Source: Kalmusia sp. IMI 367209 | Lineage: Eukaryota > Ascomycota > Dothideomycetes > Pleosporales > Didymosphaeriaceae | Assembly (NCBI GenBank): GCA_027946365.1 | Contig: JAPEUQ010000021.1 | Coordinates: 124,001-188,000 of the forward strand | Direction: 5' to 3' | DNA length: 64,000 nt | Shown: positions 1 through 64,000 of the stretch, piece after piece | How positions within the stretch are numbered: position 1 is the first letter of the stretch | Layout of the letters: each line of letters starts with the position of its first letter | Made by a program: the position numbers and the translations under genes | The notes under the pieces: model-generated | What the model saw: the letters and a program-made list of their open reading frames with translations, nothing else | What the model was told of the DNA's origin: nothing | Databases searched by the model: none

Positions 1-264
1 CCGGGAAGCCAAAGGCGCGATTTCCACCGTTAGCTTTGGCGATGGCGTCAAGTTTGATGAGGTTGTTCATAAGACTAATATCATACGTTAACATGGATCA
101 ATTGCAGAAAATCGATTTGCAACATACCCGTCCGTCGTAATCATATTTTGCAACGGCTTCGAGCTAACCAACGGACGCAGATGGTTACCATAACTCGACT
201 GCGGTACTGCTGCTGCGAGCGCCTGCGCAGCGCCCGCAGCTACCAAGCCACATTTCATCAGCAT
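1..264 (-). CDS. Secreted M28-family aminopeptidase, 5' part only
   Basis: Start of a zinc exopeptidase gene that leaves the window at base 1. Exon 1 is 264 to 128, intron 127 to 75 (GTATGT donor, TAG acceptor), exon 2 is 74 to 1; the junction keeps frame. The first residues, MLMKCGLVAAGAAQALAAA, form a signal peptide. The mature start reads RPLVSSKPLQNMITTDG and then LIKLDAIAKANGGNRAFG, which I recognise as the N-terminal segment of fungal aminopeptidase Y/leucine aminopeptidase-like M28 proteins, just before the PA domain. The catalytic zinc-binding part lies outside the window. An ATG ten codons upstream (294) is in frame but would place charged residues before the signal, so 264 is preferred. 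Vacuolar or extracellular location is inferred from the family. Confidence 0.75.
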
Positions 265-1020
265 CTTTCTAAGGGAACGAGTCTCAAAGCCCAAATCCTA
301 TCAGACGAGCTTCGAAAATCTCGCAAGAGGCTTGCACCCCGGCGGACCCGCATCTTAAATATACCATGATTACGTGCCGTCTAACCCTGTATCCCAGTCC
401 TCGGGAAACTCCTGCATATTAACATTGATTGCGTGCGACCGTTATCACTGCCATCACGAGCTTGGGAGTCTGGGCCGTGCTACGAGATCGAAGAAAGCAG
501 GTACCAAGAGTGATAAATGGACCGTCGTAAGGGTGCCAAGCGCGGAGTGCGTCGCGTGCTTGACACCTTCCGGATAAAGTCTGGCACGTGACGGTGAGGG
601 CTCGGCGATGCATTCAACATTGAAGATCTTGAAGCCTCTGCATGGTTTGTGTTTGGAAAGGAATTGCAAAGAGGCAGTGTAGGTTTGTTCGGTAGTCTGT
701 TTGTCAGAAAATTGCTGTTGGGGTCACTTGGATATGACAAATCAGTACTTGATCTTGTCAAATAATAGATTTCGAATTCTTAGAAATGAGAAGAAGAGAA
801 CTCGAGTGAGTACATGGAATTTGGCGCTTCAGTGTTCGTACTAGGGTGAATTTCGAGGCGAGACTCAAGTTTAAAGTCAACATTGAGTATTGTGATGCAA
901 TTGTCTATGTCTTTCGTCTGTCGGAGATACCTGTATATATACAAGGCGAGCCACAGGAGCCCACGCGTCTATAGGGGAATCATGCACACCACCTATCTTA
1001 CAACAGAGCGCCCTTCGCAC
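265..1020. other. Intergenic, no gene seen
   Basis: Upstream region of the M28 peptidase gene (minus) and downstream of the ABC1-like gene (minus). Short overlapping frames here show no recognisable domain. A TATA-like run (tgtatatataca) lies near 931 with no recognisable plus-strand gene after it. Confidence 0.5.
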
Positions 1021-3036
1021 TCACCCCTCAAAAACACCATGCTGTAGATCAACCCCAAAATCCTTTGCCATGACCCGCATATGTGCCTCGATATCCTCCT
1101 CCATGCCTCTTCCGACCCCCACCACCTGCTTCACCTTACTCCACGTAAAATACGCATCGCTCAGCAACAGGACTAATCTGAATCTCAGATGCTTGACCCA
1201 ATTGCTCCACCGTTGGCCGGTGGTCAGGTCCGGCGATTCAGCGAGTGCGCGCGAGGCCCACATGCCTGTTATTTTGATGCGGTTGACGGGTGACCCAAGG
1301 AACTGGTTGTTGCCCTGGACGATGCGTAGGTTGCGACCGATGAAGATGAGTTCACGTGGCCATTTGTTTTCATCGCCGAGGATTTGTTTGATGCCGTCCC
1401 TCGCCTTGGACTGCATCTCGAATGCTCGTTCGGCCTGGTCTTTACCCCTGCTTTCCTTCCGAAGCTCATTGAGCGTGCTGTTGTCGCCACCTTGGTAGGG
1501 TCGCATGAGCGTGGCCGACGCGAAGATGTCAGGATTGTTGACACCCCAGCTTGAGACTATGTCCTTTATCGTGTCATTATCGAAGGCCATAAGGGACTTC
1601 CAGAACAGTGCGTATTGATGCCGGAAGGTGGGGTTCATTTGGATGTAGAGGCCGTGGTCGATGAGAACAACTTCGGGCTGGCCGTTGGGCAAACGTCGGA
1701 TGAAGATGTTACCTGGATGCGGATCGCAGTGAACAATGCCCCAGAGAAACATTTGTGCGCTGAAGAGGTCTACGATGGTGTTCATTGTCGTCTTGAGAGA
1801 GACGCCGAGCCCGCCGCTGCCGTCCTTGCCTTTCCATTGTTTGCGAGAAGGCTTATAGAGTGGGTTCCTGGGGGCATCTTCAGGGACGCTAGTGTCGATA
1901 TCGCTGTAGTCCTTTGGTAGTGGAGGGAGGTGGGCACCTCCTGCTCCAGGGCTTCCTTGTCGCCACCTGCCCTGCCAGTTGTTTTGTATACCCTCCTTGT
2001 CCCATAGTCGCACGCCTTCTATCCACTCTGCAGTCATGACCCGCTTGCTCGATAGCTCTCTATACACCTCCGGGATATATACTCGTCCATTCAAGCGCTT
2101 CTCTCCAGCAACCAGCTCCCTCATCTTCTCTGCATTATCGGCCTCATTCTGAAAGTCCGTCTCGAGCATCAGTCGCTCTGTGATGTATGGAACCAGTGTA
2201 TAGATGGGGATGCCAAACCACCAAGTATACGTCTTAGCCACGACCTTGAAAGCCCAGAGGTCCCATCCCACCTGTTCAGCGATCTCTCTCTCTTCTGGAT
2301 CTTAATCGCAACTTCCCGCCCGTCCGCTAATCTCGCCCAGTGTACCTGCGCCACGCTCGCACTCGCGCGGGCTGTCTTCTCCACCAACCCCTTGCCCTCC
2401 TCGCCCGTAAAGCTAACGCCGAAAACCTCCTCTACAGACTTCCCAAAGTCCTCACGGACGACCTTCTCCACCTCAGCCCACTCATTCTGCGGCGCATCGT
2501 CGAACATCTTGGCGAACATCTTCTGGAACTGTGGCGGCAGCACAGCGCTCTGCATTGCGATCGCCTGTCCGATCTTCAAGTACAGTCCGCCATTGTACCT
2601 GAGTAAATCGAATATCCTCTGCGCATTCCGCGCATGTAGCTCCTCGATGCTGTTCGCCAACGGCGGATGCGCCCGAAAATTGATCTTATAGTCCAACCCG
2701 ATTACCAGCCCGGTTTTGAACGTGCGGAAGCTGCGCGTGAGCGCCGAAGCATTGAATTCCCTGTCTAGCACGTATCCTACGCCTACCACCGCAGAGAAGG
2801 CGAATAATCTCCCTCACCCATCTTCTCTTTCGGAACGGAGGCTTTATCTTTCGCGGCTTTGGCTTCGGAAGATCGGCGGGGTTGATGGGGCGGGCGGGCT
2901 GCCATGCCTGCGACTGCACGTGGCGCACGAGCGAGGCCCGTAGGCTGCGTGGACGGAGGCGAGTGGACGTTAGCAGGCTACGGGTGACATGGTGGTGCGT
3001 CTGTGCTCCTTGCAGGAGACGCAGGCCATGTATCAT
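1021..3036 (-). CDS. ABC1/ADCK (UbiB) atypical kinase, MCP2-like, with two apparent frameshifts
   Basis: Mitochondrial UbiB-family protein, closest by eye to yeast Mcp2 (Cqd2), linked to coenzyme Q and lipid homeostasis of the inner membrane (family knowledge). ATG at 3036 begins an Arg/Ser/Leu-rich mitochondrial presequence. The family's KxGQ motif is seen as YLKIGQAIAMQSAVLPP, the lysine strand as EVAIKIQKRE, the catalytic loop as HCDPHPGNIF and the metal motif as LIDHG. The frame changes twice: near 2790-2815, between the FRKRRW and FSAVVGVGYVLD stretches, and at the CT run 2282-2293, where QKRE must join IAEQVGWDLWAF. The shifts compensate (0, 2, 0). No plausible intron explains either one. 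Corrected length is about 670 residues, normal for the family. Either assembly indels or a recent pseudogene. Confidence 0.8.
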
Positions 3037-3688
3037 AGCTGCGCTGGAGGGTTGCGAGGGAGAGAGGATGGGGCGCGTCAAGTTGTGCAGCGTCACGACA
3101 TTTTGTCTTGAATCATGACGTTGACCGCCTTAGGGCCGAAAACACCGATGCTGGCGCACAGACGCCGCGGAATCGCCATGGTTCGTCCGATCCCGACTTT
3201 TGGGAAATATCTCAGTGTAAAATAGATGCTAGGATAGACCTCTGCTATTGGAGGGTTTGGATTCCGACTTTATAATTATATGGGCTATGAGAACCATGTC
3301 TAATAGGCATCCCTTTTCGCTTAAAAGATTGTAGTCGCCAAGATTCCAGCAGGCACTACTATATTGCCTCTTTTGAGGAGGTAACCTCAGTCGAATGTTC
3401 CATCAACTTGATGTTCTATGTTCTAATCACAGGCCCCAGTTGCTCTCTTGTTAGAGCATTATGGTCTCTAGCATTTTTAGCATCCAGCATCGGGAGCATA
3501 GGTGAGACTACATACCTTCTGCATGGTATATGTAATGAGCACACGATGGAACGGGCTGTCCACTAGCTCCGCAATGCGCTTTCCTAGAGCTAGGCCTGGT
3601 CTCGGCTTCGTATCGTGTTCCGCGTCGTGTGAGATTTGGCGAACTTTTTGCTTGAAAAGGGTCGAAAAAGCCGACCGTCGGAACCGGC
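3037..3688. other. Intergenic, no gene seen
   Basis: Upstream region of the ABC1-like gene and downstream of YAE1. No domain-bearing frame, RNA gene or repeat recognised. Confidence 0.45.
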
Positions 3689-4327
3689 TCACGACATTTC
3701 CTCCGCATCCGCCTCACCCTCCCTACTCTTCTCGACAGCCTCAAGATCAACCCTCCATCTCTCAGCCAACCCGCTAACCTTCCCTATCCACCCAGCAACA
3801 ACAGGATGCTGCACCGCGACTTCCTTAAACGTGACATCCCCTTCCTGGCCGTCCTTCCCCCTCACATCCCACTTCCAAATGCCCTCCTCGTCAACCCACT
3901 CCCTCCCCAGCACCTTTTCGATCGCAAGTTCTCGCCTCGCACCCTCCAATATCGCCTGTACCTCCTTAAACCTATCATCATCATGGTTTTGTATAGACGT
4001 TGCAAACCCTTGCAGCACACCTACCACCCACCCCACCAACAGCCCTAGCTCTGCACCCAGCGCATACCCCTCGTCGAACCCTTCCTGCACGTACTGACCC
4101 TTACTGTTCGACAGGCCCTCGCGGTAGGCGTCAGTGTCGAGGGCGCGCTGGCGCGAGGGCAGGTCGGAGAGGATTTCTTCGGCGGGGCCGCGGGCTGAGG
4201 GGAGGGCGGAGAGGATGGGTGACGTGGGCGCGGAGCCGTATATGTCGTCTAGTGGGTCGGCGTGGGGCGGAGTCGGAGGCGCATTGCCTGCGGGGAGATA
4301 GGTTGGAGTGAGGGTTGGAGAGAGCAT
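3689..4327 (-). CDS. YAE1: YAE1, Fe-S cluster targeting adaptor
   Basis: Single-exon gene, 212 residues, close to the usual size. Residues about 60-100 carry the deca-GX3 helical repeat that defines the Yae1 N-terminal domain: YREGLSNSKGQYVQEGFDEG followed by YALGAELGLLVGWVVGVLQG, with glycine every fourth position. In yeast, Yae1 with Lto1 links the ABC protein Rli1/ABCE1 to the cytosolic iron-sulphur assembly targeting complex, so the protein supports ribosome recycling factor maturation (family knowledge). The N-terminal 55 residues are Pro/Ser-rich and the C-terminal 70 are charged. It starts 534 bp from the divergent dehydrogenase gene. Confidence 0.85.
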   Translation of the reverse strand: MLSPTLTPTYLPAGNAPPTPPHADPLDDIYGSAPTSPILSALPSARGPAEEILSDLPSRQRALDTDAYREGLSNSKGQYVQEGFDEGYALGAELGLLVGWVVGVLQGFATSIQNHDDDRFKEVQAILEGARRELAIEKVLGREWVDEEGIWKWDVRGKDGQEGDVTFKEVAVQHPVVAGWIGKVSGLAERWRVDLEAVEKSREGEADAEEMS

Positions 4328-4861
4328 GACGTATCAGGTGTAGAGTGTTCGTAGTTCAGAATAACTACGGCTCCGGTGTGGGTAGATGTGCAATCGACAA
4401 CGCTCTACGAGGAGAGTAAAGTTGTGGAAGTGGACCCTGGCGGGGCTGGTTAGCGCATGGTGTGCGTGTAAAATGCGGACTTCCGCTTTTTTTCTTGTTG
4501 CATGAGGCTTCGTGAGCCGTGGCCCGAGAATCGTCACGGTCGATATACGCTTTGGTGGAAACGATCGGAATATTCACTAATCAGTGGTATACGGTTGCGC
4601 ATCGCTGATTGGTCCTGGAGGTAAGCGTTGGCACATTGTTGCACCGAGCAAGGCGGAATCATGTTCGTCCGCACTACACTGCAACGGCGTTAGCATTCTA
4701 AAAACCATGACCGCACCAACAACGCGCACTGCCCTCACGGAGGAAGCTCAGCGCATGTAAGAATATAATGTAGTTGTGCGCCTACGATTCTCGATACCCA
4801 ACATCATCAAGTCCTCCCACATCCAGTCAACTGCTCTCAAGTTCTGTAAACTACACCCGAC
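4328..4861. promoter_or_regulatory. Divergent promoter region, YAE1 and dehydrogenase
   Basis: A 534-bp spacer between the starts of two divergent genes must hold both promoters. The plus-strand side just before 4862 is CT-rich (tcctcccacatccagtcaac), typical of fungal leaders. I cannot assign specific factor sites. Confidence 0.4.
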
Positions 4862-5866
4862 ATGGTTTCCCTCGCAGAAGTTCGCGCTCACAATGCCACC
4901 CTAACAAACCTCGCCCCCAATCTCGTCGCAATATTCGTAGGCGGCACGTCGGGCATCTCCCACTATACTGCTCTGGAATTCGCCCGCAACACCCGCTCCC
5001 CACACATCTATCTCGTGGGTCGTAATGCAATAGAAGCCGCAAAGATCACAGCCGAACTCAAATCCATAAACTCATCTTCGAAAGTAGACTTCATCCAGAA
5101 AGATGTGAGCCTGATCCGCAAAGTAGACGAGGCGTGCCAGGAGATCAAAGAGAAGGAGAAGAAGGTCAATCTGCTGTTCATGACGATTGGGTATATGACG
5201 CTCAAAGGAAGGAATGAAACAGCCGAGGGATTAGACCACAAGTTCGCGCTGCATTACTATGCGCGGACGAGATTCATGCAGAATCTTGCGGCGTTGCTCG
5301 ACGTAGCGGCTCACGATGAGGATCCGAAAGCAACGCTGTCCCGCGTCGTCTCGGTTTACGATCCTGCACTTGGCAAGAACAACGACACCAATTTCTCCGA
5401 TCTCTCGCTCAAGGAGCACTTCTCTGTCAAGAATTGCGCCACCCACGGCAGCGCCTTGGGCAATTTCGCGATAGAACATCTCGCCAAACAGTACCCAAAC
5501 ACTTCTTTCATACACGAACAGCCCGGCATCGTCGAGACATCAGGAGGCCGCAATCCGTTCCTCAAGCCTCTGTATGTCCTACTGTCGCCCTTTTCGGTGA
5601 ATAAGAAAGAAAGTGGGGAGAGGCATTTGTTCGAGGCCACAGCGCCGCGATATGCACCACGGGCGAAGGCAGACAGCACAGAGGGCGTTGTCAACGGTGG
5701 GGACGATGTTAAAGGGAGCGGACACTATCATCTATCCTGGAATGGCGAGGTCCAACCTGACACGAAGAGAGCGGCGAAAATGCGGGCCGAAGGCGCAGAG
5801 GAGAAGATGTGGGCGCACACGACAGAAGTCTTCCGAAAGATTTGCGAAGAGGGTGGTAAGTATTAG
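4862..5866 (+). CDS. Atypical short-chain dehydrogenase/reductase
   Basis: Single exon, 334 residues. The Rossmann nucleotide loop is GGTSGIS at residues 27-33, a variant of TGxxxGIG, followed by a GRN dinucleotide-specificity segment (YLVGRN). A family serine lies in RVVSVYDPALGK, but where classical members have YxxxK this protein reads CATHGSALGNFAIEHLA, so the catalytic tyrosine and lysine are missing. The NNAG motif is replaced by MTIGYM. This same pattern occurs in a group of fungal SDR-like proteins found beside many unrelated genes, so it is probably a family trait and not damage (recalled, unverified). Substrate unknown. No signal peptide or membrane segment. Confidence 0.75.
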   Translation: MVSLAEVRAHNATLTNLAPNLVAIFVGGTSGISHYTALEFARNTRSPHIYLVGRNAIEAAKITAELKSINSSSKVDFIQKDVSLIRKVDEACQEIKEKEKKVNLLFMTIGYMTLKGRNETAEGLDHKFALHYYARTRFMQNLAALLDVAAHDEDPKATLSRVVSVYDPALGKNNDTNFSDLSLKEHFSVKNCATHGSALGNFAIEHLAKQYPNTSFIHEQPGIVETSGGRNPFLKPLYVLLSPFSVNKKESGERHLFEATAPRYAPRAKADSTEGVVNGGDDVKGSGHYHLSWNGEVQPDTKRAAKMRAEGAEEKMWAHTTEVFRKICEEGGKY

Positions 5867-5948
5867 AACGTTTTGTAGTGCGGGGATCCCTTTCCTTTTA
5901 ATGATACCAATTCTATTTCCGTTTTCTGTTGCATGGGAGTGTCAGGCT

Positions 5949-7086
5949 TTACTGCTTAGTCGTTTGCGTCGCTTTCGGTATACCAATAGCTTCTAGAATA
6001 CCATCAAGCTTCTCCGGGTGCTCCCGCAGAGCGTCCCATTCCTCTTGAAATTTGACCATGAGTGTACCACCAAGGACTGTGCCGTTTAGTTGAACAAACC
6101 CGATTTCGTTACCGTCATCGCCTCGCAGCACGTGACCTTCATTGCGTCTAGGAATTATTGCCATGCCTGCAGTTGTCATGGCTAAATTGTAGCTTATTGG
6201 TAGACTTCCTTCAGCAGACCCGTGTAAGCTGAGCTGACCAGGGTTGGTCGAAATAAAGTCATCAATTGCTTGCTTTGCGTGTCGGTAAAGACTATTGTAT
6301 GCCTGAAGAAGATGTGCGCCTGATGGTTCAGAGGAGAACCTGTAGGCGAAATGCGTGAAAGGAAGTTTTGGATGCTGAATTACTCCTTCCGAAGCATCTA
6401 CCACCAAATCAGCAATGAGCTAGAATTAAGATCCGCGAACTCCTACCTTGTGACCCAGTTGATAAAATAGAATCGACAAGCACGTCCCATCCAAGTGACT
6501 TTTCTCCCTCGTGCATGCTATCGACAGGAAGGAATTGCAGGTGTCGGTGCGGTTGACTGGCCCCGCTGTGGTCACCGGAATTGAAGAAGGCGAACAGGCG
6601 GCCATTACTGTTGCCTGGGCCCTCGCTTTGCCATGCTCTGAGGCAGGCGTACGTTGCCTCGAGGTCGTCTTCCTCTAGTACATGAGTTTGCTGCTTATTG
6701 GTCTTTGTGGCGAGTATAAAGTGATTTGTGATTACAGGGAATTTGTTCAGGACCAGGAAGTGGTTCGGAGTTGTTGTGGGTACGTCTGTGATGAATAGCT
6801 CACGAGGTGGGTTCTCAAAAGGATCAATCTTCTTTTTTAGTGCAGGCTCTTTTCGCGGCTCAGGCTTCTTTGCAAGGGCTGGGCAGTATCGTAGCTGGAA
6901 CTGGGTGGGTGGTTAGGGCGAGGAGGAAGCGCGGGGCGACATGCGACACACCGGAACACCAGTAGACGTATGGATAATGGCCAACTCTGTCGAGGAGAAA
7001 AGAAGCGCCCGCGAGGCCCTGGCGGCCGAGAATTTGGCTTCTACCAGACTCGGCAGCGCATCGGAGAGACCCAGCAACATTATCAT
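5949..7086 (-). CDS. APA2: Ap4A phosphorylase II (ATP adenylyltransferase)
   Basis: Cleaves diadenosine tetraphosphate with phosphate to ADP and ATP (family knowledge). Three exons: 7086-6952, 6900-6447, 6397-5949; introns of 51 and 49 bp, both phase-consistent, giving 345 residues (yeast Apa2 is about 325). The ATG at 7086 has an in-frame TGA just upstream. The HIT-like active site reads SQPHRHLQFLPV (His163-x-His165-x-Gln167). Preceding family signatures include FQLRYCPALAKKPEPRKE and NHFLVLNKFPVITNHFILAT. The C-terminal domain has YNLAMTTAGMAIIPRRNEG and QLNGTVLGGTLMVK, diagnostic of ATP adenylyltransferases. Cytosolic by lack of targeting signals. Next gene downstream on plus converges with an 82-bp gap. 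Confidence 0.9.
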
Positions 7087-7606
7087 GAGCAGTCAGAGGT
7101 GAGAGAAAGAGGTGACCCCCCGGCGACTTCTCGCGGACCGCTCTGCGCACTGACCCTTGCAGCCTTCCACGTCACGTCTCATTCATCAGCTCCATCATCA
7201 CTGCTTAATGATCTGCAGCCTTCAACCTCTGACTCCATCCTATCTCTCCTTTTACCTTTGAATAGCACAACCGCTTATCACGCATGCAGACATTGCTTTC
7301 TCAGACTGGTTTCTTTTTCGAGTGAAATATTGATTCTTAGACGCCTATTCCATGCAAGTGGTATCTAAAAAAGCATTAAAACCCGGGAAGCCTTCGCTTC
7401 GTGCTACTCGCTTTGCAAAAACACACTCTAACAACCTGTGCATAGTATGGAAAATCGACTTTGTGCGGGTCCCCAACCATTCCTGGACCACCGTACAGAG
7501 TAATTCAACATCAGACTACACAAAAAAGCAGCGAACTCCGAGAGGTAAAAGCAAAGATCGGAAAAGACGTCCTCATAACTCGAGCCTCGAGTTAAGTGCA
7601 GCTAGG
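7087..7606. other. Intergenic, APA2 upstream region
   Basis: Holds the promoter of APA2 and the 3' flank of the Myb-like gene. It is pyrimidine/AT-mixed on plus with no convincing coding frame. Confidence 0.4.
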
Positions 7607-9213
7607 TCAACGGCGCTCTTGGACCTCCAACCACTTCTTCTTGCAGGTGGAATTCCCAAAGTGGTACGATCCGCCGTGCCCAACGATATATTCTGCGACT
7701 TTCTTCCAGGCAACCTTGGACAAGCGGTGGTTTATGTCCAGCATTCGGTGACCGTCATCAAGACGGTCCAACTCCTGGGCGACTATCTCCTCTAAGAGAC
7801 GGATCTGTCAATTGTCAGCATTTTCATATGCAAGCAGATTAAGGCTCAACATACATCCTCCGACGTCCACACAGGTTTGCGAACGCGATCCTTCCTAGCC
7901 TTTGTCAAGGCTCTATACCGTCCCCTCAATGTCGACTCCGCGACGTCTGTACCTATCTTTTCACGGATGTCCTTGTATGTCATACCGGACGCTTTGCCCT
8001 CCAAAAGCATCTTGTCCTCATTCTTACGTCGCACAAAGTTCGCCGTCGAGCGGTTACTGCCGTAATTATCTTGATTGGAAACGTTATGAAGCGCCCCGAC
8101 CGGCTGTGCGAATGTGTGGTACGATCCTCTAGGGAGTCCGTTGATTTCCTCCACGTTTGCGCCCTGTTGGAAGGCATTAAGCATATAATTATGATAGTAA
8201 GGGTGCGGTACGGAATATACCTGCGAATGAGTCGAAGCACGGAACGGGAGTGCGCCTGTCATCCTACTTGGGACAGTCGAGGGGGTCCACAATGATCGAA
8301 AGGAGTCCATTCGGGGGTTCAGCTCTCTGCCATCGTACTGCGGCATTGAAGACGCAATACCGAGGGTGGCCGTGTGCGAAGACGATGAGTTGACTTCCGC
8401 GCCTCCACTGGAAGAATATGCGAGACCCGATCCAAAGCCAGGCGGGCTTGACACAGCGTTGTGGGAGGGAGAATGTTTGGCCTCGTTTGGCAGTGTCGAC
8501 TCGTACTCTGTCCAATTGCTCCCTGCATCCGCTTCTCCGAGTCTAGGTATAGGTGAGAACGGCTCACTGTAATAGCTTTTCGAAGACGGGGAGGATGTGT
8601 TTGTGTCGAATTCCGACCCATCAACGGTGCAGGCCTGTGGCAGAGGACCAAACTCCTGCGTCGGGAAGTCCCACGATGAGCCACCTCCATACAATGCCTC
8701 ATTCTTAACCACAGTCGATCCTCCCTCTAGGAAGCCCCCATATGCGTAATGACTATCCAGATCTGCCTGGATATTGTTGTCCGCCACGGCCATAGGGTTC
8801 ATAGGCAGATTGTTGTTGTGCCTGAAGGCCTGAAATGCTGCGCCTGCCCATGTAGGACGCTGATCGCCCGCGAAGCCGGTGAGCGAAGTGCTTGTATAGA
8901 ACCCGTTGGCTCCGGGTGCAGAGGGTTGCTGTCCTAGGTCTCCGAGCTTTGGATGCTCAGACGACCAAGCTTGAGCATGATCTCTGCTCTCGGGGCTGTA
9001 TTGCTGCTGCTTCGCACGGTCAGCTTTGTCGTGAATGCGAGGTGATATAGTCCTTACCATCATCTGTTGTGTAATTGTCCGTCCTTCGATGAAGTGGGCC
9101 TGATGGACAGGAACCTGATTCTGAAGGCGTTGGGTGATGGGTGCGGCGACGAAAGGGAAGGTCGCTCTGGAGTGGTCGAGATCCTGACAACTACTCTTCT
9201 CAGACAGAGCCAT
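7607..9213 (-). CDS. Myb/SANT-like DNA-binding protein
   Basis: Two exons, 9213-7855 and 7804-7607, with a 50-bp intron (GTATGT donor, CAG acceptor); 518 residues. The first 390 residues are low-complexity (Ser, Gln, Pro, Asn, Tyr), as in fungal transactivators. The C-terminus has two helix-turn-helix units: about residues 400-445 (NEDKMLLEGKASGMTYKDIR then STLRGRYRALTKARKDR) and about 449-515 (WTSEDIRLLEEIVAQELDRL, then KVAWKKVAEYIVGHGG and CKKKWLEV). The intron cuts exactly inside the second unit, between SED and IRLL. A nuclear transcription factor is inferred; no target known. The 1.9-kb gene-free region upstream is long for this window and may hold its control sites. Confidence 0.8.
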
Positions 9214-11110
9214 GAGCGCGGAAAGTGCCCTATAAGGAGAATGAGCCGGGAACTGTTACGCTGTCGCGCAATTCACAAAGGTTTGACAACAGCAGCGGGA
9301 GTAACAGGAAAATTCACAGTAGCGTAGGTGAATCTGGGTCTTGGAGGTATGAGAGGGGGCCGCAGCTGATTCGACTATTCACGGGGCAAGGTGATATCAT
9401 ACGTCGTCAGGTGAAGCCGACTGCTTCACGCGACTAAGCGGTAAGAGAGCGAAGGCGGCTTTTCAAGTGGCAGAATCGCTCACCGACTCCGAGCGCGGGG
9501 CTTCGCGGAACTGCCAATTTGCTAATAGACCTTATGAATGGTGTACCGATGCGGCTCAAGGCAAGGCGTATGTCGATATCTATACCTTTTATCAGCAAGG
9601 CTGCACGAGGCTCTACTCCATACCTACCATCCGCAGGCCCATTTGTGAACATGTAAGTAGAGTACTCACTCGGATGCCACGACAGTTCCTAGCATACAGG
9701 GCATCGCAGCAAAAGGACCAAGATCGTATGGACAGCACAAACACACTAACGACTTGTCAGTGCATCTGCTTCGTGGAACGAGTCTAGACCAAAGAACCTC
9801 ACAAGAGAATAATAGGCAGATTGACACGAAGGAAGGCGCCAAACAAGCCCAATATGCGTGTGTGCACAAGACTTATCATATTGAGAGACGGGTACTCATT
9901 ATTAGATTTCTAGATTTCTAAGGATGTCTGAAACATCATAGCTGCACTACAATTCTCTTGTCAAAGACCCCGTGCCTATTAGAGCGCCATCGCGGGAGGC
10001 ATGCTTGACCCGCTATGAAGGTAAACCCTGGTCATCTGGTCCACTTATCTGAAATGATGCGGAAAATCCGATGGATCCCCGGGGTATTGCAAGGTTCTGC
10101 CCCTCTTTTCTCCAGATCCTCTGGGGGTGAATCTAGCTTGTCTCCTGACTGGCAGCGACACGACGACGAACGTCGATTTCGACGTGGCAAGTTCGCCATT
10201 GCCCGAATTTTCATGCTGCTTTAGTTCTGGAGGACCTATTGGAGACGAGCAGCAAATTTCATTTGAACTGTGATTGCTTCTCTGGTGTTAGCTGAGCTGG
10301 CCGAGTGAACTGTGTCGTCTTGTTTGGCCACCGGCAGAGGCGAACGGGTGGTTGCATGGCAAACCGATTGACGATCCTTGCACCTGCCAGGCACCCGCGA
10401 TGAAGCAGCTAAGCAATCTTCCGCGGGAACGCTAATTCGGCGGTTGCATGGAACGAATGATCTTCACAAGGTCGTTTCGTAGGCATCGTATACGTGCATT
10501 GAGCCAGCTGCACGTGCGCTGTACTACATGTGCTGCTCGTCACGTTTTTCTGGCGGGTCCATCGTAGCTCCGTCGCAATCATAGAGGCTCATGTTGCATA
10601 CGATAAAATAGGACCCGAGTTGACTCTCTGGCCTATATGCAACTATCGAGGGCATCAAAGCACCAACCAGAACCGCGATGGTCACTCGAACTTGAAGCGC
10701 CGAATCCCACTCGTAGCACGTTGGTGTGTCATCCTCACCATCAAAGCACGTCGAGTACAATAAACTAAGAGCGCGGCGGGTCGGGTGCGAGGCCGCGTTT
10801 TCGACCCCTGGCCCAACAGTAAGGAATGAGCTCAACGGGCCGCCAGGAAGCTGTCTGGAATGCGAGGAGCCGTTCCGGTGGATACCGTCAAAGCGTTCAT
10901 GAATTATGTCACGAGTCTAAAGTACGGACTAACGTAAACATAAATACCGCAAAAAGGGATAGGGAACATAAATTCTTCCTAATAACGACTTCGGCCTATG
11001 AAGCAGCGGAAATATCGCTCAAGGCCTCACTCCACGTACATGCTCGCAGTATTTCTATCCAGCCCCATGCTCAACGTATGCCATAAGATGGTCGCACAGT
11101 AGCCTACCGC
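9214..11110. other. Long gene-free spacer
   Basis: Nearly 1.9 kb without a recognisable gene. It lies upstream of the Myb-like regulator and downstream of the glutathione transferase gene, both minus. Short frames (for example 9467-9787 plus) show no family signature or splice-consistent extension that I can support. No tRNA, transposon terminus or simple repeat noticed. Confidence 0.4.
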
Positions 11111-12137
11111 TTATATTTTCGCTTTCTCGGCCGGGGGGAGCAACTCGACATCTCTCCATGGCAACCCTAGAAATTGCCACATGTAGTGGAACCTGAACTT
11201 GCGGTTAGCTCTACTTCTTGGCACCTTCGTTTCATAGTTCCCATGCGTCTCATTTGACACCGGGCACTGTACTAGAAATGCGGTCCTCCACAAAAGGAAA
11301 ACTTACCTGTCACTTCCAAAGAATGGTTCTTCTTCTCCTTTCGAGTTTCTCACCAAGAACCATGGGCACCCGAACGCGCCTTGCTCTAGCGCTGTCTTGG
11401 TATTTGCGTTCAGCGCTTGTTTGTACTCGGGCTTGGTGGCTTTCTCAAGGATATCTCGAATCTGTTTCTCCTCGAAGCGCTTCGAGAGTACGGCGGACAG
11501 GAGTTCAGGTTTGCTCACATCCTTATTGTTCTCCCACATAGCAGAAAACATATCGAGGAAGGTTTGTACATAGAGCTCGGGGAAAGCAGCCTTTACATAC
11601 ACAAGCGCACGCTGCGGGAGTAAAGACAATATGGGAAAGAAGCTAGGCGTGCGCACATTCGGAAGACCGAAGTACGCCTTTGCTCGCGCAGAGTCGGGTG
11701 TCGAATAAGCGGCTTTGGCCGCAAGTGTCCACGGGGGCTTGTTACCTAAGGCTTCTGCTCAGCTTGACGTATCTGCGTCGTCGCTTCACGCGGTGAATTA
11801 CTCACCGCTGCCCTCCATGATGCCACCCAGGAACACGGGAACTATACTACATAGGTTAGGACATGATGCAAGTGGGGCTCTTGGGTCCCAAAGGAATGTG
11901 GAATGCGGGTAGCTGTGACAGTCGCGCGATTACAGGGGGCCCGCGGAGCTACGACGTGGGTCCGCACGTACTCTATTTCTACATTGTGCGACTCAAGGAC
12001 CAGTCTGTTTTTCTCGAGGTGAACCAGGGCGAAGTACGAGAAGGGAGACACTGGGTCGATCAGTGAGGGGGCAAGGGGGTGATGGTTGGGAATGTGTTAC
12101 CGCAGTCGATGTAAGCTGTGATCCTACCGATGGGCAT
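11111..12137 (-). CDS. Kappa-class glutathione S-transferase (DSBA-like)
   Basis: Five exons: 12137-12101, 12050-11972, 11846-11806, 11745-11307, 11192-11111. All introns (50, 125, 60, 114 bp) have GT-AG ends and correct phase; the product is 225 residues, matching the 226 typical of the family. Thioredoxin-fold start with the glutathione-site serine context DCVSPFSYFALVHL (residues 11-24), then VPVFLGGIMEGSGNKPPWTL, the inserted helical domain, and the cis-proline strand GAFGCPWFLVRN with EEEPFFGSDRFHYMWQFLG at the end. The family conjugates glutathione and acts in mitochondria or peroxisomes; the C-terminus AEKAKI is not a clear peroxisome signal. It is divergently paired with an HSDL2-like dehydrogenase. 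Confidence 0.9.
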
Positions 12138-12707
12138 TGTTGGAATTGCTGGGGAATGTGGCGTGATTGATAAGAGATGAGAAAACAGTGGATGAGGCTT
12201 ATAGGTTGTGCGATGGAGAGGTTATGAGTTATCTCCTGGCTTCCTCAAAGATATAGCATGTGACCAAGATACATGTACCGAGGTTGACGTGAAAACGTCG
12301 TACACGAAAGTCAACACGAAACAAGCTGGAAGGACAAATTGGCGTTTCTGAGGCTGCTTAGTTCTCTCGAAATCAACGTGAGATCTCACAGATGGCCGCT
12401 GAGGGGGGGTGTTATGTCGTGCAGCGTAACTCCGCTTGAGGCTTAGGCTTGGCAACCTCGGTTGGCCGCTGCCCGCACATCAGTAATCATCACAACCTCT
12501 TATGCGCCAGCATGCCTGTACTATGCATGTTCTCCACGTTGGACCGAGGCGGCTCGCAAAGACTCGCTGTATACTATATGTAGCTTCATGAGGGGCCGCC
12601 GAGCTAAGACGAGCTGTAGAGTCGCTCGGTGAAGAGCAAACACCCTATTGCATCGAGATATCACTCGGACAGCTGTATCACAAAGCGGACGATTGATCCT
12701 CATCGGT
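12138..12707. promoter_or_regulatory. Divergent promoter region, GSTK-like and HSDL2-like genes
   Basis: A 570-bp spacer between two divergent starts. No recognisable gene. Specific operator sites cannot be assigned from one genome; shared control of the two redox genes is only a possibility. Confidence 0.35.
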
Positions 12708-13687
12708 ATGGGAAAGTCAGAGAAGCAGGTTGCCCTCGTTGTAGGCGCCTCTAGAGGTATAGGCAGGCAGGTAGCAGTAGATTTGTCAAGGAACGGGTAT
12801 TCAGGTAAACACACCGTCACAATAGAGCACAGAGCCACGACTGATACAATGTAGTCGTCGTCGCAGCGAAAAGTACATCCAATGCAGCGACTGTCCATCC
12901 GTTCCCTCCCGATCCAAACTCCCAAGAGTCTACCATCAGCACTGTCGAGCGCGAGATTCGCGAAGCTGGCGGCGATGCGATCGCCATAGCTGTCGACACG
13001 CGCGACTACGCCAGCATTACGGATCTACTCGACCAGACCGTGAAACATTATGGCCGTCTCGACGTCATCGTGTACAATTCTGGTGCCATCTGGTGGGCAA
13101 GCGTGGAAAATACCCCCATGAAGCGCTTCCAACTGATGCAGCGAGTGAACATTGAGGGCTTGTACGGCACCGTGCAAGCCGCCTTACCACACTTCAAGGC
13201 GAATGGATGGAAGGGCCGCATAATCGTGGTCAGCCCGCCCATATACTCGCGCTTCTTCCGCGGCAAGACGGCGTATGCGATGGGCAAAGTGGGCATGAGT
13301 GTACTCACCAAGGGGCTAGCCATGGACTGGGTTAGGGAAGGGAAAACGGACATGGCGATTACGAGCATATGGCCCGCGGTCGCGATCCAGAGCGCTGCAA
13401 CGAAGATGGCTGAAAAAGATGGCGCATATGATCTGCGTAAACCAACGATATACTCGGACGCCATATTTGCCATGCTAAGGGCACCCGCGGATGAGGTCAA
13501 CGGGTGTCTGGAGCTCGATGAGGATTTTTTAAGGAAGAAAGGAGTGGTGGAATTTGGGAAGTATAGTGTTGTCCCAGGGGCCAGCCCACGGAGAATCATG
13601 CCGGCGGAATTACCTGACCTGAGGGTCAAGGAGCAGGACGATGAAGGTAACAGAGTGGACAGTACCAAGTTGCGGGCAAAAATGTAG
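12708..13687 (+). CDS. HSDL2-like short-chain dehydrogenase/reductase
   Basis: Two exons, 12708-12804 and 12855-13687, 50-bp intron (GTAAAC donor, TAG acceptor), 309 residues. The NAD(P) loop VVGASRGIG is at residues 11-19, the structural motif appears as VIVYNSGAIWW, and the catalytic YxxxK is intact as TAYAMGKVGMSVL. The C-terminal half resembles HSDL2: SIWPAVAIQSAA, then CLELDEDFLRKKGVVEFGKY. HSDL2-type proteins are peroxisomal or mitochondrial reductases in lipid metabolism (family knowledge). It lacks the SCP2 domain of animal HSDL2, as usual in fungi, and its end KLRAKM is not a PTS1. Confidence 0.85.
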
Positions 13688-14253
13688 GACGAGGGTGGGT
13701 TTCTTGACCGATCGGGTCGATGGCGATCACCTTCTGTGGTATCACCTACTATGGTATGTCTCCCTGGCCAAATGACACTGCACCTGTGTCTTCGTAGACC
13801 CTCAACGCTAAAAAACTTCATATTGGAAATCTTGATGTAAGTTATTCTCGTCTTCAGCGAATTCAATGATCAAATGCTCTATTTTCGTATCATCTTTCCG
13901 ATCCATTTTCTCCTTTGTTCCTCCCTCGAGTGGTCAACATCACATACCTCAACTCCGCGGCTCTCCCTTATCGCAGCATTCTCGCCCAGCAGCCTGTTCA
14001 CTCCCATTCCAACACGTCTTTCACAACACGTCAAGGTACAACCTACGTTGCGTGAGGTGTGATCTGATTATGCAACGGTCTAACCGTGATCATCTTTCAT
14101 CTACCACCTTTAGCATTCGCTCTCTTCTGTGCCATACGCTCATTCACACCCATTTATACACTCATTTAATCTGATCGCTATCGTTTCCGATTGAATTGGC
14201 TTTCGAATTTCTTTGCTTCCCCCAGTGACGAGGGGTAGCGCTTTCAGCGTATC
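13688..14253 (+). promoter_or_regulatory. Promoter and probable leader of the giant gene
   Basis: Between the dehydrogenase stop and the giant ORF start. From about 13890 to 14220 the plus strand is rich in C and T, typical of a fungal transcribed leader. Several upstream ATGs open short frames (for example 13866-14174), so uORF control is possible but unproven. Confidence 0.4.
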
Positions 14254-17200
14254 ATGATGGAGCTTGATGCGCCTATAAGCAAGAAGCGGCCAGCTTCACC
14301 AGCTTGGCCCACTTGCATCATGTACATCCTCGCCTGGCTCCTCTTCGCGGATCGCGCCTGGTCACGCCCACAGCTCCTTCCCATTCTACAACCTGCTCAA
14401 TCCACGACATGCTCCGATGCCACGGGCACTACATACGCCAACGGCACCACTATCATAGACCAGGGTCGCGTTTACCAGGTCATCTGCAATAATAACTTGC
14501 TCCAAGCAACTCTATCTACCAGTCTCACTCCCAGTCTGACAGTCTGTGTGGACGCGTGCGTTGGAAGCCCGTATTGTGTCGGCGCTACGTATGATAATCT
14601 CCTGAGGACCTGCACATTGAAGGGTGTCACGGGCGTCATCGCGAATACGGTGAATGGGCTAGGAAATACCCTGGGTGGACTCCTAGGGACGAGCAATGGC
14701 GTTATTGCATTGGTGCCGGTGGGAGTGGTGAGTAGTTTGTTGCCGAGTACGGCAATAAGGGCCGCTTCCACCTCGGTCTCTCCAGTCGCGCTACCAAGTG
14801 TAAGCGTCTCTCCTTCCAGAGCTCTCCCCGGAACATCCATCGGCGTGACAGTGTCGGTCGGAGCATCGTTATCAGCTGGAGCGGTGGTACCAATTCTCTC
14901 ATCGTTGGTCGTTCCTTTAATACCTAACTCTCCTTCGGCAATCGTGCCAAGCTCTTCTCTCAGGATTTCTACACCGACACCAGTAATATCCGTTCCTTCA
15001 GCTCCAGCGGCAAGTAGCGTGGCAAACGCTCTCGGTGGACTTCTATCTGCTCTTGCTATACCAAGTTCTTCGATTCGCATATCTACGCCTACACCACCGG
15101 TAGTCGTCCCAGTTTCTACTCCGGCGGCGCAGAATCTCCTCGGAGGCCTTCTCGGTGGACTTCTCGGTGGCGCTGCGTCTAGCATAGTAGGAGCTCCGAG
15201 CAGTTTGGTTGCAGTTCCTAGTTCGGTACCGTCACGGGGCGTTTCCTCAGTTTTGCCAGGACCGCTGATATCTACGCCTCTGGTAGCTGCGCCTCTGGTA
15301 ACTACACCTTTGGTTATATCGCCTCAGACTCCAGCGGTGAGCGGTGTGCAAAATGTCCTCGGTGGCCTACTCGGTGGCCTACTCGGAGGAGGTCCGAGCA
15401 GTGTGATCGTAGTCCCTAGTTCTGCCCCGCCGGTGGGAGTCTCGTCTGCGCTTCCAGCCGTGTCGGTATCTGCGCCCTCAGTTCCTGCTCCTGTAGTGAG
15501 TAGTGTGCAGAATCCTCTCGGTGGCCTTCTAGGTGGAATTCTTGGTGGTCCTGTGTCAAGTGTGGCCGCAGGTCCGAGCATCTTGGTCGCAGTTTCTGTC
15601 AATGTGCCAGCGCTGGGAGTCCCGTCGGTGCTTCCAATTGTGTCTGTTCCTGCACCTTCGCTTGTATCGTCCATTGTTCCTGCAGTGTCCTTTATCCCTG
15701 CAGCGAGTAGTGTGCAAAATCCAGTTGGAGGTCTACTTGGGGGACTACTTGGAGTGCTAGGAGGACCAGGGAGTGTGCCAGCTGTTTCCAGTTCTGCGGC
15801 ACCGCCAGTTATCGCGGCACCTTCGACAGTACTACCAGTCATTCCTGCAGCTAGCAGTGTGCAGAATCCAGTTGGCGGACTTCTCCCGATTCTAGGTGGG
15901 TTAGGCGGCGGAGTTCCTGTTTCAAGTCCCGTGGCACCGCTAGGTATCGCGACGTCTTCAGCAGCATCGCCTTCAGCAGCATCACCGGTTAGTCCTGCAG
16001 CTAGCAGCGCGCAGAATCCATTTGGTGGACTTCCGTCGAATCTAGGTGGCTTCTTAAGTGGACTTGCTGTGCCGACTTCGGTCGCGAGCTTGACGCCTGC
16101 TTCGTTGGCTTTGAGTGGTGTCTCGAACGTCGGGGTAGTGAGCAGTGTTCAGAATCCACTTGGTGGACTGCTTCAAGGTCTGGGAGGTATACTGCCCCAG
16201 CCGAGTCCCATCGCCGTCGTGACACCTTCCCAGGTGGTACCCATTGTCTCTTCAGTGGCGCCGGTGGGCGGAGTGCAGAATCCCCTGGGCGGCCTGCTTC
16301 CCGGTCTGAGCGTGTTGGAGAGTCTCGTAAATGTTCCCAACCCCACTCTCAATATTCCTTCCGTAGGGCTATCGTCACTACCGGGTCTTTCTATCCCAAC
16401 ACCTTCGGCAATTCTATCTCGCCCGTTATCGATACTAGGAGTGAGTGCTCTCCAGAGTCCACTTGGTGGTTCAGCCATAGGCATAGCAGGGTTAGGAAGC
16501 GTACCAGCCGTTGTTGCAAGCCCTGTTCTTGGCCTTCCTTCCCTCGGTATCTCGGCAGCTCTAGTGGTTCCATCTCCAGGAGTTCTAACGCCTTCACCTG
16601 CTGTGCCCGCTGCATCACCGACACTGGCAACGGGAGGCGTGCAAAATCCCCTTGGAGGTCTACTTGGTGGTTTAGGAGGCCTCCTAGGTCAACCGAGTCT
16701 TGCACTTGGCGTTTCTCTAGGGCTTCCGGCTGTTTCTGTTGGACTTCCAGCCGTGTCTTTAGGACTTCCAGCATTGTCAGTACCGGCATTATCAATCCAG
16801 GCAATATCAGCCCCAGCATTATCAGTTCCAACATTATCAGTTCCCGGTTTTTCGGTCCAAGGATTTTCATTAGCAACGCCATCACCTGTTGCACCTGTTG
16901 CATCGCCAACACTGGCAACGGGAGGCGTGCAAAATCCCCTTGGAGGTCTACTTGGTGGTTTAGGAGGTCTCCTAGGTCAACCGAATCTTGCACTTGGCGT
17001 TTCTCTAGGACTCCCGGCTGTTTCTGTTGGACTTCCAGCCGTGTCTTTAGGACTTCCAGCATTGTCAGTACCAGCATTATCAATCCAGGCAATATCAGCC
17101 CCAGCATTATCAGCCCCAGCATTATCAGTTCCAGCATTATCAGTTCCAGCATTATCGGCTCCAGGACTATCGGCCCCGGTATTGTCAGTCCCAGCAATAT

Positions 17201-20200
17201 CAGCCCCAGTTTTATCAGTTCCCGGTTTTTCAGTCCAAGGATTCTCGTTACCAACGCCATCACCTGCTGCACCTATTGCATCTCCAACAATAGCAACGGT
17301 AGGCATTCAAAATCCTTTAGGAGGTTTGCTTGGAGGGTTAGGAGGCCTCCTAGGTCAACCGAGTCTTGCAGTTGGCGTTTCCCTAGGGCTCCCAGCTGTT
17401 TCTCTAGGGCTCCCAGCTGTTTCTCTAGGGCTCCCAGCTGTTTCTCTAGGGCTCCCGGCTGTTTCTGTAGGACTTCCAGCCGTGTCTGTAGGACTTCCAG
17501 CTGTGTCTGTAGGTCTCCCAGCAGTGTCTGCAGGACTTGCTGCTTCTGTAGGACTTCCAGCCCTGTCTCTAGGTCTTCCGGTCCTGTCTGTACCTGCTGT
17601 CGCGAGTAACTTACAGCCCATCCTTCCTGTAGTAACACCTGCATTGAGCAATCCGTTGGCACAGCAAAGCGTCTTGGGAGGTATTCCCGTACCGCAACCG
17701 TCGGCTCTGCTACCTGCTGTATCGGCGCCAAATCCAATAAACAGTGGGATTTTTATATCCGCTCTCGACTCTGCCCTCGAAGGCATTCTAGGAATTCCGA
17801 TACCAACAGCTATTCCTTCCCTCGCTTCTCCCTCCCTGGTGGCAAATGTTCCTGCGGCTTCGGCTCCCAATGCTGGGAGTAATTCACTTCTTCCTGTATT
17901 GGGAGCAGTACTGGGTAGTCTTCTGGGGCTTCCTGGTATTCCCACAGCCTTACCTACAACCATCGCTCAACCAGGCGTAGCATCAGTACCCCTAATAACA
18001 TCATCAGCAAGTCTTCTTTCTCCTTCTCTAGAAAACCAACTTGACGCGATGTTATCCTATCTTTCATTCGATCTCGGCATCTACTTCCCGCGTGACCAGT
18101 TCTTTTCCATGTACGGCATTTCACCATCGACTGCCACTCCCATACCTGCGACCTTGGCTCCGCCTGTGACAACACCTGCAAACCAGGGACTTGTTCCTGG
18201 AGCGCTGTCTGTATTGGGCCTCGGTCCAATTGCGGCCGTGCCTTCAGGGCCTATTTTGTCAGCTCAGGTTTCGCTCTCGGCGGGCGTTGCTTTGCCATCT
18301 GTCAATAGTGTTGGTGGCGGCGTATTAGGTGGCGTCTTCTCTGCTATAGGACTTGGAGGTCCTCCCTCAGCAGTGCCGTCCTTACCTGTGGCTTCACTAG
18401 CCGTGGCTACTCCATCGCCTTTGGTTCCCTCGGTCAATATTGGTTCTCTAGTGCAATCTCCAGCTTCAGTATCAACTGCTCCAAGTGGCGCAAGCCCGGG
18501 TGCGGGTGGAGGTATACTAGGCGGCCTCTTCTCTGCTTTAGGACTTGGAGGTCTTCCTTCGGCACAACCATCCCTACCTGTTGCTTCACTACCCCCCGCG
18601 GTGCTTTCGGTGAATGCTGGATCTATATTGCAATCTTCGGCTCCAACTCCTGTGGCTCCAGGGGGGGCAACTCCTGGTGCGGGGAACCTCTTGGGAGGAT
18701 TGTTGTCGGATCTTTCCAATGTCCCGACACCGATAGTAAATCCCAACGGTGCCCCGCCTGCAACTGGCGTGAATTTACTAGAGATTAGTCTCGGTCTACC
18801 AAATGTAGCCCTTCCTACTGCGCCGTTGATTAATGTTCCTTCTCTAGGGATACCATCGATAGGTCTTCCGAGCGTGGGCCTACCGACTGTCGCTGTTCAG
18901 CTTCCTTCTCTAGGAGTTCTTTCAGTACAGGGATTAAGTGGAGGGCTCCCCGGTTTGGGCCTGCCGAGTGTAGGAATCCAGCTTCCATCTTTGGCCGTTC
19001 CATCCATAGGCCTCCCAAGCGTGGGTCTACCGAATGTGGGCTTGCCATCTATCGCAGTTCAACTTCCTTCAATGAGTCTTCCATCAATAGGTCTTCCAAG
19101 CATAGGCTTGCCAACCGTTGAGATTCAGCTTCCTTCTCTAGGAATTCAAGCAATTGAGACAGCAAGCATGGGCACCCCAAATATAGGCTTACCAGCTATC
19201 AGCCTACCGACTGTAGCTGTTCAACTTCCTTCCTTAGGGGGTCCTTCAGCAAGTTTACCTCTAGTCGGCCCTGGGCCCTCACAGCTACCCACAAGTCCTA
19301 ACAACCCTCCTAATCTCCTGGGTGGACTACTCTCAGGACTGGGTCTCGGCGGTCTTCCTACGGTAGGCCTCCTTATTCCTCAAGCACCATCTTCCATCCC
19401 GAATGTCGTCGGTGGGATCGTAGGAGGATTGCTCTCAGGACTAAATGTGCCCACTTCATTGCCTCTGGCTCTTGGGGCAGGTTCTCAAACCACGGCGCCT
19501 AGTAATGCGGCTAATATTATTGGTGGTGTATTGTCTGGCCTCGGCCTTCCTGGTGGTCTTCCTATCCCTACCAATGCGCCTGCAGTACCAAGTGCCTCTC
19601 TTCCAAATGTCATAGATCAAGTCGTAGGCGGATTGCTCTCAGGTCTACCCATCATTAGTTCTCCCCCTCCGCCATCTGTGCCAGGTCCCAGCAATGCTGC
19701 TAATGTACTTGGAGGTCTATTATCTGGCCTGGGTCTTCCTCAAGGTCCCACCATAACCAATGTTCCTGCAGCACCAAGCATTTCGATTCCAAACCTCGTC
19801 GACGAAGTTCTGGGTGGCCTATTGACCAATTTAAATCCAAGTCAACTTCTCCCGACATTAACAGGCGTTCCTAACCTGCTCCCGGGAACGTCTCTCCCGA
19901 ATGTCGGTAATGAAGTAATTGGAGGCCTGCTTTCTGCCATCAAGGCATCTGGCTCTCTGTCAGGACCTCTTCCTACCGAGGGTCTCGTGGGACCCTTCAA
20001 CGGCTTGCTCTCGGGTATAGGCTTGCCTGGTGGCATTTCTGTGCCTATCAGCGGCATTCTGGCTATTCCATCAGTACCAATAAGTGGTATTCCCTCACAA
20101 TTGAGCGGTGTGGTGCCTGGTATTCCTGGTGTTGTAGGCGATATTTTGTCTGGCGTGATACATCCTGCCCTGCCGTTGCTAACAGGCGTTCCAAACTTGC

Positions 20201-23200
20201 TACCTACGGTGTCAGTGCCGAGTGGTCTCCAGGGTGCTGTTGGTGGTCTGCTATCTGGTCTAGCAAACCCCTCTTTGTCACAACTTCCGAATCTGCTTCC
20301 TACAACGGCATTAACGAATCCTGTGGATGAAGCAGTTGAGGGTATTCTTTCTGGTTTAGCGATTCCAGGTGTCCCACCAGCTTCAAGGGCCTCCAATCCC
20401 GTGGAAGGTGTTTTGGGTGGTCTCCTGTCTGGAATAGTTGCTCCCATCATCCCAACTGCCACGATTGGGCCCAGCGTTCCAAACCTACTCCCTGTGGCCC
20501 CAACACCGAATCTTGGAGGTGTAGTTGGAGGCCTACTCTCCGGGTTGGGCGTACCATCTGGGTTGCCGTTGATCCCTGGCTCTTTGAACCTACAACCAAC
20601 AAACTCGATTCCGAACGGCGTTGGAGAGCAAGTCGGTGGCCTGCTCTCTGCTTTGGAAATTCCAAGCTCTTTGCCTATCATTTCTCAACCAGGCATTATT
20701 GGTGGCGTACTTTCAGGCTTAGCAGGAGTCAGACCCACTATAAGCCCAGAAATACCGCAATTGCTTTCAGAGTTGGCAGCAGGTCTTCCACTACCTACAT
20801 CTGGTCCACCTAACCTTGTTGGTGGCTTGTTGTCAGGATTAGGGCCTCTTGGATCTGGTATCCTCAATCCATCTGCGGTACCTCCTAATCTAGTCGACAA
20901 CTTGCTCTCTGGGTTAGGGAACCTGCCTTCTGAGATCCCATCTCTTACCAGAGGTGTGCCTCTCCCATTGATTACACCAGTTCCGAGTATTGTGGATGAG
21001 GTGATTGGTGGCGTGCTCTCTGGCCTGGGCGGATCTTTCAACAATGCACTACCAAGTGGCGTCCCTTCAAATATTATCGAAAATCTTTTAAGTGGTTTGG
21101 CACCCAACCCAGGCCCCATTTTATCAGCACCAATGGGGTCCGGAATCGCACAGCCAATTCCCACAGGCAATATCGCACCAGGAGGCCTTCTGGGTGGTTT
21201 GATATCTGGTATTGAACTCGGTGGTCTGCCAATACCCACTGCTATACCCACAGTATCGCTTCCAATTCCAACAAATGCAAACACTCTTGGGGGACTCCTG
21301 GGTAGTTTCGATCCTGGCATCTTGCTTGGTTCGCAGTTTTCTATCCCCGCGGTTCCTTCTGGGTCTCGCAGTCCTGAAGGCCTCGGGAACCTACTTTCTG
21401 GCTTAGGTCCTTTACTCCCCACGAATATTTTGAGTAATCTACCAGCTGCTCTTCCGTCCTCAGGTCTACCAGCCATTGTAGAAGGTATCCTCTCTGATCT
21501 CGAGATTGGAGGCGGTTTGCTAACAGCCATACCTACTGGCCCGCTACCCAGTACCATCAATCCTGGTATCAACCAAAACCCTATTGGCGGACTACTCTCC
21601 GGGTTAGGACTTCCCTTAAGCTTACCACTTCCCACGGGCATACCTGCACCTCTAGGGGGCTTAAACCCATCTCTAAATGTCGGGAGTTTGCTACCTGGAC
21701 TTCTTTCCAATATCGTGGAGGGCTTCCCTACGCCTACTGCACTTGGTCCGTTACCTAGCATTACGAATCTCGGAGGCCTCGTTAGTGGGATATTATCTGG
21801 CCTACAATTGCCTCCCGGTCTCCCGCTACCGACAAATATCGCGGTGCCCCCAGTGCTTTCCATCCTTCCTGTAGATATAAGTCTGCTACCTGGACTATTG
21901 TCTAATCTACCAGGTCTTCCTATCTCAGGAGCCCCTCCACTACCTAGTGCCACGAATGCAGGCCCCATCGATGAGCTTCTGAATGGATTACTTACAAACG
22001 CAGCATTGAGCCCCCTGCCGAATCCTACGATCACGGATCTCGATGATGCCATCGGAGGCTTGTTCTCGGCCCTGGAAATTCCCACCGCACTGGCCGCTCC
22101 TAGTGTATCTGGAGTTGAACTTGGTGGCGATCTTTTCAGTGGCCTGCTCTCCAATCTTCCAGCGCCTTCGAATCTACCGCCCATTGGTCCGCTGCCCAGC
22201 TTGAATAATCTTGGGCAGATTGAGAGCATTGTCAATGGTCTAGTATCAGGACTGCCACATGTCTCTGTCCCTATTTCAGTGCCTCAGCCGAGTGTCACGC
22301 CAGGCAATATAATTGGCGATCTCCTAAGCGGGCTAGCGCCAGGTCTCCAGCAGCCATTTTCGTTCGACCCAGCGCTCAATACTCGGATTGGTGGTCTGCT
22401 TTCCGGCCTTTTGCCAGGAGTCAGCTTGCCAACCGTACTACCAAGCGTCACTGCACCCAATAATGTGGGAGAGCTAGTGAACAACTTACTTTCTGACCTT
22501 GGAACCCCTGTTTTGTCGCTACCACTTCCCACAAATGTTGTGGGCGACATCGTTAGCGGCTTGCTCTCTGAATTGGCAGGTACGCCAACGCTTCCCGGAA
22601 TTCCTCTTCCGAGTGTTACCCCACCGATTCCTATCGGAGGCGTGATCGGGGGTCTTCTCTCTGTAGTCCCTGGAGTCTCCGGGCTTCCACCGGTGCCGTT
22701 ACCTGCGATATCATTACCCACCGATGTCCTCGGCGGCATTGTTGGGGGTGTGCTGTCAGACCTTGGAGGACCTATCTCTCCTGGTGTATTGCCAATATCA
22801 CTCCCTTTTACAACTTTCATTACCATACCAATACCCTCACCTATACTTCCGATCGAAGTTCCTGCACCAGCCACAACAGGTGGCTCAGGGGGCGGTTTAC
22901 TAGGAGGTCTATTAAGTGCTGTCGGGCTAGGTGGTGCGGTACCAACATTAACGCCAGGCATCCCACTGGCGCCGAGCGCTGGCAATGTTCTGGGCGGCCT
23001 TCTTTCTGCACTTCCAGGCAGTGTGAATCCTGCTATACCAATATCCATTTCTCCGGGATTGGCGACTGCAGCCCCAGCAAATATCATCGGCGGCTTACTG
23101 TCTGGCTTAGGATTACCAGCAACTACCAATATTCCAGGCGTATTGAATGGTCTGCTCTCTGACCTCGGTAGAATACCAACGACTTTGGTCAGGGTTCCAT

Positions 23201-26200
23201 CTCCATCAGTTCCAGCAGCTCCAGGGGATCTCATTGGTAATCTACTTTCCGGCATTGGCGTCAGTGAACTTCCCACGCTACCCGGATCCTTGAATCCTTT
23301 GGCCACGAATGCTATCAATGCCCTAGGAGGTCTCTTCTCTGGTCTGGGCACAGGGATCCTACCTGAGCCTACAATATCTGGAGTAGGCTTCAATCCTTTA
23401 AGCAATGCACCGGAACTAGTCGGTGGATTGCTCTCAGGCGTGGGCAATCTTCTTCCCTCTATCAGCGGTCCTCTTATTCCGGGGCCGACACGCAGTATAA
23501 ATCTCGTTGGTGATTTACTTTCGGACCTTGGAGGCGTCGTATTGCCTACCCTTCCGTTAGGGGTCGGGTCAATCTTGGGTACAACTCCCACCATTCCCGC
23601 ACCTCTCGCACTTCCCAGTCTACCTTTGCTTAACCCCAACTCTTTGCTATCTGAATTAGGCGGAATCTTACCGATATCGCTGCCTTTGCCAGAGATTAAC
23701 TCTTTATTATCTGCAGTAGGCGGATCTTTACCAACACAATCAGGACTGCCTCTAGCCGGCCTGAACTCGTTGCTTTCTGGCCTAGCTGGATCTTTGCCGA
23801 GCGCCTCGGTGCTACCTCCAGTGGGTCTGAATCCACTGTTGTCTGCATTAGCCGAACCTCTTCCAACGTCTCTGGCACTACCTTTAAGCGATCTAGGCCC
23901 GTTACTATCATTATTGCCTGGAGGTCAGCTTACATCCATTCTTACTGCGGGCTTGGGTCCCCTGCCTGCCGCATCACCAGGCCCACTCATTGATCTGAGC
24001 CCTCTGCTATCTTTGGTACCTGGTGGGATACCAACTACAGCACCAGTCTTAGGAGTTCTTCCAACTCAGGCTTTGGTAGATTTGGACCCCTTGCTTTCAC
24101 TTCTCCAGGTGGGCCCGATTTCGTCCATACTCAATTCTTTAGCCCCGCCATCAGCTTCCGTGGGCCTACCCATTGATCTGAATCCGATACTTTCAGAACT
24201 ACAAGTTATTGTGCCCTCCATCACATTGGGACCACAGCTTCCGGTGATTCCCTCGGGAGTACCGCCTATCAATCTAGACCCCTTGCTCTCCTTTGTGGAA
24301 AGCGCGCTTCCTGCTATTCCCTCTGGGCTACTGCCGAGTCCGGGAGCTTCAGGGAACCCACTGACTGATATCAACGACGTATTCTCCATTCTTGGTGGTG
24401 AATTGCCCTCGCTCGTTTCTAACATCGAACTATTGCCGACGTCACCAATTGAGTCTCTATTAGATCCTCTTCTTTCACTTGTCGGGGGAGTAGAACCCTC
24501 GGGAGGCATCATAGGTCCTCTGCCCACTTTACCGGTTGAGTCGCTGATCAATGTCAACCCACTGCTATCTGCGCTCAGTGCACTTCCGACGGCCGTACCA
24601 CTGCCAAATTTACCAACTCAGCCGCTAGTCGATATCAATCCGTTACTATCTGAGCTCGGGAGCCTTCCTACACTTGTATCCCTACCTAATTTGCCATCAG
24701 GACTCCCAATTAATCTTAATTCGCTAATATCTGGGCTCGGTGGCCTTCCCACTGCTGGACCACTACCAAGTCTGCCAACAGAACCTTTAGTGAATATCAA
24801 CCCGCTACTGTCTGAACTTGGAAATCTCCCTACGGCTGTGTCACTGCCCCTATTACCAACCGAACCATTGGGCGGCCTTAATCCATTACTATCTGGGCTT
24901 GGTGGTCTCGCCACTGGCCTCGCTGGTCTTCCTACTCCGCTTGTGTCGCTACCAACTGGACCGTTGATTGGTCTTAATCCGCTACTGTCCGGGCTAAATG
25001 ATCTAAACACGGGGCTTGGTGGCGTTCCTCTGCCTCTTTCGCTTCCGGCGTTACCAACGGGACCACTGGTTGATCTTAATCCGTTGCTTTCTGAGCTTGG
25101 CAACCTTCCGACGCTGCCTACCGCACTACCGACCTTACCGACACAACCGCTGGTTAACCTAAACCCTCTGTTGTCTGCGCTTCCTAGCCTTCCTATTCCG
25201 CAAGTTTCATTGCCAGCTTTACCAACAGGACCACTGGTTGACCTGAATCCGCTGCTTTCTGAGCTTGGGAACCTTCCTATTCCGACAGTCTCGTTGCCAG
25301 CCTTACCAACAGGGTCACTAATTAACCTTAACCCATTGCTCTCTGAAATTGGTAACCTTCCTACGCTGCCAATTTCACTGCTAGCCTTACCAACAGGGCT
25401 ACTGGTTGATTTGAATCCGCTATTGTCTGCGCTTCCTAGCCTCCCTGTTCCGCCCCTATCACTACCAACAGGACCACTGGTTGACCTGAACCCGCTGCTT
25501 TCTGAGCTTGGGAACCTTCCTATTCCGACAGTCTCGTTGCCAGCCTTACCAACAGGGTCACTAATTAACCTTAACCCATTGCTCTCTGAAATTAGTAACC
25601 TTCCTACGCTGCCGATTTCACTGCCAGCATTACCAACAGCGCCACTAGTTAACCTTAATCCACTGTTATCTGAGCTCAGTCGCGTTCCCACGCCTATATT
25701 ACAAGGCTCACCAACAGTCCCGATAGTCGACCTCAATCCGCTATTGTCTGAACTTGGTGGGGTTCCTACACTTCCTTTGCCAGGCTTACCAAGTACACCA
25801 ACAGCCAACTTTAATCCGCTGTTGTCTGCACTTGGTGGCCTTCCCACACTTTTGTTACCTGGTTTACCAACGGCACCTTTAGTCGATCTTAATCCTCTGC
25901 TATCTGAGCTCGCGAGTCTACCTAGGCCGACATTATCAGGCTTGCCAACAGGTCCTATAGTCGGTCTTAATCCGCTGCTTTCAGAACTTGGTAGTCTTCC
26001 CACTCCCGCTTCACTACTGAATCTACCAACAGGACCAGTCATAAATCTCAATGCACTGACATCTATCCTCAATGGTGGAGTCCCTTCATCTATCTCGTTA
26101 CCAACAGGATCACTGGTCAATCTCAATCCACTGTTGTCACTGGTCGGTGAACTACAGCCTTCATTGGGACCGACCGGGCTACCAACTTCAAACCCATCAA

Positions 26201-29200
26201 GCAATCCGCTCATTGATCTCAACCCGATCTTCTCTATCTTTGGTGGCGAACTACCTACATCTGTACCTCTACCTGTTTTGCCAACAGAACCGCTTATTGA
26301 TCTCAATTCGCTTCTATCTCTGCCAACAGCTGTATCCCTTCCTGGGCTACCAACGTTACCAACAGGACCACTCGTTGACCTGAGTGCACTACCATTCTTA
26401 CCTACGCCTGTGTCAATACCTACTCTACCAACGGTGCCAATAGTCGACCTCAATCCCCTCTTAACGCTAATTGGTGGGCCCCAATCCTCACTTGGAGGCA
26501 TATTAGGCTCCATACCAACCGCCTCACCTGGGTCCCTCGTCGACCTAAACCCTCTTTTTTCCGTCTTAGGAACAAATCCTCTCCCTACTTCACTGCCGGT
26601 CGACCTCGGTCCTTTATTATCGCTCCTTGCAGCGATACCTACGAACACTCCTATATTTGATATCAATCTCTCGTTGGGAGGTTTAGAAGGTCTTTTTCCC
26701 ACCTACCATAGTAGTACAATATTGATTGACCAGGCTACTACTCTTTCGAATACCGCTCCGCTTTTTACGGAATCTTTCCGTTCACCCAGCTCAGGACAAT
26801 CTGCATCGTACACCTCAACTCCAACCCCGCAAATTACTTCTGGGGTTACCCCATCAACGCTCAGTACTTCAATCAGGCCTGGAAGCGATGTTTCGTCGTC
26901 TGAGGGATTTGGTATCCTTGAAATAATGTTTGGACTTGATACAACCACGCCATTGGAAACTGCAGCAACAACGAGCCGTACACAAAGGTCATTCACCCCC
27001 AGAGAAAGTAATGGTGGCATAAGAACGTCGAGATCATTCGGAAGTAGCACTGCCAACCAACTTTATTCAACGAGTGAAGGAGCTCTCACATCTATTTCTT
27101 CATCTTTGCTACAAAGCTCTTCGCTAGTGACGAGTTCATCCATGATAGGGTCGCTCGGCATAAATCAAGTACCGTTGTCTTCGACCCGCTCAAGTGTTTT
27201 GACTAGTGTTACTCAAACGCTTCAGCCTACATCGGTGACCCAAGGTGGCGCCCTAGAAGTTTCGGCCGCCGTCTCATTGATCATATTTGAGAACCCGCCG
27301 CCACCCACTGTCTCACCAATAGGTATCCAGAATGTACAGCAGTCTACCCTCTCATCAACAACTATCGAGAGCTCACTGCAATCCGTCATCTCCTCGACAA
27401 CTAGTGAGAGCCCACAATCCACTGCCTCTGAAGCAGAGATCCTGATCATTGGAGCATTCGATTTCCCAATAACTACTGGGAGCTCTACTCAATCTGCTAC
27501 CCCGCCGACGGCTAGTGAGAGCCCACAGTCAGCTGCGTCCGAAGCGGAAGAGCAAGTCTTCATAGCATTCGACATTCCAACAGCTACCGAAAACTCGCAA
27601 TCCACTGTATCCGAACAGGATTTTTTCATAGCCCTCGACGTTCCAACAGCTACTGAAAGCTTTACAGAATCTGCTGTCTCACCAACGGCTAGTGAGAGCT
27701 CACAGTCAACCGCGTCTGAAGCGGAAGAGCAGGTTTTCATAGCATTCGACATTCCAACAGCTACCGAGAGCTTACCAGAATCTACTATTCCCCCAACATC
27801 CAGTGAGAGCCTACAGACCACTACCTCTGAAACAGAAGTTCAGATCTTTGGAGCATTCGACATCTCAACAACCATTGAGAGCTCACCACAATCTACTACC
27901 TCACCAACAGCTATTGAGAGCTTACCGCAATCTATCATCTCTCTAACAACGCTCGAAAGTTCGCAATCTGTTATAAGCTTGCAAACCACCACCGCAAGCT
28001 TACAATCCACAATCGGAAGCTCACAATTCACTATTAGCTCTCAGTCCACCATCGCGAGCCTACAATCCACTCCCAGCTCACAATCTACTACTGCGAGCTC
28101 GCAATCCATTATTTCACAAACAGGTGTTCAAGGCATTCAAGCACTTGCCCTCTCAGCAACCACTCCGAGCTCACTACAATCTACTATCTCGACATTAGCC
28201 ATTGAGAACTTATCGCAATCTACCATATCTTCATCAACTATTCAGAGCTCACAATTCACTACAAGCTCGCAGTCCACTCTAAGCTCGCAATCCACTATCA
28301 GCTCACAGCCCACCGTCGCGAGCGTACAATCCACTGTGTTACAAACAGGTATTCAAAGCATTCAAGCACTTGACCTCTCAACAACTGTTGCCAGCCCAAC
28401 AGAATCTCTCATATCTTCGACAACTGTCGAAATCTCACCATCTACTCTCGAAAACTCACAATTCACTATCACTACATCACAGGTCACTACTTCGCAGGTC
28501 AATACCTTGCAGGTCACTACCTCCGAAGCAGAAGTCCAGGTCTTTCAAGCATTTGACTTTCCAGTAGCTATTGAGAGCTCATCGCAACCTATTGCATCTT
28601 CAACGGCTGTCGAAAGCTCACAGTCCACAACTGGGAGCTTATCGCAGTCTGTTATATCTTCAACTACCGAAAGCTCACAATCGACCATTGAGAACTTATC
28701 GGAACCTGCTACATCAACTATCGAGGCCACACAATCCCCTACCTCCGAAGAAGAAGTCCAAATCTTTCAAGCATTCGACTTTCCAGTAGCTGTTGACAGC
28801 TCAACACAACTTGTTACGTCTTCGACTATCGCAAGCTCACAATCTACTACTGAGAGCTCACGACCCGCTGTCCAGCTCGTTCAAGCATTCGCCATCCCAC
28901 CTGCTATTGAGAGCTCACAGTCCATCGCCAGTCTAACATCGTCCTCACAACCTCCTGCTTCTCCAAGCCCTGGACCTGGACCAGCATCGTCCTTGCAGTC
29001 TACAAGTTCCCAGTATCTCAATCCTAGTGCAACATCATCTGCATCTATAAGGTTTCAGGCTGCTTTGATTAATCAAAGTCCCTCGGGAACTGGATCTCGG
29101 ACAACCAGTCCAGGAGCATCTAGCATAATAAATCTGGCGAGCTCAATCAGAACAGGTACTTCAAATTTTGGCCCATCCAATTCTAACTTGGGTGTCTTTA

Positions 29201-30216
29201 ACGTTGCAAACGAACCCTTGACAACTTCCTCATCCCGAAGAGATAGATACACAAGTAGCAGGCCAAATCCACCTCCTACGGCAACTGTCGTTATAACTCT
29301 TGTTCGGACCGCATCCCAAAGCTATAATCTGATTCAGACTTCCACGACAATTCAATCAGAAACCTCCGGACTGCTGTTGGCCAACGCCATCTCCTCTACC
29401 CTAATCAGCAATGGGAAAATCATTTCAACAGGAACAAGCATGATAGGAATCTCAACCACTATCTCGGGGACGAATAGCGGAAACGTTCAAGCATTCGGCT
29501 TCCCAGCAACAGTTACTGAGATTTCGTTACAATCTAGTATTACGTCAGCAATATTCCAGAGTTCACCATCATCCACTATCTCAGAAACAGATATCGAGCC
29601 TTTCGGGCCATTCGGCTTCCCAGCGTCAGATATTGAGAGCTCAACTACCCAGTCGTTGCCTGGTCTTGGTGCCCAAGCCGGGACTTCCGCTCGAGTGTCG
29701 GTACCTACGAAGTCAGCTTTACATACACCTGTTGCTCCTCGACCATGGTGGAAGTGGAGTGATCCAAGTGATCCAGGTGATGGTGTAGATGATGAGGGCC
29801 TCGGTACTGGCCAAACCTATCACTATGGAAATCAAGGCCAACATTTGAACCAAATTCAACATGGCAATAATGCCAAGAGCCCTAATCAAGTCCACAATGA
29901 TAACAAAGGCAAAAGGCCGAATAAAATTCACAATGGTAACGAAGGCAAAGGGGGAAATCGATTCAAACATGGTAATGGCGGACAAGGACACAGGGACAAT
30001 AGCTATGAAAGAGATGAAAATGAAGTGACAGATTATGTCGATAAAGATGACGTTGAAGAGGGAGATGTTAGCTGTGCCAAATGCGATTGGTCAGACGGAG
30101 AAGACAACGAAGGTGAAGGGGTTGATTGGGAATGGGTTGAAGATGATGCTATGGATCCTCAAGATGAAGCAAACCAGAAAGGAGAAGACAAAGAAGGCGA
30201 CAAGTCTCAAGACTAA
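14254..30216 (+). CDS. Giant secreted repeat protein, 5,320 residues, single exon
   Basis: One open frame of 15,963 bp without intron. Order of parts: cytosolic-type basic start, hydrophobic signal segment (residues about 19-37, ends ADRAWS); PAN/apple-like module with Cys 53, 78, 98, 102, 108 and 120; Gly/Leu/Ser/Val repeats built on QNPLGGLLGGLGG (about 130-1270); a short aromatic, charged island (about 1260-1290); LPSVGLPTVAVQLPSL repeats (about 1513-1665); GGLLSGLG repeats (about 1683-3112); PLVDLNPLLSELG repeats (about 3113-4149); Ser/Thr-rich region with a recurring AFDFP motif (about 4170-5149); WWKWSDP; His/Asn/Gly repeats (5190-5250); acidic tail. Lysine, Trp and Cys are nearly absent from the core. 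No C-terminal membrane anchor. Secretion is well supported; a wall, matrix or surface-coating role is inference. No known family recognised beyond the N-terminal module. Confidence 0.9.
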   Translation: MMELDAPISKKRPASPAWPTCIMYILAWLLFADRAWSRPQLLPILQPAQSTTCSDATGTTYANGTTIIDQGRVYQVICNNNLLQATLSTSLTPSLTVCVDACVGSPYCVGATYDNLLRTCTLKGVTGVIANTVNGLGNTLGGLLGTSNGVIALVPVGVVSSLLPSTAIRAASTSVSPVALPSVSVSPSRALPGTSIGVTVSVGASLSAGAVVPILSSLVVPLIPNSPSAIVPSSSLRISTPTPVISVPSAPAASSVANALGGLLSALAIPSSSIRISTPTPPVVVPVSTPAAQNLLGGLLGGLLGGAASSIVGAPSSLVAVPSSVPSRGVSSVLPGPLISTPLVAAPLVTTPLVISPQTPAVSGVQNVLGGLLGGLLGGGPSSVIVVPSSAPPVGVSSALPAVSVSAPSVPAPVVSSVQNPLGGLLGGILGGPVSSVAAGPSILVAVSVNVPALGVPSVLPIVSVPAPSLVSSIVPAVSFIPAASSVQNPVGGLLGGLLGVLGGPGSVPAVSSSAAPPVIAAPSTVLPVIPAASSVQNPVGGLLPILGGLGGGVPVSSPVAPLGIATSSAASPSAASPVSPAASSAQNPFGGLPSNLGGFLSGLAVPTSVASLTPASLALSGVSNVGVVSSVQNPLGGLLQGLGGILPQPSPIAVVTPSQVVPIVSSVAPVGGVQNPLGGLLPGLSVLESLVNVPNPTLNIPSVGLSSLPGLSIPTPSAILSRPLSILGVSALQSPLGGSAIGIAGLGSVPAVVASPVLGLPSLGISAALVVPSPGVLTPSPAVPAASPTLATGGVQNPLGGLLGGLGGLLGQPSLALGVSLGLPAVSVGLPAVSLGLPALSVPALSIQAISAPALSVPTLSVPGFSVQGFSLATPSPVAPVASPTLATGGVQNPLGGLLGGLGGLLGQPNLALGVSLGLPAVSVGLPAVSLGLPALSVPALSIQAISAPALSAPALSVPALSVPALSAPGLSAPVLSVPAISAPVLSVPGFSVQGFSLPTPSPAAPIASPTIATVGIQNPLGGLLGGLGGLLGQPSLAVGVSLGLPAVSLGLPAVSLGLPAVSLGLPAVSVGLPAVSVGLPAVSVGLPAVSAGLAASVGLPALSLGLPVLSVPAVASNLQPILPVVTPALSNPLAQQSVLGGIPVPQPSALLPAVSAPNPINSGIFISALDSALEGILGIPIPTAIPSLASPSLVANVPAASAPNAGSNSLLPVLGAVLGSLLGLPGIPTALPTTIAQPGVASVPLITSSASLLSPSLENQLDAMLSYLSFDLGIYFPRDQFFSMYGISPSTATPIPATLAPPVTTPANQGLVPGALSVLGLGPIAAVPSGPILSAQVSLSAGVALPSVNSVGGGVLGGVFSAIGLGGPPSAVPSLPVASLAVATPSPLVPSVNIGSLVQSPASVSTAPSGASPGAGGGILGGLFSALGLGGLPSAQPSLPVASLPPAVLSVNAGSILQSSAPTPVAPGGATPGAGNLLGGLLSDLSNVPTPIVNPNGAPPATGVNLLEISLGLPNVALPTAPLINVPSLGIPSIGLPSVGLPTVAVQLPSLGVLSVQGLSGGLPGLGLPSVGIQLPSLAVPSIGLPSVGLPNVGLPSIAVQLPSMSLPSIGLPSIGLPTVEIQLPSLGIQAIETASMGTPNIGLPAISLPTVAVQLPSLGGPSASLPLVGPGPSQLPTSPNNPPNLLGGLLSGLGLGGLPTVGLLIPQAPSSIPNVVGGIVGGLLSGLNVPTSLPLALGAGSQTTAPSNAANIIGGVLSGLGLPGGLPIPTNAPAVPSASLPNVIDQVVGGLLSGLPIISSPPPPSVPGPSNAANVLGGLLSGLGLPQGPTITNVPAAPSISIPNLVDEVLGGLLTNLNPSQLLPTLTGVPNLLPGTSLPNVGNEVIGGLLSAIKASGSLSGPLPTEGLVGPFNGLLSGIGLPGGISVPISGILAIPSVPISGIPSQLSGVVPGIPGVVGDILSGVIHPALPLLTGVPNLLPTVSVPSGLQGAVGGLLSGLANPSLSQLPNLLPTTALTNPVDEAVEGILSGLAIPGVPPASRASNPVEGVLGGLLSGIVAPIIPTATIGPSVPNLLPVAPTPNLGGVVGGLLSGLGVPSGLPLIPGSLNLQPTNSIPNGVGEQVGGLLSALEIPSSLPIISQPGIIGGVLSGLAGVRPTISPEIPQLLSELAAGLPLPTSGPPNLVGGLLSGLGPLGSGILNPSAVPPNLVDNLLSGLGNLPSEIPSLTRGVPLPLITPVPSIVDEVIGGVLSGLGGSFNNALPSGVPSNIIENLLSGLAPNPGPILSAPMGSGIAQPIPTGNIAPGGLLGGLISGIELGGLPIPTAIPTVSLPIPTNANTLGGLLGSFDPGILLGSQFSIPAVPSGSRSPEGLGNLLSGLGPLLPTNILSNLPAALPSSGLPAIVEGILSDLEIGGGLLTAIPTGPLPSTINPGINQNPIGGLLSGLGLPLSLPLPTGIPAPLGGLNPSLNVGSLLPGLLSNIVEGFPTPTALGPLPSITNLGGLVSGILSGLQLPPGLPLPTNIAVPPVLSILPVDISLLPGLLSNLPGLPISGAPPLPSATNAGPIDELLNGLLTNAALSPLPNPTITDLDDAIGGLFSALEIPTALAAPSVSGVELGGDLFSGLLSNLPAPSNLPPIGPLPSLNNLGQIESIVNGLVSGLPHVSVPISVPQPSVTPGNIIGDLLSGLAPGLQQPFSFDPALNTRIGGLLSGLLPGVSLPTVLPSVTAPNNVGELVNNLLSDLGTPVLSLPLPTNVVGDIVSGLLSELAGTPTLPGIPLPSVTPPIPIGGVIGGLLSVVPGVSGLPPVPLPAISLPTDVLGGIVGGVLSDLGGPISPGVLPISLPFTTFITIPIPSPILPIEVPAPATTGGSGGGLLGGLLSAVGLGGAVPTLTPGIPLAPSAGNVLGGLLSALPGSVNPAIPISISPGLATAAPANIIGGLLSGLGLPATTNIPGVLNGLLSDLGRIPTTLVRVPSPSVPAAPGDLIGNLLSGIGVSELPTLPGSLNPLATNAINALGGLFSGLGTGILPEPTISGVGFNPLSNAPELVGGLLSGVGNLLPSISGPLIPGPTRSINLVGDLLSDLGGVVLPTLPLGVGSILGTTPTIPAPLALPSLPLLNPNSLLSELGGILPISLPLPEINSLLSAVGGSLPTQSGLPLAGLNSLLSGLAGSLPSASVLPPVGLNPLLSALAEPLPTSLALPLSDLGPLLSLLPGGQLTSILTAGLGPLPAASPGPLIDLSPLLSLVPGGIPTTAPVLGVLPTQALVDLDPLLSLLQVGPISSILNSLAPPSASVGLPIDLNPILSELQVIVPSITLGPQLPVIPSGVPPINLDPLLSFVESALPAIPSGLLPSPGASGNPLTDINDVFSILGGELPSLVSNIELLPTSPIESLLDPLLSLVGGVEPSGGIIGPLPTLPVESLINVNPLLSALSALPTAVPLPNLPTQPLVDINPLLSELGSLPTLVSLPNLPSGLPINLNSLISGLGGLPTAGPLPSLPTEPLVNINPLLSELGNLPTAVSLPLLPTEPLGGLNPLLSGLGGLATGLAGLPTPLVSLPTGPLIGLNPLLSGLNDLNTGLGGVPLPLSLPALPTGPLVDLNPLLSELGNLPTLPTALPTLPTQPLVNLNPLLSALPSLPIPQVSLPALPTGPLVDLNPLLSELGNLPIPTVSLPALPTGSLINLNPLLSEIGNLPTLPISLLALPTGLLVDLNPLLSALPSLPVPPLSLPTGPLVDLNPLLSELGNLPIPTVSLPALPTGSLINLNPLLSEISNLPTLPISLPALPTAPLVNLNPLLSELSRVPTPILQGSPTVPIVDLNPLLSELGGVPTLPLPGLPSTPTANFNPLLSALGGLPTLLLPGLPTAPLVDLNPLLSELASLPRPTLSGLPTGPIVGLNPLLSELGSLPTPASLLNLPTGPVINLNALTSILNGGVPSSISLPTGSLVNLNPLLSLVGELQPSLGPTGLPTSNPSSNPLIDLNPIFSIFGGELPTSVPLPVLPTEPLIDLNSLLSLPTAVSLPGLPTLPTGPLVDLSALPFLPTPVSIPTLPTVPIVDLNPLLTLIGGPQSSLGGILGSIPTASPGSLVDLNPLFSVLGTNPLPTSLPVDLGPLLSLLAAIPTNTPIFDINLSLGGLEGLFPTYHSSTILIDQATTLSNTAPLFTESFRSPSSGQSASYTSTPTPQITSGVTPSTLSTSIRPGSDVSSSEGFGILEIMFGLDTTTPLETAATTSRTQRSFTPRESNGGIRTSRSFGSSTANQLYSTSEGALTSISSSLLQSSSLVTSSSMIGSLGINQVPLSSTRSSVLTSVTQTLQPTSVTQGGALEVSAAVSLIIFENPPPPTVSPIGIQNVQQSTLSSTTIESSLQSVISSTTSESPQSTASEAEILIIGAFDFPITTGSSTQSATPPTASESPQSAASEAEEQVFIAFDIPTATENSQSTVSEQDFFIALDVPTATESFTESAVSPTASESSQSTASEAEEQVFIAFDIPTATESLPESTIPPTSSESLQTTTSETEVQIFGAFDISTTIESSPQSTTSPTAIESLPQSIISLTTLESSQSVISLQTTTASLQSTIGSSQFTISSQSTIASLQSTPSSQSTTASSQSIISQTGVQGIQALALSATTPSSLQSTISTLAIENLSQSTISSSTIQSSQFTTSSQSTLSSQSTISSQPTVASVQSTVLQTGIQSIQALDLSTTVASPTESLISSTTVEISPSTLENSQFTITTSQVTTSQVNTLQVTTSEAEVQVFQAFDFPVAIESSSQPIASSTAVESSQSTTGSLSQSVISSTTESSQSTIENLSEPATSTIEATQSPTSEEEVQIFQAFDFPVAVDSSTQLVTSSTIASSQSTTESSRPAVQLVQAFAIPPAIESSQSIASLTSSSQPPASPSPGPGPASSLQSTSSQYLNPSATSSASIRFQAALINQSPSGTGSRTTSPGASSIINLASSIRTGTSNFGPSNSNLGVFNVANEPLTTSSSRRDRYTSSRPNPPPTATVVITLVRTASQSYNLIQTSTTIQSETSGLLLANAISSTLISNGKIISTGTSMIGISTTISGTNSGNVQAFGFPATVTEISLQSSITSAIFQSSPSSTISETDIEPFGPFGFPASDIESSTTQSLPGLGAQAGTSARVSVPTKSALHTPVAPRPWWKWSDPSDPGDGVDDEGLGTGQTYHYGNQGQHLNQIQHGNNAKSPNQVHNDNKGKRPNKIHNGNEGKGGNRFKHGNGGQGHRDNSYERDENEVTDYVDKDDVEEGDVSCAKCDWSDGEDNEGEGVDWEWVEDDAMDPQDEANQKGEDKEGDKSQD
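14640..18060 (+). repeat. Giant protein repeat block A: QNPLGGLLGGLGG dialect
   Basis: In-frame repeats, each with a core such as SVQNPLGGLLGGILGG, separated by Ser/Val/Pro/Ala spacers (VSVPS, LGLPAVS). Cores start near 15346, 15502, 15709, 15856, 16006, 16141, 16267, 16639, 16921 and 17305. Between 17370 and 17590 a seven-residue unit (LGLPAVS) repeats almost perfectly about ten times. Confidence 0.85.
16621..17196 (+). repeat. 288-bp near-identical tandem duplication
   Basis: The stretch beginning acactggcaacgggaggcgt at 16621 recurs at 16909, an offset of 288 bp (96 codons), with only scattered silent or conservative differences. A third, more diverged and longer copy starts near 17287 (offset 378 bp). 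The offsets are whole codon multiples, so frame is kept. This points to recent unequal recombination or slippage inside the gene. Confidence 0.85.
18790..19260 (+). repeat. Giant protein repeat block B: LPSVGLPTVAVQLPSL dialect
   Basis: About nine units of IGLPSVGLPTVAVQLPSLG-like sequence, a different repeat from block A. Alternating Gly/Leu-Pro and Val-Gln-Leu segments suggest extended or beta-type structure (inference). Confidence 0.75.
19300..23590 (+). repeat. Giant protein repeat block C: GGLLSGLG dialect
   Basis: Dozens of units of about 25-40 residues, each centred on NxxGGLLSGLGxP, with spacers such as PIPTNAPAVPSASLPNV. The core is a glycine-zipper-like hydrophobic segment. The preceding residues often read NVVDEVIGGLLSGL, giving an amphipathic helix-like pattern. 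Confidence 0.8.
23590..26700 (+). repeat. Giant protein repeat block D: LPTGPLVDLNPLLSELG dialect
   Basis: About 35 units of 20-35 residues with consensus LPTGPLVDLNPLLSELGNLP. Unlike blocks A-C each unit carries an Asp and often a Glu. A 243-bp (81-codon) near-identical duplication is visible, beginning ggaccactggttgacctgaa at 25228 and again at 25471. Confidence 0.85.
26760..29700 (+). repeat. Giant protein block E: Ser/Thr-rich with recurring AFDFP motif
   Basis: Mucin-like Ser/Thr/Gln sequence (SSQSTISSQ-type) likely to be heavily O-glycosylated. A motif of the form EVQIFQAFDFPVAIESS recurs about a dozen times, near nt 27440, 27548, 27614, 27725, 27836, 28126, 28350, 28532, 28754, 28873, 29482 and 29590. 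Confidence 0.8.
29821..30000 (+). repeat. Giant protein block F: 12-residue His/Asn/Gly repeat
   Basis: About five units near 12 residues: HYGNQGQHLNQIQ, HGNNAKSPNQV, HNDNKGKRPNKI, HNGNEGKGGNRF, KHGNGGQGHRD. This is the first strongly basic, hydrophilic part of the protein. It is followed by a tail dominated by Asp/Glu, with a CxxC pair (SCAKCDW). Confidence 0.8.
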
Positions 30217-32980
30217 TAATGGAAAGATGGATTGATTCGTAAGTCGGCTGTGAAGCGGGCGTATTGAATCTAGCGTTGTGTTGAGTTCTTCCTGTATTTT
30301 ATATTGTACGGCACTGTCAATTCAGCGTCTTTCTCTAGGGAGGTATATTCATCGTTCTGGGGTTGTGTACGTACGTGTAATGGAAATTAGCCATCTAGCT
30401 GCGTTAAATGAAAAAAATATTTGAAGGGCTACATTGATCGTTCTACATACACTTCATTGCGAGTGCAATCCAGAGAGTTGAGAGTAGTCGAGACGAGAAT
30501 GTAGAGTACTATCTCCTATGCTTAGTGACCCTGCACGTTCGTGAAGTGAACAGTAAATCATACTTTATAAGGGGGGCTCTGCTTGCTACCTTCACATCGC
30601 TTCCAGTAACGCCTCACCGTCGTGAGCAAATGGTGCCTTTCGAAGTATGGTTCGATATGAATGACACAGCTGCGCGCTTTCCAAGCGTGACGGTAGCTAC
30701 ATGGTGCTAGCCGAGGTTTTGTGGGCACTACAACGCACTTACAGCTTGCGCTTACTGTCACGAGATCAGCTATTAGCGTGCTCACTGGCAAGACTCGCGA
30801 GAAATCTAAGCTTAGGTACGGTAGGGCTGCTGAAAAGAGTGAGTAGATTTGGTGTTGATGCTACTACTGCAATTATGACTTATGGTCGCAACTAAGAAGA
30901 CTAAAAAACGAATGACGAAGATTGTTCACGCCAAAGATAAGGATTAGAAACTCATGCATCTTCTACAATTGCGAGGTGCTTGCTCAAAGCGAAAAGCTTG
31001 TGATTAGGTAGAGGCAGGGTTTGAGGAAGAGATAGCTTACCATAACTAGAAGGTAACGTATGATAAATATGTCTCTGAGGATGTAGAATGATAGGAGGAG
31101 GAGCCTACTTTTACGGAGAGAATTGCTTGCGCTGGTGAGAAGGACATCGCTCTCGAGCCGACGTGTGACACAACGAAGTATGCAAAAAGTCTGCACTGCG
31201 AGCGATGTCGTTAGACGAGAGCTCTCGAATTTTTTCTTATTATGCTGCAAAATATCGCAGTGTCGTGAAGTTGAAAGAGCAGGAGGTGAGTGTTACCGTC
31301 AGATGCTTGGGTGGTCTCGTCAATTCGGGCCACACCAATACTGCGCATTGCACGACACAACTTAACACGGCAACAGTGCATATGGGCTCTCTTCAGCTCA
31401 AGTAAGTGCAAGCACGCCGCTTGAACTAATACTGATCAATATGAGCGGTTTCCAAGGCCTTTCCGCGGGTCAGCGGCAGAGAGAGGGAGGGGAGAGAGAG
31501 AGAGCCGTGCATTAAGAGCCCGCAGCGCCAGCAGGCTCTTCTTGCACTATCTTCCAGCAATCAACATGCGTTAGTCCCTATATTAGCATTTACCAAGATT
31601 ACGGCATGTGGCAAGGCTGCGTGATAGAAGCTACGCGTATGAAATAGGGATTAGCGAGCTGTCTGGCGGGCAGGAGCCTGCGGAAGGCGTACTAAAGCTT
31701 CCGTAAGATTCACCTAACTTTGACGAGAGTCGCGCGCTTACTCAGGTACCCGACTGTAACGAGAGTTTGGCTTCAGGCTACACATACTGATCTCATACTT
31801 TCCTGTGCAAGAGCAGATTCAAACGTGACATTGCGGGCTTGTGGTCACGACAGTTCGTCCCCTACCCGGCATAGCATACAACTCGTGCCAATTATCACTC
31901 ATAACCTACCTCTAGGTATAATACGAGATAAAGCACCCACTAAAACGGATACGCTTTCAGGAGAGGGTAAGTGTGGGAGAAAGAGATATGGGGCACCGCC
32001 TGCCTCGCACTACATAACTATACAGGCGCCAGGCACTATGAGAGTTGCATTGGAAAGGAGTGCTTTCGACTATCTTCAGAGCTATCCTAGAAACTACCAG
32101 CTATCAACGCACCCAACAAAGCCAACGTTACTGCGGACGCGGGCAAGCCTTCTCCATATGTGGTGGATGAATGCGATTATGCCAATAAACACTGACGCCG
32201 GATAAGGGGTTGAATTAATTGAGCAGCGGGAGCAGAGTGCTAAGAACCGAGCACAAAGGTACCTAGCATCACAGTCCCACAGAACCACTCAAACCCCACC
32301 CAACACTTCTCAGCCTATCTCACCAACGCCAAAGTCATACTCATGAGAATACACTCTCAAAAGACCTGGACCTTATAAGAGCACATTTTCTGACAATCGA
32401 AGCGTTTTAGTACTATTAGAAAGTATGCAAAAAGTTTCCATGGGATACGGTAAGCACAACAGAAAGGCAGGACGGAGAGACGTCCAGCAAATTAAATTTG
32501 ACGTTGATACTGAGGGCGTCAGTCATTACAATGCAATCGTACTAGGAGCTGATAATATACAGACCTGGCGGTCCAGCGGTCAAAGTACTATGTGTAGTGA
32601 ATACAGGTACTCGAACGTCGACAAGTGCTTTCACAAGACGCGGCCACAGTATGCAATTATGAAATACATAGAATATTTACAAAGAGGAAAGTCCAAGAGG
32701 AAAATAATTTCCTCCAAGTCACACCTAAGGCCGGGACGTTAACGCGGCCGATAAGAGACCCCTGTCATCCGACGCGACGATCACGAACCTGCACAAGGTT
32801 GTCCATTTTCTTTTTCACTCTGGAGAGATATAGCATCAAAGTAAACATATGCAGTAAGCGAGCGCCCAAGCTTATGGACAAGAAAATAAATTCGAACATT
32901 ATATTATTTTGAGTCTTATAATCGTAACGTCATCAAACCAACGCTACCTGCTCCTGCTCACGCCTTGACTCTTCACAAAG
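30217..32980. other. 2.8-kb gene-free region
   Basis: The largest spacer of the window, between the giant gene and the convergent beta-glucosidase gene. Frames such as 31720-32205 and 32425-32742 (plus) show no domain, biased composition or splice-supported extension. The sequence is more AT-rich around 30900-31100 and 32850-32930. Degenerate transposon debris is possible but I cannot identify any. One purine microsatellite is listed separately. Confidence 0.45.
31478..31504 (+). repeat. GA-rich microsatellite
   Basis: A 27-bp purine run made mostly of GA units with GGG interruptions, in the gene-free region. No coding context. Confidence 0.8.
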
Positions 32981-35548
32981 TCAGTTTCCCAATACATCAA
33001 CCTCCTTGCTAACCCTCAAATCCCTCGAGCTTTCACCCACCCAGAACGTGAACTGGCCCTCCGGCACAACCCACTCCTGTACCACCACATCCCAATAGCT
33101 CAAGTCCCTCCTCAGCAACTCAAAGGTCACAGTCTTCGACTCTCCAGCTTCAAGGTACACCTTTTCGAAGCCCCTCAATTGCTTGGGAGGCGTACCAGCC
33201 GGCGCACCAGCAGGCAGACCCAGATACAGCTGCGGGACCGCCGCACCCGCAACGTCGCCCGTATTCGACACGCTGACGGTAACATTGTACAGAGGCGCCC
33301 AGAGCTCCGGGTTGCCGCCAGGCTGAACAGGCTGCGCGGCAGGCTGCGCGCTGATATTAGCCACCAACGGCTCGGCCGCAATATCCTTAATATCGAAGGT
33401 CGTGTATGAAAGGCCGAATCCGAACTCGTACCTCACCGAGATATTTTGCGCATCGAAGTACCGGTAGTCGATCTCGAGCTTCTCGTCGAACCACGACTGC
33501 CAGTCGTAAAAGCCCGTGGTGTTGATGGCGGTCGTGGGCGGCGCGTTATAATCGCTGCCGTTGAGCGCGATGGTATATGGCAGATGGCCCGAGGGATTCA
33601 CGTCGCCGTAGAGAATGTCGACGAGAGAGTGTCCGGATTCCTGGCCGGGGAAATGAGCGGCGAGGATGGCGGTCACGTTGGGGTGGTCGGCCCAGGGGAG
33701 CACGTTGATGCCTGAGGAATGCGTGACGACGACGGTGTTGTTGCATTTGCTGGCAACGCTCTCGACGACTTCATCGCCGTGCCAATCAACGTGCAGGGAG
33801 GCGCGGTCGGCGCCTTCCTCGGCCCAGGTCTTCAGCATGACGATGCATACTTCGGGTCGGTCGGGGATAAGCAGGGTGTCGATGTCGGTGCTTGCAATGA
33901 GAGTATTGTTGAGCCAGTATTGGACGATTTTTGCGTTGTCTTGGGCGGCCCGGTCTTGGATTGCACGGAGAGGGGTAACGACGTAGGTAAGTTGACCGGT
34001 ACCTGAACCACCGCCGGCTACGAGGGTTCCGTATTCGTAGTTCTTTTGGTTGAGTTGACCTTGGCTGGGCTCGGCAGCGTCATTGCCAAATATGGCGATG
34101 TTTTTCGGTGCCTTGAGAGGCAGTGTGTTGTTCACATTCTTCAGCAGAACCGTACCAGCAGCGCCGTGCTTCCGGATGAGCTTAGCATGGTCGCCACGCA
34201 CATCACGGCTGCTCTCGCCTGTCAGATTATATTCACGAGTCCAGGTGTTAGGCGGAGAGAAAGTGTTCAGCTCGGCAGTCGAAGGATCAACAGTAGGGAA
34301 GTCTTGGTCCTGGCCTAACCAGTAGTAAGGCGTCATGATACGAATGACCATATCGTCGAGACGGCTTTCAGCCAGAGAGCCGTTGTTTACAGCAATAGTA
34401 ACGTTTCCACCAAAGAAGGAAGGCATGGGCGGGTTTTCGGCAGCGAACGCGGTACCGTAGGCACCAAGGCCTCCCGGCATATCCATGTCAAGACCAGCCT
34501 CGATACTGGCGACACCAGAATGAGTAGCACCCCAATCGGACCTAAAAGCGTTGAAGTCAGTGAATATCTCCAAATAGGCTTCATAGTAGATCTCTTACAT
34601 CACGTATCCTTGGAATCCAAGCTCGGTCTTAAGCAAGCCATTCTGAGTTTTCGAGTTCTGGCAACCATAGCTGCCGTTGATGCGGGAGTAAGAGCACATC
34701 ATGCTCGCAACCTTAGCACGGGCTGCATCGGCAAACGGCCACAGATAGAGCTCGTGCATAGTCCTATCGTCAATGTTGGATGAAATAGCCGCAGAAAGCA
34801 AATCTGTCGTAGTGCCGTTCGTGTCATAAACTGGGTTGCGCTGAGTCTCCTGCTCGTTTCCGATATAGTGCTTCGCGCAAGCCTGGACACCCGCATCCTG
34901 AGTACCGACAATCGTCTCCTTCATGAAGACACCGGCAAGATACGGATCAGCGGCAGCGCCCTCCCAGTTGCGTCCGGCATAGCCTGAGCGGCCGAGCGGG
35001 CCTGCCACAGGCTGGAGAGCGATGTGAGCGCCTTTGGCTTTGAATTCTTCTCCCATAGCATACCCACGCTCATACATGAGTTCCTTATCCCAGGAAGCTC
35101 CTGCAGAGACACCTGCGGAAAAGACGCTGGCGTAATCTGCGACACGAATGGCCAATGGGCCATCCTGAAGACAAAGACCAGGGAAGCCAAGACGCGGGAT
35201 GGCGACGATGTTGCCAACGCAAGGGCCGGCTTGACCTGTAACCATGTCGGATTTCTCCTCGATGGTTAGCTGGGCTACGAAATCTTTTGCCTTCTGTAAG
35301 GCCTCTTCCCAACCGCCGGCTCCGGTTGCATTGGCTGACCATTGTTAACGTTAATCATTCAAGGGAAAACCAGGGCACATGAACTCACGAGAAGGATAGA
35401 CAGCTGGCGAAGAGCCATATTCATCTAGGATCGTCGTATTCAGCGGCTGCACGTATTGAAACGCATCCTCATCTCTTGAACCGCCACTGAAATCCTGGGC
35501 AGCTACCAGGGCTGAGCCCGCAAGCAAGACAGAGAGAAAAGTGGCCAT
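32981..35548 (-). CDS. Secreted beta-glucosidase, glycoside hydrolase family 3
   Basis: Three exons: 35548-35389, 35334-34599, 34541-32981; introns of 54 and 57 bp with GTGAGT/GTAAGA donors; 818 residues. Signal peptide MATFLSVLLAGSALVAAQD. GH3 N-domain signatures: GPCVGNIVAIPRLGFPGLCL, LQDGPL, KHYIGNEQE and MCSYSRING. The nucleophile is the Asp of VMSDWGATHSG (about Asp301), a motif rebuilt across intron 2. The C-domain has AAGTVLLKN, and a fibronectin III-like end carries QLRGFEKVYLEAGESKTVTF. Releases glucose from cellobiose and other beta-glucosides outside the cell (family knowledge). Many NxT/S sites fit secretion. Confidence 0.93.
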
Positions 35549-36885
35549 TCTTCTCTTCAGCTAATTCGATCAAAGCTGCCTTGATTGCTGCCATAGTGGT
35601 GACGGGCACTCTTTTATAGTAGAGGAAACCTGCTTGGGAGATTCGTCCGGTGCCGGCTATTGAGAACGCCATGATGAGCACCATCCGTAGCAACGACCAT
35701 GCATGTTGGTCCCGAAGTTTGCCCGTTGGCGTCCAGTGTGGAGGCTCCGCGTGGAGCTAAGGGCATCATCCCGGAGACTTGACTACGGGATGGAAGGTCG
35801 CCAAGCAAGTAGTTTCAATCTTGTTTACGCCTCTGAGGTCGATCGTAGAATTCTTGAGCGGGTGGCTGACTCTTGGTCCAGAGTCGACGACGAGTATACG
35901 AACGCCGGTTAAGAACCAAACCGTGTTCATCCAGTATCAGATTTCAGGAACCAACCACGAGGCTTAGGAGAAACACACATAACACTTGAACACCCCTGCC
36001 ATCCTTCCGACCCCGCCCACGAACCTCTCATTCCACCTCCCCAGATCTCCTGACCGAGCCATCACGACTCATTCGGGCGGGGAACCCAACCTCTTCCTGA
36101 CACTCATCCCGGCCCATATTTCGCCAAGGTTGACCCCATCTCGGCCCCGCGCTCAACAAAGTACCACCGGCCGATGCAACGTTCGGCACATATTTTTCGC
36201 ATCGTGACGAGGCCCCATCACGCTCGTGGTTATACAGAAATTTCTTAGACAGGCCTTGATGTCCTAGATGCGGAGGCATCGGTAAGATGGCTAGCTCAAT
36301 TGGGTGCTAGTGCGGCTCAATTAGGCTTGTACACCGGTGGTGTCGGCTGCTACCCCAGTATCGTGATGACGCAAGGCCATGTGGGGAAAATCTCGCGTGG
36401 ATCAGTGGTGCTTTAGTGCCGAGGTGTGTTTGGCTCGTAGAAAGCGGTAATTGCAAGCGGTAGAGGAAAAGCTTTGGTTCCCTTCAACCCGGTTATGTTG
36501 CAGGCCGTGCTGGCAGGAACACAGTGAGTTCGGATGAACAATGTGGAGCGAAGATCCTGGTCTTGATATCACAACTTCCCCAGAAACAATGCTGGCCACC
36601 TCGCATTCCCCCTCACTATACCACGAAACCACCCGGACATTGACCGACCCACAAATTTGGCTTAGTCCAAAGGAAGACTGGATATCATTGACCTTGATCC
36701 CGACCTAAATTAACCAAGTAGAACCGTATCCTAGACATGAAGGAAATTCGTAACTCCATAAACACCCATCTTCCTTTCGTACACTTCCGAGCTATGTCGA
36801 CGCAAAGCCCGGACCAAACAATTCGTGGGTGTTTCTCAACTCCGTGAGCTTTTCAGACCCACGGTTCAAATCTAGACCAAACATC
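35549..36885. other. Intergenic, beta-glucosidase upstream region
   Basis: Promoter side of the beta-glucosidase gene and 3' flank of ILV1, both minus. No coding frame, RNA or repeat recognised over 1.3 kb. Confidence 0.4.
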
Positions 36886-38679
36886 TTAATCCCTCAAAAA
36901 CATCTTATAACTCTCACTCCCAGTCACATTCTTCCATGGATACCCAATGTCCCGCAAAAATTTCTCAAGCTCACCCAATTCCTCCTGTCGACACTGGATG
37001 CCCGCCAATATTCTCGCGACATCGCCCCCGTAATTCCTGTAATGGAACAGACTTATATTCATGCCGGGCTGTAGGGTGTGCAGGAACTTGTACAAGGCAC
37101 CGCCCCGCTCGGGGAACTCGAACATGAACATGTGCTCATCAGCGGCATTGCTGCGGCCGCCCACGAGGTAGCGGATGTGCGACTTGGCGAGCTCGTCGTT
37201 CGACAGATCGGTCGCTGTCATGCCCTCTGCCTGTAGGCGCGCGAGAAGGTCGGGGAGATCTTGTGAGCGTGTGGCGGCTTTCATTTCCACACCGATAAGA
37301 ATATTTGCTGCGTCGGGGCCGGAATAGCGATAGTTGAAGGCAGTAACAGCCATGGGATGCACGATCGAAACGAGCTTTGCGAAGGCGCCGGGCTTCTCAG
37401 GGATGATGACAGAGATGAGGGCTTCTTTGTTTTCACCCAAGGCGGCGCGCTCGGCGACGAAGCGGAGGCGGTCGAAGTTCATATTTGCACCTGAAGCGAT
37501 GGCGACGAGGCCGCGGTTAGGGTTGGGTGACGGGTTCCGCTTGACCCATTTTTTTAGACCGGCGAGGGCGAGGGCGCCCGCGGGCTCGACGATGGAGCGC
37601 GTATCTTCGAACATGTCTTTGATGGCGGCGCAGGTCTCGTCGGTGGTGACCTGGACGACTTCGTCGACGACCTCTTGGCAGATGCGGAAAGTTTCTTCGC
37701 CGACTGTCTTGACTGCGGCACCGTCGGCGAAAAGTCCTACTTCTTTTAGCATGACGCGCTGACCCTTCCGGAGCGATTCGACCATAGCGTTGGCATCGTA
37801 TGCTTCTACCCCAATAATCTTAACGTGCGGGGCTATACGCTTAATGTAGATGCCGATTCCTCCAATGAGTCCTCCACCACCGACGCAACAGAACACCGCT
37901 TCCAGATCTTGCAAATTCGTCTGCCGCAGCAGCTCCATGCCAATTGTACCTTGCCCTGCTATAACGTATGGATCGTCGAATGGCGGGATAGATATGAGTC
38001 CATGGAGCTTCTCCAGGCGCGCCGCCTCCGCCTTCGCAGCATCAAAATCCGCGCCATGTAATATAACCGAGCCACCGAGTCGCGAGACGTTCTTGTGTTT
38101 GATGTCCGGGGTTCCTGAGGGCATGACGATGGTGGCAGGGATGCGGAGGTGGCGGGCAGAGTATGCGACGCCTTGTGCGTGGTTGCCAGCACTGCACGCA
38201 ACTACACCTTTCCATCGAGCCTTTGGATCCAAATGTGCCATTTTGTTGTATGCACCGCGCAGCTTGAAGCTAAATACGGGCTGAAGATCTTCGCGCTTGA
38301 GCAGGACATTGCATTCCAGCCTGTTGCTAAGGTTCGTTGCGTGAGTGAGTGGGGTTTCTTGTACGACTTCGTAGACTCGGGACGTAAGAATCAATCGTAG
38401 GTACTATCAATTGAGTCAAAATTAATGCTCCCTTTTTCTCGCTCTTCTATAATATTTGATGCTCACATCAGGGTACCCATTTGGTAGCAGAAAAGCCTCT
38501 GGAATCGCACTCTGAGCCTTGCTCTTTGGGCTCTCCGATGGCGGACTGGGGTTCGCAGTATACTCAGTCAACGAAAGACCCGTTTGTTTGGGCGTCCGTG
38601 GCGATGCCACGCCATTGGTGTTTGAACGCCCGTCAGGCGTTGTGGGGCGCGAATAGTCGTCTATAGCAGCAGGAGGCAT
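36886..38679 (-). CDS. ILV1: Threonine deaminase (threonine ammonia-lyase)
   Basis: First step of isoleucine synthesis: threonine to 2-oxobutanoate. Two exons, 38679-38467 and 38403-36886, 63-bp intron, 576 residues, normal for fungal Ilv1. The PLP lysine lies in [11 protein letters not shown] (Lys118). The PLP phosphate loop is VGGGGLIGG, and [13 protein letters not shown] is also present. Two ACT-like regulatory domains follow (about residues 400-575), with [13 protein letters not shown] and [17 protein letters not shown], so isoleucine feedback is expected. The enzyme is mitochondrial in yeast; the N-terminus here ([15 protein letters not shown]) is not a classical presequence, so an alternative upstream start cannot be excluded. 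Confidence 0.95.
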
Positions 38680-39186
38680 AGTGGTGGTGTGTTGTTGTGA
38701 CTGTTCCGCAAGCTCGAAATTTTAGAACAAGATGATGTCGGTGTGGTGGTCGGAGCAGGGTTGGCACGGTACGCAAATGAGCTGTAGTGGGGTAATTCGG
38801 TCCGATCGGGTGCGCTATCGGACCGCATAGGGCTCGATTCCTATCACTTTGAACGTTAAGAAGCTGCTTATATTTTATCAAGATTTTCAATTGCAATGAT
38901 GGTATACAATGATTTCTGATTAATTTCAGCTTGTCCGTGAAGTCAATACGTATCGAAGTGTGCGACACAACCACGAATCAGTGCCCGTCTTATACCAACC
39001 GCTGAAATGCACAAATGATCGCCCCGGTACGGTTGCCTTATCGGCCACTGTACATTCGCTGCTTGAAGTTAATACATACGCCTCGTTTTCGCCTTTTTTT
39101 TAGGTGCGAATACAAGGTTCCGTGGTCGTAGGCTCCAAGTTTCCTGTCCCACAGGTCAAAAAACCACTTCTTCGTCCAGTCACAAT
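38680..39186. promoter_or_regulatory. ILV1 upstream region
   Basis: About 500 bp upstream of ILV1 and downstream of the 2EXR-like gene. Presumably contains the ILV1 promoter. No TGACTCA site seen within it. Confidence 0.35.
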
Positions 39187-40564
39187 CTACTTTCGATTGT
39201 ACTTATAGAACCCACTTCGGTGTTGGCCCCTACAGCGGGCAAGATCTTTTTTGAGAATCGGCACATTTCCTGTCCTGTCCACTGTCCACCAGCCCTGTTC
39301 GTAGTCCTTCTCTGAATTCATCAGGCGGACACGTTCCAAGTTCGGTAGCTTCTTGAGCAGGATCGGTACCGGCAACTGATGCTGTATAGTTATTGCCGTG
39401 ATTGCATTGCGCTGCTGTCGAGTGAGGCGATTTTCCATAACGATGAAGTTGAACAAAACATTCTCCGAGTCGAAGCAGAAGTGGTTCAGAGAGTAAGGCA
39501 GGGTGTATGTCTCGAGGTATAGCTGTCGACACACGCGATTGAGCAGAACCATTGCGCTCATATGGCTGAGTTGCTGTGCATGAATAGTAAATGGATTATA
39601 CCTCCCTTCATATACGATGCTGCAATACTGGAAGGCTGGAAGAGACGAACGGGTGCCATTAGGCATGTCAAGATTTGAATAGGTCACATATCCCAATTCG
39701 ATTGTGTTGCCGCCGAGAGCATAATCATAGATGCACTGACGAATGCTGGAGGGAAGACGCAGCAATGGAGAGTCGGTCTGGTTTGCTGTCCACCTATAAT
39801 ACATAGTCAGTGATTGGTTATCGCTTATCGCACACTATCCGAACTCACAGTATGGCCTGTCTGGATCCCTCATATATTTTGTTCTCGTACAGTGTCTTCC
39901 GGGGTGGGGAAGTCTTGGGTGGAATATACTCTCGTCCATCAAAAATGCGAGCCGATACCTCGGCTGCGCTCTCTCGGCCGCCGCGGTCATTGCAGTCGAC
40001 CAAAACTGCAGCCTGAGTGCCTTCGCTCGATATATCCATGTCATTTACGTACAAGTCCTCCACCTCGCTCGCGCCCGTCGACGGAACAAGCTGTAAACTA
40101 CCATGTGCCTGAGCATGTTTCACTGCTAGGTCTCTCATGTTCTGTCGATAGGTCCTCATGTATGGATTGAGAGTGGCGCGGGCACCATTGTCCGTCTCCC
40201 TTTGTTGTCGCAGATGTGGCCTAGCTTTTGCTATATCTAGTGCCGCTTCAAATGGATCTTTTTTCTTCGGGGCTTCGTTAATATCCACATCATGGTTGGG
40301 CATAGACACAGGGCCGCTGAACTTCTTTCCAAGTCTCTCCTGTACAGCCTGCTCTTTCTCGGCTGCCCGCCTCTGGCCCCGGTTCAAAGGACTACCATCG
40401 CCGTTTAAGGCAGACGAAGCATCAGAGCGATGTAGCGGAGGACCAGATTCAGGCGGTGTACGCTTGCGCCGCTTGCCCGTGTTGACAAGATCCGACGCAA
40501 AGACATCAATTTCGGAAGGTGCGAATACCATGTTCTCGCGCGAATAGGTGCGTTTGCGAGGCAT
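39187..40564 (-). CDS. Unknown protein, basic N-terminus and 2EXR-like C-terminus
   Basis: Two exons, 40564-39849 and 39793-39187, joined by a 55-bp intron (GTGAGT donor, TATAG acceptor), 440 residues. Start chosen at MPRKRTYSRENMVFAPSE; an in-frame ATG-like codon 35 residues upstream adds unconvincing sequence. The N-terminal half is charged, with nuclear-localisation-like basic clusters (GKRRKRTPP, RGQRRAAEKE). The C-terminal part begins LLRLPSSIRQCIYDYALGGN, resembling the 2EXR/F-box-like proteins common in filamentous fungi, and continues with RVCRQLYLETYTLPYSLNHF. Function unknown; nuclear location is inferred. Confidence 0.7.
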
Positions 40565-41879
40565 CGTGGTGAGTTGGGAAGATAAGATCGCGGGGTGTCG
40601 ACGAGTTGACAGTTGTGCAGTGTGCGCAGTCGTGACACAGTTTGCGGAGTACTTAAAAGTAAAGTGCACGCGCGTGATGGTGAAAATAGAAGGTGCAGTC
40701 GAATTTGCACCGGCTGCGCGAATTAAGCGTCGTCTCGGTCAACAGAACCATTGCTTTCACTACCATTTTCACTAGCGGTGAAGGTGTAAGAATGGTTGAA
40801 TGGTGTGGACGTTCCAGGGAACCACAGTACGTGCTTCCACGTGATTGGTAGAATCTGACTCACTGCTTTTGTGGCTCTACTAAGGTCGTGATCTAACCAC
40901 AGGTTTCGAAATCATGTACCCAAGGCTCGACCGTGTACCCAATCCTCTTGCCAATAGAAATGGCCTTACCTCTGGAGTAGAAGCACTTCAAACAATTCAA
41001 CAGTCATATCACCATGCCAAAGTCTGTTCGCTGACATAGTAAAAAATTGAAGATGAGAGTACTTATCAGGTCTAGGCTGTGACAAATGCAGAAGGGTTAC
41101 GTATACACATTGGGAATTTTAGGCCTTTGGAAACAAAACCACTCTTTGTGGGTATCTTTGAAAGCATGTCATAGCACATTGAATGCATGAAGTGCGATGA
41201 GGGCTTACGTACTAGATTTGAACTTATTGATCGAGCTAAAGATTATTATGTCATAGATTGGCTATCCCGTTTCAGCGCGATCACTACTTTCTGTGGATGT
41301 GTCTGCAGCTGTTGAGCAGTCGCCCCTATAGAGGAAAGTAGAGGACCAATTTGCAAGCATAACGGATGTAGAGGAAAACACATCTTTCATTTTTTTGGGT
41401 TCGGGGACGAGATATAATTTTGATCGCGTCCTCTGCTAGTTGTTGGAGGAGACCCATGATTAGGGTAGTGGTCGAGTCGCAGGGGATCTGAACCATGGAT
41501 CGCAACGTGCTACCTACCACAAAGTTCAAAAGTTCAACTTTCGAAATTGAATCGCGTCCTTCGCTAGTTGTTGGCGAGTACAATAGAGACAAGGACCACG
41601 GTATTATGGCCATTATTTCTTAGGGCGTGTATCCGTCTTACTGACCATACTTTGGCATCATATCGATCATCTCAGCTTAACATATCTCTGTAGTTACACA
41701 ACAGTGACATTCCCATGTCGCACTACAAACTTGGTAGCGCCCTATTGGTAGGAGGTCACGGTTTGTGAGAACATGCGATGCAGCCCATATAGGAATCGAA
41801 TGATCGATTTGAATAGTCTCTATCGCAAATCAGCTGATGAGTATGGAACGATGAGAGACGCCATAGTACAGCTCCTACT
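40565..41879. other. Intergenic with a short direct repeat
   Basis: No gene recognised. Near-identical 24-26 bp segments (atcgcgtcctctgctagttg-type) occur at 41421-41450 and 41548-41580 in direct orientation. An 11-mer fitting the RNA polymerase III A-box consensus lies at 41469 but no proper B box follows. Confidence 0.4.
41421..41580 (+). repeat. Pair of direct repeats, about 128 bp apart
   Basis: Units at 41421-41450 and 41548-41580 share atcgcgtcct, then gctagttgttgg, with two mismatched bases between and one after. They flank a 97-bp segment. Could be a footprint of a mobile insertion or a local duplication; no target-site or terminal inverted repeat seen. Confidence 0.6.
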
Positions 41880-43667
41880 ACGGTTACCAAGGCGCTAAAA
41901 AGGTGGGCAGCTCAGCACTTGGTCGCCTGCACAGATGGTTCTCAATTATGCGTACGAGGCAGTTGAGGGCCTCATTGTCAACACCCAAAGTGGTGGATTC
42001 GGCTTTAGAATCCACACCACGTCTCCGCCTTTGCCATTTGAAGAGTATTGGTCAGAGGACCTCCTTTTTAATTGAGCCGGAGACGGAATGTATTATAGAC
42101 CTTGATGAGTTGCTAATGTTCGACAATATAGCAAGTACCACACTCATTCCTCGACAGCAACTCGTCAGACACATTGTACCCAAACCCCTTCAATATGGGT
42201 GAGGATAATTCTACAGTTACAGGTATGGTAACACAACGTTAGCTTACCAAGGTGCTCTAACACGGTACCTAGCGCCGGCATGTTCTGATAGTAACAAAGA
42301 GAACCATGCGAATATCATCAACACAGCAGTAATCTGTGGTACAGTATATGGTGCAGCCCGAAGGCGAGACGGCTCAGCCTCACTTTGATTCGATCCTGGG
42401 ATGAACTGGACCGTCCCGATGTATGCTTGCGCTTCTGCGGCTAAGGCATCGGTGAAGAATGTCTCTTTCCGCTATAAAGTCACAGCAGGACGGATATTTT
42501 TGGAGATTCTCGATATTGAACCACATGTATACGTCTCGGAGGACGACTTACCGCTGTGGGCTATCGAGATTTTCGAGCTGAGACTGAGCGATACTAACCC
42601 TGGCTAAGGGAACACTTTGCCAGAATACGCGGGCCATCCTAACATATCTACGTTTCGGCAGGAGAGCCTTTACCTGCCAGGTATTTCTGCAGGTTCCTTT
42701 GATGGACAAACTATCAGTGCTGGACCGACTAGCACCTCGCAGAATTTTGCAGGAGTAGACTTTATTCCAACACACTTGCGACTGCGTACAACCAAGAGAG
42801 TGTCGATTCGAATTCGTATTACGGCATTCCCGATTACATAGGCCGTAGTAATTAGGCAATGTACAACTAGTGGCAAAAATACTCTCGAAATACGTCTTCG
42901 GTGGCCTAAGTCATTAATCTCCATTGGGACTGAGCTAAGCGCTAATGCCGTCGTTGGAACGTAAAGCCAACTCACGTCAGAGCCACTGCGAAACCTACAG
43001 AAGCGACATGAGCCACAGGCATCAATACCAATGCCTATGACAGTCTATACACGTCATGTACGGTTTAATGTCCGCTACGGAATCCCGGCCTTCATTGTCC
43101 TGGTACTACTTGCCCCAATAGCCCTCGTTGCGTTGTTCTTCATCATGTTTGGGCGCGCAGCTCCATCAAGTATGCGACGCTACCTTGACCATACGTCGGC
43201 TGGACAACTTTTGACAACGTACCTCTATACCAACGATTGCTCACCTGAATTGACACGGGCGGAATGGGGGCGGCTGGTTGGCTGAAAGCGCGTCGATCTA
43301 AGGGTCCTCCACCCTCGGGCAACTGGTTATACAACAGGCTCAGCCCTCAGTCCAGGAATTGGAGGCTGCGGCACAGCGACCACGCTGTCATACGGCAAAG
43401 TGGACGATATGTCGATTAGTATGCACGCGCTTGCCACACCGACGCCGTACTCTCCTGTGTCTGGTGGAAGCGAGGCTTAGGACTCCTATAATCAAGGAGT
43501 CAACTATTTGCCGTATACATACGTGCCATACGGACAAAACACGCTTGGACCTCACAACGGATATACGTAAGTCCTTCCACCAGTGTTTGGTTGAAGGTGC
43601 TGACCAATCCCGCAGCGACTTGCGCTTCGATCATGATCTGTCATCACTCAACGTAAGCCGACGCTGA
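41880..43667 (+). pseudogene. Decayed fungal integral-membrane protein gene
   Basis: Readable pieces keep gene order: NYAYEAVEGLIVNTQSGGFG (from 41938), IEPETECIID (42071), ANIINTAVICGTVYGAARRR, FDPGMNWTVPMYACASAAKA, EYAGHPNISTFRQESLYLPG, ELSANAVVGT, a transmembrane segment GIPAFIVLVLLAPIALVALF (from 43079), RRYLDHTSAGQLLTTYLY, and a C-terminal tail. I recall these blocks from a family of long fungal membrane proteins of unknown function. Lesions: a +1 frameshift in the T/A run 42065-42071, and in-frame stops at 42200, 42206, 42386, 42605, 42839, 42962, 43283 and 43478. A 49-bp intron (43567-43615) still has GTAAGT and CAG ends and would finish the frame at 43667. The 5' end is not resolved. 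Confidence 0.75.
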
Positions 43668-44707
43668 GCTTAGAACTTTCGATGCCTTTTTTGATATCTG
43701 ATACTGCTTTGATAGAATATGCGGCATTGGAAACATGCGAGACGATGCGAAGGGAAAGCTTCGCCTCGAAGGCTTATGAATGTTTAAGGCTGATCCTTTC
43801 ACGCCTCAATCATCAATACATATAGTGGCTCAGCTTCCTTCAGGTGACTCGGGGCTTCCTCTCATTGCTCGGTTGGTCGTTGCGCAGCCTCCGTACCAAC
43901 ACGATATTTGTGTGTATTCCAGAGGAGACTACTCATGTTTCAGATATTGTTGGTACCCGGCTAATGAGGTTTGGTGGGTCGGTTGCCGCATGTCACGCCA
44001 AACGGCCCCTTTTTCGGTGATCTACAACGCCAGCACCCGGAGCTTGTGGCCCTGCGTCCGCTCGAAAAAGTATCCGGCCTACGAGTCTTCTTGTTGCAGT
44101 CTTGTTTCAACCTCATCATCCACGTTCCTTTTCTACTCCTCCCCTCATAATCGCATGAACAAAGAGGTCCTGGTCGAGAATCCTACAAGGTCTTCCTTCT
44201 CAGGCATTGCTTTCCCTAGGTTTTCGGTTGTCTGGAGGTGCGACGGAAGCCGTTCAGGGCGGGGGCGTGACCGGAGATCGCGCTTTGCAACTGACCAGCA
44301 TGCGACCGTTTGAAAAGTCCGATCAGCAGGGATAATTCCCTCGTGGACTATGCAGCGAATGAGGATCACCCACTGCAAGTTGTCCATTGCCTAATCCGTC
44401 GCTGCGGCACAGCGACGTCGTTGCTCAGCCTCTGCAGGACCGACCACCCTTCGGTCAAAGCTTCTGACTGCGACGAAGAGGGGCGGCATGGAATTGCGAC
44501 CCTAGGATGACTGTGAACGACGGATTTTGTGCATTTTGTTTAAGAAAGCAGTGGGCGCCTGTCTGCTTCTCCATCGCCCCATTTTACTCCCATTCTCCTC
44601 GCTCATTCCAACTGTTTGACTTTACTTTCTACGACCCAATAAGTACATCTTCATATACTTTTCTCCCGTCTTGACAAAACATCAAATTTGTTTTTCCAAT
44701 CCTCAAT
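43668..44707. other. Intergenic, no supported gene
   Basis: Contains an uninterrupted frame (43780-44313 plus) with no recognisable domain; not called. The last 180 bp before 44708 are CT-rich and likely serve as promoter and leader of the small surface-protein gene. Confidence 0.4.
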
Positions 44708-45232
44708 ATGCGCGTCACCAGCTTCGTCGCCCCTCTCACCTTTGCGCTCGCCGCCAGTGCCCTCGACATTTCCATCGATGCTCCTGATCTAGGCGGCGTG
44801 AAGTCGGCCATCGAAAGCCAGGTCGGCCAAATCGAGAGCGCAGTCGGAGCCATCCCTTCATCAGTCATTGCTCAAGTCTCTTCTGTTCTCGGCTCCGTTC
44901 CCACGTCACTGCAAGGAGAGTTTTCTTCGCTCATCGGTAACGGCAACCTTGCTGGTGTATCCTCCCTCATCAACAGTGCGATCCCCTCGTCGGAGCGTGG
45001 AGTCCTGTCGTCCTTTGTCAACCAGCTTCCCACAGAACTGGGATTGGGTAACGGGGCATCAGCTACCTCGGGGGCCGGAAGCGCGACCGGAAGTGGCGGA
45101 CAGGCGGCAAATACGGGAAGTGGTGACAGTGGTGCTATGGGTGCGTCGACTACGTTTGGTAACACTGCGGCGTTGATGGCAGGTATATGGGGTGTTGCAG
45201 CACTAGGAGGAGCAGGACTCCTACTGTTATAA
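44708..45232 (+). CDS. Small GPI-anchored-type surface protein
   Basis: Single exon, 174 residues. Signal peptide MRVTSFVAPLTFALAASA. The middle (residues about 22-115) is Ser/Val/Leu/Ile-rich with amphipathic helix-like stretches such as VKSAIESQVGQIESAVGAIP and AQVSSVLGSVPTSLQGEFSS. A Gly/Ser/Ala linker (about 118-150) and a hydrophobic end AALGGAGLLLL follow, with small residues before it, as expected for GPI-anchor attachment. No cysteines are visible. It probably sits in the cell wall or plasma membrane. Its Leu/Ser/Gly style recalls the giant protein of this window, but I see no alignable homology. Function unknown. Confidence 0.75.
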   Translation: MRVTSFVAPLTFALAASALDISIDAPDLGGVKSAIESQVGQIESAVGAIPSSVIAQVSSVLGSVPTSLQGEFSSLIGNGNLAGVSSLINSAIPSSERGVLSSFVNQLPTELGLGNGASATSGAGSATGSGGQAANTGSGDSGAMGASTTFGNTAALMAGIWGVAALGGAGLLLL

Positions 45233-45606
45233 GAGAAGGCGCTGGAGGATGGAGACACGAAAGGGTCCTCTCACGATGATATTGTAAGAGAAGCACCTTG
45301 ATGGTAAATGGATGGAAGATTTATATCCCTGGGGCTATCGGGTAGTCTCGTTAGATTTCTTTTAATTGCATTCGCGATACCTCTTCACTCTCTTCGCATT
45401 GTCATTTTTGTGGCTCTGCCTCAGCAGCGGCTCTTGCCGTCTGTGAGGTGCGCCTGCCTTCACCTCGACTAATGCCAAACTAGATGTTTTGTTCGATTCG
45501 CAGCGGCTACCCACAACTCTACTAACACCACTCCCACTCCAACCATTCTTTCATACGTGCTCCTGCATATGCCCACGCCCACGTAAAGCAGCCTTCAAAC
45601 AACATC
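45233..45606. other. Intergenic, promoter of the next gene
   Basis: 374 bp between two plus-strand genes. The part before 45607 is C/A-rich leader-like sequence. No gene recognised. Confidence 0.4.
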
Positions 45607-47204
45607 ATGGGCGGCTATCGGAACAGTGAGTCCCCCAGCCCGTCCGCGATGACGTTCTCACTACCGCTACGTCGCAAGGTCTCCGTTACTCCCTTCGCTG
45701 TCGGTATCTATGGCTGTTCAGGCAGCTAAATGCCGATTTTTTCACAACAACTCTGATCAGACTAACAGTATCTCCCCTTTAGTGAATGACCCACTGGGCC
45801 TCAACTCTGGCTTCGCAGCCCCGAACCCTGCCCTTGCCAATTGGAAACCGCCCGCAGACAACGTGCCCAAGTCTAGCATACTGAAAGATCCTCGTTTCAC
45901 TGCGGAGAACAGTGGCAGATGGTCCTCTCCACGCCAGCGTGCTGGTTCCCGTGGTAGCGATGCAGGCCTGTCCGGCACTTCGTCGCACAAGGATAAGGCT
46001 TATATCGAACTTGAGGCTGGAGTTAGTTGGCCTCAACCGCCTCCGCGTCTAACAGGTCCGCCGCGTGAGACGCTAGAGAAGAAAGAGCCAGAGGTTACCC
46101 CATTAACGTCGGCTAATGTGGAGTCTACGGTTACAAACATTTCTAAGCGAGTTACGGAGGTTGTTCTCGGCAATAGTTATGCTGCTTACCCAGCTGAGAA
46201 TGTGCACACTGTCTCACAGCCCATCAAGCTCTCGGACATGGCTTTCATTCCTCCACATCTCAGGAAGAAGGCATCTGCCATATCCCAGGTAGAGAATGAA
46301 ATTCAACCGCATGTGGAGCCTCATCCGATCATGGTCAGTTCAGGCCCTGGTGAAAACTTTACAATGCCAACAATTAGCAAGAGCGCTGGAGAGAAGCCGG
46401 CTTCACGTCGCCCATCAAGTGCAACTTTGGTTAGTAGCCAAGATATGCCATGGACTACCGATGAGTACATGGCTCAAGAGCTGCAAATGCAAGAGGCTGG
46501 TGTTGATGAACTGGATTTCGTGAGAATTTTCTCATTAATACTGCTGCGTTAATACTAATGTACTTTAATTGTAGAGTAACAAAATGGTACAAGAGGTCCT
46601 ATGGACCTGCCAGGCAAATAAGGAGAGTGGCATCAAGAATCAGAACACCAACCGCGCGATCCCTCAGTCGGTGGCTCGGGGAGATGACTTGTACGATCAG
46701 TTGCAGAAAACTCACGAGCTTCTTTGGAAGCAAGAGCAAATCCGTACTGTTGAAACCGATGTGCCTAAGGACATGCTTCTTAAGATGGATGAGGATGAGT
46801 TCCAAGCTTACTACAACCGTATCACTGAGCTTCACCTCTTCCTGTGGTCTCAAAAGAAGGACCGCATTCAGCAAATCATCACAATACAGAAGGCCTTGGA
46901 GAATATTTGCTTTAACCTCGATGATCTCTTCGAAATGAATGAATATGAGCTTACCTCGACGCTCGACAAGATAAGCTCAGACTATAAGACTTTCTTGGGC
47001 CGCGCCAAGCCATCTCAATTGATGGAGAAGGATATCTGCGGTTCTGGCAATGAATACAATGACAAGTACTTCAACAATAATGGCGCCACGATTCGTAGCG
47101 ATAGTGAGTACGACATCGATGGATGCGATTATGATGACGATGATGATGAGGACGACGACGATGACGACGACGATAGCTTATTCATGTTCAAGGGTCGCTC
47201 CTAG
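45607..47204 (+). CDS. Unknown protein with acidic C-terminal tail
   Basis: Three exons: 45607-45625 (19 bp), 45726-46519, 46575-47204; introns of 100 and 55 bp, phase-consistent; 480 residues. The joined start reads MGGYRNTKCRFFHNN. The second intron has a clear TACTAAT branch-like element. The middle is Ser/Pro-rich with SDMAFIPPHLRKKAS; the third-exon part is helical and charged (EVLWTCQANKESG, HELLWKQEQIRT, ELHLFLWSQKKDRIQQI). It ends with a run of Asp (47138-47176, GAT/GAC repeats) and SLFMFKGRS. I do not recognise a family. An RNA-related or nuclear role would be a guess from composition only. Confidence 0.7.
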
Positions 47205-48869
47205 ACAAGGTAGTATACAGCGCTTTACCCCTTTTATTGCCTTGGGCTGATGTTATACACAGTCCGGGTTCCTGATGGCCCGGCATGATCGGCTCTAGAT
47301 ATATGAGGGGAGCCTTTGCAGGTTCTTTGCACGGCAGACAATGACCCACGACTAAAAGCATAATGTAAAGGAGCAACTTCATGCTCTGATACGTCTCGAT
47401 TCTATGTGGCGTTCAGTTGAAATAGAAAATTTGAAAACTTCAGGTTGGTACGGGAGCAGCCTACCTGGCATTATGTTGCATTGGCAGGGTTGTGGCCATG
47501 CCTTGAGCGGATTGGAAAATTCCTCTAATTTCTGCAATTAAGTGGGTGTTAGTTGCAATCCGTTCGGGTTCTCAGTTGGAATGCTATTCGAGCCGGGTAG
47601 CTGACCAAAGTGCGTATAATGGGCATACAAAATAAATTTTAAAAAACCTTTTCGAAATTTTCTTCACGACTAAATGTGCAATGCGTAATATCAGTGAGTA
47701 ACTAGTCGTACACCGGTGGGTACTCGCTCTAGACCTCATAGAACAAATTGTGATGTTTGATCCGTAGATAGTGGGCGTTCGCGAATAGAGAGACAGACTG
47801 TACATGAATGTACGCACTCATTTCCACAGTATGCGATAAGGACCTCCGAGTATGAATAGAAGCACTATAGGGCCGCAGATATCTTATGAGACTAAATACG
47901 CGCTCCTTGACATTTATTTTGTTGAGGGGATTAGGCTTCCTAAGTCTATTAATTGTGAGGGTATTCAAGCGTGCTTTATATACAGTTCCTATCCATTTTC
48001 ATATTCAAGGACTTGGAATGGATCAAAAAAGTATCAGCCAGAGGGTTACGTTAGCTCGTTGCTTAAAGGAGCGCTGGTAGGGGGGTCTGACGCAAAGAAG
48101 TCTCCGAGCATCCGGTACAAAAAGCAAAATAAGTAAAGTTAAGTAACCCCCAAGGATACCGCAAAAGAACTTTCGTATAAAAAGGTAGAGGACTAGCATT
48201 TTACACCTGCGATTATACCTGATTACCTTAATCCAAGGAGTCATGCCTGCCTAATCAGAGTCGGTGATCCAACAATGGCACAAACATTAAAGTGCACGCG
48301 GACAGATGATGAGGCTTTTTGGCCAGGCTAAAAGTAGCTGAGTAGCCGTATGCGCGAGATACGGCTGAGAATCTGCGCACGTGCTCCTCGGTGATTGACC
48401 AATCGGAAATCGCAAGGAGGGGTGATATTGGAGATGAAACCACTGCCTAGCTGTTCGTGTAAAAGTCTAGATGATTCTCTGCCTTCCACGAAGATCGACT
48501 TCCTGGTCTCAAGAAATTCATGCACCCTGAAAATGTCCAATTGGGTTCCATCGACACTTTGTTTGTTACTTCGAACTTAGATGCAACGGATCCCCTAGAT
48601 CACATTTATAGAATTGTAGAAATGATCTTTCTAAGCTAATGCATTAGAGACATGGAAGACAACCCGACAGAGCGTCAAATAGCCACAGACTAATGATATG
48701 AACGTCATACTTAGCATGAAAATGTCAAGTATATATGGTATCTGAAGAGCATGAACCAAAAATACTAATCAGGCCATACGTTCATCCCTCATTCTGTCCT
48801 ACCTTACCGCTTTTTCCTATACATCAGTCCATACCAACTACGTCTCCCAGCACATAAAACACCAAACGC
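47205..48869. other. Gene-free, partly AT-rich region
   Basis: 1.7 kb between a plus-strand and a minus-strand gene (convergent ends). AT-rich near 47610-47660 and 47890-48140. Short frames here carry no recognisable domain. Could include decayed repeat sequence, not identifiable by eye. Confidence 0.4.
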
Positions 48870-49436
48870 TCAACGTCCCCTCCTCCAACGCACACAATCC
48901 AAGGTAGTAATGCCAGTAAGAACAGCAACATTCAAGAACAGAAACACGACATCAGCTTGGTTCTGCACGCATCGCGCCCTCAGCGGAGCCATGTCCGAAT
49001 ACCAAATACTTTCGTCATCGCTCCCATAGTTAAGCAATGCGTTCTTTACCATATTGATATTGTTGGCATCGTCTTGTCCGGAGCACTTGATGCCCGTGAT
49101 CGCGAGCGCGATCAGCTGTGTGCACGTATCAGCAACGATTGGGGACTGCACCGCGGCCATGTTTTTGCTCACAATGCCTGCAGAAAGGTTGATCAAGACC
49201 AAGACTTCGTCCAAGATTATCATGGCTCTTTCATCGAGAGAGCCGATCCAATTCGACGCAAGGCCGAAGATGCCGGCGAGGAACGAGCCCGCGCCCACGA
49301 ATGTGGCCCAACTATGGCTGAAAGGAACTGTGTTCGGGTCCCATTGAGTGGCCACGAGATTGGCTGACAGGCCGACCACGATGAGTGAAAAGGCCAAATG
49401 AGCACTGCGAAGCGCTAGAGCCCAGACACTAATCAT
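48870..49436 (-). CDS. MARVEL-like four-helix membrane protein, copy 1
   Basis: Two exons, 49436-49173 and 49115-48870, 169 residues. The 57-bp intron is a multiple of three and has no stop, so it can be read through by mistake; removing it restores the alignment with the neighbouring copy (LINLSAGI then LIALAITGIKC, against LINIAGGV then LLAIQIGNSKC). Four hydrophobic segments: SAHLAFSLIVVGLSANLVAT, ATFVGAGSFLAGIFGLAS, MIILDEVLVLINLSAGI and ADVVFLFLNVAVLTGIT. This matches the MARVEL/Nce102 style of eisosome and plasma-membrane organisers (inference). Start at MISVWALALRS fits the homologous start; the 79-residue upstream extension does not. Confidence 0.75.
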   Translation of the reverse strand: MISVWALALRSAHLAFSLIVVGLSANLVATQWDPNTVPFSHSWATFVGAGSFLAGIFGLASNWIGSLDERAMIILDEVLVLINLSAGIVSKNMAAVQSPIVADTCTQLIALAITGIKCSGQDDANNINMVKNALLNYGSDDESIWYSDMAPLRARCVQNQADVVFLFLNVAVLTGITTLDCVRWRRGR

Positions 49437-49893
49437 TGCGCGTTTCGGGTAGGTGCCAAGCAGGCGCTCTCGATAGAGGGACTGACTGATGTTGATAGAG
49501 AAATTCGGTGCGATATGGTAGTGAGGCTGCAACAGAGGCGCTCTCTCAGCTAGAGGCGGAAGAATGATACCAAAAGCGACCCCAAGAGCGCGATGCGTGA
49601 TGTGATGTTGTATATTTCTCTTGATATCGACTGACCAACGGGCGTAAAAGGACGAGATGGACATGAAGACCAAGCATACAATGGGTATCTAAAGATCGAC
49701 AGAATGCAACGCAAACACCCTCATGGGCGACGACACCGATTTTAATCCTCGCTTCCGTACCGCGGTGCCCAACATGGCACAAAGAGCCTGCCCCTCCTAT
49801 CCGTCCTCCACCGCGTACAAGACCTGCGAGCGCCCGTCTCCCGCTACGCATCGCGCCGCGTGACATTACTTCTGTGGCTCTTTCCTCATTCGA
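49437..49893. other. Spacer between tandem MARVEL-like genes
   Basis: 457 bp between copy 1 (downstream) and the stop of copy 2. Open frames continue upstream of copy 1 but look non-coding. Holds the promoter of copy 1. Confidence 0.4.
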
Positions 49894-50494
49894 TCAGTAC
49901 CCCTTCCTCGTTCTCAAGAACGTCATCACCGATGACGCCAGCAAAATCGCAACGATGAAAAACATGAACACGGTATCGGCCTGGCACTCCTTGCACCTCT
50001 CGTTCACTTTGCCCTCACGCCCTTCGAGCTCATTGTAGCATAACCTCTGCCCGTTAGCGCCCTTTCCGCAACCACCGCTGAAAAGATGATTGTCGAGGAG
50101 CTTTTGCCTGTTGTCATAACTCGTGTCGCCGCACTTGGAATTGCCAATCTGAATGGCTAGCAACTACACAAACAGTCAGCGATGCCCCGGAATAGCTAGG
50201 CAGAACAGAAGTAAAGTAACGTACCACGCCACCCGCGATATTGATCAAGGTGACCACGCCGTCGATGGCCAGCCCGATCATGCCCTGCAGAACAGAGATC
50301 CATTCCGCAGCGATGCCGACGAAGGCCGTGATGAGAGAGACGCCGCCGACGAAGGAGGCGTAGCGGAGCGAGATGGGCGAGTTGAGGCCTTTAGCTTGGC
50401 CACGGATGAGCCCGACGGAGAGGCCCAGGACGACAGATGCGAAGACGATTTGGAAGCCACGGAGGGCAAAATTGACGATTGGAGAGGCACCCAT
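49894..50494 (-). CDS. MARVEL-like four-helix membrane protein, copy 2
   Basis: Two exons of equal size, 50494-50225 and 50163-49894, 61-bp intron (GTACGT donor, TAG acceptor), 179 residues. Four hydrophobic segments: FQIVFASVVLGLSVGLIRGQ, YASFVGGVSLITAFVGIAAE, MIGLAIDGVVTLINIAGGV and TVFMFFIVAILLASSVMTFL. The loop before the last segment holds several cysteines (GGCGKGANGQRLC, CKECQ), likely disulphide-bonded outside. Same family and intron position as copy 1, which lies 458 bp downstream on the same strand: an old tandem duplication. Confidence 0.85.
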
Positions 50495-51673
50495 TGTGGG
50501 ATGTGACTGTGTGACGCGACCCGCGTGAAGTGGAATAGCTGGGATGCTCGTGTGCGGGGGAGATCACGAGGGTATGTGTGTGTGCGAGCGGAGTATGATG
50601 AGGTGACAATGGACGTGGTACCAAAGCAGCGTCCTCTGGAGTATACAAACCCAGCTTCTACGGCCGTATTCGTCTGAGCTTCTTGTGAAATGGTTACGAA
50701 GGAGGTCGAACAAGAAGAATCCAAAACCCAAAAGCACCAGGCAGCACGCGCCCACAATATATCCCCAAAGTTTGCCAGCCCACACCACCGCACGTGCCCA
50801 CGCTTGCCGCCTGTGCCTACAATCACATCGCTTTTTCAAGTTCCAGCTCCTCGAACACAGCCTTGCCTGCCTCTCCAGACCACGGTGCAAACCCCGATTA
50901 GGCACCCGGGGGCCCAAACCTTTCGTCGGTGCCTTGGGACCCTGGCTCCTCTCCATGCAGCCCCCAACCAACCACGTCGCAACGGCTATATGCCCCCGCC
51001 GTCGTCAATCTGTGCATCTGTGTAAAAAGGCTGGGGGCTACACAAATACGGCCTGCCTTGAAACCGTTGTGCTGCGGCAACGAAGCCGGTCGGAGATCGC
51101 ATCGTGCAGTCCGCCGCAGCAGGACATACGCCCCAGGAGGGTCTTTATCTGGGCCTGCCACCAGAATAGTTACAAACACGTTTACGATGCCGGGTAGGCG
51201 TTTCTAGCGTTGTGATGGTAGAAAAGTTAAGATGAGCGACGTGCTATTTTGGTGGGGAGAGGCGGGAAGCTAGGACGTGTGAAGGGCTAGGAAAACTGGA
51301 ATAAGGCGGGAAGCTAGAGAGGGCGGTGCTGCTTGACTCGGTTCCCGGCAGGGCTGCTCACACTCACCGGTTGGTACGTGATAGAAACAAGTGCAACTTT
51401 GGGCATCATTGACAGCTGTCTTGGTGCGACTAGATCGATATTTGTCAATATTGAAAGGTGCAGAATCAAGATGGACAGGTGGTCGCCTCCGTCCCGTTCG
51501 TAACATCGTTCTTCGCATCCATTCCTAATCGCTTCAATCTCGCAGACTACTACCCTAAAAAAACCCGGGGTCACGAGATCATTAGACGGAGAAGAAACTG
51601 TACGGGTAATTATCGGAACATCCTTACACTTCATCTACACACGAGCCCCACTTTATACAAACTCTTGCCTGCT
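50495..51673. other. Intergenic, MARVEL copy 2 upstream region
   Basis: 1.2 kb holding the promoter of MARVEL copy 2 and the 3' flank of separase. Overlapping frames on both strands (for example 50685-51197 plus) have no domain and are not called. Confidence 0.4.
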
Positions 51674-54600
51674 CTACTCCAGAAACACCGGAATACCATA
51701 AACCACTGCCGCAGCCCCATTTAGATATCTCAGATAACACGCCTTCCTTGCTTCCTTCACCGCTTCATCAACCCCATACCCCTCCTCCTTCGCCTTCTCC
51801 CCCTTTCTCCCCTTCATCAACGACGTTCCCCTCCCCTTCCGTGCCTTACCCGCTCCTCTGGGTGTCTCGATCTCTTCCGCGAGTCGCGCAACCTTACCCT
51901 TCCTCTTCTTCACCGTAGGCGGCGGCTCAGCGTTATTCTCCACGGTTTCCGGCCACAGACCCCACTGTTCGCCTACCTTGATGGCAAACCGGTCGCAGTC
52001 CTTGTCTGTGACGTCCCAAAGCATGCCCAGCACCGCAGGCGCTCCCGCAGTGAGGTATGATGCGAGCATACCAGAGGGTTCATAGATGCCATTTTCGGAC
52101 AGATGCACCGATGAGCACCCAAACAGGAAAGTCGTAGCGCAGCCCGCTTTGGTCTCTTTCGGTTTCGTGTTCAGATAAAGACGTCGTACAGCCTTGGACC
52201 GCACGTACTGCGCTCCACTCCCGTGACCGAAAAACAGTACGAGCTGTTCCTCCTTCAACGAGTCTTCGAATTCCTTCTCTGTGGGCGCGCGGTTGGCGAT
52301 GTGGGTCCAGATGCCTTGCATGTCGTCCAGATGAGGCTTAATCGTTTTGGAAGTGTGACTCAAATCCCCAGAAGGATTAAGGATGCTGGTTCCACCCGCA
52401 TCGGCTAAGATATAGTGGCCTGCTGGTGCATCTTGAGTCACCGTTGGTGACCTGGCTGCCAGTAACCGCTCCCGCAGAGCAGCCAGAGACGGGAGTCGAG
52501 ATATCGAGAGCTTCTCAAGACAGGGCAGGGACTCCCACGGAAGCATGTGCAAGTTCTTGTCCAAGATCAAGATGGTATGGGCTGCTTCCGAAGGACTCTG
52601 CACGCTATCGTGGTATGCGCGCAGCGCATCAAGGGTCTCGACCACCATGGCATCGAAATCGATCTCATCGTAGGCATTTGGCTCCCCGTTGAATTGAAGT
52701 ATATCAACGACGAAATATATAAGATCCGTGAGCGCGTCATCAAAGTCGAGCTCGCTATTTGAAGCATCGCCAAGGCCGATGAACAATTCCAGTACTCTTG
52801 GATCAAGGCTTGGATTCTTTTGCTGCCCTTTCTTCTGTCGTGAAGGTAAGTGTCGGTCCAATATCTTGTCAAAAGACTTGCGGAAGCGCGCTAAGAGCGC
52901 CGGCTGGTGAACGTGGTTGGAGAAAATGCCTTTGAAGCCGCCGAGCCAGATGTTCTCAATATTGAGTAACAGTTCGCGCAGTTTAGTATCTAAAGCTTCA
53001 CGCTCATCCCACCATTGATGTCTGGCCTCTCTTGTAGTTACATCTTTGGCACCTCGTGTGGTGAAATCGCTAAGCTCGATTATCTCTTCAAATTCTCGTC
53101 TGCCATCCGCAAACGTGAACTCTTCCTCGTCCAAGTCACGAGAGGAGTGGCGAGACAGAGGTAGCCTCAGGACAAATGGCGAAATTCCTTTTTGGTATCG
53201 AGTAATGTATATTTCATCTTGCTCTTCGCTAAGCGCCAAGGATATGGCGGTCCAGGCTTCCGGGATGATATCAATGTAATCATGTTGGAAGTCTGCCAAC
53301 GATGCTAGATGTGGTTGTTCCAGGCTGAGCTTTGGCCATTGCAGGTATATTTCCCGCGACATTGTCTCTCGATCGATCTCCACTGCGGCTTGTTCGAGTG
53401 CTAATGCTTTAAGCTTAGGGATTTCTGTATCGTATTAGCATGTGGTAGGAGTACAACGGGATGGTTCGTACCACTCATGTAGGCAGAATATAGTGGGTGA
53501 ATAGACCCACGAAAACGACCTCGAGAGACTGCAGAAAGAAGAACCGTAGCGTGGCTTAGCGCTGCAGAAAGCTGCCGGAAGATGTGATTGCTGGCGGCAG
53601 TCGCATGTTGAGCATGAGCTTCTGCCAACTTCTCTCGAGCAGTTTGTATTAATTGAGCAAAGTCGTCTTTAGCCTGCTGTTTACCACGGGCAGCCCTGGT
53701 GGCGGACCTAGCAACCGGGCGCTTGGTCGCCACACCTTCAGAGGACTGACGGTCTTTTGTTGGAACCGAGGGGAACGCAATCGTAGACTCAGGCAAAGTG
53801 TTGAAAGTGAAGTCTTCCGAAATACTCTTAATAGCTTGTGCAAGCATTGCCTTAAAGCGGACCCAGGCATGATATCCATCCCGGTCTTGTTCGAGCGTTT
53901 CGATTTGACCGAGCTCATCCATTACTTTTGCCATGTCGCCTTGGAGTAAATATGTCGCGACCTTTCGATAGGTGATGTCGGCCTGGAGTGCGCACAAAGA
54001 TGCACATTGCGTGCTGATGGATTGTTCTTCGACTGCATGCGATGTAAGAGCCTTGTTTTGAACGCTCGGAACCGCCTTCGGTGCACTTTTGAGCGGAGCC
54101 TTGCGGGTAGTCCGTGAATTTGTCCTTGCGGTAGTCTTAGGCGCAGCTTTGACAGCTGTAGATCGGCTTTTCAGGCTTCGAGTTGGTTTCACTTCGCCTG
54201 ACTCTGGCCCATCCAAAGCTAGTGCAGAGACGCCTTTTGCTAATGAATCTACACTAGAAAGGAAGCTTTCCATCGATGCAAAATATGAAGGTGAGGACAA
54301 GCTGTGCAACAACTTCTCTACGTCCTCATATATGGCAATCTCGTCCTCGAACTTTTGGTTTGCATGGTGCATCCTCGCAATAGACAAGTGGTAGGCAACC
54401 GTGCTCTTGTGCTTTCCGCAAAGCGAGACATCCTGTGATTCTAGAAGAGGTGCTGCCTTGTCTGGCTTGCCACTTTGTATCCAAAGCTCAGCAACTCGGC
54501 TGGCATTGTCTACAAGCAGCGTGTGAGAATCGATAGCGGAAGCCACCTTTGCAGCTTGTTCGGCCACGTATACAGCTTCTTCAAGTAGGCCCTGGCTAAC

Positions 54601-57600
54601 ATATATAGTCGAATGTTGCATCAAGGTCCTGTACAGAGACGGGACGAGAGACCAAAAGTCTGGTCCTTTCAGCGCATCGTGCGTCATGGACATAGTGAGA
54701 GGGGCGCCTTTCTCGTCCCGCATGGAGCCTAATGGTTCAAATGCAGGTGCTCCCGACCCTGTTGGAGTTGGCCCGGAGGTGTCTGGCGATGTAGCTTTAC
54801 GACAGTTGGCTTGACTTTCCAATGCACCCCAGATACGCCGGTTCAGTATAACACTTTGTCGGGCGTATTTGGCGGCATTCTTGTAGTCTCCTTTGCTGGA
54901 ATAGAGGAGCGAAGATACGTAACAAGCCTCCGCCACAACTCTGTAGAAAATCAACCGCCCGGAGAGAACTGTCGAGGACTTCGCTAGATCCATGAATTGC
55001 GTGTCATTTCGAGCAATTGCTTCAGCAGCAGTAAGTGTACTTTCGCTACTGCTTGTTAGCAAGCACTACCAGGGAATAGGGATAAAAAATACCATTTCTT
55101 TGTGTTACCAATATTTAAGAGGTACTCAGCATAACCCAGATGCCAGCGAAGCTGTGCTTCAGTTGATGCAGCCTCATTAGACGATAAGATCTCGGCCTTT
55201 GCGAAGGCCAAACCAGCCTTGCCAGAATAGCCCAGTCGTAAAAGCTGCAAGCCCAACGTACATAGAACCATAATGAGTTGTGATGGATCTGGGTTTTTCT
55301 GTAGCTCTAGTACTCGCACATACAAGTGAAGTACTGGAAGTGCTTCATACTCTTCACCTTTGGCGCAGAGTAGGTCCACGCTTGCTTGTATCGCTTCAAG
55401 CCAATGGTCCACATTGTCAATTTGGTCAACCAATTTATCCCATGATGATGCAGAATCTAACATAGACTGCCAGATATTGAAGCAGTCTTGGAGCTTCTGC
55501 GTCGTCAATTTACCGTCTTGCAGGGCTGTTTGCAGTGTGTATAAGGCGCTTAAAGGTCCTTGGAAGCGGGATAAGTTGCGATCATCTGTCCTAGTTACAG
55601 TCCTAATGTTCTTGTATAAATAACCCTCTGGATCCGAGACTTCTGATATGATATCGGGATGGGTTCGCGATAGCTGCAGGAGGAGTAGGTCTATTCTTTG
55701 ACGCCTTATCGGATATTGCGCATAGACGTATATGTCTCGAAGACGATCTGCCATAGCTTGGATCGACGAGTTGAGAGAGGAATCCCAAGCGCGGTTTCTA
55801 GACAAAGTTTGTTGGTACAATGCGAGTTGCCACTCGAGCAGAACGCCGCGCAAAGTAGTTGGATACTCGCAATTGTCGAAAAAGGCGAGCTTATCAGGAT
55901 TTTTAAGGCCATATTTGATGAACGAACGATGATACAATTTGAGCGCTCTTCCTAGGTTGCTGAGCGAGCGGTTACTTTCAAATAATCGTAAAACAGGATG
56001 ACACGATGCCGCATCGACGATCATTGGAACCAAACCATCATCTAGAGAGGTCTGTATACATTGCTGGAACGCTTCGCGGGAGCCCGGGATATGGTCAAGC
56101 TGATCCAAGGCTTCACCTAGTCGTTCTAATTTCGAGCTAAGTTGACCGTCCGCTCTCTCTGTTTGTGGCCTTGATTGGAGGAGCGCAGTGGAACGTTGCA
56201 TAGCTGCTGCTGCCGTTATGAGATTAGGGTTTAGCTTCCGTAGCTGTATATGAAGGCCCCAATATGCGTTAGAAAGCTTGACAAACGCAGATTGTGTGGA
56301 TTCCTGTGCCACTGTATTGGGAAGCTCATGTCCGCTTGATGTTTCGTCGAATTGCGATATGAAGTGAACGCAGTCTTGAATCAGCAGGTCCAGCTCCTTC
56401 CAAGAGGCTTCCGACGTTAACTTTTGTCTGCAACAGGCCAGCACTGAATCGGTAATACTCTTTGTGAGCTTGGATGCCATGGTGAATCGAGCTTGATACG
56501 ATGCCGACATCTTTGCGTGAGCCGTCTCAGTAGGCCGACTTCCAATAAAACGATTCGCGAAGTGTACGCTTGCTGCGATTATTCGTACGCATTGTTGCTG
56601 TAGCGCCAGTGATGCTGATAATTTTGGCGCTGACGAGCTGGGTAAAATTATTCGGGTTGCTACACGTCGGAATGCATTCACCTCCATCATTAAAGTCTCC
56701 AACTCCTTCGTTGACCCATCTATACTACTAGATAGTAGCTTAAGAGCAGCATCGGCCATGGCATCTTGATCTGCTATTGAGCCGTCTTTGTAAATTGCTT
56801 CTAGAGAAACAGCGGCGATGCGGACTGAGCGGGTCGCGGCGGCTGCTGCACACTCTTCGGACCCAGATGAGGCAGAGGTACCTAACCAGCGAAGTGCTTG
56901 ATCCGAAAGTTGAGCAGCGCGTGCCAGTGAGGCGAGCGTCGAATTCTTAATTGTAAACTTGGAATTTCCATCTCTTGGTGGTGAAGACTGAGTAGTACTT
57001 CCGCTACCTAGCAGATCCGTGAACAAAGATTCTGCTAATTTGTATTTCTCCACGGCGGAAAGTGTGGATCGCCTCGCGAAAGCGACCAGACATTTCGAGA
57101 ACGGCTCTATGAGGTCTTTCTCCGTATCACCTTGGTGTTGAGCAAGTGCCCACCATTTCTGCCGAACCTTGAACGCCAGATGCTGCAAACATAACACAAC
57201 ATCTGGCAACGGTTGTAGCTGCTCTTCATCAGATGCGGAAGAAATACTTGGGCAAAGGTGAAGAATAGTTTGAGCGAGTGACTCCAACTGGCGCGATGCT
57301 CGAGCTCGTTGATCTGGATCGTTCGCAATGTGTGAAATCAGGCCTGCTGGGTTTGATGAGTACGACAGTGTAAGGTAGTTCCACGCCTCTTCCACAATCC
57401 GGGGGCGTTTGACTCTTGCAATAACGCGTAGCACATACACTTGCAGATTGGTGATGATCGGTATTGCCGCACTTTTGTAGTCGACATCGCCAAAGTCTAG
57501 GAGCGAGGCTAAGCTTTCTTTCTCTGCTGTGGAAGCCTGCCGGGACATAGCTCGACTGGAAACAGACCGCCCTTGTTCCAGGTCATGATACCGACCAATG

Positions 57601-58367
57601 TATGTGTCCAATCTCCTCTTCAAGATCCGCATCTCTTTTATAGCAAGACTATCCAAGCTATGTGCCACCAACTTCCCAACAAACGCCAAACGCCCATTTT
57701 CTAGCACCAGTTCGGACGAGGCCTGGCCTGCAATCTTAACAGCCTCTGATGTACTCAAGTATGCGAATGCTAGCCTAGCGCATTCAGTAGTTGCGAGCAA
57801 GCCGGGATCGGGGCCTGTAGTGTGGAAGGTCGAATATGATGAAGAGCGACGCAACGAGGGCTTTGTCGGCGAATTGTTTATCTGGCTGACTGAGCGCTCT
57901 TTGAGAGGGTATTGGGAGACAGAAGAGCTTTTGGTGTGTCCTAATCGTGGTCTCTGTGGCTTTGCCGCGTTCGCGGTTCCCTTCGTCGGAGGCTTCGTTT
58001 TGGGCGGCGGTTGTACTGTTCGCGGTGCTGCCTGCGTCTTGAGTGCATCTGCAAGAGATTTGAGAGCGATGTTGACCACCTCAGTAGCAAGTCTATATCT
58101 TTCCCGTGTGGAGGAAAGGCCAGCGCAGCCTGCGACATCCTCCGAGCTCGTCGCTACGCTGGTGCCAGCCCTCCTATGGGCGCTCGACTGCGCGCTGGCT
58201 GTCTTCGTGCTCCTAGCGCGTATGTTTTCTTTTTGTGCTTCTTCCGAGTTTCCCACCAATAGTCTCTTCAGGTCTGCAACTGTTGTGGTCGTGCATGTCG
58301 CGATCGATCGAAGGTCTGTCTTGATGTTTTCGAGGCGCGTCCGCGTCGCATCTTTCTCTTCCGTCAT
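51674..58367 (-). CDS. ESP1: Separase (cohesin-cleaving cysteine protease)
   Basis: Cleaves the kleisin subunit of cohesin at anaphase (family C50 knowledge). Three exons: 58367-55093, 55048-53472, 53424-51674; introns of 44 and 47 bp, all phase-consistent; 2,200 residues, in the range of BimB/Cut1. The long N-terminal part is alpha-helical, TPR-like, with a basic Ser-rich linker around residues 110-185. A second basic linker (KAAPKTTARTNSRTTRKAP) precedes the C-terminal half. The protease core has HYILADAGGTSILNPSGDL, catalytic His in VLFFGHGSGAQYV (about His2018) and catalytic Cys in TFLFGCSSVHL (about Cys2054), then GMLWDVTDKDCDRFA and AAAVVYGIPVF. A Lys/Arg-rich insert (about 2120-2165) lies between the last two blocks. 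Securin, its usual partner, is not in the window. Confidence 0.95.
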
Positions 58368-58957
58368 TGTCCAGTATGCTTGGAATTAGTAAGTGCGCGC
58401 GAATCGTCATAAAGGCCCTAGATTATACATTATAAGAAGAGCAGCCAGAAGGAAGATGTAGCGTTGTACAAGACGTAGTTTGAGGATGCATGTGGTGGCA
58501 TCTGAGCTTGCACTAACGCGTAAACATTTGCCCGTTTTCGGTCTAGCGCAATACTGGGATTCGCGCCCGCTTACGTCTGATCCAATGATCCTTGTCATCC
58601 TTCCGCGATGCAAACATCTTTGTTGTCAGTATCGCAATGTAATGTTATGCCAGTTTATTATGTGTGTACCCTTGCCCCAAGTGTGACAAAACGTGGCGCT
58701 CATAGTTGGCCTTTCTTGGGGGTTCCCTGAATGTCTTTCATTTTAAGTCACATCTTGCTAGAAGAGTGGAATTATCTTGAATGGAAATAATCAAATATCA
58801 TCTAGGCCAATTTCCAACCTCGCCAGACAAATGAGTGCTAAAACAACCCACCTTTCACGTCAATCGCGAGGAAACCGCAACGCCTTGCTTATGTGGTATA
58901 GTCCGAACGCCTGCCATCATTTTCCATACGCCTTTAATGAAACAGTACAAAGCTCCA
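58368..58957. other. Intergenic, separase upstream region
   Basis: 590 bp upstream of separase and downstream of the DCR2-like gene. No gene seen. Confidence 0.45.
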
Positions 58958-60703
58958 CTACTCACTTTGTAGCGGTGACACTTTACCTGAATCCACGATG
59001 ATCTGCTCGTCCAACCGCGCAGCAATGTCGCCATATTCCAGCCTCTTCCAAGTCAATATGCGTGCTTGGTTAGCGTCAACTTCAAACACGCGGATGCGCC
59101 GATGTAATCCATCATAGCCACCGTATCCTCCAAAGCCACTTCCACCGGCGTAGCACATCCAAAGTTCTGGCTCGCTTTGCTGATTCTTCGAAAGCATACA
59201 ATAATCATTCGCATGGTCGTGGCCGCAAGAGACGACTTTGATACCTTGTTCTGCTAGAGCGTCTTTGAAATGGGTGTTGAAGCCTGGCGCCATGACACGT
59301 TCTTTCCACTGGCCGACATATTCGTTCTCTACGATACCGTACTCGGGTAAAGGGATATGAATGAAAGCCATGTCGAGATGAATATGGGTATACTTGCTAT
59401 GCGACTCTTTCAGACTTTCTGTGATCTTCTTGAACCAGTCAATCTGGTTCTGCTTGATCCAGTCGTAGCGCTTGGACTTTTCCTTATCTGGAGAGTAGCT
59501 GTGGGTATCAAGGAAGTAGAGTGTGAGGGCAGAATGCTTGTTGGCACCGTGAGCGAGGACCTCAACATAATAATTACCGACACCGTCAATCGCCGTAGGC
59601 CCCGCCTCGGAAAGTGAGTAAGGAAGCGACTCGTAGAGCTGCATCTGAATTTTTCGATTGAGAACACCATCATCATCGTGATTACCAAAGATGGCGGCAT
59701 ATGGGATTTTGCGCTCAATGAGAACAGATGTAATCTTGAACAGAGCCTAAGGACTTTTAGAAGTATTTCCACAAACTAGTTCCGTGTACTTACGCTGGGA
59801 ACATCGGGCGCCGTGTCACCATTAACTTGGTCGCCGGACAGAACGACCATGTCAGGCTTTTCGTCGTCTAGTACCCTCTCTACAAATTCAATGGTCCTGG
59901 TATCGGCATCGCAGTGACCGCCATTGTAATCTTTCGGCTCAGGGTCTCTACATGGGCGTACACCAGTGCTGAGGTGCAGGTCTGATATTTGCATTATCTT
60001 GAATTTACCATCCTTCGTGATCCTAGGAACTGGTCTCTCGACCGCATGCGGCTGTCCTCTCCGGATAGACAACCGCGGCTCTTTGTCCTCTCCGCCAGTA
60101 TCCAGGTGCAGCGCTCCATTTGCGACCAATTCCCAACCGGGCCGGGACTCTACTGCATCTGCACCAAAAAGGACATCGACAGCCGTAATGGTCTTCTTCG
60201 AGTCGCTCGCGTGGCGCTTTGCCGACCGTTTGATCCACACACCGGCAGTACGCGACTCCCATTTTTCGGACGCTTGCGCCTTTTCTCCCATGGCAGGATC
60301 AAGCTTCCCTGTGCGCACATCAACAATCACCCTGTCTTCATCTGTAAGCTCCTCCTCTTTCTTGCGCTTGATGTGAACGTATGCCTTTGACACCCAACCC
60401 GTACCCAGGTAGAGATCCTTCTCTACACGATGCCATTGTTCTTGGTCAAGCTGACACTTGGAAATGGGATTCAGCGACGAGCACGTTTTTATCGTAATAT
60501 CTGTAATCACGAGGCCTTCGTGGTGTAGTGGTAGGTGGTTGTGGATAGCTTGGGGGAGGACACGGTATCGGTTGTCAAGGAAGAAGACTAGGAGGAAGAC
60601 AGCGGACGTGAGCAGACCGAGCTGGACTCCTGTCCGAACCTATAGCCTTCGTTAGCATTGTGTGACAGGTGTAGGATGGTGGACGTACAATTCTACGAGC
60701 CAT
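58958..60703 (-). CDS. DCR2-like metallophosphatase
   Basis: Three exons: 60703-60689 (15 bp, five codons), 60639-59794, 59746-58958; introns of 49 and 47 bp; 549 residues, near yeast Dcr2 (578). The join gives MARRIVRTGVQLGLLTSAVF and a membrane anchor continuing LLVFFLDN, so the protein is likely a type II membrane protein. All calcineurin-type phosphoesterase blocks are intact: ISDLHLSTG, VVLSGDQVNGD, IFGNHDDDG, FIHIPLPEY and SCGHDHANDY. Dcr2 in yeast promotes G1 progression and dephosphorylates Sic1 and Ire1 (family knowledge). Divergent from the TRM61-like gene with a 276-bp shared promoter region. Confidence 0.92.
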
Positions 60704-60979
60704 GGCGCTGGGCACTCCCGCGGGGAAGAGCTCCGTACTCACACCACTGCTACGGTTGTTGGATGGTATTAATAAACGTCCGAACAGACAATGGCCATTG
60801 TCGCATGCAGTTGCGATCTCGAGTCGAGGAGGTAGTGCAGAGCGCGAGTGTGCAGGTGACTTGTTTCGACACATGCGGAGGGTTCCAAGGTTGTCTTGCC
60901 TGTCGGCTTGGCTCCAAGTTCCGGGCTCTTCTCCGCTCCGCAACACACCCTTCCTTCCTTCCATCCCTCCGTGCGAGCC
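60704..60979. promoter_or_regulatory. Compact divergent promoter, DCR2-like and TRM61-like
   Basis: Only 276 bp separate two divergent starts, so both core promoters lie here. No TATA box is obvious, as is common for housekeeping genes. Confidence 0.45.
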
Positions 60980-62349
60980 ATGCGCTTTTCTCGGTCTTTG
61001 GCGCGCGCATGTCCTCAGATACAGACAAGTACTCCGCTGAGATTCTTTGCGACCAGCCCCTTCCGTAATCGAGCTTTCGAAGGCAAGCACGGCCCCCGCT
61101 GCTTCCCACTTACATTCCGCTCACAACCATACAGAAGACGACATTGTACTATTGAAGGAGAAGAAAAATACACATCATGAAGGGACCTTAGTCAAGCTCC
61201 AGGCTTCGAAGACCACACATACTCATCGAGGAAACATCCAACACACAGACATCATCGGGAAAGAGCCGCGACAGCTAGTGCAGTCGTCTCGAGGCTCTGC
61301 GTATCGCATCCACGAGCCCACTTTAGCAGAGTATGTCCGGCTCACCCCGCGCATTGTCACTCCTGTGCGTTCTGCACCAAACTGCGCTCTGCCGTCGTTC
61401 ATATGTAAGACTGAGGGCTGACAATGGCCAGATATATCCTTCAGACGCGAACCTCATAGTATCACTTCTAGACCTCCACGTCGACACTCCGTCGAATAGC
61501 CCTAATGGCAGCCCGCCTTTGGAGATACTTGAGGCAGGCACCGGTCATGGCGCGTTGACCCTGCATCTCGCTCGTGCAATACACGCCGCAAACCCTCCCT
61601 TCCCAAAGCTTCACAACTATGCCACCGAACAAGAAGCAGAAGACCCGGTCTATCTAGGAGAGTCTGTCTCGGATCTTCATGACGCTAGCATGGAGTCTTG
61701 GAAAGCGACACGGCGTGCCATCGTTCACACCCTCGACATATCTAGCAAACACTCGAAGCATGCGCGGAAAATCGTAGAAGGTTTTAGGAACGGCATATAT
61801 GCCGGCAGTATAGATTTCCATGTCGGAGATGTCACGTCCTGGATCTCGGAGCAAAATTCATCGAGGAAGGCCAAGAGTCCATTCTTGTCTCATGTCATAC
61901 TGGATCTTCCGAACGCAGAAAGTCATCTAGAAACTGTCGCGTCAGTATTGCAAGTGAATGGCATACTTGCCGTCTTCAACCCCAGCATAACCCAGATCGT
62001 CGAATGTGTAGAGAAGATCCGCAAGGACAGAATGCCCTACTTGCTTGATCAAGTCATTGAGCTGGGCGCGAGCACCATTCGTGAATGGGATGTTCGGGCT
62101 GTGCGACCGCGGGCGACCTTGAAGAAAGCGGAGGAGAGCGGGCTGTCAGACTCTTCATCCAGTGAAGAACCAATAGATGCCATAAAAGGGCAAGAGGCTA
62201 GAGATGATGAGCTGGCACAAGACCTTGCCAAGAGCGAAGAGAAGTGGGCGATGGTGTGTCGCCCTAAAGCTGGACAGCAGGTAGTTGGCGGTGGATTTCT
62301 CGCCCTCTGGCGGAAAATGGAGAAGGCGGCTACGGATGAAGCGAATTAG
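60980..62349 (+). CDS. TRM61-like tRNA m1A methyltransferase, probably mitochondrial
   Basis: Three exons: 60980-61064, 61135-61364, 61432-62349; introns of 70 and 67 bp; 410 residues. The Arg/Ser-rich start MRFSRSLARACPQIQTSTPL and RFFATSPF form a mitochondrial presequence. A TRM61 N-terminal domain follows: NIQHTDIIGKEPR, LVQSSRGSAYRIHEPTLAEY, VRLTPRIVTPIYPSDANLIV. SAM motif I is EILEAGTGHGALTLHL; the later core has HVILDLPNAESHLETVASVL and NGILAVFNPSITQI. By homology it would methylate adenine 58 (or related positions) of tRNA. A mitochondrial form acting without a Trm6 partner, like human TRMT61B, is an inference from the presequence. Confidence 0.85.
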
Positions 62350-62751
62350 ACCTTGAGCTTCTTGTACAAGTATAATTGTACCACGTAACATGCCCTAGCA
62401 ACATGATCATGACCTGTGGTCGTCAATTCGAGCCCTGAAGCTCCATTTAGGCGCCACACGTGATATCCCCGTCATGCTGCCCCGCGGCAAGCTTCGTGCC
62501 CTATCATCCAGCAGTTTGAGCAAGCAGCTCAGCACTATCGCGCAGATGGCAACGGTCACTAGAAAAGGCAATGAAATTGGTGCGCTGGCATCCCAGGCTT
62601 TACTTATGATTGGCTAGGCTCGGACTTAATGCATCACTGCACGGACCTAGAGCGTTCAAACGGCCAGGCCGCGCTTTCACTGGATGCGCGTATAATAATA
62701 CCTCTGCCCTCCATTTCATCTCCACCCCACCTGTTTCTTCCTAAAGCGAAA
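62350..62751. other. Intergenic, no gene seen
   Basis: 402 bp between two plus-strand genes. Leader-like CT-rich sequence precedes 62752 (cctccatttcatctccaccc). An Ala/Pro-free non-coding appearance; nothing else recognised. Confidence 0.4.
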
Positions 62752-63458
62752 ATGAGCGGTGCGGGCGAGAATCGGTAAGCTCTACCCTACGTGTTTGATC
62801 GTCATGTTCTGACGATTCCTACTACAGGAGTAGCTGGCAGCGGCCGCATGGACGGGGCAATCGCGCTTCGGGCAACAATCCTAATAAAGATGGCGGTCGG
62901 CAGCAAGCCATGTCCGCGCTCTCGGGCAACGTGTGGAAAGGCAAAGGTTCGGGCGGCGCTGAACGAGCGCATGCGCAAGCCCCCTCGGTTCAAGCAGAAC
63001 AGCATGTCCCTGTGAAGGGCTTCAATGCTGGTGAGGTCAAGGAATTCTTGAAAAAGAGTAAGTACTCGACATTTCTCGATCATCTCATAAGTCCCGAAGG
63101 TCCACGATGGATCCCCTAAGCTTCCCCGCGTTTTCAAAGGCTGTGGCTGACTTTTGTCGTAGAGTATCTCGAGAGCGTAACAGGTACACCTCCCTCGAAC
63201 CACGCGTTTACGACGAACCGCGAGGCTAATCGCACTTTTCTAGACCAACCATCCGCATATCACAAGGTCCAGGGTGACTCCGTGGCGAAGAGGAGCAGCG
63301 GTGCCTGGGGCTCCCGAGGTACGTGTCGCGGGTACATAAAAGATGACTCAAGTAACAAGGACGCAGGCACGATGCCACATCTCATGCCCAGCGGGCAAGA
63401 CTTCTTCACGCAGCTCAAGAAGCAGCTGGCGGCACTAGACCAGGGCAAACCCTCGTAA
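62752..63458 (+). CDS. Small conserved-looking fungal protein, four exons
   Basis: Exons 62752-62774, 62828-63057, 63163-63318 and 63367-63458; introns of 53, 105 and 48 bp with GTAAGC, GTAAGT and GTACGT donors; phases agree and give 166 residues. N-terminus is Gly/Asn/Arg-rich (SSWQRPHGRGNRASGNN), followed by SALSGNVWKGKG, then HVPVKGFNAGEVKEFLKKKY, ending QDFFTQLKKQLAALDQGKPS. I recall similar short proteins across Pezizomycotina annotated only as hypothetical. The Gly/Arg-rich start could bind RNA (guess). No signal peptide or membrane segment. Confidence 0.7.
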
Positions 63459-64000
63459 CCGTAGCACGGTTCAACGCGTTTCCTTCCAGCGGCATTTCAG
63501 GACATAATGGGAGTTTCACGGGCTATCGCATTCTTCAAACTTGTCCTATGGTGGCTGTTTCACGAAGATTATTAAATGTTCAATTGTTCAAACGATAAAA
63601 TGTAAATCACGGGCATTAAAGCACCTGGCGTTGGCGGAGCATAGCTATTACATTCATGGTATTGTAGGGATACCCATCTGGACTCTCTTATAGGGGCGTC
63701 ATTTCTTGTTCGAAAAAGTACAGGAATAGGGTGCGCTTAGAAAGTGCTCATACTGATGTTGTAAATAGTCGTAAAAGACTGGCTCTTGTTGTATGACACT
63801 AATTGGTATATATAAGCAGCTGAACACAACGATGTGTTGTCAGGTGGTGAATGTGACAGGCATCCCGGCCTTGTTGGGGTTATGTGCTGGGATGCTATAG
63901 TTTTGGCGGTGATGAGACGGGCGGAACAACGGCGTTGTCATGACGGAGCTTGCCCCTCGACTCCGTCAACAAACAGTCTGCACCCTCGCAGGCGGCCCAT
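63459..64000. other. Right-edge intergenic with a TATA-like element
   Basis: No gene recognised up to the window end. A TATA-like sequence (ggtatatataagcag) lies at about 63804-63819 on plus and could serve a gene starting beyond the window. Confidence 0.4.

Follow-up and report, generated by a model that had tools for sequence, protein, structure and literature searches.

A 5,320-codon open frame in Kalmusia sp. IMI 367209 predicted to encode a giant secreted repeat protein with a PAN head

Background

A 64,000-nucleotide stretch of the genome of Kalmusia sp. IMI 367209 (contig JAPEUQ010000021.1; this whole stretch is the window, and its numbering is used throughout) contains a forward-strand open frame of 15,963 bp (14254..30216, +). 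Does such a frame represent a single gene, and if so, what might a protein of 5,320 amino acids (aa) do for the fungus? An initial annotation had read the frame as a single-exon gene for a secreted repeat protein, an extracellular or wall structural protein that might be a hydrophobic coat, an adhesive, or an elastomer-like fiber. The analysis described here supports the extracellular structural type and considers in turn the frame, the parts of the predicted protein, its relative, its codon use, and its possible function.

The open frame

The frame comprises 5,320 codons plus a stop. There is no stop codon inside it, and the window as a whole contains zero N. Within the 16 kb of the frame an intron pattern has 0 matches compared with 1.0 +/- 1.07 expected (500 synonymous shuffles, P 0.41), which agrees with a single exon, short of proof. 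Splice-site motif depletion is weak and in the expected direction (GTAHGT, 0 vs 2.7, P 0.07). The initial description of a single open frame thus holds, and the frame is probably a single-exon gene. The calculated mature chain would be about 517 kDa with a pI of 4.05; the full protein contains 18 Lys, 18 Tyr, and 9 Cys residues.

The N-terminal head

The protein begins with a signal-like start (aa 1-37; 14254..14364, +), whose hydrophobic core, read from the sequence, extends from about aa 21 to 36. A Met at aa 23 is a possible alternative start, and a weak structure model places a helix at 18-36. The relative from Pseudopithomyces chartarum discussed below also has a hydrophobic start, which is followed by RPQ. 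The hydrophobic core, together with the signal-like start of the relative, bears out the signal segment proposed earlier.

Next is a PAN/Apple domain (aa 53-123; 14410..14622, +), a match to PF00024 (PAN_1) with six cysteines, at positions 53, 78, 98, 102, 108, and 120. The PF00024 score is 23.3 bits when aa 1-300 are scanned and 25.9 bits in a genome search, above the Pfam cut-off of 21.4, and 18.7 bits, under this cut-off, when the domain is scanned inside 4,000 aa; the P. chartarum relative scores 20.8, just under it. The cysteines are spaced 25-20-4-6-12 in this protein and 24-20-4-6-12 in that of P. chartarum. The structure model of the PAN domain is weak, and structure comparison gave no preference for PAN chains. 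The cysteine module that had been noted is a known domain, PAN_1.

The repeat zones

Hydrophobic repeats span aa 131-4160, about 4,000 residues. Blocks of 250 aa between aa 250 and 4000 have GRAVY values of 0.54-1.08, and most of the chain is nearly uncharged. Periodicity z-scores were calculated from hydrophobicity, independently of any motif, with 200 shuffles per zone; helix moments centered on the motif are biased by the motif, and the motif-free periodicity is the unbiased version.

Zone A (aa 131-690; 14644..16323, +) contains NPLGGLLGGLLGG-type (GGLLGG) units joined by Pro/Ser linkers and has a helical periodicity (z = 3.6 at 100 degrees). Zone B (aa 691-1110; 16324..17583, +) is made of tandem repeats of 5- and 7-residue units (PALSV, SLGLPAV), and its periodicity is beta-like or extended (z = 6.0 at 140 and 5.4 at 160 degrees); inside it, a tandem-repeat search finds a duplicated 288-bp unit present in 1.9 copies (16587..17132, +). 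Further along lies a conserved island (aa 1260-1289; 18031..18120, +), a charged, aromatic stretch within the repeats that has no Pfam match at E<=1. Zone B' (aa 1501-1670; 18754..19263, +), which contains LPSVGLPSIAVQLPSL (LPSVGLPS) units and matches P. chartarum aa 979-1117, is again beta-like (z = 7.9 at 140 and 4.8 at 160 degrees).

The main repeat of the protein is a short amphipathic helix that recurs about every 30 residues, in 82 motif units. Zone C (aa 1671-3100; 19264..23553, +) has 48 motif units with a median spacing of 30 aa, in which the core N-[LIV][LIV]GGLLSGL reads as an amphipathic helix followed by a Pro-rich linker. Its helical periodicity at 100 degrees (z = 12.4) is equaled by that of P. 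chartarum aa 1111-3200 (also 12.4). Zone D (aa 3101-4160; 23554..26733, +) has 34 motif units with a median spacing of 28 aa; the unit is LVDLNPLLSELGxLPTxxxLPxLPT, with DLNPLLSEL as its core. Periodicity in zone D is mixed (peak z 7.5 at 120 degrees, 4.3 at 100), a pattern of the kind that short helices alternating with Pro-rich linkers might give. An AlphaFold2 model of eight zone D units, which is of low confidence (pLDDT 41.5, pTM 0.26), gives each unit one helix of 7-9 residues and no confident arrangement of the helices. In all, 92 sites fit the pattern [LIV][LFIV]Sx[LIVF], compared with 23.7 +/- 4.4 in 200 shuffles, and the flanking -3 position is hydrophobic at 93% of these 92 sites and at 92% of 65 sites in P. 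chartarum. Thus, the repeats of about 4,000 residues are present as first described, but they are not of one uniform kind, being divided into distinct helical and beta-like zones.

The mucin-like zone and charged tail

The repeats are followed by a Ser/Thr/Gln-rich, mucin-like zone (aa 4161-5140; 26734..29673, +) with 39% Ser+Thr. The hydrophobicity test (200 shuffles) detects no periodicity in this zone. It does contain short hydrophobic motifs, for example EVQVFQAFDFPV, and a strict form of the motif has 8 matches compared with a mean of 0.04 in 1000 shuffles. Under a loose pattern, eleven short motifs (EVQVFQAFDFPV or EEQVFIAFDIP, for instance) are distributed along 26734-29673, where they could serve as hydrophobic stickers.

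The chain ends in a charged tail (aa 5141-5320; 29674..30213, +) that is His/Asn/Gly- and Asp/Glu-rich, contains one CxxC, and is 32% K/R/D/E. There is no hydrophobic end of the GPI type, the last 30 residues being strongly charged. Nor is there a transmembrane-like segment after aa 4160, that is, in the C-terminal 1,160 residues; the best 19-residue hydropathy mean is 1.39.

A collinear relative and the age of the repeats

A relative is found in Pseudopithomyces chartarum (Didymosphaeriaceae, Pleosporales): the 3,232-aa hypothetical protein GRF29_1g3562961 (hereafter P0001). Protein searches over length ranges of about 300 to 9,300 aa gave no further relatives beyond it. The five best matching pieces score 89, 74, 49, 42, and 35 bits; when P0001 was locally shuffled 20 times, no piece exceeded 25.8 bits. 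The PAN piece aligns aa 37-129 with P0001 26-119; the island-region piece, the best at 89 bits, aligns aa 1104-1352 with 702-899 and includes the island itself, which is identical at 21/30 positions; and the zone B' pieces align aa 1577-1660 with 979-1079 and aa 1512-1628 with 991-1117. Weaker pieces in zone C align aa 1835-1860 with 1183-1208, 2389-2505 with 1695-1805, and 2998-3083 with 3015-3095. Among the first eight pieces listed, the eighth (29.3 bits) breaks the order. P0001 has a signal-like start, a nearly identical spacing of the PAN cysteines, the island, the main order of zones, a similar composition, and the helix motif, whose copies lie a median of 33 aa apart. However, its gene model is shorter, ends within the repeats without a mucin zone or charged tail, and has 0 of the NPLLS units of zone D, compared with 19 in the 5,320-aa protein. 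In addition, P0001 has a CxxC + CxxxxC cluster within its repeats (aa 2526-2556), whereas the CxxC of the Kalmusia protein is in the tail only. Being uncharacterized, P0001 offers no function.

Comparison of the repeat copies with each other indicates how they have diverged. The cores of zone D differ mostly at silent sites (pS 0.68, pN 0.21), as do those of zone C (pS 0.75, pN 0.30); these values come from 18/34 units of zone D and 37/48 of zone C, and the selection of units by a protein motif lowers pN. In a shifted-frame control, which was done for zone D only, pN/pS is 0.31 in the true frame vs 0.87 and 3.05 in the two wrong frames. The 288-bp duplication, which was selected without a motif and is the only pair covered by the silent-site test in zones A and B, has a pS of 0.128 and a pN of 0.030 over 195 bp. 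Since silent-site divergence between units is so strong, most of the tested zone C/D array appears to be old rather than an assembly echo. Less divergence is seen in zone D among pairs of units >75% identical (pS 0.35). In zone C, adjacent units are no more similar than distant ones, and thus the common sequence there would not merely reflect recent duplication. In zone D, adjacent units are more similar than distant ones, from which it follows that this zone has probably grown more recently.

Codon-usage correlation with the neighboring genes failed as coding evidence (0.44 for the true frame; 0.65 and 0.47 for the shifted frames), and so the coding assignment rests on the silent-site bias and on the P. 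chartarum relative. Judged from these two lines, the frame is one gene. The relative also argues against two of the outcomes that the initial annotation had named as refuting it, several separate genes and an assembly artefact, and it upholds the claim of one gene.

Copy number and neighborhood

The 42.8-Mb assembly (30 contigs) was searched for other copies, with matches counted among the best candidates scored. No second copy appears: the head query (aa 31-149) gave 1 candidate and 1 match, the zone C query (about aa 1667-2199) 3 matches, and the zone D query (aa 3401-3800) 4 matches, while a query with the last 1,161 aa gave 22 candidates and 1 match, every match lying inside the frame itself. 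PAN_1 has six matches among 11 candidates in this genome, one of which is the giant gene; the surroundings of the other five contain no giant repeats, and their open frames are at most 465 aa. Two loci (L002 and L007) have several PAN-like cysteine modules in a row, and L007 also has a transmembrane-like segment.

Around the gene, Pfam recognizes 7/8 scanned frames, namely two short-chain dehydrogenases, a GH3 glucosidase, a threonine dehydratase, a separase, a phosphoesterase, and a tRNA methyltransferase. These neighbors suggest no cluster. Elsewhere in the window, 44708-45229 specifies a small Ser/Gly-rich protein (174 aa) that looks secreted and whose hydrophobic end may be a GPI anchor; Pfam gives it no match at E<=0.001.

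Codon use and protease sites

The frame has a GC3 of 0.396. Ten neighboring frames have 0.572, four exons from GAPDH, actin-like, and elongation-factor genes have 0.72-0.78, and a further locus in the comparison, L018, has 0.698. The codons CTA, ATA, and ACA make up 19%, 28%, and 33% in the frame vs 0, 0, and 2% in three of these four exons pooled, and A/T-ending codons are present all along 14254-30216. RIP is rejected as their source, given that the four-fold T/(T+C) ratio is lowest before A (0.52 vs 0.59-0.67 before the other bases); a sliding RIP index does show a mild rise, reaching 0.18, over some of the sequence. Such poor codon use argues against constant bulk production of the protein, and no other observation speaks more strongly against an abundant material. 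One guess is that the gene is used briefly, for example in spores; another is that silent-site diversity shields the repeats from recombination.

Dibasic pairs occur only at aa 10-12, 4995, and 5220. With no dibasic site in the repeats, a Kex2-processed peptide precursor is rejected, and the chain would stay whole. Lys and Arg together number 18 in aa 131-4175 (14644-26778), 13 of them between aa 329 and 4175. In silico, trypsin yields 15 peptides of 7-30 aa from the whole protein, one of them within aa 329-4175; after cleavage at Asp+Glu, 2,103 residues fall in peptides of 7-40 aa. Because Lys and Arg are so scarce, wall proteomics based on trypsin would miss the repeats and with them most of the protein, a blind spot.

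A proposed function and its alternatives

The reading that we favor, at slightly less than even odds, is a hydrophobic coat: the PAN head would hold the chain on the wall or sheath, and the helices would associate at an interface. The single gene would specify a secreted protein of about 517 kDa, destined for the cell wall or outer sheath, where the head would anchor the chain to wall polysaccharide or protein. About 80 short amphipathic helices of about 8-12 residues, each with a Leu/Ile/Val face opposite a Gly/Ser/Asn face and separated from the next by a Pro-rich linker, would then pack together or spread out where water meets air or a solid, creating a hydrophobic surface, while an O-mannosylated Ser/Thr zone and the acidic tail would keep the far end hydrated. 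A surface polymer of this kind is suggested by the PAN_1 match with its six cysteines, the lack of a transmembrane-like or GPI-like end, the motif-independent helical periodicity (z 12.4 in both species), the silent-site bias, and the collinear relative. Secretion, wall location, a ligand for the head, glycosylation, self-association, and surface activity are all properties that we infer for the protein.

Both the coat and the adhesive roles of the initial annotation are candidate functions. As an adhesive or mucilage glycoprotein, the protein would bind a surface through its PAN head, and the repeats and Ser/Thr zone would wrap spores or hyphae in a sticky, hydrated sheath. PAN modules are known in adhesion proteins, as stated in an account of one fungal PAN protein (PMC3338822), the chain is acidic, and the zone with 39% Ser+Thr carries short hydrophobic motifs as possible stickers. 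However, most of the chain is nearly uncharged and, at a GRAVY of 0.54-1.08, more hydrophobic than a mucin, and the scarcity of Tyr, Lys, and Cys leaves no obvious adhesive chemistry; this role is rather unlikely.

A load-bearing or elastic fiber, silk-, elastin-, or resilin-like, would make use of the great length of the chain, its beta-like zones B and B', and its regular Pro-rich units. Elastin, spidroin, resilin, and PIR proteins have their own signature repeat motifs. With 0 VPGxG, 0 polyA runs (>=5), 0 YGAP, and 0 PIR motifs, and with 7 bare VPG and 3 GPGxx, the Kalmusia protein lacks the signatures of these families, and the idea of an elastomer gains no support from such motifs. Collagen-type runs are also absent, crosslinkable residues are few (K 18, Y 18, C 9 of 5,320), and codon use is poor for a bulk material, making a fiber improbable.

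A low probability likewise attaches to a surface protein that, like Rsp3 of Ustilago, shields the fungus from its host plant or signals to it. Such cases are described among the secreted fungal repeat proteins (PMC5923269), and the nearest relative belongs to the Pleosporales, an order described as including plant pathogens and endophytes (PMC11595767), but the island is 70% identical between genera and so is not fast evolving. Little weight is given to a weakly expressed, near-neutral gene whose length drifts by gain of repeats and which has no important role. This would account for the poor codon use, the likeness of neighboring zone D units (a sign of tandem duplication), and the finding of one relative; it is opposed by an intact frame of 5,320 codons with a silent-site bias between its repeat copies and by the conservation of the island and the order of zones in another genus. 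Finally, mis-assembly can strike long repeats and the P. chartarum model is shorter, at 3,232 aa, but an assembly artefact, or several genes joined within one frame, is very unlikely as the source of the sequence, since the other genus keeps the PAN domain, island, and repeat zones in identical order and silent-site divergence among the zone C and D cores tested is so large (pS 0.68-0.75) that echoes are unlikely there.

If the protein does form a hydrophobic coat, filamentous fungi could waterproof or seal a surface with a single giant chain instead of many small hydrophobins, a design that would differ from those of hydrophobins and repellents. PAN heads and secreted fungal repeat proteins are already known; in this protein, the analysis newly recognizes the amphipathic helix repeated about every 30 residues and the two beta-like inner zones. 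The combination of a PAN head with repeats on this scale was not found in the literature covered, which consisted of titles and the openings of abstracts and included few subscription papers. It is conceivable, though doubtful, that no earlier example has been seen of a class of fungal surface polymers to which this protein would belong and in which about 80 short, nearly uncharged helices are carried in one unprocessed chain of about half a megadalton, PAN-tethered at one end and hydrated at the other. Such polymers could have escaped notice, since trypsin cleaves them so rarely and gene finders may truncate or split their genes; the conserved island and the PAN head provide handles for finding further members.

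Comparison with known systems

The Kalmusia protein can be compared with several known types of protein. Hydrophobins, of about 100 aa, have eight Cys that include CC pairs; the 5,320-aa protein, with no CC pair and 9 Cys in all, is not one of them. GPI adhesins of the Flo/Als type have a hydrophobic C-terminal GPI signal, and are ruled out by the strongly charged last 30 residues. Signaling mucins of the Hkr1/Msb2 type have a transmembrane segment after the mucin zone, and are ruled out by the low hydropathy past aa 4160 (best mean 1.39). Proteins of the apolipoprotein type consist of a string of Pro-punctuated amphipathic helices that bind an interface; the helices here are shorter and almost uncharged, they come from another kingdom, and no homology is claimed.

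Sensors of the Wsc1 type have a Ser/Thr-rich stalk. Wsc1 is described as a membrane sensor of the fungal wall with a PAN/Apple fold (PMC9024836), whereas the C-terminal 1,160 residues of the Kalmusia protein contain no transmembrane-like segment. Ss-Sl2 of Sclerotinia sclerotiorum is a PAN-containing protein reported to accumulate on hyphal walls; when it is silenced, the sclerotia consolidate poorly and hyphal integrity suffers (PMC3338822). Like Ss-Sl2, the protein described here would be a secreted ascomycete wall protein with a PAN domain, its wall location being predicted; as described, Ss-Sl2 differs in its length of 352 aa and its two PAN modules, and that description includes no giant repeat region (PMC3338822).

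The repeats themselves recall Rep1 of Ustilago maydis, whose amphipathic repeats of 34-55 aa are reported to form surface-active fibrils on the hyphal surface (PMC4617103). Both proteins have, or are predicted to have, a secreted chain with amphipathic repeats of comparable length, and the surface activity reported for Rep1 is the one proposed here. Rep1, however, is a basidiomycete protein of 652 aa that is cut by Kex2 between its repeats (PMC4617103), and the absence of Kex2 sites between the repeats places the Kalmusia protein outside the Rep1 family. By analogy with Rep1, then, the best reading is that the 5,320-aa protein would act like a giant, uncleaved repellent.
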